A stretch of 64,000 nt of DNA from Tubulanus polymorphus (lineage: Eukaryota; Nemertea; Palaeonemertea; Tubulaniformes; Tubulanidae), in assembly GCF_964204645.1 (NCBI RefSeq), contig NC_134026.1, positions 15,580,650 to 15,644,649 on the forward strand. Direction: 5' to 3'. Within the stretch, counting starts at the first letter, position 1; every line of letters begins with the position of its first letter. The notes below the pieces were generated by a model. The model ran no database searches. It was given only the letters and a program-made list of their open reading frames with translations, and was not told the origin of the DNA. Below are positions 1 to 64,000 of this stretch, piece after piece. Made by a program: the position numbers and the translations under genes.

Positions 1-487
1 CATAATTAAAGACCTGATTTAGCGATATGAACGGTGGGTTTGAATTGCTTTGTCTTCTTATCTGTCGCTACAATGCGTGTTTGTGCATGAAAACAGTTTC
101 TTCAATGATTTTGATAGAACATTGCACAGGCTTTTAAAACATTTCTTGAGGGTGGCCAGGCTGAAATTTCGAGATGATACGAACGAACTTAATATTCAGC
201 GTAATTTAGCAACTCGCGATATTTGGTCATTAATTAGTTTGCTGGGGCAATGGAATACAGAAGCATCAGTAAAACATATATTGTCCTCTTGTTTAGGTAA
301 TGATCTGGCGAGTAGCAGTCATTAAACTTATAACGAAAATTACGACGTTCACGGGAAACCATAACCTAGATACACGTACGACGGAACATCTGAACTATTC
401 AAGATTCCAGTTATTGTAAAAAAATTAGCTTTTTATTTTGCAAAAAAATAAAACATTTTATTTTATATGAAGTGTTACCTCTCTATC
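1..487. other. Unassigned AT-rich sequence
   Basis: I see no recognisable gene here. An open frame of 91 codons on the + strand (50-325) has no motif I know and begins with a non-ATG codon. The next 200 bases (488-703, - strand) hold another unassigned 71-codon frame, ending near a poly-C run at about 521-532. Neither is supported beyond being open. Confidence 0.4.
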
Positions 488-754
488 TCACAGTTCTTTG
501 TCAACTAAGTTTTGATTATTACCCCCCCCCCCCTCCGCCCCAATTTCAAATGCAAAGTTCAATGTTACCCAGGATTGACTGGTAAGATTAACAATGCCAG
601 ACTTAATCTCTCGATGAGATCTTCCTGACCAATTACTTATTGGGACCAGGTCAGCAGCCACTTCTTTGAAAGCATATTTCGCCTTCTTCCTTTTACTTCT
701 CAAATTATCATATCGGTGAGCTTCTGGGCCATTGGTCCTTTATTTTTGATTAAT

Positions 755-1275
755 TGAATATCTCACTACTTTTGACTATCTACGCGGAGCAATTAAATTG
801 TCCACATAAGTCATTTCGGATTCTAGATATACATTATTTTTATTATTTTATTTTTTATTTAATCAAAAATTTCTAAATCATGATGACCGTCTTCATTTTT
901 TGCATGATAGATTATTTTAAATCCTTCTAAATCTTTTAATTCCTCTATACTCAATGAAACCCATTTATCAGGTAAAAATACTTTAAATTCTCGCGTTGTA
1001 CTAACACTACAGTAACTTAAATTCGCTGATACTTTCTCTCTATATTTAGTTTTTATCTTTTCGAATTTCAATATTTTATGTTCAATTTCTTTTGTAACAT
1101 CGACTAACTTTTTTATTTCAAATTGTTTTTTTGCTGGTTTTTTTCTGTTATTTATTGTTGCTAAGAATGCTTTTCTATCTCCCATTTATTAGGGGAAAAA
1201 ATTATTTGTGGTGATGAGAGGTGTCTCGCCCTCTCGCCCTCTGGGCTGAAAGCCACAATTTCTAATTACTGACAT
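755..1275 (-). repeat. Repeat segment carrying the 108-codon ORF (copy A)
   Basis: This segment of about 520 bp is shared with 16846-16930 plus 17786-18230. One border begins TTGAATATCTCACTACTTTT. The other ends around TAATTACTGACATA, just past a stretch (about 1196-1255) that matches the last codons of the Pao/BEL polyprotein frame ending at 18144. Copy B is split by about 860 bp that are absent here. The two copies suggest a dispersed element of which the 108-codon ORF is the only coding part. Its borders are approximate because I aligned by eye. Confidence 0.6.
859..1185 (-). CDS. Conserved 108-residue small protein, copy A (unknown function)
   Basis: This open frame has 108 codons and begins MGDRKAFLATINN. 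A second copy at 17817-18143 differs at roughly ten residues and keeps exactly the same length, without frameshift or stop. Both start with ATG immediately after a TAA stop that closes the upstream Pao/BEL-derived frame. The protein is lysine-rich in its first half (KPAKKQFEIKKL), has a VKTKYG-like stretch in the middle (here KIKTKYREKVS), then VFLPDKW, and ends in an acidic tail. The pattern 'TKYG...VFLP' resembles small beta-rich (OB-fold-like) DNA-binding proteins, but that is only an inference. I do not recognise the family with certainty. Nothing around it looks like host coding sequence. Confidence 0.55.
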   Translation of the reverse strand: MGDRKAFLATINNRKKPAKKQFEIKKLVDVTKEIEHKILKFEKIKTKYREKVSANLSYCSVSTTREFKVFLPDKWVSLSIEELKDLEGFKIIYHAKNEDGHHDLEIFD

Positions 1276-2574
1276 AAGTTTACACATTTTCTGGGATTTT
1301 CACATGGTTGTCATCGTTCTCACGAAAAGGTCATTCCATGAAAAATTACCGAGGACTTTAGGGGGTGCACGTGCCCCCTGTGCACCCTCTGGATCCGCCG
1401 CTGATTAGATTGCCAAGTAGTGAGTGCCACCATTCAGTACCTAAGCAAATGTAATCGCTTGTTCATTTACGAGACTGAGATCAATGGTTCCCTGTCTTGA
1501 CTGTCCCAAATGATATGTTTTTTAAATGTGACTATATAAAAAATATCAGTCTATTATTTGAAGAAATATCCCTTCGTATGATTTGTAAACATTATTAAGA
1601 TAGGTTTGCTATACCTGTATTTTCGAATAAAGCTATTCATATCAAAGAATGCTACACAAAGAATGCTACGTATATGTGAGCGAAGATATGATACCATAAT
1701 CCAGTTCCTGAGACAGTATACTCATCCCTGGGGGAATGAACAATAACTCTTTCTCACACTCTGATAAGCCAATAGGCGATCTTCATAAAGTCACGGGTAA
1801 TGTGAAATAAAGAAAAAAAAACTATCGAATATTGGTACATGAATCAATTGAAGAAATTACGACGAGTAAGAGAAAAGGAACGTTTTTTAACGTTCGTTTT
1901 CTTTTCACTATTGCAATGGCTTTGCACCACAATAAAATGCCATCCGCAGAGTTTTGCTAAGCTGTTGTTAAGACAGCTGAGAGAAATTCAATTTCAACCA
2001 CGCATTATCATCTAGTGTTCATCATATTTAGCTAGTGTTCATCATCTTGAACTAGTGTTCCTTTAAGTCTTCCGACCAAAGCTTTGTCCTAAGTCCATAA
2101 CCTCGATTAATGAGCCGCGTTCATGCAATTCTCAAAATAAGCTAAAAATGTGTAATTAGCTAAATTAGTCTTCTCACTGCGGATGGTTACATTTCATTTC
2201 ATTTTTATTGTTCCACAAAAACATGTTTTGCACAGAACATTCATACATTCAATCTTAACAGTAGATGGCATTTTACAGCGAAGCACATCGTTGATAAACA
2301 TATATACATACACACAATACACACACACACACACACACACATGTACGATGGGTAAATATTACGGGACCTCGTTTACGCACCCCCAATTAATTTACAGAAG
2401 TTACTTAGTTTTACCGCCATTTTGTGCGTATGGTAAACTTCCCCGAGGTTTTCTATTCTTGGTACCCCCAATAGTAACGCGAGAAAAGGCGCGCTCTTTC
2501 GTTAGCATATACAGGGCATTCTAAAATAGCATGCCTTTCATCCCCCAGGGTTTGGGCGTTACACTTCGTAACTG
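1276..2574. other. No gene seen; one CA microsatellite
   Basis: I see no coding motif in this stretch. A (CA)n dinucleotide tract runs through about 2310-2340. The open frame that spans this tract (2183-2524) is a by-product of the simple repeat and has no domain. Confidence 0.5.
2310..2340. repeat. (CA)n microsatellite
   Basis: About 15 CA units can be read directly at 2310-2340. Confidence 0.95.
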
Positions 2575-2975
2575 TCATCTCGTGCAAGACGATGGCTGAA
2601 TGAACTCCATTGTCGAATAATCAACTACAATATCGCAATACACAGCGCTGGTTGCCAAACATGTTATCAATACACCCCACATTATTGTTGTGGCGTTTCT
2701 ACGGATTTTGATGGTATACGGTCCAAATAAATCGCATGCTGAATGTAGAAACGGTGCACTTTGGCGTAACGCGAATACTAGGTCGATCAGCCATATATTG
2801 TTGTTCAACGTTTGCTTTCAATGTTTGACAGAAAAAACACTTAAAAACGACTGACTTACGATACCATTCATTCCAATGATCCAATTTTCTTTTCTTGTTT
2901 TCGCGCTTGTCGCAGCAACGCCCGAATGACCAAATTGATGTTTATATTGAACCACCAATTTTGATCGAGAGCTAT
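2575..2975 (-). pseudogene. Pao/BEL integrase remnant (zinc domain and start of core)
   Basis: Read on the reverse strand, about 2960-2890 encodes HQFGHSGVAAT followed by WIIGMN. This is the histidine half of the integrase H2C2 zinc finger and closely matches the element at 37190-37600 (YGHPGVAATTAK, WIIGLN). After a frame change, about 2850-2770 gives CFFCQTL then QYMADRPSIRV, the cysteine half and linker. Another frame then gives FLHSACDLFGPY and WGVLITCLATSAV, the start of the catalytic core with its first aspartate. At least two frameshifts and the loss of the rest of the core make it a dead fragment. The family call rests on the spacing and order of these motifs. Confidence 0.75.
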
Positions 2976-3415
2976 TCTTGGTCAACAATGTAGGGTGTTT
3001 TTGGTCATAGCTTACATCGGAATGTCTTAATGTGCCCCCGACACGAATTATGCCTCTTCATCCATGAATGGAGATAATTGAAGATATCCTGACTTAAAAT
3101 CACAACTCCCCAGATCTGCTTGAGCTCAATACACCAATTTCAATTTGGCTTTCTTATTTCGTTCGCCGTGAGAAAATCGTCGATTGTATTGTTTCTTTTC
3201 TACACTTCATACGTAAAATATTTATGTAACGCATTACAGTCGTAACAACACGAATTAATTTAACGTACCTATCCTTTCTGACAGGGTAATTAAATGATTG
3301 TCTCGGGCGATTATTATACGTGTATTACTGGCCGCTGCCAACGATACGTCTTGGGTTATGCGGTCGACTCTGGTGACTTTTTTATTCTGGTCGCAGTCGT
3401 GGTTGGCCTCCCCAA
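2976..3415. other. No gene seen
   Basis: The sequence is AT-rich with no motif that I can place. The open frame at 3298-3510 runs into the fold-back arm that starts at 3416, so it is not a gene. Confidence 0.45.
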
Positions 3416-3940
3416 TAAACCATTTTACAGTTGCTAGCCGCCATTTTGTTAGGGAACTTTCATTCTGTATTGTTGGGTCATTTTTTCTATTTTTTAAAAA
3501 CTATTTGTGATGCGTGTTTTATCCTATCTCATCTGTCCCTGGATGGATTTTGACAGTTTTTGCAACATTTAAACCGTGTGAATCTCTAGTTTTCATTTAT
3601 GCAAAGATCATTTCTCAAATTTGCAACAATGCGACATGAGAGCGATATGAAAATTGGTGGTCATTTTTTGCCGCCCGCATAAAAATCCAGGGTACTGAAC
3701 TCCAGGGTACTTCATTATTTTCAGAAACAATTTTCTAAAAAATCCAAACATTTCAAGAACTGTGCGTATAAACGCCCCGTTTCGAGTGAACTTAAAATTT
3801 TAAGATATCTTGCCTATTTTTTTATCGTATGACTCTTTAACTGCAGCGCGTGTGTTGTTATTCATAGTTTCGGCGCTGTTTTCTATGCGTGTATGACAGT
3901 ACATGGGTGTTATTTTTACTTGTTTCCACGGAAAATGGCC
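3416..3940 (+). repeat. Solo arm of the fold-back element
   Basis: The sequence starting TAAACCATTTTACAGTTGCT is closely similar to the left arm of the inverted-repeat element at 31169-31740, up to about the shared 'ACGGAAAATGG' at 3929-3938. It is again preceded by AA, as at both ends of the full element. No opposite arm follows, so this is a truncated or solo copy. Confidence 0.8.
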
Positions 3941-3958
3941 TCACGCAATTTTATGGTC

Positions 3959-3963
3959 TACAA

Positions 3964-3996
<33 letters not shown>

Positions 3997-4027
3997 ACAA
4001 CGACAACCAACAACGACAACAACAACT
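3959..4027 (+). repeat. (CAA/CGA)n trinucleotide-type microsatellite
   Basis: CAACAACAACGACAACGACA-type units are visible. The tract directly follows the fold-back arm and explains the Thr/Asn/Gln-rich open frames in all three forward readings. Confidence 0.9.
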
Positions 4028-4320
4028 TGGAATCTGGTTTTTTTTCAAAAACAAGCCAAACCAAAACGCCAAATTGTGTACAGTTAGTATTACATTGGAG
4101 AAATCCCCTTCACGCGATTAATTGGTGGCCAAATATGATCTACCGTGGACTCTGCATCTGGCGCCAAACGAATTTTTGTATCCAGAACACCATTCGATAT
4201 CAAAGGGAACACATTTGTTTTGGTAGTTCCTAAGACTAAGTGTTGTTTTCGAAATTTACCAACTATGCCAATTCTAATAATCACTCATTAATCAACACTA
4301 ATTAATAAACACTCATTCAC

Positions 4321-4360
4321 CTGATGAAGCTTCTATACGTTAGTAGCGAAAGCTCGTGTG
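4321..4360 (+). ncRNA. Hammerhead-like motif (degenerate), possible Penelope-type tail
   Basis: CTGATGA (4321-4327) is followed by a 7-bp stem, GCTTCTA with TAGTAGC (one mismatch), and then GAAA. This is the order of conserved core, stem II and GAAA found in hammerhead ribozymes, which Penelope-like elements often carry. A sister sequence at 43345-43381 has a perfect stem but a mutated core (GTGATGA, CCAAA). I could not identify a convincing stem III or cleavage site, so activity is unproven. Confidence 0.35.
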
Positions 4361-7060
4361 TAAAATAAGAAGTTATCCTATATAGTACTACTCGTCTCTT
4401 TATCAATTCTAATAATGTAAGTCTTTATTGTTTCTTTTTTGCTGGAACATGCATAACTTTTTCTGGACAAACTTTTATAATCTGTCAAATCATGGAATCT
4501 GAAACGATTGAGACGTTAAGACATTAAAACGTCCATAGTCAAATGTTTTTCGGCTATAATGAATGTAACTAACTCCCTGGGGCAATGAAGCGCACGATGA
4601 AATGATCCCCCTATTGTAATCCCACTCTCATCGCTCATCTGCTCGGCTGTCCAGGTACGCGCCTCCCTCACACTTAATACTGTTTCGTCCGGGGCAAAAC
4701 GAGCGGCGGGGTTGTTGACAGAGAGATCTCCCGCCAATCTCACCACTCGACTGTCCGCGATGCGTCTTTCTAACGATTGCTTGGAAACAGAAAGTTTCCT
4801 CGACGACGATGGCGTCAGCGTGACTGGCCATTTTGTTGCGATACTAACAGCATCACGAGACCGTCAAATTATTCAAATAAAATTCGGTTAAGCTCATTTT
4901 CATGAATTTGATGTCCGGAACAAACAAAATGTTAATTTTTTCATACAGAAATTCGATTTCAGGATAGAAGGCGGTAGAAACAAATAAAAAACATAAATCT
5001 TCGATAATAAAAATTAAATAATAAAAATAACGGTAATAAAAACTAAAAAAGAATGTTTCCTAATTACCGAAATGACGCAAATAAAGGCGGCGGATCCGTG
5101 CTCCAACTAATTAAAAAAAGGCCTAAGCTACGTAACTTGCCACAGGGGCCATTTTATATAATATGGTAGAATGAGGTATAACAGAATATTGTTGCATGGC
5201 CATGAATGACACTATTGCTCACGTTAAGCTTTACAATATGATCCTGGATGGATTACATGGATAGATTATCGGCCCAATGACAAGTGGGACAAATGAGAAT
5301 TTTGGCCCGGGACGCGGAACCAAACGATGCGGGCCCAATGAGATATGGAAACCAATGAGCTGTGGGACCACATACATCATCCTGGGAATGAACTCGACAG
5401 ATTTCAAGTGGTAATTTGCCTCTTGTTGGGTTTTCTGTTGAGTAACTTACTAACTGATGGAGTGAGATGGGATGATACCATATTCACGTTGAAATGGTGA
5501 TAACACCTAGCACCTAGGAAAGTTACACAGTCACGGCTAAGATTAAGAGATTGGTCCACTGGGCTATATGGAATTAGTTCAAAAATTTTCAAAAATTATC
5601 AATCATTATACTCATTGACGATTAAACATCAACTAATTGCATTGGAATTATGTTGTTACTTTCAGAAATTCACAAATCGAAAAGAACGAAAACTCTATCC
5701 AAGACGTAAGTGTTTATCAACGGAATAGTATCGTTGTTCCAGGGTCACCCTGACACAATACACAGACGGGATATAAAGCTTCTGATTATATATGACATAT
5801 TAGCTTTCATTCATAAGACATATGAATTCTGGAATTACAAAAGAACATTTTGAAAATTAAACATTGTTCATGACGATTTACAACTTCTTTTTTTAACATG
5901 TCAGAATTTTTCTGGTGTTGTCACATTGCGGAAACGCGAATATTTTCCAATAACGCGATATTTTATTGTAAAAAGTACGGGATTATCCCCTGTGGGACAA
6001 AAAACTACCAATCGATGTTAAGATTTAGTTCTTAATCCCGTCCCGTCTCCTCCAGTACACAGATTTAAGACATCTAGTTTAGCTTTACCAAGTAGAGTCA
6101 TCGTAGAACTATTCCACATCTGCGTTATCTCGATGTAACGCTTCCATATCGTGTTCACGTTTGCACCACTGACGAGTTGAAACTTGACTTCACATCCGTT
6201 CACGAATATTCGGGCACTGATGGGATCAAGCTGTGGCTGTACACCATAAAGAACACGTAACCGGTCAATAGTTTAATCGCTGTCTGACTCTGACTTGCAG
6301 CTTCAACTGCTTTTACGACCTTGGGTTTTGTGCACTAGGATTTGAAGTAATTTTCCCATGACAGTTATTGCACGTCATTTGCAAGGCTTGACATTTTTTC
6401 ACGACAAAAATCATGCTGATACCCATAGACCATACATTCTCGGCTAGTTGGTTTCAATGTATCGAGTCGGCTTCGATAGGGCTTTTTAGTAGAACCCTGT
6501 CAAGGTCAGGCCCGTACTCAGGATTCTTTTTAAGGGAGGGGGGTTCTACTTGGATAAATAGGGCAACATCAACGAGAATGGCAGGCACCCAAGTGATGGC
6601 AGGCGCGAATCAAAGAGGATGAGAAAATTTTGATATTTTACCAGCTTTTAGATCACTTTAAACATACACATGGGTGGATCCTTATAAAATAGGCATTATC
6701 CACGAAAAACGAGGGGGTCTTGGGGTCCTTCAGAAATTTTTGAAAATTTACAGATTTTTTGTGCCAATTTCCAAGCAATAAATAGCTCCTGATACGAATT
6801 GCTTTCTGAAATTTACTGCATTAAGATGTAGTTTCAATAAGATGAAATCCTGAAGAATGATGTACCATTTTGTTGAAAAAATATCTACTTTCACGAATGC
6901 ACGGTTCGAATGCACGGCATGGCTTAATCATCTTCACCCGGGGACAGAGAACGCTATCTTGTCTCGACCCTTTTCTGTCCCGAAATTGCACGACGTTGCA
7001 CTCTTGCGGAGTCCTGTGAGGTATCATTCACCATTTGTTGCATTCAATGCACCAAATGGT
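4361..7060. other. No gene seen
   Basis: This 2.7-kb AT-rich stretch shows only short unassigned open frames on both strands (for example 4516-4746 and 6413-6622). None has a motif I recognise. Confidence 0.45.
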
Positions 7061-7342
7061 TCAATCTGAGAGTGTTCCAGAATCGATGCGCTTTGAGGTT
7101 AACGTTTTATCGTTATTTTTATCATCCCCGTTCTCGTTCCTCTCAAATTGATCATTGATTTTAAATACCTTCAGCCCGGCACAGTGCGATTTACTTCTTA
7201 CCTTCGTTTCGTTACACGTACCTAGTGCTACTGCGATTTTCGGGAAAATCACCAACCGACGTTTCCATATCTTAACATTTTCAGCGGCATTACCGTCTGC
7301 AAGATCTGCGGCGGGGGATGGAATGATCCCGGCGATCGACAT
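7061..7342 (-). pseudogene. Possible Ty3-type gag N-terminal fragment
   Basis: The reverse frame contains SPAADLADGNAAENVKIWKR near its start. This resembles the 'DGN.AENW..WKQRF' start of many invertebrate Ty3/Gypsy gag proteins. The frame ends without any nucleocapsid, protease or RT motif in the neighbouring sequence. It could also be coincidence, so this is weak. Confidence 0.3.
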
Positions 7343-7412
7343 TTTCACGTTGCACGATGCACGTTTTTCGCCATATTATCTCGTTATCCAGTCCGGTCAC
7401 CAGTTAAATTAG

Positions 7413-8383
7413 TACGTTCTAAAAACTGATAATGAGGTCAATTATTAGGCAAAACAAATCGCTTGTAAACCTATCGTCAATATTACTGACGGCGATATTT
7501 TATACCTTAGCCGAAGCTTTGAATTTACCTGGCTCATAAGAAGACCGATAGCTTCAAGCAATGTCGGTGAAACAGCAGAAACCGTACTAATTTGTAGAAT
7601 GTATGTTTTATGCTATCTGGCCCACTACGCATTTTACACGGAGTCTTATTTAACGCTACAAAATTCAAACTGCATCTCGAACAGGTGTGTACCGACAGGG
7701 TCTATGATTAGATAAACGCTCCTGTTATTTCTGTTGTTTTATCAAGAAAATAGAAGGTATTGTATCTTATATTTTAGATTCCATAACGACCGCACCAGAT
7801 TTTGTATGACAGGCAAAATCTGGTCCAAGTTTTGCACGAAAATGGGTACCAAGATGATTCAAAAGGTAGAAAAAATGAATTCTCGATTATCGTTTTTGGA
7901 GGCCAATACTCCTTATTTACCATCTTTAAAACCCTTATCGAATCGTATAACGGCAATTAAAATTTCAGATATTGTTCAAAACAATCTTTGTCATTGTTAT
8001 TGGATCATTCTGTAAGTAAACTCTTTGACCGAGCTCGGTTCTGTATAAATGCTATTGCAGCGGTGTACGCTTGCATAATAATAAAAATAAATTCTCACAC
8101 GCTCGAATTTATTTTTATTTTTCACTCACTCAACCTTTCAACCTCTGATATGAAAATACATATACCCTATTACCCTGATAATTTCATATTTATATGAATA
8201 TAATATATATGATCATGGCAGCTGTAGCGTGGGTCGAGCTGTTTCACTGAGCGTCTAGGATGAACTGCCGCCTTGTCTATGAATAACTATAGATTTCAAG
8301 CATATGGAATAGTTTCAGATTATGACGGTGCAGTGGAACTATAAACCTGTTAAATATGGTATTTGATACACGGGGAATTACTA
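7413..8383. other. No gene seen; left flank of the Kolobok insertion
   Basis: No motif is recognisable. The flank ends at the TTAA at 8384-8387, which is duplicated at the far end of the transposon. Confidence 0.5.
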
Positions 8384-8387
8384 TTAA
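8384..8387. repeat. TTAA target-site duplication, left
   Basis: TTAA directly precedes the terminal inverted repeat and is matched by TTAA at 14039-14042. TTAA duplication is characteristic of the Kolobok and piggyBac superfamilies. Confidence 0.95.
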
Positions 8388-8406
8388 AGGGTAACTGACA
8401 CTTTTT
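8388..8406 (+). repeat. Left terminal inverted repeat
   Basis: AGGGTAACTGACACTTTTT exactly matches the complement of 14020-14038. Beyond 19 bp the two ends diverge, apart from general AT richness. Confidence 0.95.
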
Positions 8407-8671
8407 TTTTTATTTCAAAATTCGATAAGTTCTATCGAACTAAGGAAGACTTTGAAATAGTTCTGTTCAAAAATGTGTAGTTTCCGCTAAAATCGTGATT
8501 TTATAAGACAATTTTTGACCTCATTTCGTTGTATACATCGCGTTAGAAATCATCGGCAATTTCCGTCGATCTCCGGCGCTGTGACGTCAATAAAGTGAGC
8601 ACTGAAAATTCTCTTCTATGAGATAACGTTGCGTTTTTACTACTCGGCGTGTTTTCACTGCTTTTTCTCAA

Positions 8672-11600
8672 ATGCCAAATCGTTGTGTTTGCTTTGGGTG
8701 CGATTATTCGGATAGGGGTATATTTCTTTTTCCGAAGAATCCTGTTCTTCGAGAAAAATGGGCTTCTTTTGTAGGTTTAAAGCGATTGAATTGGAGCGGC
8801 CCAACGTCGAATAGCGTCGTGTGTTACCGGCATTTTACCAACGATGATTTCGTTAATAAAATGCAGTATGATGCACAATTTGCAAAGAGGTAAGTTTCAT
8901 TCAGTCATCTTAACATTTATTCGAGACATGGTTTGAGAATAATTATTGTATGGGCTTGAAAATCACTGTTAAAAGGGTCGCATTTTCAAGTCCAATTCAA
9001 ATCAATAAAATTTATTTTTTCCACGCGCGGTATCCAATTCATAATTTTTTATGTCAAAATGCCGTTTAACTTTTGTTTGCTAAGCGTGATTGTAAAACCA
9101 TGCCTTCTAGGTCAGCTTACATCGTGTGACAATAGAAACATCTTTTCATTGAACTACTACTATAGGCCACAGTGCATTGGCCATCGTACAATAGGCTTTT
9201 ATTGTCATTGTGAGTGCCTTACTTCACTCACTAACTACAATAACAAAATGAATATTTCACGAGCCTTGTGAATTAACGGTTGCCTTTTGCTTGAAATAGA
9301 TTGTTGCTGAAACAAGGAGCCGTGCCATCGATCCACACTGTGATAGAAACCCCTGAATCTACATCTCAACCAGAGGATTTCTTCTCGCCACCACGAAAGC
9401 CTGGACGAAAAGTGTTTGAGAAGAGGGAGAGACGGCGAGTCATTGCTGAGACTGAGAGCCAGGTTTTGCATAATCTTCAACCAAATTTGGTTGAAGATTA
9501 TGCAAAACCTGGTGAAGATGACGGCGGGGAAGTGTATGCGGAACCCGGTATCAAATCAGAGTTCGAGGCGACAAGAGAATTTGCTGTGCAGGCTGAACCG
9601 GATTGTAAATCTCGAGGTAGGATTTTCATGATGGTATGGTGTATCATTGTCATTCAGTTTTGAATATATCACTGTAATCATTGAATTTCATGTTATTTAA
9701 TGATAATTTTTTCTAGGGATGCAAACGCTGAAAGAAACTGCACAGGTGAAGACCAAAATTGTGTACCGCATCAAACCTAAGATTATCTACAGAACGCCAT
9801 TTAAGGCTCAGCGTTCAGTTGGAATCCAGGAAAATGCATTGAGTGAGTATTCTTTATTCAGTCTATATCGTATTATGGTACGGCTTGTATTATGGGGTTT
9901 TTTATGATATCATCTATTCTCCCTATCTATTTAATCCTACTACTGTGATTGGTCTGTTTTAGCCCGAAACATTGGTATTCAATGTAAGCGACCTGCTGAA
10001 GAACTTACAAATACCTCAAAAGCCATTTGTATTGGAGAAGAATCAGATTTAGGGAGTGACAGTGAAGATGATGACTATCATCCAGATTCGGCAGAAGAGT
10101 CAGAGATGGACAGTGGCTCTGAGGATGATTCTGAAGGCAGAGTTATGTTTGAAGAAATGAGGTTAGTAAAGTATAATATTTTAATCATGAATGATATTTT
10201 CCTTTCTTTTGTATAAAACTTCATTTATCATTGCAGTGATGAATCGGATAAGTCGTATAAAGACCAAACCAAGATTATTGTGTTCCAGTCAGCAATTCTG
10301 CAGCTGTTACAATACTGCCGGCGCTGTGGAAGAGAGAACCAAGTTTGGAAGAGGCACAGAGGAACAATGTTGACTGTCAGAACAAATTGTTTGAATTGTG
10401 GTGAAACTACTGAATGGTCCAGCCAACCAACAGTTGCTCGAGGAATTCCTATATTGGATGTTTTATTAAGTGCCATGGTTCTTTTAACAGGAAGTTTGCC
10501 CACAAAAGTTTTTCGACTGTTCAAGTAAGTTGCAGTAAAAACAATACTTTCAGTCTAATCAAACATAATTTTTTAAAGTTATAAATGTAATGGTCAATCC
10601 AATTTCAGTTTCATGAATATAAAGGCTCAGAGTACCAGGACATATTTCCGGTACCAGAAAAACTATCTTCACGATGCTGTTTCATCTGTGTGGGAAGCAA
10701 GTAGATCGGCACTTGTCAACAAATTACCAGGGCCACGATTGCTTGCTGGTGATGGACGTTGCGATTCTATGGGTCATTCTGCTAAATTTGGAAGTTACAC
10801 TCTGATGGATTTAATAACTAACAAAGTGATCGCGTTTCAACTTGTTCAGGTATGTCAGAACCATAAAATCTTGCTTTTTCCTGAATTTAAAACAGAGAAA
10901 GGTTTACGTCTATCTTTGTTATTGATTTTTTTAGTCGAATGAGGTAAAGAATTCAAATGCAATGGAATTGGAAGGCTTAAAGCGTTGCCGAATACAGATA
11001 GGAAACCTGAAAGTGATGGCATTTATTTCGGATATGCACATTCAAATTACTAAATGGACAAGGGAAGTTTGGAATGTAGCTCACTATTATGACTGCTGGC
11101 ACGTTGTTAAAAGTAAGTTCAAAAATTCTTTGTGTAGAATTTACATATCACTCACGGAATCAAAAATGAGACGAAATACTAATTTTTCATTTCAAGGTAT
11201 AACTAAGAAACTAGAAATAATGTCAAGGAAAAAGGAATGTGAAGAAATCAAGGATTGGATAAAGTCAATAAAATGTCATTTGTACTGGTGCACTGCATCA
11301 TCATCACCCGGGGATAAAGAAGGCATCAGTAAAAAATGGTCATCAGCAGTCAAACACATCCAAGACAATCATGAAGACTGCAGCCATGAACCCATAACAT
11401 CAGAAAAGAAATGGCTTTATCCAGGTAAGATATTATCTATTGCAACTACTGAATCAGAAATTATATCTAATTTCATGTGATGAAACATTTGATGTACTAT
11501 TTACAGGATCTTTGGTTGGTGATTCTATGCAAAAATATCTGACGAATACACGGGTTATAAATAAAGTGAAGATGATGTCACCATACGGCCAGACCAGTAA

Positions 11601-12167
11601 ACTGGAGTGTCTTCACAGTTTATTCAATCATTTTGCCCCGAAGATGATTCAGTTTTCTTACAATGGAATGACAAGCAGGTAAGCAAAGTATATAACAATT
11701 GAGTGATTTCTATTTTTTTCATACATATGTCCCTGCTAAGACTTATATCAATGTCTTATGTCTTCTCTTAGGTTACAAATAGCTGCCCTACATTTCAATG
11801 AGAATAGTGACAGAATACAAGGCACAAAGATTGATGGGACAAAAAAATATAGCATTGTCTATCCAAAATACAAGGACACCCACACATTAGGAAAACTACT
11901 CACTGATGCCACTTATGGTGAATATTAAAGTCATTAACTAAACTTATGTAAATAATTCATTACCAAACACATTGTTGGCTAACAGTGTTTTTTATTTCAG
12001 AATATGTCGACATTTGCTGGAACAAGATACTCCAGGACGTGGAAGAAGCAGATAGGCCGAGGAAAATAATCACAGTACCACCAAATCTCACATCAAACAA
12101 AGAAAAAATCACCAAAGAGGAAGCCATCGCAATGCACAGGACAAGATTCAAAAAAACTAATAGATGA
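8672..12167 (+). CDS. THAP-domain Kolobok-type transposase, 11 exons, 759 residues
   Basis: Exons read from GT-AG borders with matching phases are 8672-8889, 9300-9616, 9717-9842, 9963-10161, 10237-10524, 10609-10849, 10935-11112, 11197-11424, 11507-11678, 11772-11917 and 12001-12167. Together they make 2280 bases including the stop. Residues 1-80 are a THAP zinc finger for DNA binding: C5/C10, then VVCYRHF (C51, H54), with the AVPSI box after intron 1. Residues about 224-286 are acidic. A zinc-ribbon-like pair of CxxC motifs follows at 314-341. The catalytic region shows GDGRCDSMGH (D431), ISDMH (D496) and LECLHS (E632). I infer these three acidic residues as the DDE triad by position and conservation style. 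The start is the only ATG before the THAP cysteines. The product should act in the nucleus on the TIRs. The gene runs toward the ballast-domain gene, leaving about 700 bp between their stops. Confidence 0.9.
9459..9512. repeat. 54-bp perfect palindrome inside transposase exon 2
   Basis: The sequence from CCAGGTTTTGCATAATC to its mirror GATTATGCAAAACCTGG is perfectly self-complementary over 54 bases, with no spacer (centre AAATTT at 9483-9488). It lies in frame and encodes part of the linker after the THAP domain (HNLQPNLVEDYAKP). Confidence 0.97.
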
Positions 12168-12300
12168 TTGAATGGTAAGTCTCTTGACATTTGTATTGAA
12201 GGTATAATTTCATTTAAAATTGTAATACATGCACATGAAAACATTATTATTTTGAAAACATTATTATTATATTGATTTTCTTAAAAAATACATTCTTTTT

Positions 12301-12525
12301 AGGTCTGCGGAAAAAATGATGACCCGAAGTGATGATTTAATTCGAAAAATAATGTACGAAGAAATATATTTGAAATTTGGCAGTTCAAAGATACCGAGTA
12401 CGTTTTATTTCAACATCAGGAATCATGATATATCTTGTATTCGTTTTATAATTCAACCTAAAATATTTTTCATGTCTTTTTCAGGTGATAAAGACAAAAT
12501 ATCTACATTTGCATGGGAAGATTAA
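12301..12525 (+). other. Two candidate extra exons downstream of the transposase stop
   Basis: After the stop at 12165-12167 a GTAAGT donor lies at about 12175. It is followed by an acceptor ending at 12302 and an open segment (about 12303-12400), then a donor GTACGT, then an acceptor CAG at about 12482-12484 and an open end stopping at 12525. If spliced, the two open segments join in phase and end in DKDKISTFAWED. They could be 3'UTR exons, an alternative C terminus or a small separate ORF. No upstream exon joins them in frame to the transposase without crossing the stop. Confidence 0.35.
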
Positions 12526-12734
12526 TGGTGAAACTACAAGTCTAAGTGAAAGTTGTAGACACCAGTTCACTCAATAAATGATCTGTAGAAAATTGATAGG
12601 AAACTGAAAATAAAATTATTGATCTGCTTAAGCATAACAAAACTGCTCCTTACTTGAACAATTAATTGCGATCAGATGTTTAAATTAGAACTCAATGGAT
12701 TGAAAGCAAAACGTTTTATACATTATAAATATGC

Positions 12735-12740
12735 AATAAA
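12735..12740 (+). terminator. Poly(A) signal candidate for the transposase gene
   Basis: AATAAA lies within 'gcaataaaattt', followed by AT-rich sequence. Another AATAAA occurs at about 12610. On the opposite strand, AATAAA read from 'ttttatt' near 12773-12778 can serve the convergent ballast-domain gene. The two 3' ends may therefore overlap slightly. Confidence 0.5.
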
Positions 12741-12863
12741 ATTTATATTTTATATCTAAGCGATGTCATTGTTTTATTAAAATATCTGTAAGAAAAGCAC
12801 AAGTTAAGAAGAATATATAAACATCGTTAGAATTTTTAAGTTGAATTCTTCTATTTTAATTCA

Positions 12864-13813
12864 TTATGGTCCATCAATCGACACATTACGAAATCCTTTA
12901 TATACATGGTCCTCCTCATAACCGTCCTCAGGGAAATGTGCGCGGATGCACGAAACGACACAAGCAGGCAAAATTCTCCTATTCTCCTTGCCCAAATATC
13001 CCCAACACCACCGAACAAATGATCTGTATGCTACATGTCTTAATTTCGCATTTGCTGGCCCTTCAAAACTTTTCCGTCCGTACTGCCGTTTAAATTCGGT
13101 CCACATCAGCTGCAGGACCCAAGGGTTCAAACAGATCGAAGCGAAAGCTGCTGTGTCCGTCATGCAGGTCTCTTCATTTTGTCCGGACTCCTCCCAAACC
13201 CATTCCAGTCTTCTTTTCACGACATCAATCTCCATACAGCACACACACTCTTGCTCCGTCTCTAAGATCTGACAGTGTCCACATTGGCACCTAAAAAGAT
13301 TATCCATAAAAATATTTTTAAGGTATGGATATAGGTATCTACTTGTTGTAAGCCTATGCTGATGCAATGCAGTGCAAGAATAGTCCAGCAGTGCCAGCAC
13401 AACGACGTTGAATCGCACTGAGCTTTTGAAACGAACATGATAAGATTCTCTCAACTTCGCCAACAAAGCTCAAAAACCTATAATTAAATCTACGGCTTAA
13501 TGAATCTTAAAATATATATTTTTAAGTTAATTGTTATATGAACATACCACTGATTCAGATTATCCAGCTCCAAACGGTTTATTCGGCCTTCGTCGTCGTC
13601 TCCCTCTGCCTCCGGTCTGGGTCCATCGCCGTTTCGCTTCGGTTCTGCCTCTGGTTCGTATAAATACGGCCCGATCATTAATTCCTCTTCGTCACTTGTT
13701 TCCTGCCATTCAAAATCACTAAGCGATTCATCTGAATTTGATGCCGAAGTGGCATTAAATTCAGATGAATCGCTCCCATTGTCCGATTCTCTATTCATTT
13801 CTATAGACGCCAT
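12864..13813 (-). CDS. P2X7 C-terminal (ballast)-domain protein, 2 exons, 230 residues
   Basis: Exon 1 is 13813-13548 and exon 2 is 13290-12864. The GT-AG intron splits the codon for W89, and joining gives WCQCGHC in frame. Residues 1-50 are acidic and serine-rich. YLYEPEAEP (50-58) followed by the cysteine cluster C90, C92, C95, C104, C106, C107 is the hallmark of the zinc-binding cytosolic ballast domain of the P2X7 receptor C terminus. Invertebrate genomes carry that domain in many proteins without a P2X channel. The C-terminal half continues the family pattern (RHVAYRSFVRWCWGYLG, then ending near HVYKGFRNVSIDGP). There is no membrane channel here. As the second gene of the transposon it may be an accessory or DNA-interacting factor, but that role is inferred from position only. 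The start is the first ATG, and a second ATG at codon 6 is also possible. Confidence 0.85.
13722..13774. repeat. Near-perfect 24-bp-arm palindrome in exon 1 of the ballast gene
   Basis: Arms 13722-13745 and 13751-13774 pair at 23 of 24 positions, with a 5-base loop (GAAGT). The sequence lies in the coding part for the acidic N terminus (about residues 14-30). It parallels the 54-bp palindrome in the other gene of the same transposon. Confidence 0.93.
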
Positions 13814-14019
13814 TATTGAGTCGCTGCCTTTAATGACGTAGTTCTATAAATAGCCCGCAGTACACGTGTTTTTCCGGAACGATGTAAACAAAACGAGGCG
13901 CGCGAAAATCAAAATCATCAAATATCATTATAAATTGAAATTTTTTCCGATCTTTCAAATTGTCAATCTCAATAGTATACTATAATGAATCATTTTATTC
14001 CAAAAGTAGAAAATTCTTG

Positions 14020-14038
14020 AAAAAGTGTCAGTTACCCT
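14020..14038 (-). repeat. Right terminal inverted repeat
   Basis: This is the exact complement of 8388-8406 and is followed directly by the second TTAA. Confidence 0.95.
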
Positions 14039-14042
14039 TTAA
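14039..14042. repeat. TTAA target-site duplication, right
   Basis: TTAA directly follows the right terminal inverted repeat and matches the TTAA at 8384-8387. Confidence 0.95.
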
Positions 14043-16416
14043 TCCTCAAGATATAGGCCTACGTGATTCGACTGCGCCATATTTGATAACGAAATCACCC
14101 ATAATCCAGCCCGAAAGACAGGAAACAACCCTATCTAAGTCAGCCATGTGTAAGCCCGAAGCATTCTATTATCCAAGTGTACGGCTAAGCTCCCCGGGGG
14201 CCTGGTGTAAGTGTTCCTACTATTCTACATACCATACGTGTTCTCTTCTGTACTAGATCAATGCCAGTAATCCTTTTTGAAAAATTATGATGACAGTTTC
14301 CCATACAAATACCATTGTTTCATGATTAGATCATATTTTTCATTTTGAAGGTAATGTTATGTATTATACCACTGTGCGAATCCTGCCTGCGATGAATTTC
14401 AATTACTTTATCAAATGCCGTCTGCAGTTGGGTTGTTCTTGTATAAAATCAGAAGTCTTAGTATATACTCTCCTAGCTATTGTCCTATCAGCTAAGTCAG
14501 TGGTCAAACGTTGTTCATCGGTCATATCGTTGTAAGTCGTCGTTTTCCTGTCTATTAAATTTGATTCTCATATTCAATTGCACTGCAATGTCTAACACAA
14601 CGTTAACCTTACTTGAACTAACAGTACTAACATTAGTAACTTAAAAGGAGACCATCAAATGTAAGATACAAATTTCAGAGTTATCTGAATCAACTGACAA
14701 CTGACTCAAATATAAACAATGAACCACCTTCCAAACCTCCCAATAACTTTGATAAATCTACTATCTAAGTTGAATCAAGCATCTATTTAAAATACCAATT
14801 AAAGGACTGTATATCAACAAATGTGTTATGAAAAACACTTGAATGCTCCAGAAAGCCTTTACTGGATTTCACTAAAATCTGACGAATTTTTAGATATTCA
14901 AAACCGTTACCTGGCAAATCCCAGTTCCCTAATTTGTTTAAATACAAACTTTTAAACCCAATAATTAAACTTTACATATGACTTAAGCGCTTAACAAGTC
15001 ACTCATAAACATTTTTATACGAAGTATGACGATAACTTCCCTGAAATTCAAGGGATTTACACAACCACTTTGGTTTACCAATAAACCTCATTTCACCCTG
15101 GAATATCACAGGAGATATACTTTACTGCCTTGAGTAGGACAAAATAAAAAACCTCGACAACACCTGTAATTTGACAGGGCAAGCTTTAAACTTCAATATC
15201 AAGTTAATATACACTACATTCAATCACCCTGTAATATTGCAGGAATAATCTTTTATAGCATTTAGTATGTCAGAATGAACATATAACCTTCGCACTGCCT
15301 TAAGTAGGTCAGGATAAACATACAACTTACACGCTCAGTATTCAGAGCAAAAATCTTCTCACTGCCTTAAGTAGGTCAGGATAAGTTTCAAACATATATC
15401 TTCATCAAGAAATTACAAATTATCCTTCAAACATTAAAAAAACCTTCGTCACTTTGTTTCTGGGGTTATACTCAGTGATAGTACGGCGCGGGTCAATGTA
15501 TAGTACGCTGCAGAGCGCGTCTTGTCTATTTAAAATGATCAGGTCATAACTTCGTTATAATTCATCCGATTCTCTTAATTCTTGCTTTATTGAAAGAAGA
15601 AGATTTTGGGCTATCTGTGTATGTAATTTGTTTTCAGATTGATCATCATTTGCGCTACAAAAATCTATCCCGAAAACTTCCGTCGCTCAGAAAAAAATGA
15701 GCGGGATTTTCCTATTAAAGTTCACGAGTTGATTTATGTATCCAATGCTCCAACCTACACTATTCTAAAAGTTCCTGGAAAAACATGTAGGTTGGAATGA
15801 TTACTTCAGTACTTTAGCCTCGAAATGGGCTATTTTTGCACTGAACCATAACTGAACAGATAATTGGTTTAAGAATTCCCGATTTTTTTTCTACATTAAG
15901 ATTGAAATCTTGAAGAAATGGAAGAGTTGAAATCTCATTCGTATAAAATCCCGCTATATTAGTAATTTTGGTGATTTCATCGCCTTTTCGACTCGGCTAT
16001 ATCCGTATCAATGACGTGAAATTTCCTGGTTGCAGGGAGAGAAAGGTCACCGAGAGCTGGCCTACATACGGTAGCTCGCGCGAACTGCCTGGAAATACTC
16101 TACATAGTACCGGGACACAAGCGGTGCAACAAACTTCACACAGTAACCTTGAGTCATAAAACCAAAAACCAAACAGGTGCAGCTCTAGTGCATACTTTGG
16201 GGGTCAGAAAACTTTTTACCTAAAAATTGTATAAAACTGGATATTTCAATACCATCTAAGCTCCTTATCAGCAATGTTGTGTCAAAACTTCATCGAAATT
16301 GAACAAAAATTGAATATATTGAAAATACAGATTTTATGTTCAAATCCGTTATTACTGGAGGAATTTTTATGAAAAAACATCCATGGAATCAGTGAAATAT
16401 AACTAAGAAAAAGAAT
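14043..16416. other. No gene seen; degenerate minisatellite in the middle
   Basis: Between about 15040 and 15400 a loose tandem repeat is visible, with units containing 'ctgccttaagtaggtcagga' (about 15120, 15295 and 15360) alternating with 'aatatyrcaggarata' (about 15100 and 15230). The rest of the stretch shows no coding motif. Confidence 0.55.
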
Positions 16417-16815
16417 ATGATCAAAATGATTTCGAACATATATGAAAAAAGTTTTTTTGAATCGTCATTATGGTACTGTGTGAAACTGGTGAGAGCCAGA
16501 TGTGTTTGTAAACGTTATACACAAACTAAAGGAATTAAATCACAAGAATATAAAAAAGCTGTACAAGAAAAAATAAGTAATAAAAATGTTAATAAAAATA
16601 GTGAAAATATTGTTATTTCTACTCGTTCTAATGATAGAATATTTGATAAATGTCTATATTTTACAGTTGGATTTGTAATTGTATTCATTTTGATTGGGTG
16701 TAATTGGTATAAGAAATAAAATAAAATTCATGATATTGATAATTCTGAAACAACTGCTATCAAAAATGAAAATACTTCTGAAATTCCAAAATTGATAATG
16801 AAAAAAATGGATTAA
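16417..16815 (+). pseudogene. Small membrane-protein ORF with an internal stop
   Basis: A 100-codon frame starts at 16417. It has a basic middle region and a C-terminal hydrophobic segment (CLYFTVGFVIVFILIGC) followed by NWYKK and a TAA (16717-16719). In the same frame the reading continues for another 31 codons (DIDNSETTAIKNENTSEIPK region) to a stop at 16813-16815, so the TAA may be a nonsense mutation in a longer single-pass membrane protein. The family is unknown. It lies directly before the repeat segment that holds the 108-codon ORF and points toward it. Confidence 0.4.
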
Positions 16816-16845
16816 TATTTTAGAAAAAAAAACAAAAAAAATAGT

Positions 16846-17816
16846 TGAATATCTCACTACTTTTGTCTATCTATGCGGAGCAATTAAATTGTCCAGATAA
16901 GTCATTTCGGATTCTAGATATTCATTATTTTTATTAATTTATCTTGTTTTTTTAATTTGAAGTTTTTACTTGAATATTGTATTACAGTCGTTTCTTATTA
17001 TTAGTTTTTTCTTAAATTGAAAGATGGCAGCACTGGGTGTGATGCTAAAATGAACATTTGAATTTGAATTTGTTAATCAATTAACATGGTAATTGATTAC
17101 TAATTTGATTTAAAATTATATCATAATTAAGTTAAAAATCCATAATTCATTTATCAGTTTTCATTCCTATATTCTTTTCATTCGGAATAATTTATAATTT
17201 CAAATTTCACATATTTCTTTAGTAAACACCAACAACATTTACTTAGGTGTTTTAGCTAAGTATATAAGGCAATTCATTCCAACGCTGGAGTAGCTCTGGC
17301 CAGCAGAGGCATTTTGAAAATGCACTCTCCGGGTTTCTCCTTCGGTTTCGAATTTCGAGATTGTTAGAAATTACATTAGGCGCCTTTAATATAATGTGAT
17401 TTCTGCCAATCATTGAAGGAGATCCCGGGTGACGTGGGTCGCGGGGTGTAAGTAGAAATGACGGGGGATAAGCGTCCCGTGGCGCCTTTCAATAATGGGA
17501 TGCTTATCCCCTGAAAACTCTGTAGGTCGAGGATAGGGCAATTTTGCTAAAACTTACCTTAAAAACACCGAAATATTCCTTTTAATCACGAGAGAGAATG
17601 TATCCTGTGTGTGTTGTATGTACTGCGTGCTTATTATATAACTGCTAGCTATCCAATATAACAACAACGTTGAATTGCAACACCTGTTTGATCGATCAAT
17701 ATTCAAATGAAGCACTCTCTTATAATAACATGTAACAGATGTTTGACTGGTATGATTGTAGTTGTTCGTAAAACGACTAAGGTCATTTTTAGATATTCAT
17801 TATTTTTATTTTTTAT
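16846..17816 (-). repeat. Copy B of the ORF108 segment, split by an 860-bp insertion
   Basis: 16846-16930 matches 755-850, and the match resumes at about 17786. The intervening stretch starts and ends next to repeats of 'agatattcattatttttatt' (about 16917 and 17791), as expected of an insertion or a duplication. Within it, 17464-17478 and 17497-17511 form a 15-bp stem with one mismatch (GGGGATAAGCGTCCC). I see no coding sequence in the insertion. Confidence 0.6.
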
Positions 17817-18143
17817 TTAATCAACAATTTCTAAATCATGATGACCGTCTTCATTTTTCCCATGATAGATTATTTTAAATCCTTCTAAATCTTTTAATTC
17901 CTCTGTACTCAATGAAACCCATTTATCAGGTAAAAACACTTTAAATTCTCGCGATGTACTAACATTACAGTAGCTTAAATTCGCTGATACTTTCACTCCA
18001 TATTTAGTTTTTATCTTTTCTAATTTCAATATTTTATGTTCAATTTCTTTTGTAACATCAACTAACTTTTTTATTTCAAATTGTTTTTTTGCTGGTTTTA
18101 TTCTGTTATTTATTGTTGCTAAGAATGCTTTTCTATCTCCCAT
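17817..18143 (-). CDS. Conserved 108-residue small protein, copy B (unknown function)
   Basis: This is the second copy of the protein at 859-1185. It has the same length and about 90% identity by eye, and keeps KTKYGVKVSANL and EFKVFLPDKWVSL. Its ATG follows the TAA of the Pao/BEL polyprotein frame with no gap (TAA|ATG), an arrangement that would allow coupled translation or reinitiation if both lay on one transcript. It may be an extra 3' ORF of this retroelement family, or a separate repeat that landed in the polyprotein end. The polyprotein loses its usual C-terminal pattern about 28 codons earlier, which favours the second view. Confidence 0.55.
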   Translation of the reverse strand: MGDRKAFLATINNRIKPAKKQFEIKKLVDVTKEIEHKILKLEKIKTKYGVKVSANLSYCNVSTSREFKVFLPDKWVSLSTEELKDLEGFKIIYHGKNEDGHHDLEIVD

Positions 18144-19961
18144 TTATAAGGAAAAAAAATTACTTGTGGTGATGAGTGGTGTCTCGCCCTCTCGCCCTCT
18201 GATCTGAAACCCACATCTTCCAATTACTGCCATACGCCAGTGTATTCGCTTCTTGCTGTCCTCGTGCACTAAAACAATGTCGCCAGTTTTTATTTTGTTT
18301 TCGAGTTTCCCGTTGAGTTTCGCACGTTCTCTGAGCGCTATCAAGTATCCACGGCTCCAACGTCGTTTGAACGAACTCAAAAGTTCTTGCAACGTTTGAT
18401 TACGGCGTCGAATATCGGTATACGAAACGTTAAAGTCCTGATCATTAAGATCAATGTCCTCATACGGCAACAGAGTTAATTGGCGACCGCATAACAGTTG
18501 TGACGGAGACAACGGAAGAGGCTCGTCTTCCGTACTATACACATACGTGAGAGGTCGATCGTTGATCGTAGCCTCAATTTCACACAAGAGAGTTCGTAAT
18601 TCATCGTCCGTGACGATGCTTCTACCGAGAATCTTTCTGAGGCATTCTTTCGTTACGCCTATCATCCTTTCCCAGAATCCCCCGAACCAAGGGACTCGTT
18701 TGGGAATGAATGTCCATCTTATTCGATTGTTCGCCATATATCTCGCGACGATCGGCGAATTGACGATTTCTTCTATCTCTACGCAAGATTTTAGAAAGTA
18801 TGACCCGTTGTCACTGATCAGTTCATGCGGTAACGATCTACGCGAAACGAATCTCCGGAATGCTCGAATAAACGCGGCAGGTGTCATATTAATGACTGAT
18901 TCGAAATGGACTGCTCGCGTGGTGGCGCATGTAAACAGACAAATGTAACGGTTATGGCGCTTGTCAGACGTGCCTCTGACCCAAATTTCGCCGGAATAAT
19001 CTACTCCGGTAACAGTAAAGGGCGGAGCATCCGTAACGCGCGAAACTGGAAGTGGCGGTGGTATAGGTGTACAGTAGGCGGAGCCTCGTACTATAGCGCA
19101 CGTAACACATTTCCTGAGAACTGATTTTACGACTTGTCTAATTTTCGGTATCCAGTATCTTTGCCTGATAGCAGTAACAGTCCCGCCAATTCTTAAATGT
19201 TTACACCTCCTGTGGTGAAACAACACGATCAAACGCGTAATATGGTGATCTGGTAATAGAATGGGAAATTTGGCATCGTACGGTAAAGACGAATTTTGTA
19301 CACGACTGCCGCATCGAATAAGTCCCCTGTCATCGATAAAGATTTTCAGTTGTTTGACCAGGTTACCGCGTTTGAGTTTCTGGACTGTCAATTGATTCAA
19401 TTCAGATTTAAAGTATGTTTTCTGTAAGTCCATGACCCATTTGTTTTCTGCTGTTTTTATCTCATCGGCGGTGAGTTCCCCGCTAACCCGATCGGCCGGA
19501 TTCCTCAGATTATGTAAATATCTGAGGAAATAAGCGGTAACACGCACGAGTTCGGTCAACGATCCATATTTTTCCGGATCAATGATCTTTAAGATACCCG
19601 CTTTTTCTAACTGTTCATGTTGTATCGACATGGTAGTCTCGTCGACAGATTCATCAGTTTTAATTTCGTTATCGGCTTGAAATCGCGAGACTGGCCAATC
19701 GCCGACTTTCAACCAGTCGGGCCCGTGCCACCATAGTGTTGAATTGGCCAGTCGATGAGTGGTTATACCGCGTGTTAGTAGATCCGCTGGATTATCTTGG
19801 GTCGGTACGTTATTCAATTCCACATCGAGATTGTCTAGCTTCAAGTAATTTATCTCGTGCACCCGATTTTGAACTAAACACGCAAGTCGTTTTTCACTCC
19901 TAGTCCAACTTAGGACTATCTCGATATCGGACCCGATAATCGCTTTGCTGAAATGTAGCAT
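18144..19961 (-). pseudogene. Pao/BEL RNase H end and integrase (605 codons open)
   Basis: The open frame includes the end of RNase H, the conserved linker (YFLRYLHNLRNP), the H2C2 zinc finger (FHHRRCKHLRIGGTVTAI, CVTCAI), the integrase core with VTGVDYSG, LISDNGSYF and GGFWERMIG (the D, D and E residues), and the DUF5641 domain start (GDIVLVHED). After WRMAVI the expected C-terminal pattern stops and unrelated sequence shared with 1186-1260 follows. The integrase core itself looks intact. Confidence 0.8.
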
Positions 19962-20016
19962 GGCTTGAGCGCATCGAATGAATATTTGATCAAACGGGCG
20001 CCGACGACGGCGGCCA

Positions 20017-21096
20017 TTAGCTCGAGGCGCGGTAACGAGAGCTGTTTAACGGGTGCAACTCTGTTTTCGCTATGACAAGCGCGATGTTTTTCCCTTGACG
20101 TAGATAAACGGTGGCTCCGTAGCCACGTGAACTCGCGTCCACAAAGCAATGTAACTCAGTATCGGTATCCTCCGACGGCGCAGAAAAATACTTCCGGTTA
20201 ATCGTTATTTTTCTCGCATTTTGTAGATCGCGGTACAAAGTTTTCCAGTTATTGCTCATCTCGTCTGGTAATAATTCATCCCACGAGACATTCGCTTTCC
20301 ATAATTCTTGGATGAATATTTTGATTTGATGTGAACCGGCGATAACGGATCATAGAGACTCGCCACGCTCTGACGATTTCGCGCTTCGTAATAATTTCTG
20401 GTTCGCTATGCTCGATCGCTTGTTTGTATTTAAGCCTGTCCTGATTGACATCCCATAGGAGTCCTAGGTTGCTGACAACGTCATGCCCGTTCAATAAGTT
20501 GTCTTTACTCGCAATATGTCTGAGGTTTTCGTTGTTACTAGTCCATTCACATAGTTTAAATCCTGCGTCGGACATCATCCGATTCGCGTTATGGTAATAA
20601 TCGATCGCTGTCGATTCGTCTTTCACCGACGTAACGACGTTGTCTACGTATATGCTCGATTTCATATCGTTAGCTACCGTGCAAATGTGTCCAAATGTGA
20701 TTTTATGACGGCATTGAGAATAAACGGCGAGCACGCTGCTCCGAATAATACAGATTTAAATTGATACGTAATGAATTCGCTTTCGGGGTCGTTTGGATCG
20801 CTTAGCCAGAAAAATTTCGTGAATTTCCGGTCTGGCTCGGCTAGGCCCACTTGAAGGAAGGCCTTTTCGATGTTGCTACTAAGTCCAACGTCGCATGTAC
20901 GAAAGTTCATCAAGATCGAACCAAGATCGTTAAGCAGTAGCGGTCCTTTTTCCAGGCAGTCATTTAAACTCGGAGACTGACGCGTACGGAAGCTACAATC
21001 GTAGACGACGCGGATTGGTGTTGTGTTCACCGAGTGGTACCGGTATATAATGACCTTCGGATTCGTTTTCCTCGTGGATCGTCTCGATGAATCCAC
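20017..21096 (-). pseudogene. Pao/BEL reverse transcriptase and RNase H, frameshifted
   Basis: IRVVYDCSFRT and LNDCLEKGP mark the fingers and the first catalytic region. FKSVLFGAACSPF is the palm motif, and IYVDNVVTS carries the YVDN form of the active site that is typical of Pao/BEL. LGLLWD and HCFVDASSRGYGA (RNase H start with its aspartate) follow. At least three frames are needed to read the whole. Confidence 0.8.
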
Positions 21097-22230
21097 GCGC
21101 TATTTGATCTTCGATAATTCGATCATAGATTTTTCGGGTATCGTTATTTAGTTTCCTGACCATCGCTCGCGTTCGGTTGGCTGTGTTCAGTCTATTGGTC
21201 GGTAATGGAGGGTGTTCCGGCCTCCATGGTAGCTGCGCAACGTATTGGTTTCCCGCCATTTCGATACAATCCGTCGCATAATGTTCAAACGTAAGTTCTT
21301 CGTTTATCGGGTGTTTTATCCCGAGTGTTTCGACTCTCTCGAAGTTTTTGAGTTGGTCTCGTTCATGAGTATCATCGGTGAGGATAAAGTTCGCGTAGTC
21401 ACGACGGTCGTGACTCGAGTTTTTTAGCGGACCCGAAAGAAGATAACCGAGTTTTGACGCAACCGCTGTGGGGCCGTTGCCCCTGACGACTTTGTCCTCA
21501 ACTAAGGACCAGTAGTAGTCGGATCCAATTAATAGAGCGATTTCGAACGATTCACGACCGCTTACAGGGTGCGCCAGTTTCAGACCCGATAGATAATGTA
21601 AATTACGTGTATCTTTGATGTGATTACTCATAGGTGTCGTAATGTTCGATTTTACGAGTGCGCTTATCGGCACGTCTCCAGTTTCGGTTTTAATGGCTAA
21701 CTTGACCCGGTCGTATTTCCTTTGTTTAGATTTAGTATCTCCAAAGATCGAAAGATTCAGTATTTCGCTCGACTCCGGTTTCAAGTTTAATTTCACGGCT
21801 GTTTCCTCCGTGATCCATGTTCGGGTCAAGCCTTCATCAAACAATATGTTGACGGTCTCGGAGTTTTGATGTTTTTCATCAGTAATTTCAGCAACAGCTG
21901 TCTTTAAGACGACTGGCGTCGATACGGTGATTGAGTCTTGTGAATTTAGCACGCCGATGTACATTTGCCTGTCATCGCATTGCGGGTTCTGATCGTTATG
22001 ACCAGCTGATTGTGGTTTTTTGCCGCATAGAGATGTATGGTGTTTATCTGAACATACGGAACAGCAATAGCGTGACCTGCAATCTCTGGCTTTGTGATTT
22101 TTTCTCAAACAATTTCGGCAGAGATTTCCTCTTTTCACTATATCCATCCGTTTTTCCAGAGTGTTATAGATCAGACAATCCCTTGATTTGTGGTCTTTCT
22201 TGCAGTACTTACATTGAATTTTATAATTAC
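20993..22230 (-). pseudogene. Pao/BEL nucleocapsid and aspartic protease
   Basis: The zinc knuckles are visible as CRNCLRKNHKARDC and CCSVCSDKHHTSLC. The protease region starts ILFDEGLTRTWITEE. The catalytic triplet reads D-E-G instead of the D-S/T-G of most retroviral proteases, a variant I believe is tolerated in this branch of Pao/BEL. The frame then continues to the conserved YLLSGPL and to the N-terminal linker of the reverse transcriptase (GFIETI, HYIPVP), where it shifts. Confidence 0.8.
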
Positions 22231-22233
22231 GGT

Positions 22234-23280
22234 CTAGACGGCTTGTTTGATTTCGTTTTCTGTGATGAATAACGACGTGTTTGTGATTTCGTCTTCTGGA
22301 TCGCTGATGAGCACACTTTGAATGGCTTGTCCTGCCAGACCCGCTTGAATCTCTTTCTGAAACGCTTTCTTCAATTCAGTTAAATTCCATGCTGAATCAC
22401 CATGGTCGCGTGTGATCTGAGTTTTAATTCCCGATGGGAGTTTCTCGAATATGACTGGAATCAGGAGATCCCCATAGCTTTCCTCGGTCTTACCGAGAGA
22501 TTTTAGACTCCTGATATAGCCTTCCAGTTCATCGTAGAACTTTTTCATCTGTTGTACATTTTCGCGTGGTTTTGGCAATTCCCACAATGCCTTCATATAA
22601 ACGTCGATCAATTTATGAGTTTGTCCGTACCTGTTTTTCAAGAGTTCAATGGCTTCGACGTAGTTGTTATTGGTCAGTGATAAGCCCTCGACGCATCGGG
22701 CCGCTTCTCCGCTGAGTTGCGCACGAAGATACTGGAATTTTTGGATGTCGTCTAATCCGGTATCGTTGTGGATAGCTGATTCGAATGCATCTATAAAGCC
22801 GATCCATTATAGTAAATCCCCGCTGAATGTCGGTAAATGTAACTTAGGTAGATTGACTTGCCTTGATTTGTTGTTAATCGATTGATGAGTTGTCGTCGGT
22901 TTCGTGTCGTTATTGAACGTTTCAATAAAGAATCTATACTTTTGTATTTCGATAATCCGTTCGAATGCGAAATCATCTGCGTCTGCGATAGATGATTGTA
23001 GATTTTCATCAGGCGTCAACGAGAGAATTGTTTGATCTAGTTCTTGTATGAGGTTTAGCTTTGTGACCGCTGATGATATGATTGCTACCAGATCTTGAAC
23101 TTCGGCTAGGCCTACTTCTGTTGATCCGGATTGTAGGCTCTGGTAGACCTCTTCTGCACGATTGAGGTATTTAGATAACTGCCCTCGGTGGGCCAACCGA
23201 GATGCTGTAGGACGCTTCGTTTGGTCCATTTCGTTTTGACGCTCAGTTGCGTCATTCGCATTTTCCGATGTCGTCAACAT
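22234..23280 (-). pseudogene. Pao/BEL gag
   Basis: ATG lies at 23278-23280, shortly after the primer-binding site. The reading passes LPKLHLPTFSGD, where a TAG at 22807-22809 replaces the residue before the conserved tryptophan, and continues in frame through WIGFIDAFESA and FEKLPSGIKTQI, typical of Pao/BEL gag (DUF1759 and DUF1758-adjacent regions). The frame ends at 22234, just before the nucleocapsid frame starts. One stop and one frame change break it. Confidence 0.8.
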
Positions 23281-23301
23281 AATCCTGGTCACGGCACCAA
23301 A

Positions 23302-23497
23302 TGTGATGGAGTGACTATCACCACAGAGAGGTGACCAGATCCGAAGGAGTAAAGTCGAAGAGCGTGTTGTATTTTGTGAATCTAAACAGCATCTAACTTT
23401 ATTACTACAGTATAGGGTTACAGTATAGTACACATGGCGCGAAACAGCAACCAATCATATAAGAGAGACATCAACGAATCATATAAGAGAACCAACA
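23302..23497 (-). repeat. Pao/BEL 5' LTR (candidate) and primer-binding site
   Basis: Read on the reverse strand, the LTR begins about TGTTGGTTC (23497), contains AATAAAG as a poly(A) signal, and ends near CACTCCATCACA (about 23302). It is followed at once by TTGGTGCCGTGACC (23287-23300), the primer-binding site typical of Pao/BEL elements. The upstream border is uncertain because no second LTR is available for comparison. Confidence 0.6.
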
Positions 23498-24122
23498 CAT
23501 GTCGTTCTCGACATTTGATGATGGAAAAGAATTAGATAATTCACTTGTTCATAACCTTTTAGATTAGCACAATATTAAATATTTTTCAACGAAATCGGAT
23601 AAGAAAGCAGCAATTGTTGAAAGATTTGATAGAACATTAAAGGCCGACTCAAATGGAGGTCCAAAAACCCACCGGTTGGTACTTGAGATTTGCAGTGCAG
23701 GCCACATCCCACTAGCAACTAGCAAGCGGTAGTTTGTTTAAAGTGTTAACTGGAACGCATCTGGCTCACACCAGTATCACACAGTATCACAGTGACACAT
23801 AAAAAAAACTTTTTTTCGTATATGTTTGATATCAATTTGGTTGTTGATTTTAAACCTACCCATTGACGCTTCAGTTGCTTCGACCAAGTGTTCACATAAC
23901 CGCTCATTCACAACGTTACAGTCAATTTTATTCAGTGATATATCTGATATTACATCATCTAAGATTTCTGACGAAAGATTCCTAAATTGGCTGGTTCACG
24001 GGAATCCACTTTAACTACTCTTTATTCCTTTTATTGTTGAAACGAGGGAAACATTACACTCGATACGGTCCAATGCATTTAGAACACACTTGATTGGGCA
24101 GTGCACATCCGAAAACATGTGG
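23498..24122. other. No gene seen
   Basis: This AT-rich flank of the Pao/BEL element shows no recognisable motif. An open frame at 23826-24014 (+) has no domain. Confidence 0.45.
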
Positions 24123-24580
24123 TTAACCTCTTTCGAACTCGGTACACTTTAGGATGTGGGGCGAGACAATGAAGTAATCTATGACGCGCTGGCTATTCCC
24201 TCTAAGACATGTATAAGCACCGACACCTCTATCCTTACCAATTCTGCCATTTACAATAAGTAACCCGTGAGTTTGGCAGAAATCAGACAGGCGATAACCC
24301 CAATAATGAACGTCTTTGATGAGACGCTCGAGCAGAATATCTGCTTTCAAATTAGAAATATCTACAAGAAGTCCTCAGCTTCAAACCTTTCAACGTAGAA
24401 AGCGAAGTCTTGCATTTCTTTGGTGTGCGCATTTAGATCTCCACAAATACAAATATGACACTCGTTTTGTGGAAACAATTGAGTTATATCGGTACTTAAA
24501 GAAAAAATGAGGGCCACTGAATTTACTAGACTCGGGCGGGATAAGGTACCGCTCAGGTAAAAACTCTTAGTTAGAACCAC
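24123..24580 (-). pseudogene. LINE endonuclease domain fragment
   Basis: The reverse strand encodes CHICICGDLNAHTKEMQDF and, after a frame change, FCQTHGLLIVNGRIGKDRG, GAYTCLRG and VIDYFIVSPHIL. These are the GDxNAH and terminal blocks of the apurinic endonuclease (exonuclease-endonuclease-phosphatase) domain of non-LTR retrotransposons. No reverse transcriptase follows at the expected side. It is a broken remnant. Confidence 0.75.
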
Positions 24581-24904
24581 TTAAATGTTTTGATATCTTG
24601 ATCCACTGTATTATATCACTAGTTTTCTTAACAGGATGTATATATGTGGCTTCTAGTTTTAAATGCTATGAGTATTCCACCAGATTTTCTGGTACCCATA
24701 TTTGAGTGATTAAAACAACAACTTGAAAATCAAGTGATTCAAAAAATTTGGAAACCCATATTTCATCTAGAGCAGTCAATGTGTTTCCGTAAATATTAGT
24801 ATATCAGCATATTTACACTCATGAGATAAATTCTTTACAGTTGATTTTAGATTAGAGACCACCATACATTTAAACACAATATTTCTAGCCGTTTGGATTT
24901 CTAT

Positions 24905-26697
24905 CTAGTCTTAGATTCGAAATATTGTCATATGTCAACTGAAGGAAAATGGACCTGAGTCTTAGATTCAAAGTATATTGATTTAGGGAGGAATATTCCT
25001 CCCACCACTAAACGCTATAACCTGAATTTTTAGAAAGATAGGTATTGGTGTTTGTGGTGTAATTTATTTTTTACTTTTTAAAAAGTACCCAATAAAGCCA
25101 GGTAGATTTATGAAGTTCGAGTGATACGATACACAGTGTTCGAGGTAATGAGACGGTATGAGACATACATAGAATTTTAGAAAACTAAATAGATTTAGTA
25201 TTTTCATGGTCTAACAGTAAATTGCTGTAACTTTGTCGACAATCAATTGTAATCAGATTGCAATCAGGCGCTTCTCGATAAACATGAAGACAAAATCGTA
25301 ATCAAAACACGTGCATAACATAGAAATTCAGTTTTGATTATACAGGGAATATATAAGGACTGCTTACAAAACAGACAGCTGCGATGATCCTAAATAGCTT
25401 AATCCGGCACGAGTTGAGCTAATTTATGGGTTTAAAGGTTCATTTTCACAGTCAATGGACGTAATTTGATAAATGCATTCTTTAAATGGAAATTCTATAG
25501 TAATCGATACAAATCATTTATGTTAAGTGTTTTGTGTTAATTAAGAATCGTCATTCAAGGATTAAAGATCATTATGAAGCTGATACGTTTCATTCATGCG
25601 GATTCTTCTCTCATTACTAGCGTTAATAAGAGATTCGCGTGTCACGCATGATGAAAATAAATGTATTGGAGTCGTATTTCTTTCATTTTCATTTAAGGTC
25701 GCAAATTAGCCATTTTCCTAGTATGCATTATTCTCATTTATACGTAAAAGTGTATTCGGTATGAGGGTGTGTTTCTTTCTTCACTCCTTTATATACAATT
25801 CAGAAATAGGAGTTAATAAGGAGGTTTTTACTCCTAAACGAACTCAAATCCCTTTCAGTTCAAGTTTATATGCATGGGGATCTATGAAATAAGGGAAAAT
25901 ACAATCCAGCCTACTAGCCACTGAACGTTAGCACCCAGAAAACGTCAGGAATTTGCAGAAAAAACAAAACATTATGTTAAAAAAACATCGGATAAAATTC
26001 ATTCTAAACATGCGTTACTAAGCCCAGAACTCCAGATATCGAGATGATATGTCTAAGGCAGATTTCTCCCTTTGTGACACAACCATTTAATTAGTCATGT
26101 GACCATTATGTTTAAACACCTCTCACAATCAAGCTTAAGATAAAGTGGCCTGCGGTATGAATGCTTTAGTATTGATTCATATGGTCCATATACGAAGCAT
26201 TATAGTCTTTACAATCTTACTTTTTCTCGACTTAAAAATTATTTTTTGATTGACATACCACGGAAACTAGTTGATTAAAAGCACAAACGCATATAGTCGC
26301 TATCCCGGCAATCAAATCGACTTAAAAATCGATTGATTGTTATTGAACTGAAGAAAGACGAAAAAGACAACCAGCGTTTGTATGAGATACATGTTTCGTT
26401 GTTCGTGAATTCAGCATGCACCAATGTCCAATAAAATTCAACAATTCAAAGTTATTACAAAACTTGCAAATTCTGATATTTATTTAGCGGCAATTTTCCC
26501 CTTGCCATTTTTCCGACGTTTATCCAAAGATTGAAATACTTCATTAATATACTAAAATAATACTATCAGGTATCGCACTGGTAAAATAATATTTCAAATT
26601 TCAAATAGTATTTCAAAGATATTTGAAATTGAAAGTTTCAATAATTTATCGCATCGCACAGCGAAATCCGTGAAATACGTTTTTGATTTACGGGTGC
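24905..26697 (+). repeat. Arm copy 1 of the long inverted-repeat element family
   Basis: This stretch matches the complement of about 55835-57620 over some 1.7-1.8 kb. It includes a palindromic GGGAGGAATATTCCTCCC box (about 24982-24999), the following 'cactaaacgctataacctga' and the end 'tttgatttacgggtgcctca'. The outer inverted-repeat terminus (CGCAGTCTC end) is missing, so it is a truncated copy in the orientation opposite to the right arm of the complete element at 51213-58185. Confidence 0.8.
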
Positions 26698-27000
26698 CTC
26701 ATGGGATACGCCCATAATACCTCCGCCCAAAATACCGCCGCCCAAAATCCCACACCCACAATCCCTCCACCCAGAATACCCTCATATGTGTCCAAAATAC
26801 CTCCGTCCAGAATTTTAAAAGAATACTATAATTCTATTATTTATGTGTAGAAAGTAACCCCAATGTCAACTATTATACATTTATAGGACCATATATAATG
26901 TATTACGGTACGTATAAACCTATACTGGATAATAATTGAATAACAACTAATGAAAATGTTCACTTGCAATTAGTTATGGCTGGGAAATTTACAAGTAGAC
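26698..27000 (+). repeat. C-rich stepped repeat plus flank, shared with 42890-43170
   Basis: Units of the form 'atacctccgcccaaa' and 'atccctccacccag' recur every 11-15 bp to about 26815. The following 180 bp (to 'agttatggctggga') match 42990-43170. It corresponds to one arm of the large hairpin at 42779-42997. Confidence 0.75.
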
Positions 27001-27347
27001 CTATAGTCATTATATGATTTAGGATCACCAATGATAGATAGACCAAGCGAATCGTTATCTTTAAGCCTTGTCTCGTAAGCCTTATTATAGGCTGGCTCGT
27101 GTTTATCGAGATGACACGTAAATAAAGAAACAGGAACAACATTTAGATATCGACTCAATATTTTATTTTTCTTTATAAATATAGAAATTAGCAGCACAGT
27201 TTCTTCAATGATACAGATAAAAACATTTTAAGATCGTTGTTTACTTTAAAATGCGCATGTTATAACCGATTCCACGCAAGAATTCACTAACGTTTTTACG
27301 CCCGTCTCTGTAATCAATGCATAAGTTATTTAAGCGAAGCTGCAGGT

Positions 27348-27760
27348 CTATTTTTGTCTTATTCTTTTGGCAGGACGCTGCACAATACTGTCTTGTTCAA
27401 TTGCAGCAGATACTGTTGCATTTTCTTGTTGAAATGACTGGATTGTCCGCCAAATCGAAGGGTGTTTGTGTCCCACAAGATAGTTGAATTTGTTATTCCA
27501 AGCCTCGCATATATTATTGGTTCGAGCATCATCATTTAATGTCGCGCAATTGACATTCCATAATGCCACCGGAAACAAAGGAGGTGTACGCCTAAACCTC
27601 AGTAGTCCATTTGGCGCCCTAACACGACGATAAGTTCCATTTATGTACGTAGCACTGAAATAATCCAATAGTTCTATCCCCTCATCCGGTACAATAGTGA
27701 GTAAATATTCTAATCCGGCACTAACATCATTAACGGGTAAAATGCAAGTCCATCGATCAT
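27348..27760 (-). pseudogene. MULE-type transposase C-terminal fragment
   Basis: The reverse frame reads YFSATYINGTY, PPLFPVALWNV, ARTNNICEAWNNKFN and VGHKHPSIWRTI, the C-terminal signature of many invertebrate Mutator-like (MULE) transposases. It stops at 27348-27350. The same frame extends upstream beyond 27668 (VSAGLEYLLTIV) before breaking up around 27840. No catalytic core is present in the window. It lies next to an arm copy of the inverted-repeat family, but their relation is unproven. Confidence 0.75.
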
Positions 27761-27849
27761 CCCAACAAATAACTGAAAGTTCTGATTTTCGTTGTAATGC
27801 TGTTGTAAGCCAAGTTAAATCGGTAACTTTTCGGGTTTTGAGTTTTCAT

Positions 27850-28331
27850 TTTGTGTTCTCAGAGGTTTGAGAAAGCTGTCAACGTTTCATGTACTAGTTT
27901 TATAATTTTGAAATCACGTGAAGATATTGCAACATGGTTGATGGGGAAATATTAAATTACTGGCATACTCAGTGAGTATTTTATACTATTTGCAGTGTTA
28001 ATTTAGTAGATTATGGTGTAATAACATAAGAGAATATTCCGTAGTATAAGAGTACAACATAAATCAGTGAAATAGAGAAGTAATTCCATTAAATTAAGGC
28101 GAAATATTATGATGCAAGATAAAGGTTTATTTTGTATTGCGCAATCTAGCAATAGCTCAGATATTATAAGTTTGTATTATCTGTTTACAGGTTTGAATCG
28201 TCCAAAATCCGTTGAATAAAGAAACATCAATTTGATATCCGGAGTTTGTTATTTGTCGGACGTATTCAAAAGCCACCACTTGAAACCCCATCGAGCCATT
28301 TGATTCAAATTGAGTCTCACCAAGCGTCATC
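27850..28331. other. No gene seen; probable 5' region of the second Pao/BEL element
   Basis: An AATAAAG near 28216 and the ATG at 28332 fit an LTR end and leader of the downstream Pao/BEL element. I could not fix an LTR border because no matching 3' LTR is present in the window. Confidence 0.35.
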
Positions 28332-28396
28332 ATGGCAGATCCTGAGAAGACAACAACAACAACACTTAAGAATAAGCGTCGGGCAGCTAAGTCAGC
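28332..28396 (+). pseudogene. Pao/BEL gag, first segment
   Basis: The N terminus begins MADPEKTTTTTLKNKRRAAK and then reaches the 12-bp duplicated target AGCTAAGTCAGC (28385-28396). The same frame resumes after the second copy of the target at 30964-30975. Confidence 0.7.
28385..28396. repeat. 12-bp target-site duplication of the Penelope insertion, left
   Basis: AGCTAAGTCAGC is repeated at 30964-30975. Confidence 0.85.
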
Positions 28397-28506
28397 GAGA
28401 CGAGAAGATACACAATATCCGTGTAAGAAGATAACAAGAGAAATCCCACAATAAGTTCAGCCAAAACGAGAAACTTGAATAGAAGAGTTATATATATTTG
28501 CGCAAC

Positions 28507-28537
28507 GTTTCGGCTAAAGACTATTAGCCATCATCAG
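28507..28537 (-). ncRNA. Hammerhead-like motif, left Penelope copy
   Basis: On the reverse strand CTGATGA is followed by a perfect 6-bp stem (GGCTAA with TTAGCC) and GAAAC. Penelope-like elements are known to carry hammerhead ribozymes near their ends. A short preceding hairpin (GTAC/GTAC) could be stem I. The cleavage triplet is not canonical by eye. Confidence 0.45.
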
Positions 28538-29278
28538 GCGTACTGAGTACAGGAGAATATTACAAGATATTTATACAAGACCAAAACAATAGAAGCAGAG
28601 TGAGTGATTAAAATATTGAAAGGGGAATAGATTAAAGTAATGACATAACAACTAGAAAACAATGCTAAAGTAAGCAAGGCAAACTAGGGGCAATGTAGAT
28701 TAAAGTAATTAATAAACAAAGACACAAGCTAAAGTGATTAAAACGGGAGGACAAGCTAAGGGGTAATCAAATAAAACAAAGAGAAGGAACATGAAAGGCG
28801 ATAATCAGTGAGTGAGTGGAAACAAGCAAACTATGATAAAGGCAAAACAATGGAGGGAATTAGTATAACGGGGGTACAAGAGAAGCGAGAAATTTGGAGA
28901 TCAAAATGTTGTGGGGGGAGAAACCGTTATTCAAATTAACACAATTTTCCAAGTTTTCAATAATCAGGGCCGATTCCATAATGTGTCGTTTAATCTTTTC
29001 TGAACAGGGAAAAATTATGGAGGCATTTTCAAAATCAAAATTGTGGCTGGTTTCGTATACGTGATTGGCAACACCGCTTTCAGGCTTAAAATTCTTTACA
29101 TCATTCTTATGTTCACGAATGCGCTTGTGTAAATCGCGTCCGGTTTCGCCGATATATATTTTGTTACAAACTTTACAGGGAATTTTATATACACCAATGT
29201 TCAGGGGTTCAATTTTGGGGGAGTTATGAGTAAGATTACGACTAAGTTTGTTGTTATAAGTAAAAATGAGTTGTTTGT

Positions 29279-29815
29279 TTAAGAGATGGAGGGGAGTTTT
29301 AGATTTTTCCAGAAAAGGAACGAAAGGTACAATAATAGGCTGTTTACGCGCGCGGTCCCTTGAGAGTGACTGAAATGTGAACGACGGGCTCTCAAGAGAG
29401 CTTTATTCAAAATGTCGTCGGGGTAAGCTAATTTATTAAGAGAGGTCTTGATCTGGGTTAGTTCATCATCCAAGAAAAGGGGGTCACAAATCCTTAATGC
29501 GCGAAGGAATAAGCTTTGGGCAACACTAAGTTTAATGTTATGAGCGGTGAAGGAGAAATAATGTAGGTATGTTCCAGAGTGGGTAGGTTTCCTATAAACC
29601 GAGAATTTTAGACAAGACAAACAATTGTGTATACAAACATCAAGGAAAGGGATTTTCCCATCAACTTCCAATTCAAATGTGAAGTTCAAGGAGGGATAAA
29701 AAGAGTTAATAAATTTGGATTTTAATAATTGGAGCCCATAGATATAAGGTAGGGAGGGTAGACGTGATTGAAATTTCGAAAGAATATCTTTAGAGTCCGG
29801 AAACCGTTGGAACAT
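29279..29815 (-). pseudogene. Penelope-like RT C-terminal part, left copy
   Basis: The frame starts inside the reverse transcriptase (5' truncated) and shows FELEVDGKIPFLDV and FSVYRKPTHSGTYLHYFS, hallmarks of the Penelope RT thumb. A 1-bp loss in a GC run (ACCGCGCGCG here, ACCCGCGCGCG in the other copy), about 29352-29362, shifts the frame. The GIY-YIG part (about 29070-29170) therefore lies in another frame. Confidence 0.85.
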
Positions 29816-29819
29816 ACCT

Positions 29820-30536
29820 GGAACATACCTACATTATTTCTCCTTCACCGCTCATAACATTAAACTTAGTGTTGCCCAAAGCTTATTCCTTCGCGCATTA
29901 AGGATTTGTGACCCCCTTTTCTTGGATGATGAACTAACCCAGATCAAGACCTCTCTTAATAAATTAGCTTACCCCGACGACATTTTGAATAAAGCTCTCT
30001 TGAGAGCCCGTCGTTCACATTTCAGTCACTCTCAAGGGACCCGCGCGCGTAAACAGCCTATTATTGTACCTTTTGTTCCTTTTCTGGAAAAATCTAAAAC
30101 TCCCCTCCATCTCTTAAACAAACAACTCATTTTTACTTATAACAACAAACTTAGTCGTAATCTTACTCATAACTCCCCCAAAATTGAACCCCTGAACATT
30201 GGTGTATATAAAATTCCCTGTAAAGTTTGTAACAAAATATATATCGGCGAAACCGGACGCGATTTACACAAGCGCATTCGTGAACATAAGAATGATGTAA
30301 AGAATTTTAAGCCTGAAAGCGGTGTTGCCAATCACGTATACGAAACCAGCCACAATTTTGATTTTGAAAATGCCTCCATAATTTTCCCCTGTTCAGAAAA
30401 GATTAAACGACACATTATGGAATCGGCCCTGATTATTGAAAACTTGGAAAATTGTGTTAATTTGAATAACGGTTTCTCCCCCCACAACATTTTGATCTCC
30501 AAATTTCTCGCTTCTCTTGTACCCCCGTTATACTAA
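29820..30536 (+). pseudogene. Penelope-like RT end and GIY-YIG endonuclease, right copy
   Basis: The frame is open from the junction at 29820 (GTYLHYFSF) through the RT-nuclease linker to the GIY-YIG domain: IGVYKIPC, CNKIYIGETGRDLHKRIREH and a later E in HIMESALI. This nuclease domain is typical of Penelope-like elements. The stop is at 30534-30536. It is 5' truncated, so no RT catalytic motif is present, but the nuclease domain itself has no visible break. Confidence 0.85.
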
Positions 30537-30858
30537 TTCCCTCCATTGTTTTGCCTTTATCATAGTTTGCTTGTTTCCACTCACTCACTGATTATCGCCT
30601 TTCATGTTCCTTCTCTTTGTTTTATTTGATTACCCCTTAGCTTGTCCTCCCGTTTTAATCACTTTAGCTTGTGTCTTTGTTTATTAATTACTTTAATCTA
30701 CATTGCCCCTAGTTTGCCTTGCTTACTTTAGCATTGTTTTCTAGTTGTTATGTCATTACTTTAATCTATTCCCCTTTCAATATTTTAATCACTCACTCTG
30801 CTTCTATTGTTTTGGTCTTGTATAAATATCTTGTAATATTCTCCTGTACTCAGTACGC

Positions 30859-30889
30859 CTGATGATGGCTAATAGTCTTTAGCCGAAAC
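30859..30889 (+). ncRNA. Hammerhead-like motif, right Penelope copy
   Basis: CTGATGA (30859-30865), a 6-bp stem and GAAAC (30885-30889) mirror the motif at 28507-28537. Confidence 0.45.
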
Positions 30890-30963
30890 GTTGCGCAAAT
30901 ATATATAACTCTTCTATTCAAGTTTCTCGTTTTGGCTGAACTTATTGTGGGATTTCTCTTGTT

Positions 30964-30975
30964 AGCTAAGTCAGC
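30964..30975. repeat. 12-bp target-site duplication of the Penelope insertion, right
   Basis: AGCTAAGTCAGC matches 28385-28396. The codon phase at both copies is identical. Confidence 0.85.
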
Positions 30976-31168
30976 ATTTACGCGTGTCGAAAATTCGCTG
31001 ACTGAGGCTATTGTGGCAAATCGTACGCCAGCCGAAATAAGTTTTGAGCTAGAAGTGTTGAGGGAGAAACTGTCAGCTGCGGAAAAAGCACACGAAAATT
31101 ACACGGAAGATATGAATGATGACGAATACGAATTGGAAGAAGCGTGGATAAATAATGTTCAGAAACAA
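30976..31168 (+). pseudogene. Pao/BEL gag, second segment
   Basis: The frame continues gag with a helical, charged N-terminal region (SFELEVLREKLSAAEKAHEN and a DDEYELEEAW segment), as in Pao/BEL gag proteins. It is cut by the fold-back element at 31169, and the same frame resumes at 32929. Confidence 0.75.
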
Positions 31169-32928
31169 TAAACCATTTTACAGTTGCTAGCCGCCATTTT
31201 GTTAGGGTACTTTTGTCCCGTATTGTTGGGTCATTTTTTTCTATTTTTTAAAAACTGTCCGTGATGTGTGTTGTACCATATTTCATCTGTCCATGGATGG
31301 ATTTTGACAACTTCAGCAACATTCAAACTGCGTGAATCTCTAGTTTTCAGTTATGTAAAAATAATTTCTCAAATTTACAACAATGCGACATGAGAGCGAT
31401 ATAAAAATCGGTGGTCAGTTTTTGCCGTGCGCATAGAAATCAAGGGTACTGAACTTTGAAGTTCGTTATTTTCAGAAATAATTTTCTAAAAAATCCTAGC
31501 ATTTCAAGAACTGTGCGCATAAATGCCCCCTTTCAGGTGAACTTTGAAATTTTAAGATATCTTGCCTAGTTTTTTTTCTATGGCACTTTAACTGCAGCGC
31601 GTGTATTGTCATTCCGAGATTCGGCGCTGTTTTCTTTGCGTGTATTTCAGTATATGGGTGTTATTTTTTCACTTTTACTACACTTGTCTCTACGGAAAAT
31701 GGTTTTAATTGTTGGTACGAGTATCAGGTTTTAATATTACGTCATTTATGCAATATAATAGATCGAAGACATTAGAGATGTTGGAGTTAAAGGGATTTTT
31801 TTACCAGTTTTAGCAGCGAGACTGAACGGCATTTTGATCACGTATTCGAAGTTGCGCGCGGGAAGAGAATATATGGGCCTATATTGAGATGGAAGAAGAA
31901 AAAAAATATAACACACAAAATCGAGTATGATGACCATTTAAATCAGTAGTCTATCAATAAATTTACATAAAAATCTACTGAAATTAGATGGATGGAGAAG
32001 TGGTCAAAAAGCTGGACAAATGGGTTGGGGCAAATATTCAGCTACTTTCTATGAATACTTTCTATTAAGTACACACAAGATTGATTAGATTGGGAAGAAA
32101 ATATAGGAAAACGTTTTCTTGCTTTGGTGGTGACATATCAAGTATCAAGTCCTAATGTCAGACACCGGTGATAAAAAGTAAAAAGTGACATCTACCATCA
32201 CAAAAACGCAAGAAGTGTGTGGATTGCATTTACAACAAAAGAGTGATATTTTGGGTTTTCTTGGGTGCATGTACGTAAGCCTCTGCCTGCTGTAAAAGCG
32301 GCTACCAATACAGCCATTACGAACTAGCGCCGGAGAACGGAATACAGTATTAATGCCGTAATATTAAAACCTGATACTCGTATCAACAATTAAAACCATT
32401 TTCCGTAGAGACAAGTGTAGTAAAAATGAAAAAATAACGCCCATATACTGAAATACACGCAAAGAAAACAGCGCCGAATCTCGGAATGACAATACACGCG
32501 CTGCAGTTAAAGTGCCATAGGAAAAAAACTAGGCAAGATATCTTAAAATTTCAAAGTTCACCTGAAAGGGGGCATTTATGCGCACAGTTCTTGAAATGCT
32601 TGGATTTTTTAGAAAATTATTTCTGAAAATAACGAACTTCAAAGTTCAGTACCCTTGATTTCTATGCGCACGGCAAAAACTGACCACCGATTTTTATATT
32701 GCTCTCATGTCGCATTGTTGTAAATTTGAGAAATGATTTTTACATAACTGATACTAGAGATTCACGTGGTTTGAATGTTGCTGAAGTTGTCAAAATCCAT
32801 CCATGGACAGATGAAATATGATACAACACGCATCACGGATAGTTTTTAAAAAAGAGAAAAAAATGACCCAACAATACGGGACATAAGTACCCTAACAAAA
32901 TGGCGGCTAGCAACTGTAAAATGGTTTA
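31169..32928. mobile_element. Fold-back element with arms of about 570 bp, inserted without duplication
   Basis: Arms 31169-31740 and about 32357-32928 are inverted repeats that begin TAAACCATTTTACAGTTGCT. The loop of about 615 bp shows no convincing coding sequence, so this is a non-autonomous element. Removing exactly these bases joins the flanking gag codons CAA and TTC in frame, so no target duplication is visible. Each terminus, including that of the solo arm at 3416, is preceded by AA, and the inferred target is AA^TT. Confidence 0.85.
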
Positions 32929-34508
32929 TTCGATGTCGCTCGAGTCCGGGTAACCGATTATTGTTCGAAATTTGCCGTGTCTCCGGTTAAAACAAGAAAC
33001 GATGCGTTGAATATGCCGAAAATTCCGATGCCGAAATTCTCGGGGAAAATCGATGATTATTTAGCGTTTCGAAGTGACTGGCAAAGAATAGTCGAGCCTC
33101 GATACAGAATCGCCGATGATGTTTTGTATTTACTGCGAAATGCTTTAGAAAACACAAACCCGGCTTATAACGCGCGCAAGTGGATAGATGGCGTATTCGA
33201 ATATGCAGAAGCATGGGCGAAACTGGATCAAGTTTACGGAAATCCACGTGAAACTAGCGATTTTGTTATTGGTGAACTGGAAAAGTTAAAATCGCTGGGT
33301 GAGAATGAATTTTCAAGGTTTGTAGAGCTGTTCCATAGGCTGAAATGATAATGTCCGAAATGGAACGAAAAGAAGATCTCGACAATTCAACGACGTCAGG
33401 GGTTCTTGAACGGAAACTGTGTAATAGTGATAAATTGAAATGGGCAGAATGTCAGCTCCGAGATCAAATCAGTCCGAATATCGATACGTTCTTGAATTGG
33501 ATGTGGAACCAGATTCAGATACACATAATTGCTGGAGCCGATATTCGTAGTTCGACAAACGTAAAGAAGGGTTCAATATTAGCCGTAGAAGTGGACAGTG
33601 GGTCAAGTACCGCTGCGAGAAATACCATGAACAATACTCAAGTTTTTCCGGGCTCTACAAAAACGCCTTCGTGGCGTCCGCGACCGGAGGGTGCTCAGGG
33701 AAAGTACTATGTTGCGTCGTGTTGGTATTGTAAAGGGGAACACAAAGTAGATGACTGTCAGCGTTTCAAGTCATTGTCGTCGAATGACCGTTTGAAGGAA
33801 GTACGTCGTGTTCATGCATGTTATTTTTGTCTGTGTAGACATAAACCCCCATGTCGTGCGCGAAGGGTAAAATGTCCTGAACCTGCATGTCGATATTCAC
33901 ATCATATTCTGTTACATGGAGCAAACTTCGAGAAGACTTCGGGAACCGAAAACGACCCTGGTCAGACAGTAAGCGGAACGGTCGGAAATTGTCGAAATCA
34001 AAAAGGAGAATGTCTACTACCGATTTTGCCAGTAGTGGTAGCAAATAAACGCGTGCGCTGCCTCCTAGATAGTGGATCACAGTTAACACTAATTCGTCAA
34101 GATTTGGCTGAAGAGTTGGATTTAGACGAAATTGAAGTGGAGATTGTCACGGTTGGAGATTCGGTACAAAAATTAAAAACGAAACTATACGAAATTGAAA
34201 TTTCAGCAATCTCCGGAGATAAAAGTCGTAAAATTGAAGCGATTGGCTTTCCGAAAATCTGTGAAAATTTGTATCGTGTTGACAAAGCGGAAATATGCGA
34301 TTTGTTTATGATTCAGTCGGAAGATATTGATACTGAACCTGGTTCGGTTGACATTTTAATCGGCGTCGACAATATCGAATTTCATACTGGTTTTATAATT
34401 GACAAGGGTGATTATGGTTTGCGTGAAACAATATTCGGTCCTGTAGTGTTTGGTCGTTCTGATAAAGAAGATAAACGTTGTAGTCCGGGAAAAGTAATTT
34501 TGACTTAA
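32929..34508 (+). pseudogene. Pao/BEL gag (DUF1759), zinc knuckles and protease
   Basis: MPKIPMPKFSGKIDDYLAF opens the DUF1759 gag core. The frame stops at 33346-33348 and is continued from about 33345 in a second frame. There follow CWYCKGEHKVDDC, CYFCLCRHKPPC and a further Cys/His group (nucleocapsid), then CLLDSGSQLTLI with the D-S-G protease triad, then VDILIGVDN. It stops at 34506-34508. One frameshift is needed. Confidence 0.8.
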
Positions 34509-34526
34509 TTACACGACCCTACAGAC

Positions 34527-36490
34527 ATGTCGAGATTCTGGGAAACCGAAGAAATGGGTGTTTGTTTGAACTGGTGCTGTCAAGAAAGACAACTGGGCGA
34601 AAAAATCAAAACTGCGATCGAAGGTAAAAGAAGAATTAGAGATTCGTTCGTCCGCCATTCGAATCGGAAATCGGTGGCAAATTCCGTTACCGTGGAAAAA
34701 GGATCCAAATCAGCTACCAGATAATTATTATCAAGCGTTTGCGAAATTGCGCGGTTTGGAACAACGATTGCAGAAATCCCCGAAATTGGCTGAGATTTAT
34801 AATGAGCAAGTTGAGCAATTAGTGAAGTCCGGTTCGGCAAAGAAAATGACGGCTGAAGAAATCGAAAATTATCGTGGGCCTGTTCATTATATGAGTCACC
34901 ATGCTGTAGTTCGACCAGATAAACCAACTCATCGGTGCCGTATGGTTTTCAATCAAGCTGAGAACTATAGAGGTCATGTGATAAATGATTATTTGAGTAA
35001 ATGCGGCGATCATCTCAACAATTTACTCGGAGTGTTGATTCGCTGGCGTGAAAGAGAGTATGTATTGGTCCGAGATGTCAAAAAGATGTACCATCAAGTT
35101 CTCGTTAGCCCAGGTATCGATACTCAAACGCATCGATTCTTGTGGCGAAATTATGAGTCGAATCGAGATCCAGATATTTACGTCAAGATGGTCTTAACAT
35201 TTGGAGATGTATCGTCACCAGCTCTCGCAAATATTGCAATGGATATGACTGCGGATCAATATAAAACACAGTATCCAGATGCCGTCGCAACGATTAAGCG
35301 ATGTCGATATATGGATGACATCGCAGATAGTGTGAATACCGTTTTCGATTTAGAAAAGCGAAGATGTGAGATCGATAAAATTTTGGAATCGGGACATTTC
35401 CAGATCAAGCATTGGTTCTCGAATGCACAATTATCGGGCCGGGAGGATGAAGACAACAATGAAGACAACAACGTTGAGAAAGTGCTCGTCATTTGGTATC
35501 AAGACGAGGATAAGATCTCAATTCATATGTCTATACCATCCAGTGTCACACTACCTCTCACAAAACGATGTATAACAGCGATTATATCAGGAATTTATGA
35601 TGTATTCGGATTTGGTGCGCCTGTCATTGTTAAAGGGAAAATCGGACTGCAGGAATTATGGCGAGAAAATCTTGATTGGGATCAACCGATACCAGAGAAG
35701 ATGCAAGACAAATGGTTAAGATGGATCGAGGAAATTCGTAAGCTTGAAACACGGAAGTTTGCTCGATGTTTAACTCCGGCAAATGCGGCGTCGGATCCAG
35801 ACCTTGTCATTTTCTGTGATGCATCAAATGTCGCTTTCGGGAGTGTTTGCATATTTACGTTGGATATGTGGAGATGGAAAGGTGGAGATAAAGTTTGCGT
35901 TGGCGAAGTCGAGGATTGCACCTATTCGTACGATAAGTCTTCCACGAAAAGAACTACAATCATTGGTATTGGGCTGTAGAATTTATGAGACTATCAAGGT
36001 TGAATCGAGACTTGAGATCAAGAACGTTTACATTTTTACTGATTCGATGATTGCTTACTCGTGGATTCAGAATGACTCGCGGGTATATAAAACATTTGTT
36101 GCGAATAGGATCGGAGAAATTCTGTCTAAAACTGAGCGTAGTCATTACGGCCATTGTCCGTCGACTGAGAATGTGGCCGATGATATTAGCCGTGGAATCA
36201 ATGAAGCCGATTTAGATGTTCGCTGGGTTGGTGGGCCAGAATTTCTGCGTCAACTGAAAGATGTATGGCCAGTGTCGTATCCTACCGAAACAACCGAGAT
36301 AGATGATTCCGAACAAAAACTAGGGTGCGTTATGGTCACAAAACCAAGATTCGAGATAAGTGCGTTGCAGAAAGTTAGCACGTTGAATCGTCTGATACGC
36401 CTCGTTGCAATGGTTCTTCGATTTGTGAAAAATTTGCAGGCGAGAGTTCGGTATAAGTGTGGTAGCCAGTATTTTCATTGCAGCTATTAG
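34527..36490 (+). pseudogene. Pao/BEL reverse transcriptase and RNase H
   Basis: From 34747 the frame shows CRMVFNQAENYRGH, LVRDVKKMYHQV (first catalytic D), LTFGDVSSPALAN and RYMDDIADS (YMDD active site), then LVIFCDASNVAFGSV (RNase H). A frame change near 35930 leads to the frame ending 36490, with VYIFTDSMIAYSWI and HCPSTENVADDISRG. The reverse-transcriptase active site is intact, but the reading needs at least two frames. Confidence 0.85.
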
Positions 36491-37185
36491 CTCAACTTGC
36501 TTCATGGTTGTATTGTGCTGCCCTCTGAGGAACACCTGATATCAGCTGACCAGATCAGTTTTGCCTGGTCATTGTGAGAATCAGGTTGATGTAATAAACT
36601 TCATGATCATATGGTTCATGCTCGTTTTGTTATTTAATATTCAGGTAAGATCATAATCTTCTTGAATTTATTATGAATATATGTCTGTGATTTTGTGGTG
36701 CATGTGAGCTGAGGGTTCCTGGGATAATTTTGGGAATTATTTATATTGAATTATATGCATTTTTCTACTTGATCTGAAACTCCCGGGTTATGCTGGATCG
36801 TACTGGTAGGTGGAGACATTGTCTGTTAATTTGTATGAATTGTTGTTATCATTGATGTCTGTGTGTTCTAGGTTTAAGTTTATATAAATAAGTAACAGAT
36901 TATAATATCAAATGCAAAGTGTTTTATCTAGTCAGTAGAAGAAATTAAATGTTGATTAAATGTGAATGAATAAATTATTAATGTCGGTGTAAATAGCAGA
37001 TGAGTTTTTGCCTGGTCATTGTGAGAATCAGGTTGATGTAATAAACTTCATGATCATATGGTTCATGCTCGTTTTGTTATTTAATATTCAGGTTGTTTTC
37101 CCGGATGGTGAGCAGTCAACTGTGAGGATTTTGTCGCTGTTTCTTCGAGAAATCCAGTCGTCGAGGCCTCTTTAATCAGTAACCC
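36455..37185 (+). other. Non-Pao sequence between RNase H and integrase, with 86-bp direct repeats
   Basis: The polyprotein pattern stops after KNLQARV and resumes at 37190. The intervening stretch contains an 86-bp direct repeat ('ttgcctggtcattgtgag...' at 36561-36646 and 37008-37093) with copies 447 bp apart. This fits an inserted element with short direct ends, or a local duplication. I do not recognise the element. Confidence 0.5.
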
Positions 37186-37189
37186 GCGC

Positions 37190-37600
37190 ATGCCTTTTTT
37201 GCGGTTACGACATAAGAAAGAACAAATTCAAACGGGAGAAGTTACTGCCAAAATATTAAAGTGCGCGAAAAGCACAATCGTGAAATTGGCGCAAACCAAA
37301 GTTAGAAATCGGAAATATGAAGTGGAATTTCGGAAATTATCGCCGTTTGTAGATTCTGCAGGGATTATCCGAGTGGGAGGTCGACTTGGAAACGCTGATG
37401 TAGCTTATGATCAGAAACATCCCGTTCTATTACCAAAGGATCATTTCATATCGAAACTTATCGTGGAACATCAGCATCGATATGGTCATCCTGGAGTTGC
37501 AGCGACTACCGCGAAGGTCCGACGAGGATTCTGGATAATCGGGTTGAATCGGTTAGCTGAATCGGTTAGCTAAATCGGTAGTGCGCAGTTGTTTTATATG
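37190..37600 (+). pseudogene. Pao/BEL integrase zinc domain, truncated
   Basis: DSAGIIRVGGRL, HPVLLPKDHFISKLIVEHQH, YGHPGVAATTAK and FWIIGLN are the linker and histidine half of the H2C2 finger. A short repeat ('atcggttagct' twice and a third partial) at 37549-37580 shifts the frame. The cysteine half survives only as SCFICW in another frame, and no core follows. Confidence 0.8.
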
Positions 37601-38394
37601 TTGGGTGATAGGAATTCATGAATTAAATTGCTAATTGTCAGTCAGTAGTTTCCTGTAATCTGAAGATACTCACTCAGTAATTCACTTACTGGCTAATTAA
37701 ACATTCAAAAAACTGATTAACAAAATTCTTAACTTACAATATCAAACAAAAATATTCACTGAGCAAACTTTAATAATACATTCAGGAATATGCAGGTAAA
37801 ATCTGTATAAATTTGCTTTTTTGAGAAGTAGGCTCAATAACCCGGGCAGGAATGTGATAGAAAGATTAATTCATGGCCCCTACAAGTTGTTACTTATAAC
37901 TGATTACTGACAATAATAACCAATTCAGACTAACCATGTCAGATTATCCTGAATTTGCAAATAATAAACCTTCGCTGGACAGAACAATAAACAAATAACA
38001 AAGTTGATATTTGTGCAAGAAATTTCTCAAACATGGCTGACCAGGCTGGTTGTGTATTACCCCAGCTCTGATTGTAAAGGATTTTGCAAGCTAAGTACCA
38101 GGGTGATTGGTATTATTTTGACATCAGCATGTAGATGAAGTTTTGGTGATCGGTCTGGTGATAAGTTTACTTTGTTACTCTAGAAGATCATGGCAAAAAA
38201 ACTGTATTTTAACTGTATTTGGATCAGAAATTGGATTGGATTTATGTGACAGCTGTCAAATTGATCACTCACTCATTCACTCGCTGCCATAACTCGCTCG
38301 CTCACTCAACCTTGTGATTTTTGATGTGTGACAATCTGTGACTACACCACAACTGATATTCACTGTATAACACTAAAACTTTTTTGTTTCGAGA
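37601..38394. other. No gene seen; probable 5' region of the LINE
   Basis: AT-rich sequence ends in a run of 'ctcactcattcactcgctc' words (about 38262-38310), directly before the LINE ORF1 start. Confidence 0.45.
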
Positions 38395-39253
38395 ATGGCT
38401 ACACAAACAGCAATTACTGCCTTTACACAAGGCAATGCGGATTCCTCGTTAAAAGACACAGTGATTCCCGAAACAGTCATAACCGAAAATGTATTTAGCG
38501 ATTCTTTCGCGATGGACAATACTTCTAGTTCGAATAGGAGTAATAAACGTCCGAGACAAACCTCATCAACTAGTCAAACTGACTCGGATCTACTAACAAA
38601 AGATTACTTACATGCATATATGGAAGAGTTTAAATCTAGCTTACAAGAATCATTTAGAGAAATGTTAACGAGTGAACTGGCGCAAATGCAAAGTAAACTC
38701 ATTGATATGGAAAAAACTGTTCAGATATATGATTCAAAATGCAAAAAACTCGAAGAAGAAAATGTAGCCATGAAGGAAGACATCTTAGAGCTTAAACGGA
38801 ATACTGTGGCTTATAATCAGTACTCGCGTCGCCATAATCTTCGGATTTATGGTTCTTCTCTCCCAAACGTTGCAGAGGGTGAAAACTGTAGCAAAATCGT
38901 AGTGGATAAAGTCTTTTCTAAATTTAAAGATACCAAAGGAAATGAAAGTTACGCAAGATGATATTGAAGTAGCCCATCGCCTTTTCAATAGTAAATCCAA
39001 TAAAGACAAACCACCAGGTATAATCGTTCGCTTCAAATACAGAGACACTAGAGATCGTGTTTTAGCTAACCGTAGACATTTGAAAGGGAAGAAAATCGTG
39101 ATTCAAGAGGACCTAGCTCCTGAAATCTCAAGACTTCGTGATACTGCCTCTAAAAGTGGTAAATATGAAACTGTATTCGTATCTAATGGAAAAGTATTTG
39201 GAGTCAAGAATGGTCAGAAATCCAGACTAAAGCTGTTTGAAGACTTTACATAA
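38395..39253 (+). pseudogene. LINE ORF1 protein (coiled coil and RNA-binding region), one frameshift
   Basis: The first frame (38395-38961) has a Ser/Thr/Asn-rich start, then a long coiled-coil-prone stretch (LAQMQSKLIDMEKTVQ, KKLEEENVAMKEDILELKRN), then NQYSRRHNLRIYG, which starts an RNA-recognition-like fold. The second frame (38942-39253) continues with DDIEVAHRLF and PPGIIVRFKYRDTRD. A 1-base change near 38940 separates the two. The pairing of coiled coil with this fold is usual for ORF1 proteins of LINEs. Confidence 0.75.
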
Positions 39254-39289
39254 TATAACTTTGAATTGTCACGCTATGTATATGTGTAT

Positions 39290-39440
39290 TTATGCGTGTG
39301 GGTGTGTGTACGTACGCACATGCGTATGTATGTATGTGTATGCATGTATGTGTATATGTGTGAATATGTATGCATGTATGTGTATGTATATATATGTATA
39401 TGTATGTGCGTGTGTATGTATGTATCTATGTATGTATATG
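39290..39440 (+). repeat. (GTAT/TATG)n microsatellite between LINE ORFs
   Basis: TATGTGTATGTATG-type units fill about 150 bp between ORF1 and ORF2. They explain the cysteine/tyrosine/valine-rich open frames there, which are not genes. Confidence 0.9.
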
Positions 39441-39822
39441 TCGTATATCACTAATATTGTAATAATTCAACTGCAAATAGTCTTTTTTCAAATAGATTTT
39501 TGCGATTTTCCTTTTTGATAAAGCATATAGTGCGCCTTCATTCAAGGAAAGCTTTAACGGAAACAAATCTTCCACAGAAAGGAATCAATTACTCAGTATA
39601 TATTATTAGCTAAGTTAGCTATTGTTGTCTCGGAGACACTCTGGTACTATTATGCTGCTAGTAGTTGACACCGTGTCAACGTTTCACAAAACACTTACTA
39701 CAAGTGTTTATTGTTTATTTTTCATCTAATCAATCAATTTTTCGTTCATATTTATCATCCTGTATCCATTTACAATATAATTTTTCTATATATATACATA
39801 TATATTTTTTTTCTCTTGTATT

Positions 39823-42669
39823 ATGTGTCTTGGTAATGCAGATTTTTTAAAAAAATTTGTTAGTCATGCGAATGATCAAGATTTATACCTGCATAGTATA
39901 ATAGATGATCAATTGTCATTTGATAATGAACGATGTCCCTATGTTGAACTTAATGAACTTGGTAGCAAATTTAAGATTAATCCATCAAACTTAAATGTCC
40001 TACAAATCAATATTCATAGTCTTACGTGTAAATTACAAGAACTGAAAGTAATTATCGATAATTTAGCGAAGCAAATTATAATTCTAGATATCATCATGAT
40101 CTGTGAAACCTTCATAAATGACAAAAATGCTTTATTATGTAAAATCCCTGGATATCAACTTGTTGAAAACCATAGGCTCAATACTACTGGTGGGGGTGTT
40201 GCTATATATATTAATAATAATATAAATTTTATAAATAGACCTGACCTTGATATTTTTCAGGAAGGTAAATTTGAATCATGTTTTGTCGAATTGAATTTGA
40301 ATCGTAATCTAAGTAAGAAAATAATTGTTGGAGAAATTTATCGAGTTCCAGGCAATAGTGAAATTGATTTCCTAGACAATTATGAAAACCTAATCTCGAA
40401 ACTAAATGAAGAAAAATCTGAAGTAATTCTTGGAATGGACCAAAATTTAGATTACATTAAGATAAATACACATAAAAATACCTCAAAATTTCTAGATATG
40501 AACCTGGCAAATAACCTATGTCCAACAATACTGCGGCCAACAAGAGTTACGCACACAACTGCAACGCTTATCGATAATGTTTATTTATCTCAGAGGTTGG
40601 AAACTAAACACAGTAGTGCTATTATATTGACTCATATATCAGATCACTTACCTTGCTTTGTCACTATAGAGTGTAAAAAATCACAATCATCAAAGGAAGA
40701 ATATTTTTCAAGAAATCTGAATAATAGTAATATTGAACGGATGAATAAAAAGCTTTCTGATTTAGACTGGTCTCATGTAGAAAGGCTTAATTGCAATGAT
40801 TGCTATGATTTCATCACAGCTAAGATTACAGCAGTGGTAAACGACGTTTCCCCAGAATTTAAAACTAATAGGAAAAGAAAATTAATTGAACCATGGATGA
40901 CAAAATCTATTCTGAAATCTTCTACGAAAGCTGATAAAATGTTTAAAAAAGTCATGGAACTAGATAAATCGGATGAACGATACAGAAAATACAAACTTTA
41001 CCGTAACCAGCTAAATTATTTAAAAAGACACCAGAAACTGAAATTTTATACTCAGAAAATAGCTACATACAGTAAAGATAGCCGAAAACTATGGTCTACC
41101 ATTCGTGAATTAATTGGGAAATCCAATGACAAAACTTCCACCACCAATATTTTTGTTATCGATGGCAAAGAAACTAGTGACAAATTTACAATAAGTAAAG
41201 GTTTCAATAAATTTTTCTCAACTATTGGTAAAAATTATGCGGAAAAAGTTCCTAAATCTAGGAATGATTTCACCAAGTATCTTCCTAAAAAAAATGAAAA
41301 TGTTATATTTCTTTGTCATACAAACAGTGAAGAGATATATACAATAATTAATAACTTATCACCTAAAAACAGCTGTGGCGGGGACGATAATTTAAGTAAT
41401 AAGTTATTAAAACAAATTGTAATGAGCATTATTGGACCCCTCACTATTCTTTTCAATAAATCACTCCAGGAAGGCGTATTTCCTGATAACATGAAAATAG
41501 CTAAAGTAACTCCCTTATTCAAAAATGGGAACAAAAAAATATTAACAAATTATTGACCTATATCATTACTCCCTGTTTTATCTAAGGTCCTTGAAAAACT
41601 TGTTCACTCACGACTCTATAGTTTCCTAACAAAATATGGTATCCTAAATCCTAGCCAATATGGCTTTAGGCCATCGCATTCTACAACGCATGCTATAACA
41701 GAATTTATAGGAAATCTAATTATAAATTTAGAAAAAAAACAGAAATCATTGGGTCTTTTTTTAGATCTATCTAAAGCTTTTGATTCTATTAGTATTGATA
41801 CTCTTTTAGTAAAACTAGATCATTATGGTATTAGAGGTCATGCCTACACTTGGTTTAAAAGTTAATTTAAAGATCTAAAAATTTTTACTAAATTTAATCA
41901 AACAAGTTCGAATCAGGATGATATATCGTATGGAATACCTCAAGGTTCGGTGCTAGGCCCTCTTCTTTTCCTGATTTATGTAAATGATCTGAACAACAAT
42001 TTAACCTTTACACAGGCGATTTCTTTTGCGGATGACACAAACCTGTTGATTACTAACAAAGACATTAATTGTCTGATCGAAGGCTTCAGAAAAGATGGTA
42101 CGACTGTAATTGATTGGTTTCACTCTAATAAGCTAACTTTAAATATAGATAAAACTAAATGCATACTTTTTATGCCAAAGAAAGAAACAATACAAAAGGA
42201 GCATATCAATATCCCTTTTGGATCTGAAGCGTTAAAACTATCTGTAATTTGTAAATTTTTAGGATTACAGATTGATGAAAACCTTACCTGGGAGCCACAT
42301 GTTAAACAACTATATTCTACCTAGTTTGAGTAAAAAACTTATTTACAATAGTTATATACATAGCCATCTTGTGTATGCCCTTATTGTATGGGGACCTATG
42401 CTAACAGTCAAACAATCTAACTCTATTTTCAAAATTCAAAAGAGAGCGGTTAGACTAATTAATAATTCTATAATGCACCAACAGGGCCAATATTAAAGAA
42501 ATATAGTATATTGAAATTCCAAGACCTTATAGAATTAGATCTACTGAAATTTGGATTCTGTCATCTTCATAAATTGCTTCCACAGCGAGTACTAAACCTT
42601 TTCAACATAAATGCTGAATTCCACAATTACAATACCCGTAGTCGCAATTTTACAAGAGTTAATGGTTAA
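39823..42669 (+). pseudogene. LINE ORF2: endonuclease and reverse transcriptase
   Basis: The endonuclease shows LNVLQINIHSL, MICETFIND, TGGGVAIYIN, VILGMDQNLD and HISDHLPCFV. The RT shows LVHSRLYSFL, QYGFRPSHSTTHA, GLFLDLSKAFDSI, YGIPQGSVLGPLLF and SFADDTNLL. TGA (41554) replaces the Trp of the NYWPISLL motif, and TAA (41863) follows WFKS. Near 42290-42310 the frame changes, and about 30 residues of the usual linker before NYILPSLSKKLIYN are missing. The C terminus ends at about 42669 (NTRSRNF). It is dead. Confidence 0.85.
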
Positions 42670-42778
42670 ACTAAAGAACTTTGGTTTATATCAACCATGA
42701 GTATGGCCTGCAAATTCTAACCTTGGGGGGGACAAAATATTCATTCTAAAAATTGTATTACTTAATTTTTGGATCTAG

Positions 42779-42997
42779 AGCCTGGAGGTATTTTGGACAC
42801 ATATGAGGGTATTCTGGGTGGAGGGATTCTGGGTGTGGGATATTTGGGTGGAGGTATTTTGGGCGGTGGTATTATGACCCGGGATACGCCCATAATACCT
42901 CCGCCCAAAATACCTCCGTCCAAAATCCGACACCCAGAATCCCTCCACCCAGAATACCCTCATATGTGTCCAAAATACCTCGACCCAGAATTTAAAA
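42779..42997. repeat. Large G-rich/C-rich hairpin (arms of about 97 bp)
   Basis: The left arm (ctggaggtattttggaca... to about 42876) and the right arm (ccataatacctccgccc... to about 42990) are complementary with few mismatches. They are separated by about a dozen bases around CCCGGGATACG. Each arm is itself a stepped repeat of 'GGAGGKATTYTGGGTG'-like units. The open frames reading GGILGVGYLGGG come from this repeat and are not genes. Related single-arm copies lie at 26698-26815 and 43690-43805. Confidence 0.85.
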
Positions 42998-43689
42998 AAA
43001 TAATATAATTCTTTTATTTAGATTATTTAGATTTAAAAGTACCACCAATATTGACTATTATACATGTATAGGATCATATATAATGTACCACGGTATATAT
43101 AAACCTATACTGAATAATAATTGAATAACAATTAGTGACAATGTTCACTTGCAATTAGTTATGGCTGGGAACATTAATTGGTTTATCTCATGTCTTTAAT
43201 CTAATACTAGATTTCTCTGGAAACAATTCAATATCTAGATTATAGAATATTAATTAGTCCTATAATCTAAGAAAACAATGTACTACATTTCGGTATACAG
43301 ATTGAATTCAGTACATTTCCATTTAACTATATTGACTCATTCACGTGATGAAGCTTCTATTCATTAGAAGCCAAAGCTCGTGCGTCAAATAAACTGTTAA
43401 CCTATACAGCAATACTCGTCTCGTTAATTATTTTAAACCTGGTTAACACGGCTACTCTACGAATATTCCCATTTAACTGCAACATTGATCTTCGAACAAT
43501 ACACTGAAATTAACATTATACTCTGTTTTGCCCAAGTAACTACTTTTAAACTATAGAACTTTGGTTTATTTGAGTATGGCCTGTAAATTCAAACTTGGGG
43601 GGGGGGGACAAAATATTCATTCTAAAAAATTATGTTTCAAATAGGTTCTAACTTTTGTCCTTCAGGCATTAACCCATTAGATCTAGGGC
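42998..43689. other. Repeat flank; second copy of the block before the hairpin
   Basis: 42998-43170 matches 26816-26990. About 43540-43690 repeats 42670-42785 (the 'agaactttggttta' and 'gacaaaatattcattctaaaa' words), so the hairpin block is partly duplicated in tandem at an offset of about 880 bp. I see no gene. Confidence 0.6.
43345..43381 (+). ncRNA. Degenerate hammerhead-like sequence, sister of 4321-4360
   Basis: The core is mutated (GTGATGA, CCAAA) but stem II is a perfect 7-bp pairing (GCTTCTA with TAGAAGC). Flanking words (aagctcgtgygt, actcgtctc) match the 4.3-kb copy, which suggests the 3' part of a shared Penelope-type or SINE-like repeat. Confidence 0.3.
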
Positions 43690-45199
43690 CTGGAGGTATT
43701 TTGAACACATATGTGGGTATTCTGGGTGTAGGGATTCTGGGTGTGGGATATTTGGGTGTGGGATATTTGGGTGGATGTATTTTGGGCGGAGGTATCATAA
43801 CCCGGATTCGTTCTTGAAAATCACCAAGGGATTATTGAATATTTGGGGATTTTTACCCAGGGTATGTTTACCATGTTTACCTAGGGTTTAGATTTTTTAG
43901 ATTTCTATTAGGAAATGTTTACCAGGGGGATCTTTTTTAAACGGATGAAGGTATTTTGAGGGAGATATTCTGGACATGGGATTTTTAATTGTCATATCTA
44001 GCTACGGTAGATACTTTTCTCATGGATTATTCGCTACGATACTTATTTCATATCACACAAAGCCGCATATAGGCTAGAATTCATACTGTTAGCAAAAATC
44101 ACGAAGAATCGCAATTTGCTCATTTTGTTATAGTTTTGCAATCGTCAAATTTTATTGCAGAGATTCCCCGATATTTCACGAGTAATGAAACAGATATCAC
44201 GTTTAACGTAGATTTTTCCTTTATTTTGAAATCCATAGAGCAAACATTTATAGGAACCTAATGTTATTGAACATAAAGCTCCCGACCCTCCCTGCATTTA
44301 TACATCGAGAAATCCAACTCGACTATAATAGGCTTTTTAGCATGGTGTAACATAGCTTGTGCAACAGGACGTCACTCAATTATTACGTTAATCGTGAGGT
44401 GTTTATACATAATAGTTTCATGGGCAATTCATATGGTGGGATCATAATCGGGAAAGATCTACCTTAGACACTTTATCGCTTAAAGGAGTTTGAGCTTCTT
44501 GATAAAATTCCCCAAAATAATTCAAAATCGCCCTATCCAATATCTAAAGGCCATTCAAAGCAATATATTTTGTCAATTCTTTTTGAATTTTTTCATAATA
44601 AATAAATAACACATTCTTAATAGTAATGATTTTATTATTAGGAATCTGATCTAATATATTTCTAGTTGTAAAACGTAGCTGTCGGATTTACGAGCAATTA
44701 TCTCATTAATGAGATGATTGCTCGTAAAACAATGATTTCATCAATATAATTAATATAAGCTCAGGTTTTTAGCGTTTAGTGGTTTGGAAGAACATTCCTC
44801 CCAAAGTCAATTGTTAGAATATCGGACCCCTTGGTCAGGTTTCCATCGATTGACTTTGGGAGGAATTCCTCCCAAGGTCAATTTTCACAATAGCGGTCCT
44901 CTTAATTGGTGACACTTTAAGAACGAGCGGCTCAGATTTCTATTGTGCGCCTATCGCTCGCTGCGCGTGAATCACTTACGTAATCTTTTCTGTAAATGTG
45001 AAGACTTCGTGGGCATTTTGTCCTCTAAAGCCCGACATTATCCCACATTCCGGACTGTTAATAGGTTGATTTTAAGGCCGAGTCGACAAATCTTAACAAT
45101 TTTCAACCGTTCATTTATGAATATTTGAGGACTTATGAACTAAAAATTAGTTCAATTTTTGAAACATTTTGAGAAAGTCACAAAACATTTGAGACTGCG
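43690..45199 (+). repeat. Arm copy 2 of the long inverted-repeat element, with terminus
   Basis: About 43860-45199 matches the complement of 51213-53850. It ends in CATTTGAGACTGCG at 45199, the same terminus as the complete element. It includes palindromic boxes (about 44784-44801 and 44857-44872) and a 38-bp near-palindrome at 44691-44728 (TACGAGCAATTATCTCATTA and mirror). The left border and partner arm are not found. Confidence 0.8.
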
Positions 45200-45269
45200 T
45201 TGACAGTGGTTCTGAACTCAATGAAATAAACCGTTACAATAATGATCTCTAGAAGTCTCAGGAATCTTC

Positions 45270-47933
45270 AGGAACAGCCCGGAGGTTAAAAAAGTCAACG
45301 GCACGCCTTATCTGCGATTAACCGTTTGCGCTCTACGGGCTCGAAAATGGGAACTTTTTCAATGAGATTTTTGCTCCTAGCTCCTTAACCGTTGGAGATA
45401 GAATCGTGCTTGCAACGAGTCAGCAGTAGCCCTTGACAAGACGCTTGTATTGATGTATGGTATTACTATGTAATTCATATGGTTCTCCAAAAGCGCCACC
45501 TATAAGACGCTGGAATACGCATTTTCATCTATATCGACTAAGGGTATCAATGGATTTCTTTAAAAATTAATACACATGTACCTTGAAAGATCGATTTCAG
45601 CATCCATTTTTCGCATGTAATGCGGTCTGTTTATTATGAAAATCACAAAACTTGGTAAAAGTACAAAGACATGTGTGTAATATGCTATCCTGCATGATTA
45701 GTTCATACAACTGCCACCTTGGGACTGTGAAAACAACGATTTTTGCTCCTAGGTCCTTAACCGTTGGCGATAGAATCGAGGTTGCAATGTGTGGTTAGTA
45801 GCCCTTTTCAAGATACTTGTATTTATGTATGGTTTAAGTAGGTAACTTATATGGTTCTCCAGGAGCGCCACCTACATTTTGCTGGAAATACATTTTCATT
45901 GATAGCTACTTAGCGGATAAAGGGATTTCTATGAAAATTGATATACATGTACCTGGATATAAGATACAACGAATCCCTGACATAATTAGTTCCTATCCCC
46001 TAAACACTAGGGGGCGTTAATGTTGAAAACTCATTCTAGCATAAGTTTTTTCGATTGCAATTAAATAGTATGCTAACCGGCAAATTACCGGCCACTTGGG
46101 CATGGTAAAAGTACCGTATCTTCGTTATTCTCGGTGTCATTTCCCCTAACCTTGGTACATTAGACCTTTTCGTGTAGTAGCCCATGTGGATCAACATAGC
46201 CATGATATTAGCTGACCCCTAGGTGGCGCTCCTTATCCAGCAAGGCAGAAACCCGTTATCGCTGCTTTGCAGCTATATTTATTATTATATTCTTTTTCAC
46301 ACTGGATCTTACTGAAAGGATGTAAACAACTGCAACTTACTTTCACTGTTGGTGAAACCATTCTGTATCACAAGTACTACGCTGCATTGACAAATACTGT
46401 ACGTGATATTAATCAGAATTGCACTGTTTACTCACTGTGAGCCTCTAAACATCGAAATTTAAGCCCGATTCAAACAGTTTCCATCTACGTATGTGTATTG
46501 CCTGCGTGTCTTATTCCCACAGCGCCTCCTAAATGCGTGTGTTTTTGTGTGTCCTTATATTGATAGAGCTGTGTTGTTCTAGATCTGTAGTAAACACGTA
46601 AGCAGTAGTGATATTTTTATCTCTTCTTTCTACGAATCGATTGTTGAATTAGGACATTGCTCGACTGAACGCAACTGAGGAATTTTTATGGCCTAGTTTG
46701 TGCTGCATACACAAGTTAGAGATCATCACATATTGCTTCGAATTCGGCAACACAAGTTAGAGCATCATATATAGGCTTTAATACTTCGAATTCCGCTAGT
46801 AACAAGAATATTGCTCAACGGATTTACTTGAAACTTACGTGAGATGTTCGGAACTCAGGTACCTTGAGGTAAGTCTCAGGAATCTTTGATTGGGGGTCCC
46901 CCGTTCATCCACCAGGGGTGTTTTACTTTTGAAAATTCTGACATCGAAAATGTACTGTGTGAGAAAAAGTCTTGTCTTTGACTTTTAAGCTTCGGGCGAG
47001 CACAAAAATTGTTCATAACTGCCCGGAGGTTAAAAAATTCAGTGGCACGCCCTATCGATTAACCGTTTGGGCTCTACAGGCTCGAAAATGGGCCCCCCCC
47101 CCCAAATTTTTTAATGTGATTTTTGCTCCTCGCTCCTTTTCATCTATATCGACTAAGAGTATCAATGGATTTCTATAAAAATTCATACACATGTACCTGG
47201 TTACTAAATGCAACGAACCCCTCACATTATTAGTTCCTATTTTAACCACCAGGGGACGTAATTTTTGAAAAATCGATTTCAGCATCAATTTTTCGCATAT
47301 AATGCGGTCTGTTTATTATGAAAATCACAAAACTTGGTATAAGTACAAAGACATGTGTGTAATATGCAACGATTTTTGCTCCTATGTCCTTAACCGTTGG
47401 CGATAGAATCGAGGTTGCGATGTGTGGTTAGTAGCCCTTTACGAAACACTTATATGGATGTATGGTTTAAGTAGGCACCTACAAATCTTTGGAAATGCAT
47501 TTTCATTGATATCTACTAAGCGAATTAAGTGATTTCTATGAAAATTGATACACATGTACTTGGATGTAAGTTTCAACGAACCCCCACACGATTAGTTCCT
47601 AGTCTAATCGTTAGGGGCGTAAATCTTGAAAAGTCATTCTAGCATCCGTTTTTCGCGTGTAATTCTGCCATTTTATTATAGATATCACAAAACCTGGTGT
47701 CAGTACATGTACATAGGTACTAGGCTAACCAACATATCCATGATATGGGCTGACCAATGATACAGGCTGACCCCTAGGTGGCGCTTATTCACATATAGTG
47801 GTACGTAATGGACTGATTTCAGTGAAATCTGTTGCAACCTTCCTAGTACGACATTTAACCCAGGAAGGCAGAAACCCGTTATCGCTGCTTTGCAGCTACA
47901 TTTATTATTAGGGTTTCTGCTGCCTTATTACTA

Positions 47934-48028
<95 letters not shown>

Positions 48029-49066
48029 ACGCTGCATTGACAAATACTGTACGTAATACTGTACGTGATATTAATCAGAATTGCACTGTTTACTCACTTT
48101 GAGCCTCTAAACATCGAAATTTAAGCCTGATTCAAACAGTATCCATCTACGTACGTGTATTGCATACGTGTCATTCCCACAGCGCGTCAGTATGTGTGTT
48201 TGTGTCAGTGTCCCTATAAGCAGTGATAGAGCGTTCGTACTAGATCTGTAGTTTTTTTAGTATCTTTATATATATGTGGCGCACTGAATGGGGTCAGTCT
48301 CGAGTGACCGCAACTGAGGAATTTTTGTGCCACATATACAAGCAATAACATCCTCGCAGTAACTTCCCTGGATAGAGCTAATGAATGCAGCTACGGTATC
48401 TATACGCGAGATCCTGGATGGCTATATTCTGTTAGCATTACAATATTCCTTGACGGATTTACTTGAAACTTTCGTGAGATGTACGGATCACAGGTACCTT
48501 GAGGTAAGTCGAAGGGATCTTTGATTGGCGTCCCCGTTCACCAACCAGGGGGCGTTTTACTTTTGAAAATTCTGACATCGAAAAGTTACTGTGTGAGAAC
48601 ATTTTTTGTCTTTGAGTTTTCAGCTTCGGCCGAGCACGAAAGTTGTTCATAACAGCCTGGAGGCTAAAAAAGTCAATGGCACGCCCTATCTGCGATTAAC
48701 CGTTTGGGCTCTACGGGCTCGAAAATGGGCCACAAAATTTTTCAAAGAGATTTTTGCTCCTAGCTCCTTAACCAGTGGAGATAGAATCGTGGTTGCAATG
48801 AGTGATCAGTTGCCCTTGCCAAGACGCTTGTATTGATGTATGGTATAACTATGTAGCTCATATGGTTCGCCAGTAGCGCCACCTACAAGACGCTGGAATA
48901 CGCATTTTCATCTATATCGACTAAGGGTATCAATGGATTTCTATAAAAATTGATACACATGTACCTGGTTACTAAACGAAACGAACCCCTTACATGATTA
49001 GTTCCCATTTTAACCACTAGGGGGCGTAAATTTTGAAAAATCGATTTCAGAATCCATTTTTCGCAT
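45270..49066 (+). repeat. Satellite-like tandem array, part 1 (unit of about 1.65 kb)
   Basis: Five landmark words recur in the same order. The 'GATTAACCGTTTGGGCTCTA' block lies at about 45315, 47055 and 48694. 'GCGGTCTGTTTATTATGAAA' lies at about 45622 and 47304. 'AAGGCAGAAACCCGTTATCG' lies at about 46237 and 47864. 'CATCGAAATTTAAGC' lies at about 46451 and 48112. 'GATTTACTTGAAACTT' lies at about 46820 and 48457. Spacing is 1.64-1.74 kb. The unit also has an internal repeat of about 430 bp. The array continues at 59079 beyond the piggyBac insertion. Confidence 0.85.
47933..48028 (+). repeat. (CTG)n tract of about 30 units
   Basis: CTG repeats with two CTT interruptions follow 'agggtttctgctgccttatta'. 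Other units of the array have an (ATT)n tract at the same place. The polycysteine open frame across it is an artefact. Confidence 0.95.
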
Positions 49067-49070
49067 TTAA
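49067..49070. repeat. TTAA target of the piggyBac insertion, left
   Basis: The array unit is interrupted exactly at TTAA (49067-49070), followed by CCCC as expected for a piggyBac end. Array sequence resumes at about 59079. Confidence 0.75.
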
Positions 49071-49892
49071 CCCCTTGATCGCCTGTACCGATATAGTCGG
49101 TATCACCGTTTCTCCCCGGAATGTCGGTACCGATATTGTCGGTATTTATGTATATGGGATTCGACCTGCCTTTGCAAGGTCTACTGTGTATCGAATAACA
49201 TTACGCATATATAGGTACCGTAGTAAACATTCACGTACTTGAAATGGAAGCAATTTCATGAATTTGCTGGTGTTTTGATGACAAGGGATACAATCTATGT
49301 GTATGAGTGAGATTCTCATGGCTAATCGTAGACCTAAACGGTATGATCTTGCAGCTGTTGTTGATCAAATAAACGATGATGATTTTAGTTATTCAAGCGG
49401 AAATGAAAGTGAAAATGCCAATTTCCATGATGGCAGTGATCAGGATGTTGTCAGTGACAGTGATAATACTGATGATGGGGCCTTACAGGATGCAGAAGAT
49501 GACGAATCTAGCGCCGTCGGTTTCTGCTATGGATTCGGATCATAGTGATGATAATGGCACTGCCAGCGAATCTGAAGGTATGTACACATCAACTCTCAAC
49601 ATAAATAATGTCAGTGTCACATTTCAGTGTGAATTATTGCTCGAGGCCTACTTTACGGTACCTATAATTTCTTTGTATTCCTCCGTGTTTTCGTTTTCGA
49701 GTACGGTCTTGAAGTTATAGGCAAAATTCTCATGAATTTCTGGTTATTTATTTTTCAGGAGCTGTAAGCCTACCTAGTAGTCAAGATTCTGATGACGACA
49801 ATGGAGCTAGCGATAGATCAGCTGTTCGTGGTAATATCGGTGGAGACCATGGACGAGGCGGACGCGGACGAGCACGTGGTGGACGCATCGTT

Positions 49893-50000
49893 GCTCGTGG
49901 TCGTGGCCAAGCTCGAGGCCGTGGTCGTGGCCAAGCTCGAGACCGTGGTCGTGGCCAAGCTCGAGGCCATGGTCGTGGCCAAGCTCGAGGCCGTGGTGGA
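49893..50000 (+). repeat. 24-bp coding minisatellite (Arg-Gly-rich)
   Basis: CGTGGTCGTGGCCAAGCTCG plus four more bases repeats about four times in frame, giving RGRGQARG units. Confidence 0.9.
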
Positions 50001-51207
50001 CATGCTCGTGGTGTAGCTGGTGTTCGAGGAAGAAATCGTCATCAACCTCATCAACCACCGCTAATAGAATGGAAAAGAGACCCACAGGTAACTCACTCGT
50101 TTCCATTTAGAGGACAACATGGTCCAAATTTCCGATTACCAAATGATGCTACAGAATGGGATTTTTTGAAACTGTTCCTTACCGATGAACTAATTGATAT
50201 TGTGGTGAGAGAAACAAATCGGTATGGAAATGAGAGAAAAATAACCACGCCTGCTAATAAAAAATATGCACGTATGCATATGTGGAAACCGATTGATCGT
50301 GAGACTATGTGGCGCTTTTTGACAATGGTAATAATGTTTGGATTGGTAGAAAAACCAGTAGTTGATTCATATTGGTCAACAGACAGTCTTCTGGAAACAC
50401 CAGGATTTGGGCAAATTATGAGTAGGAATCGCACACAAATCTTGTGTGCGATACATTTTCAGAATAATAATATTCCACGACCAGAGGGTGAGCGTGCATG
50501 GAAGATCAAACCGTTTTTTTATTATCTTACTGCCCGTTTCACACGCATGTACACCCCTGAACAGTGTGTGTCAATAGATGAAGCTCTTTTGCTATGGAAG
50601 GGCAGGCTGATATTCAAGCAGTACATACCCAAAAAGCGATCACGTTTCGGACTAAAGTCGTATGAGCTGTGCGAAAGTAGCACTGGGTACTGTTGGAAAT
50701 ACAGGTTATATACCGGACAAGATCACATTGCAAATCAAGCGTCTGTGCATGGTGTTTCTTATGATGTTGTCATGGATTTGATGGATGGTTTGCTTGATCA
50801 GGGATACAAATTGACGGTAGATAATTTCTACACGAGCCCTGTTCTTTTTCTGGAGTTATATCAACGTGCGACTCATGCTATCGGTACTGTTCGGTTTGAT
50901 CGAAAACACATGCCCAAAGATCTGACGTATCGTTATGATGCTAATGGGGTACAAATTCCCTTGGTGAAAGGAGACATTACACATAGAAGCTCAGACAAAC
51001 TGTTAGCACTCTGTTGGTTAGACAAAAAGTATGATTCAATGTTATCTAACTATCATGATGAACATATCGTTGATACTGGGAAAGTCAACCGCACCACTCA
51101 AGAGCCAATACGCAAGCCACATGTAATTGTCGAATACAATCATCAAATGGGAGGCGTAGATCTCAAGGAACAAATGCTTGAAGCTTATGCTATGCATCGT
51201 AAAACAA

Positions 51208-51212
51208 TCAAA
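51208..51212. repeat. Target duplication (TCA or TCAAA), left
   Basis: TCAAA precedes CGCAGTCTC and is found again at 58186-58190 after CTGTGTT. The exact length (3 or 5 bp) is ambiguous because the terminus may begin with AA. Confidence 0.65.
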
Positions 51213-54200
51213 CGCAGTCTCAAATGTTTTGTGACTTTCTCAAAATGTATCAAAAATTTAACTAATTTTTAGTTCATAAGTCCTCAAATATTCATAAATG
51301 AACAGTTAAAAATTGTTGAAACATGTCGACTCTGCCGTAAAATCAACCTATTAACAGTCCGGAATTTGGGATAATATTGGGCTTTAGAGAACATAATGCC
51401 CCCGAGGTCTTCACATTTACAGAACATATTACGTAAGTGATTCACGCGCAGCGCGCGATAGGAGCACAATAGAAATCTGAGCCGCGCGTTCTTTGAGTGT
51501 CACCAATTAAGAGGACCGCTATTGTGAAAATTGACTGCGGGAGGAATATTCCTCCCAATGTCAATCGATGGAAACTTGACCATGTGGTCCGATATTTTAA
51601 CAATTGACTTTGGGAGGAATATTCCTCCCAAGGTCAAACGAAGAGAATTTGACCTTCAGGTCTGATATTCAAAGTATCGACTTCGGGAGGAATGTTCCTC
51701 CGAATGTCAAACGAAGGAAACTGGACCTGGTCTGTTATTCGAAATATAGACTTTGGGATGAATGTTCTTCCAAACCACTAAACGCTTAAACCTGAGCTTT
51801 TAGAATGATAGGTATATATATATTAATTATATTGGTGTAATAATTGTTTTAATAAGTAGTATACTATAGCGACGACATCAGACATATTTAGGCAATTTGA
51901 GTGATAATGTACACGGTATTTGAGGGTCTGCGACGAATGATTTATAGAAAGTTGAATAGCTGTAGTGCAGGTTCTAATAATAAGCCTAATATAGTCTTCA
52001 CATCGCAATCAGTTGTTAGAATGCATCTTCCTTTTTCTTTACTTGATCTTGAGTCTTTGACTATAATTAACTATAATCAATATTACTTATTTCATTATAT
52101 AGCGCACTGCTGCAAATTGTAATCAGTGTGCTTTGCATGAGTATAAAATCAACACAAGCTGAAAGAATCGAAATCAAGTTAAAAGGTGTAGGGACGGAGA
52201 GATCTGGCGAAAAAAAAAACAGTAATGAGCGCAAAATGGACCCGTGCCTAATCGCCCGACCAAAAACTACGGACCAGACCTGAGTCAAATTAAGCGTGTT
52301 GATTTAAACTGGTTCTGGAAGTCAGTCACTTCGCTTGGTTTAAGTATGGACTCGTTTTAGATTCCATGGTTTAAGCATTGTTTAGTAACGAATGAATGTG
52401 TTTGAATTTGAATGTGAAATGAATTTGAACATGAAAATCTGCGCGCTCTTTGGTAAGCCATGCGTAAAATTTAAGTCGGACCTGATTCGAGCCAATTTAG
52501 CCCCGACAAATCGTCTCTATAGCTGCGATCACACGTGTATTTTTGGCCAGGGCCAAATTTGGCCCGACCAAAAACGTCGGACCAGGCCCGAGCACCAGAC
52601 AAATGACTGCGTTTGAATTGCAACTAGCACCGTAAATGATCCACTTCGCTTTGTTTGAGCATTGTTTAGTATCGAGTGAATGGTTTGCGTGTGAACGCGC
52701 TCTCTAATTACCAAATTTGGCCCGAGCCTGATCGGTGCTAATTTGGCCCGGGCCAAATCGTCTCCGTGTGATCGCGGCTTATGTGGGTCATAATTGTTGG
52801 GAGAAATCTTTCCCTTTATGTTTGCAAATTAGCCATTGTCCTAGTTTTAACTTCTGATTTGTACCCTGTATAGGGTTTATATTTCTGTTTGTACTCTTTC
52901 ATAGAAATACGACAGATATCAAATGGAATCTTTGATTAAAGACACTGTAGACCGGTACACACTAATATGTCCATCCATCCGACCTACGAGCGATCATCTC
53001 ATTATAGTGATAATTGCTCGTAAATCCGACAGCTACATTTTACAACTAGAAATATATTAGATCAGATTCCTAATAATAAAATCATTACTATTAAGAATAT
53101 GTTATTGATTATGAATAAATTCAAAATGAATTGACAAAATATATTGCTTTGAATGGCCTTTAGATATTGGATAGGGCGATTTTGAATTATTTTTGGGGAA
53201 TTTTATCGAGAAGCTCAAACTCCCTAAGGCGATAAAGTGTTTAAGGCGGATCTTTCCCGATTATGATCCCACCATATGAATTGCTCACGAAACTATTATG
53301 TATAAACACCTCACAATTAACGTAATGACTCAGTGACGTCCTGTTGCACAAGCTATATTACACCATGATAAAAAGCCTATTATAGTCGAGTAGGATTTCT
53401 CGATGTATAAATGCAGGGAGGGTTGGGAGCTTTATGTTCAATAACATTAGGTTCCAATGTTTGCTCTATGGATTTCAAAATATAAGAAAAATCTACGTTT
53501 AAACGTGATATCTGTTTCATTACTCGTGATATATCGGGGAATCTCTGCAATAAAATTGGACGATTTCAAAAATATTACAAAATGAGCAAATTGCGATTCT
53601 TAGTGATTTTTGCTAACAGTATGGATTCTAGCGTATACGCGGATTTGTGTGTTATGTAATAAGTATCGTAACGAATAATCAAAGTATCTACTGTAGCTAG
53701 ATATGACAATTAAAAATCCCCCAGAATATCTCCTTCAAAATACCTTGATCCGTTCAAAAAAGATCACCTGGTAAAGATTTCCTATGTAGAAATCTAAAAA
53801 TCTAAACCCTACGTAAACATACCCTGGGTAAAAATCCCCCAAATATTCATACTTGGTGATTGTCAAGAACATGTCAAAGCACGATGTTTCTCGAATTTGC
53901 AATGAGACTGAAATATGTTTGAACTTTTAAATGAAATTTTTCGTTGCGATAAATTCTTACGGATAAAATAAATTGTAAGAATTAATAAGAGTAATAAACT
54001 TTTATTTGTAATATCTTAAGATTCGAACTGGAATATTTTTGAATTTCAGCTGTGCGATGCCATGAATTATTAGAAATAACGTACTTTTGATATTAAATAT
54101 TTTAGATTCAAGCTAGTGTTATATATTTGAAATGTGCGATGAACCCCTTCACTAAGCTGTGCAATAACTACATGTATATGTACTAATTTAGTATCAATGA

Positions 54201-57200
54201 AAGGTTAATTTGTAGTATGTTTTAATTTAAATAGCATAGTTTGTATGGGCATATTGATATCCTTACGGTGTTCGACAGTAAAATATGAATAAATTGGATA
54301 TACGTATCAATAATACGAATTAATTGACCTTAAGATTGTATCTACTTATAATCCCTTCAAAGGGAGGGGGTTACCTAATTTGAAGAATTGGGGATTTTTA
54401 CTCGCTTACTCATGTTTTGAATTATTGACTTAGTTATTTTATTAAGTTTAAGTTAATCACTAGTAAGTTTATTCATTGACCACTTGCATGATAGTTCTCG
54501 ATATATTCATTATATGCAATGAAATGAAATGTAAGTTCATCACATTTCTGAATTCATTAATACCGATTTTAATTGTTTTAAGCCCCATGAAAAAAATGTG
54601 ATGTCATTATATTGAAAGCTTAATGTTTTATTAACATTGGCAGTAGTTCTCATAAATTTTCCTTGGCCTTTTTTTCCGTGGCCATTTTAACCTTGGCCAT
54701 TTTTTCCTGGACAAATTACCTTGGCCATTTTTTCCTTGGCCATTCCTTCCTGGCCATTTTTCCTTGGCCATTTTTCCAACATTCTGGGGTTTTTTACAAC
54801 TAACCCTTAGCAATGCACTGTAATGAACAATTTACTTTGTTTTGCTAAATTAACTACTTGTAATCAATTCACTATAGAACTGTGGTCGATCCTAACAAAG
54901 AGTCCGGCGTGCTATTCTAAACTTCAGTGGACAAAAATCTCTTTCTAAAAATTATATTGCTAAGATATTCTTAGTCTTCATCCTTCAGCATGAACTCTAG
55001 GCCTGGATATATTTCGGATTCATTAAATGGTATCATGTGTGTGTAGAACGTTTGGGCGAAGGTATTATCCCCCTGGATCACGCGTAAAACAAACAGAAAA
55101 CATATTTTCATACATAGGTCATCGCATTATAGAAATTGAACTGATGACAAGTTGTATTAAATCTCTATAGATCAAACACTTTTAAGGAAAATGCATTATG
55201 TGTGTTGTTTCTATATAACTACTATCGACTGTGCGCCTCGGGCTCAGTCAACTCGCCATCTTCATGATTGAAATATTTGATTAGGCAGTCCTATCAAAAG
55301 TGGCGTAAATTCATACAAGCGAATAATTTGTTGTTTCCAAAGGTTTTTGTTACCGGCTCGTCTACCCGGTAATGGTCGAAATTCCCCGGTAAAAATCCCC
55401 TAAGAATACCAATTAAAGAGCTTATGATTTGCTGCCGCTGGTATGTTTTCGTTTGTATTGCAAAATTAAGTCCAAAATAACTGGAATCGTTTTAAAGGAT
55501 TTCTGTGAAAATTTTCAATTTTTCCCCACACGTCAACAAGTGCCTTTCAAATCAAGATCGATTCCTCATGCGTAAAAACGATTGAAGCAATTTTTGCAGT
55601 TTTATTTATTTATGGTTTGATACGTCAAGATTTCAGTAAAAAGGGCAACATCATCGTTTATGTTAGAGAAGCTTGGTATACAAGCAAGCTGACAATAACA
55701 AGCCACTGAATTTTATCGGTTTAGGCTTTGTATAGCTCATAATCTATAGAAAGTCAGTGATTAAGTCCTAAGTAAATATTGCTCAATTAAAGAGAATTCA
55801 TTATGACAATGTACAAGCGATGACAGGCCTATGAGGCACCCGTAAATCAAAAATGTATTTCACAGATTTTGCTGTGCGATGCGATAAATTATTGAAACTT
55901 TTTATTTGAAATATCTTTGAAATACTATTGAAATTTGAAATATTATTTTACCAGTGCGATAACTTTTAGTATTAGTTTAGTACTAATGAAGTATTTCAAT
56001 CTTTGGATAAACGTTGGAAAAATGGCAAGGGGAAAATTGCCGCTAAATAAACATAAGAATTTGCAAGTTTTGTAATAACTTTGAATTGTTAAATTTTACT
56101 GGACATTGGTGTATGCTGAATATCACGAACAACGAAACATATATCTCATAAAAACGTTGATTGTCTTTTTCAACTTTCATCATTTCAATAACAATCAATC
56201 GATTTTTAAGTCGATTTAATTACCAGGATAGCGACTATATGCGTTTGTGCTTTTAATCAACTAGTTTCCGAATCCGTGGTATGTCAATCAAATAATAATT
56301 TTGAAGTCGAGAAAAAGTAAGATGCATTCTATCAACTAATTTCAATGTAAAGACAATAATGCTTCCTATATGAATCAATACTAAAGCATTCATACCGCAG
56401 GCCACTTAATCTTAAGCTTGATTGTGAGAGGTGTTTAAACATAATGGTCACATGAGTAATTAAATGGTTGTGTCACAAAGGGAGAAATCTGCCTTAGACA
56501 TAACATCCCGATATCTGGAGTTCTGGGCTTAGTAACGCATGTTTAGAATGAATTTTATCCAATATTTTTGTAACATAATGTTTTCTCTCTGCAAATTCCT
56601 GACGTTTTCGGGGTGCTAACGTTCAGTGGCTAGTAGGCTGGATAGTATTTTCCCTTATTTCATAGATCTCCATGCATATAAACTTGAACTGAACTGAATG
56701 GGAACTGAGTTCGGTTAGGAGTAAAAACCTCCTTATCAACTCCTATTTCTGAATTGTATATAAAGGAGTGAAGAAAGAAACAAACCCTCATACCGAATAC
56801 ACTTTTACGTATAAATGAGAATAATGCTCACTAGGACAATGGCTAATTTGCGACCGTAAATGAAAGAAATACGACTCGAATAATTTTTTTCATCATGCGT
56901 GACACGCGAATCTCCTATTAACGCTAGTAATGAGAGAAGGATCCACACGAATGAAATGTATCAGCTTCATAATGATCTTTAATCCTTGAATGACCATTCT
57001 TAATTAACACAAAACACTTAATATAAATGATTTGTATCGATTACTATAGAATTTCCATTTACAGAATGCATTTATCAAATTACGTCCATTGACTCCGAAA
57101 ATGAACCTTTAAACCCGTAAATTAGCTAAACTCGTGCCGTTAAGCTATTTAGATTTATCGCAGTCTAGTGAAAATTTGTAAGCCGTCCTAATATATTCCC

Positions 57201-58185
57201 TGTATAATCAAAACTTAATTTCTATGTTATGCACGTGTTTTAATTACGATTTCCCCTCTACATGTTTATCGGGAAGGGCCTGATTACAATCTGATTACAA
57301 TTGATTGTCAACAAAGTTATATCAATTTACTGTTAGACAAAGAAAATACAAAATCTATTTAGTTTTCTAAAATTGTATGTAGGCTTATGTCTCATACCGT
57401 CTCATTACCTCGAACACTGTGTATCGTATCACTCGAAATTCATAAATCTACCGGCTTTATGGCTTAAAAAAAACTAATTACACCCAAAACACCTATCTTT
57501 CTAAAATTTCAGGTTATAGCGTTTAGTGGTGGGAGGAAAAATTCCTCCCTAAATCAATATACTTTGAATCTAAGACTCGGGTTCATTTTCCTTCAGTTGA
57601 CAAATGAAAATATTTCGAATATCAGACCAGGTCCATTTTCCTTCGTTTGACCATGGACGTATAAACTAGATTATACGTCCATGGTTTGACATAGGGAGGA
57701 ACATTCCTCCCGACGTCGATACTTTGAATATCAGACCTGAAGGTCAAATTCTCTTCGTTTGACCTTGGGAGGAATATTCCTCCCAAAGTCAATTGTTAAA
57801 ATATCGGACCCCATGGTCAAGTTTCCATCGATTGACATTGGGAGGAATATTCCTCCCGCAGTCAATTTTCACAATAGCGGTCCTCTTAATTGGTGACACT
57901 CAAAGAACGTGCGGCTCAGATTTCTATTGTGCGCCTATCGCGCGCTGCGCGTGAATCACTTACGTAATCTTTTCTGTAAATTTGAAGACCTAGGGGGCAT
58001 TATGTTCTCTAAAGCCCATTATTATCCCAAATTCCGGACTGTTAATAGATTGATTTTACAGCAGAGTCGACATGTTTCAACAATTTTTAACTGTTCATTT
58101 ATGAATATTTGAGGACTTATGAACTAAAAATTAGTTAAATTTTTGATACATTTTGAGAAAGTCACACAACATTTGAGACTGTGTT
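51213..58185. mobile_element. 7-kb element with long inverted repeats and tandem palindromic boxes, inside piggyBac
   Basis: Termini read CGCAGTCTCAAATG (left) and its near-complement CATTTGAGACTGTG (right). The inverted arms extend about 590 bp on the left (to about 51800) and about 700 bp on the right (from about 57475). Each carries boxes of GGGAGGAATATTCCTCCC spaced 70-73 bp: 51539, 51612, 51685 and 51755 on the left; 57694, 57767 and 57840, with one more at 57531, on the right. Excision with one target copy joins piggyBac codons in frame (TIK then WYRKL). The 5.7-kb interior has no recognisable coding sequence. It contains diverged blocks shared with 43-45 kb and 24.9-26.7 kb, and a 'ccttggccattttt' tandem repeat (about 54650-54780). 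It is a non-autonomous element of uncertain superfamily. Confidence 0.8.
51800..57475. other. Non-coding interior of the 7-kb element
   Basis: I see no gene. Blocks recognised are 51800-53880 (the complement matches 43860-44790), about 54870-55090 (a diverged relative of the 43550-43800 block), and 55835-57475 (the complement matches 24990-26697). Several 'atttggcccgrgcc' words lie between 52540 and 52760. Confidence 0.6.
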
Positions 58186-58190
58186 TCAAA
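58186..58190. repeat. Target duplication, right
   Basis: TCAAA, as at 51208-51212. Confidence 0.65.
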
Positions 58191-58604
58191 TGGTACCGTA
58201 AACTAGCTATGCATTTGATCGATATCGCAATTTTCAATAGTTTTGTTCTCTGGAAGAAGGCAGATCCAACTCGAAGAAACACGCGACATCTCAAATTTCG
58301 CACACGTTTGACAAGTCAGATTGTGGAGGGTGTTGGTGCTGATCCAACATCTGCAGCTAAGGGTCGCCCAAGAGCGTCAAATGATGTCCCCATCCGCTTT
58401 AGTGGAAGACACTTCCCAGCTTTGAATCCTCCTACTGGAAACAGACAAGTTGCGTTTCTTGTCTTTCGAATCTGCTCAGAACGTGATCGCGAAAATGGGG
58501 CTCCCGGAACACGGAAACGTGTTGAAACAAAATACAGGTGTGTAGCCTGTGGAAATGTGCCTCGTTGTGCAGCACCCTGTTTTGAACAATGGCATACTTT
58601 ATAA
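58191..58604 (+). pseudogene. piggyBac transposase, C-terminal part
   Basis: The frame from TGG at 58191 reads WYRKLAMHLIDIAIFNSFVL, the conserved helix after the third catalytic aspartate. It ends with CVACGNVPRCAAPCFEQWHT, the cysteine-rich zinc domain that closes piggyBac transposases. It is in phase with the upstream part if the inserted element is removed. The stop is at 58602-58604. Confidence 0.9.
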
Positions 58605-59078
58605 ACTGGATACAACTGCATATGAACTGTGACAATATTTGTGTTTTTCCATGAAATTTCACTAAACGGATATTTTCAGGTAAAAGAGCCTTTATTAATT
58701 TATTTGGAGATCTAATCACACAGAAATGGTTGTATATTGTAGGTAACATTCATATCTATCCATTCAGGCACACACACAACTGTTTCTGCACTTTTTATAT
58801 GCAAAATTTTATTTCAGAAGGAGGTGTGTATATGAAATTTTGATGGCGGCCATATTGATGACGTCATAATGACATCATCATGAACAACCAAGTATCTTAA
58901 AAAGTATTTTTATGGGCTTGAATAGATAGCTCTGAATGTTACCTTTTCAAATATATATGGTTTATAGCAGTTTAATTGAGAAATAAGTGACTGGAAGGCA
59001 ATTTTCAACTTTTGGGTCACGACGTAAAATCCCCCCAAAATAAGTGGCGTACGGGTATATTTATTATAAAAATAAGTG
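58605..59078. other. piggyBac 3' region, no further gene
   Basis: No gene is seen after the transposase stop. 'gatggcggccatattgatgacgtcat' near 58841-58868 is a GC-richer word. The expected right terminus is not recognisable. Confidence 0.5.
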
Positions 59079-59421
59079 GCGGTCTGTTTATTATGAAAAT
59101 CACAAAACTTGGTATAAGTACAAAGACATGTGTAATATGCCATCCTGCATAATTAGTTCATACAACTGCCACCAGGGGACCTTGAAAACAATGATTTTTG
59201 CTCCTAGGTCCTTAACCGTTGGCGATAGAATCGAGGTTGCAATGTGCGCGTAGTAGCCCTTGTGGGTCAACATATCCATGTCATAAGTTGACGCCTAGGT
59301 GGCGCTCCTTTTAAAAGGGGAATGTTATGAACTGCTTTCGGTGAAATGTTTGCACGCACCCTTGCACGACATTGTATCCAGCAAGGCAGAAACCCGTTAT
59401 CGCTGCTTTGCAGCTATATTT

Positions 59422-59570
59422 AGGGTTTCTGCTGCCTTCGCAGAAACCCTATTGTATTCCTGCTGATTATTATTATTATTATTATTATTATTAGGGTTTC
59501 TGCTGCCTTCGCAGAAACCCTATTGTATTCCTGCTGATTATTATTATTATTATTATTATATTCTTTTTCA
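59422..59570 (+). repeat. Duplicated hairpin plus (ATT)n block
   Basis: AGGGTTTCTGC and GCAGAAACCCT form an 11-bp perfect stem with a 7-base loop at 59422-59450 and again at 59493-59521. Each is followed by 'attgtattcctgctg' and an ATT tract. The same block occurs once at 62471-62499. Confidence 0.9.
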
Positions 59571-61486
59571 CACTGGATCTTACTGAAAGCATATAAACTA
59601 ATGCAACTTACTTTCACTGTCGGTAAATCCATTCTGTATCACAAGTACTACACTGCATTGACAAATACTGCGTATAATATTAATCAGAATGCCACTGTTT
59701 ACTCACTGTGAGCCTCTAAACATCGAAATTTAAGCCCGATTCAAACAGTATCCATCTACGTATGTGTATTGCCTGTGTGTCATTCCCACAGCGCGTCAGT
59801 ATGTGTGTTTGTGTCAGTGTCCCTATAAGCATTGATAGAGCTGGTGTACTAGATCAGTAGTTTTTTTTTAGTATTTTTATCTCTTCTACTATTGTGGCGC
59901 ACTGATTGAGGTCAGTCTCGAGTGAACGCAACTGAAGAATTTAGCCTTGTTTGTGTCGCCTATACAAGCAATAGCATCCTGGCAGTATCTTCCCTGTATA
60001 GAGCTAATTAATGCAGCTATACGCGAGAGCCTGGATGATTATATTCTGCTAGCATTACAATATTCCTTGACGGATTTACTTGAAACTTTCCTGAGATGTA
60101 CGGAACACAGGTACCTTGAGGTAAGTCGAGGGGATCTTAGATCGGGGACCCCGTTCACCCACCAGGGGGTGTTTTACATTTGAAAATTCTGACATCGAAA
60201 AGTTACTGTGTGAGAAAATTTTTTGTCTTTGACTTTTCAGCTTCGGGCGAGCACGAAAGTTGTTCATAACAGTCCGGAGGTTAAAAAAGTGAGTGGCACG
60301 CCCTATCTGCGATTAACCGTTTGGGCTCTACGGGCTCGAAAATGGGCCCCCAAATTTTTTAATGAGATTTTTGCTCCTAGCTCCTTAACCTTTGGAGATA
60401 GAATCGTGGTTGCAACGAGTGATCAGTAGCCCTTGTGAAGACGCTTTTATTGATGTATGGTATAACTATGTAACTCATATGGTTCTCCAGTAGCGCCACC
60501 TATAAGACACTGGAATACGCATTTTCATCTATATCTACTAAGCGTGTGAATGGATATCTATAAAAATTGATACACATGTACCTGGTTACTAAATACAAAG
60601 AATCCCTCACATATTCTAACCACTAGGGGGCGTTAATGTTGAAAACTCATTCTAGCATCAGTTTTTTCGATTGTAATTCGGTAGTATGCTAACCGGCAAA
60701 GTACTGTATCTTCGTTATTCTCGGTGTCATATCCCCTAACCTTGGTACATTAGAACTTTTCGCGTAGTATCCCATGTGAATCAACATAGCCATGTTATCA
60801 GCTGACCCCTAGGTGGCGCTCCTCATCCAGCAAGGCAGAAACCCGTTATCGCTGCTTTGCAGCTATATTTATTATTATTATTATATTCTTTTTCACACTG
60901 GATCTTACTGAAAGGATACAAACAACTGCAACTTACTTTCACTGTCGGTGAAACCATTCGGTATCACAAGTACTACGCTGCATTGACAAATACTGTATGT
61001 AATATTAATCAGAAATACACTGTCTACTCACTGTGAGCCTCTAAACATCGAAATTTAAGCCCGATTCAAACAGTATCCATCTACGTATGTGTATTGCCTA
61101 CGTGTCATTCCCACAGCGGCTCATAAATACGTGTGTTTGTGTCTGTGTCCTAGAGCTGTGTTGTTCTAGATCTGTAGTAAACACATAAGCAGTAGTGATA
61201 TTTGTATCTCTTCCTTCTACGAATCGATTGTTGAATTAGGACATTGCTCGACTGAACGCAACTGAGGAATTTTTATGGCCTTGTTTGTGCCGTATGTTAA
61301 AGAGCATCATATATTGCTTCGGCAACACAAGTTAGAGCATCATTTATAGGCTTTAATACTTCGAATTCCGCTAGTAACAAGAATATAACTCAACGGATTT
61401 ACTTGAAACTTACGTGAGATGTACGGAACCCAGGTACCTTGAGGTGAGTCGAAGGGATCTTCGATTGGGGACCCCGTTCACCCACC

Positions 61487-61753
61487 ATGGGGTGTTTTAC
61501 ATTTGAAAATTGTGACATCGAAAAGTTACTGTGCGAGAAAATTTTTTTGTCTTTGACTTTTCAGCTTCGGGCGGGCACGAAAGTTGTTCATAACAGCCCG
61601 GAGGTTAAAAAAGTCAATGGCACGCCCTATCTGCGATTAACCGTTTGGGCTCTACGGGCTCGAAAATGGGCCCCCAAATTTTTTAATGAGATTTTTGCTC
61701 CTAGCTCCTTAACCGTTGGAGATAGAATAGTGGTTGCAACGAGTGACCAGTAG
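61487..61753 (+). other. Open frame recurring in array units
   Basis: This 88-codon frame (with LTFQLRAGTKVVHNSPEVKK and LRLTVWALRARKWAPKF) recurs at 60223-60429 and 48606-48836, with shorter or broken versions at 46972 and 45290. I recognise no domain. Substitutions between copies do not clearly favour silent sites, so it may simply be open by chance in a conserved repeat. Confidence 0.3.
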
Positions 61754-62514
61754 CCCTTGCGAAGACACTTTTATTCATGTATGGTATAACTATGTAACTC
61801 ATATGGTTCTCCAGTAGCGCCACCTATAATATGCTGGAATACGCATTTTCATCTATATCGACTAAGGGTATCAATGGATTTCTATAAAAATTGATACACA
61901 TGTACCTGGTTACTAAACGAAACGAACCCTTCATATGATTAGTTCCCATTTTAACCACTAGGGGGCGTAAATTTTGAAAAATCGATTTCAGCATCAATTT
62001 TTCCCATTTTATGCGGTCTGTTTATCATGAAAATTACAAAACTTGGTATAAGTACAAAGACATGTGTGTAATATGCCATCCTGCGTGATTAGCTCATACA
62101 ACTGCCACTAGGGGAATGTGAAAACAACGATTTTTGCTCCTATGTCCTTAACCGTTGGCGATAGAATCGAGGTTGCAATGTGTGGTTAGTAGCCCTTTTC
62201 AAGATTCTTGTATTTATGTATGGTTTAAGTAGGTAACTTATATGGTTCTCCAGGAGCGCGACCTACATTTTGCTGGAAATGCATTTCAATTGATAGCTAC
62301 TAAGCGGATAAAAGGATCTCTATGAAAATTGATATACATGTGCCTGGATATAAGATACAACGAATCCCTAACATAATTAGTTCCTACTCTAACCACTAGG
62401 GGGCGTTAATGTTGAAAACTCCTCATCCAGCAAGGCAGAAACCCGTTATCGCTGCTTTGCATCTATATTTAGGGTTTCTGCTGCCTTCGCAGAAACCCTA
62501 TTGTATTCCTGCTG

Positions 62515-62557
<43 letters not shown>

Positions 62558-64000
62558 TCTTTTTCACACTGGATCTTACTGAAAGGATATAAACAACTGC
62601 AATTTAATTTCACTGTCGGTGAAACCATTCTGTATCGCAAGTACTACGATGCATTGACAAATACTGTATATGATATTAATTAGAATTGCACTGTTTACTC
62701 ACTGTCAGCCTCCAAACATCGAAATTTAAGCCCGATTCAAACAGTATCCATATACGTGTATGTATTGTATACGTGTCTTATTCCCACAGCGCCTACGTGT
62801 GTTTGTGTCTGTGTCCTTATATTGATAGAGCTGGGATGTTCTAGATCTGTAGTAAACACATAGTGATATTTTTATCTCCTCTAAGAGTCGATTGTTGAAT
62901 TAGGACATTGCTCGATTGAACGCAACTGAGGAGTTTTTATAGCTTGTTTGTGTCGTATACACATTAAGTAAGAGAGCATCATATATAGCTTCGAATTCGG
63001 CGACACAAGATAGAGAGCATCATATATAGGCTTTAATACTTCGAATTCGGCTAGTAACAAGACTTTTGCGTGAAGGATTTACTTGAAACTTACGTGAGAT
63101 GTACGGAACACAGGTACCTTGAGGTAAGTCGAAGGGATCTTTGATTGGGGTCCCCGTTCACCCACCAGGAGGCGTTTTATTTTTGAAAATTCTGACATCG
63201 AAAAGTTAATGTGTGAGAAAAATTTTTGTGTTTGACTTTTCAGCTTCGTGCGAGCACGAAAGTTGTTCATAACAGCCCGGAGGTTAAAAAAGTCAATGGC
63301 ACGCCCGATCTGCGATTAACCGTTTGGGCTCTAGGGGCTCTTAAATGGGCCCCCAAATTTTTTTAATGAGATTTTTGCTCCTAGCTCCTTAACCGTTGGA
63401 GATAGAATCGTGGTTGCAATGAGTGATCAGTAGCCCTTGACAAGACGCTTGTATTGATGTATGGTTTAACCATGTAACTCATTTGGTTCTCCAGTAGTGC
63501 CACCTATAAAATGCTGGATAACGCATTTTCATCTATATCGACTAAGCGTGTGAATGGATATCTATAAAAATTGATACACATGTACCTGGTTACTAAATAC
63601 AAAGAACCCCTCACATAATTAGTTCCTATTTTAACCACTAGGGTGCGTATATTTTTAAAACTCATTTCAGCATCCATTTTTCGCATGTAATGCGGTATGA
63701 TTATTATGCAAATCACAAAACTTGGTATAAGTACATAGAAATGAGTGTAATATGCCAACCTGCATGATTAGTTCATACAACTACCACCAGGGGACTGTGA
63801 AAACAACGATTTCTGCTCCTAGGTTCTTAACCGTTGCCAATAAAATCGTTGTTTGAATGTGTGGTTAGTAGCCCTTTACAAGACACTTGTATTGATGTAT
63901 GGTTTAAGTAGGTAACTCATATTGTTCTCTAGGAGTGCCACCTACAAGTTGCTGGAAATGCATTTAATTGATATCTACTAAGCGGATAAAGGGATTTCTA

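Follow-up and report, generated by a model that had tools for sequence, protein, structure and literature searches.

Structure of the element and its two genes

The window, by which we mean the whole 64,000-nucleotide stretch of Tubulanus polymorphus DNA that was analysed, contains at positions 8388-14038 a complete transposon of 5,651 bp. It carries two convergent genes, one for a transposase on the forward strand and the other for a protein with a P2X7-type ballast domain on the reverse strand. The features are as follows.

8384..8387, no strand: TTAA target-site duplication, left (from the sequence)
8388..8406, + strand: 19-bp terminal inverted repeat, left, AGGGTAACTGACACTTTTT, 100% complementary to 14020-14038 and common to other copies
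8672..12167, + strand: transposase gene, 11 exons, 759 aa (from splicing and open frame)
8672-8889, 9300-9616, 9717-9842, 9963-10161, 10237-10524, 10609-10849, 10935-11112, 11197-11424, 11507-11678, 11772-11917, 12001-12167, + strand: transposase exons
12864..13813, - strand: second gene (KolX, the ballast protein), 230 aa, exons 13813-13548 and 13290-12864, GT-AG intron, PF20478
14020..14038, - strand: 19-bp terminal inverted repeat, right, pairing with the left repeat and common to other copies
14039..14042, no strand: TTAA target-site duplication, right (from the sequence and flank comparison of copies)

The preliminary description had reported TTAA duplications, perfect 19-bp inverted repeats and two convergent spliced genes with no defect, and all of this holds. 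The coordinates are exact, the inverted repeats pair at 19/19 bp (24/24 if the TTAA and one further base are counted), and there are open frames of 759 and 230 codons with GT-AG introns, including all ten introns of the transposase gene. The termini have the form 5'-AG...CT-3' (RR/YY) that is found in Kolobok elements.

The transposase has at its N-terminus (residues 5-85) a THAP domain (PF05485, E 1.5e-12, above the Pfam cut-off), which is a usual trait of Kolobok transposases (PMC6004289). The motifs GDGRCD, SDMH, DCWH and LEC follow each other in an order that would give the DDE plus C/DxxH signature expected of Kolobok, and they are kept in most of the related loci of the same genome. The comparison with Kolobok transposases that had been proposed for the 759-residue protein thus comes out in favour of a Kolobok-type transposase, by the Pfam match to THAP and the DDE/DxxH motifs.

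The second protein is acidic at its N-terminus and has at its C-terminus a ballast domain of the P2X7 type that contains seven cysteines. A profile search of 12864-13813 against the P2X7 C-terminal family had also been proposed, and the protein matches P2RX7_C (PF20478) with E 5e-17, above the Pfam cut-off, while its C-terminal half matches P2X7 chains in PDB (E 7.6e-6 with the single sequence and 8.8e-8 with a profile). In Kolobok elements of the Kol0 lineage the second protein, called KolX, is reported to have the fold of the P2X7 cytoplasmic ballast (Kojima and Bao 2022, PMC9587614), and on the PF20478 and PDB matches the window element encodes such a protein. In an alignment the seven cysteines, which line up with those of P2X7, are invariant across eleven family members, and on our reading of this alignment and of PMC9587614 they would be the published zinc ligands. 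An AlphaFold model of the ballast exon is weak (mean pLDDT 55); its top 14 Foldseek matches are all P2X7, which for a model of such low confidence we count only as consistent with the P2X7 fold.

The window also contains further mobile elements. Two BEL/Pao-like retrotransposons lie at 18144-23454 (- strand) and 33339-37573 (+ strand), Penelope-like GIY-YIG frames in opposite orientation at 28860-30536, and a LINE-like endonuclease/reverse transcriptase at 39781-42324 (+ strand), the type names in these cases being partly our own reading. A piggyBac-like transposase lies at 49713-51272 (+ strand).

Sister copies and recent movement

A search of the 268-Mb host genome gave ten further near-identical copies, each of which has its two ends, is flanked left and right by TTAA and carries a ballast gene. 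Two of them (L016 and L017) share flanks and represent one site, so the 11 copies, window copy included, are at ten distinct sites. The family targets TTAA, with the 4-bp duplication present in 11/11 copies. It had been suggested that other copies with the 19-bp ends and both genes be sought, and that copies lacking the ballast gene would make this one a chance insertion; ten more were found, and every one of the 11 carries the ballast gene. The sister copies differ from the window copy at 0.24-0.43% of aligned bases, and it is for this reason that we can say that the family has moved and multiplied recently.

In the case of L010, the flanks when joined with one TTAA match at least 40 copies of a repeated host sequence over nearly their whole length and at 96-100%, with perfect empty sites among them, and the element therefore inserted cleanly at TTAA. 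The equivalent empty-site search for the window copy matched its own two flanks alone, that is to say its surroundings are unique.

The transposase frame is unbroken in only one of the 11, the window copy, the others having stops or internal deletions. The ballast frame is open in 8/11; in two more the difference is confined to the final residues, and one is interrupted by a stop. Five different internal deletions were seen (in L009, L010, L013, L016/L017 and L018), all of which affect the transposase gene and leave the ballast gene untouched.

Each gene also contains an inverted repeat of its own. Within transposase exon 2 there is a perfect 54-bp palindrome with no spacer (window 9459-9512), which is unchanged in 9 of the 11 copies, and the L010 deletion starts inside it. 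Exon 1 of the ballast gene has a 24-bp inverted repeat (96%) with a 5-bp spacer (window 13722-13774), the left arm of which is unchanged in 10/11 copies. There is in addition a non-autonomous derivative of 1.44 kb at L049 (C7:12812900-12814700), which shares the 19-bp ends and the TTAA and has no recognisable gene, and similar derivatives, with ends about 73-80% alike, are common in the genome.

Ballast and transposase genes across the genome

A Pfam search found 51 ballast places in the genome, and in a first count 39 of these had a transposase piece in convergent orientation no more than 25 kb away. When places were drawn at random, uniformly along each contig, the mean number of convergent ballast places was 1.0 and the highest 7 in 2,000 placements. 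On closer reading loci L019 and L041-L044 were added, which brings the ballast places beside a Kolobok transposase to 44 of the 51. The remaining seven comprise three decayed relatives of the window family and four fragments (L040, L045, L046 and C5:14127969) for which no transposase was found in the nearby sequence searched; the first three of these fragments are candidates for decayed copies or for lone KolX genes. Looking from the other side, six of the eight transposase loci that seemed to be without a ballast gene do carry one, and none was found in the stretch examined at L050 and L052. The claim that the ballast protein is the second gene of the element is thus upheld by its presence in 11/11 copies and by the 44/51 ballast places that adjoin a Kolobok transposase, and the possibility, raised earlier, that ballast genes might occur away from TTAA elements is not what we see, as nearly all adjoin such a transposase.

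Over 23 loci, transposase and ballast distances at the protein level are correlated (Mantel r 0.86, a value reached in 0/5,000 permutations), and the transposase and ballast trees, which are without node support values, share their main clades and 8 of 20 splits. The dN/dS ratio of the ballast gene is 0.12-0.15 between diverged loci where synonymous change can be measured, whereas young copies give values of about 1 or higher, a pattern that selection during the mobile phase of the element would produce. The ballast gene is under purifying selection between families. From the linkage, the correlated distances and the dN/dS ratios together we conclude that the pair has been stably co-inherited over long times, with the ballast gene under selection.

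An end scan of the divergent loci for TTAA with an inverted repeat gave a clear second family at L030 only (TTAA, inverted repeat 17/18 bp, 4,633 bp), the other loci being cut too short or decayed. L053 (C10:7941000-7947000) has a Kolobok-like transposase piece that is distant (about 30% identity) and lies in one long open frame; the ballast gene downstream of it is just as distant. This locus may be a lineage of its own or a preserved gene.

Interpretation and relation to known systems

We interpret the window element as an autonomous cut-and-paste Kolobok DNA transposon of the Kol0 lineage with KolX as a standing part, and put the probability of this reading at about 0.92, the Kol0 assignment being by architecture and the TTAA/AGGG ends. 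It belongs to a new, recently active Kol0-type family. Neither of two KolobokP traits is present, as Pfam found no His-Me nuclease domain in either protein and the repeat search found no long direct repeat joining the element ends.

In transposition the THAP domain would bind sites near the element ends, and the DDE transposase would excise the element and insert it at TTAA. KolX may be an accessory factor of this process. It would probably be a small domain, stabilised by zinc, which joins the transposase or the end DNA in a complex or provides a link to a host factor. Its conservation makes an accessory role in transposition itself reasonably probable, and our best guess is that it serves the transposition complex as an accessory factor stabilised by zinc.

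Alternatively the target of KolX may be the host: it might blunt silencing, say, or control copy number, and be kept since it helps the element to persist. The selection on KolX that is visible between families would fit, as would the fact that KolX is open in 8/11 copies and the transposase, with a frame 3.3 times longer, in the window copy alone. That the KolX frame survives better is only a hint, however, since the sample is small and the difference is partly explained by length and by deletions mid-element, and no host target or pathway is indicated; we think an action on the host rather unlikely. More doubtful still is the reading of KolX as a factor which acts in trans, persists beyond the transposase and is selected or used independently, perhaps in control of the family or in moving non-autonomous copies, a suggestion that arises because copies with a broken transposase keep an open KolX gene. 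The accessory role remains our preference. The family is young, has many sister copies and includes one copy in which both frames are open, and it offers material for assaying the job of KolX.

The element has the ballast gene as a regular component and not as a chance passenger, and KolX is not a recently captured host gene. Ballast proteins have been reported in many animals with transposons unmentioned (PMC7016195), which would suit chance capture of a host ballast gene, or its independent insertion beside a TTAA element. But the gene lies between the same ends in 11/11 copies, most of the divergent families in the genome have it too in the same convergent layout, and its divergence goes with that of the transposase, all of which makes such an event very improbable. 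Chance insertion of the ballast gene had been considered as a candidate explanation and was ruled out on the other copies, the genome-wide linkage and the correlated distances. We give virtually no credence to a piggyBac-type element, which would likewise target TTAA and a few families of which have a protein similar to the C-terminus of KolX (Kojima and Bao, PMC9587614), as the termini are 5'-AG...CT-3' (RR/YY), the THAP domain and DxxH motif are present, and Pfam finds in the window transposase THAP alone and no piggyBac domain (DDE_Tnp_1_7) but detects the real piggyBac-like transposase elsewhere in the window at E 1e-75.

The Kolobok transposon of the window resembles Kol0 (Kolobok-1_XT; Kapitonov and Jurka; PMC9587614) in its TTAA duplications, 5'-RR/YY-3' ends, C/DxxH DDE transposase and KolX with a ballast fold. 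It differs in that the family is new and very young, the comparison being with the description of Kol0, and for the window family we describe a convergent layout of the two spliced genes. THAP-bearing, TTAA-targeting Kolobok transposases are known from Xenopus (PMC6004289), and share with ours the THAP C2CH, the DDE motifs, the TTAA target and ends starting with AGG; the AVPTIF-like box of the Xenopus THAP is AVPSIH in the window transposase. The term KolX is absent from PMC6004289.

In the case of the P2X7 ballast (PF20478; rat 6u9v) the likeness is about 25-35% identity over the domain, a W-C-x-C-x2-C start and the seven aligning cysteines, whereas the KolX protein is without the P2X channel part and differs in the region past the last cysteine. 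The idea that transposons of this kind could have been the vehicle by which the domain spread and was captured by a receptor gene is right in kind and already published: Kojima and Bao 2022 (PMC9587614) propose that P2X7 came about when a P2X4-like gene fused with KolX. In the host genome both P2X receptor genes are distant from every ballast place, and therefore no capture is visible in this genome. What our analysis contributes is genome-wide quantitative support, from linkage, correlated divergence and selection, for the published idea of a transposon origin of the P2X7 ballast domain.
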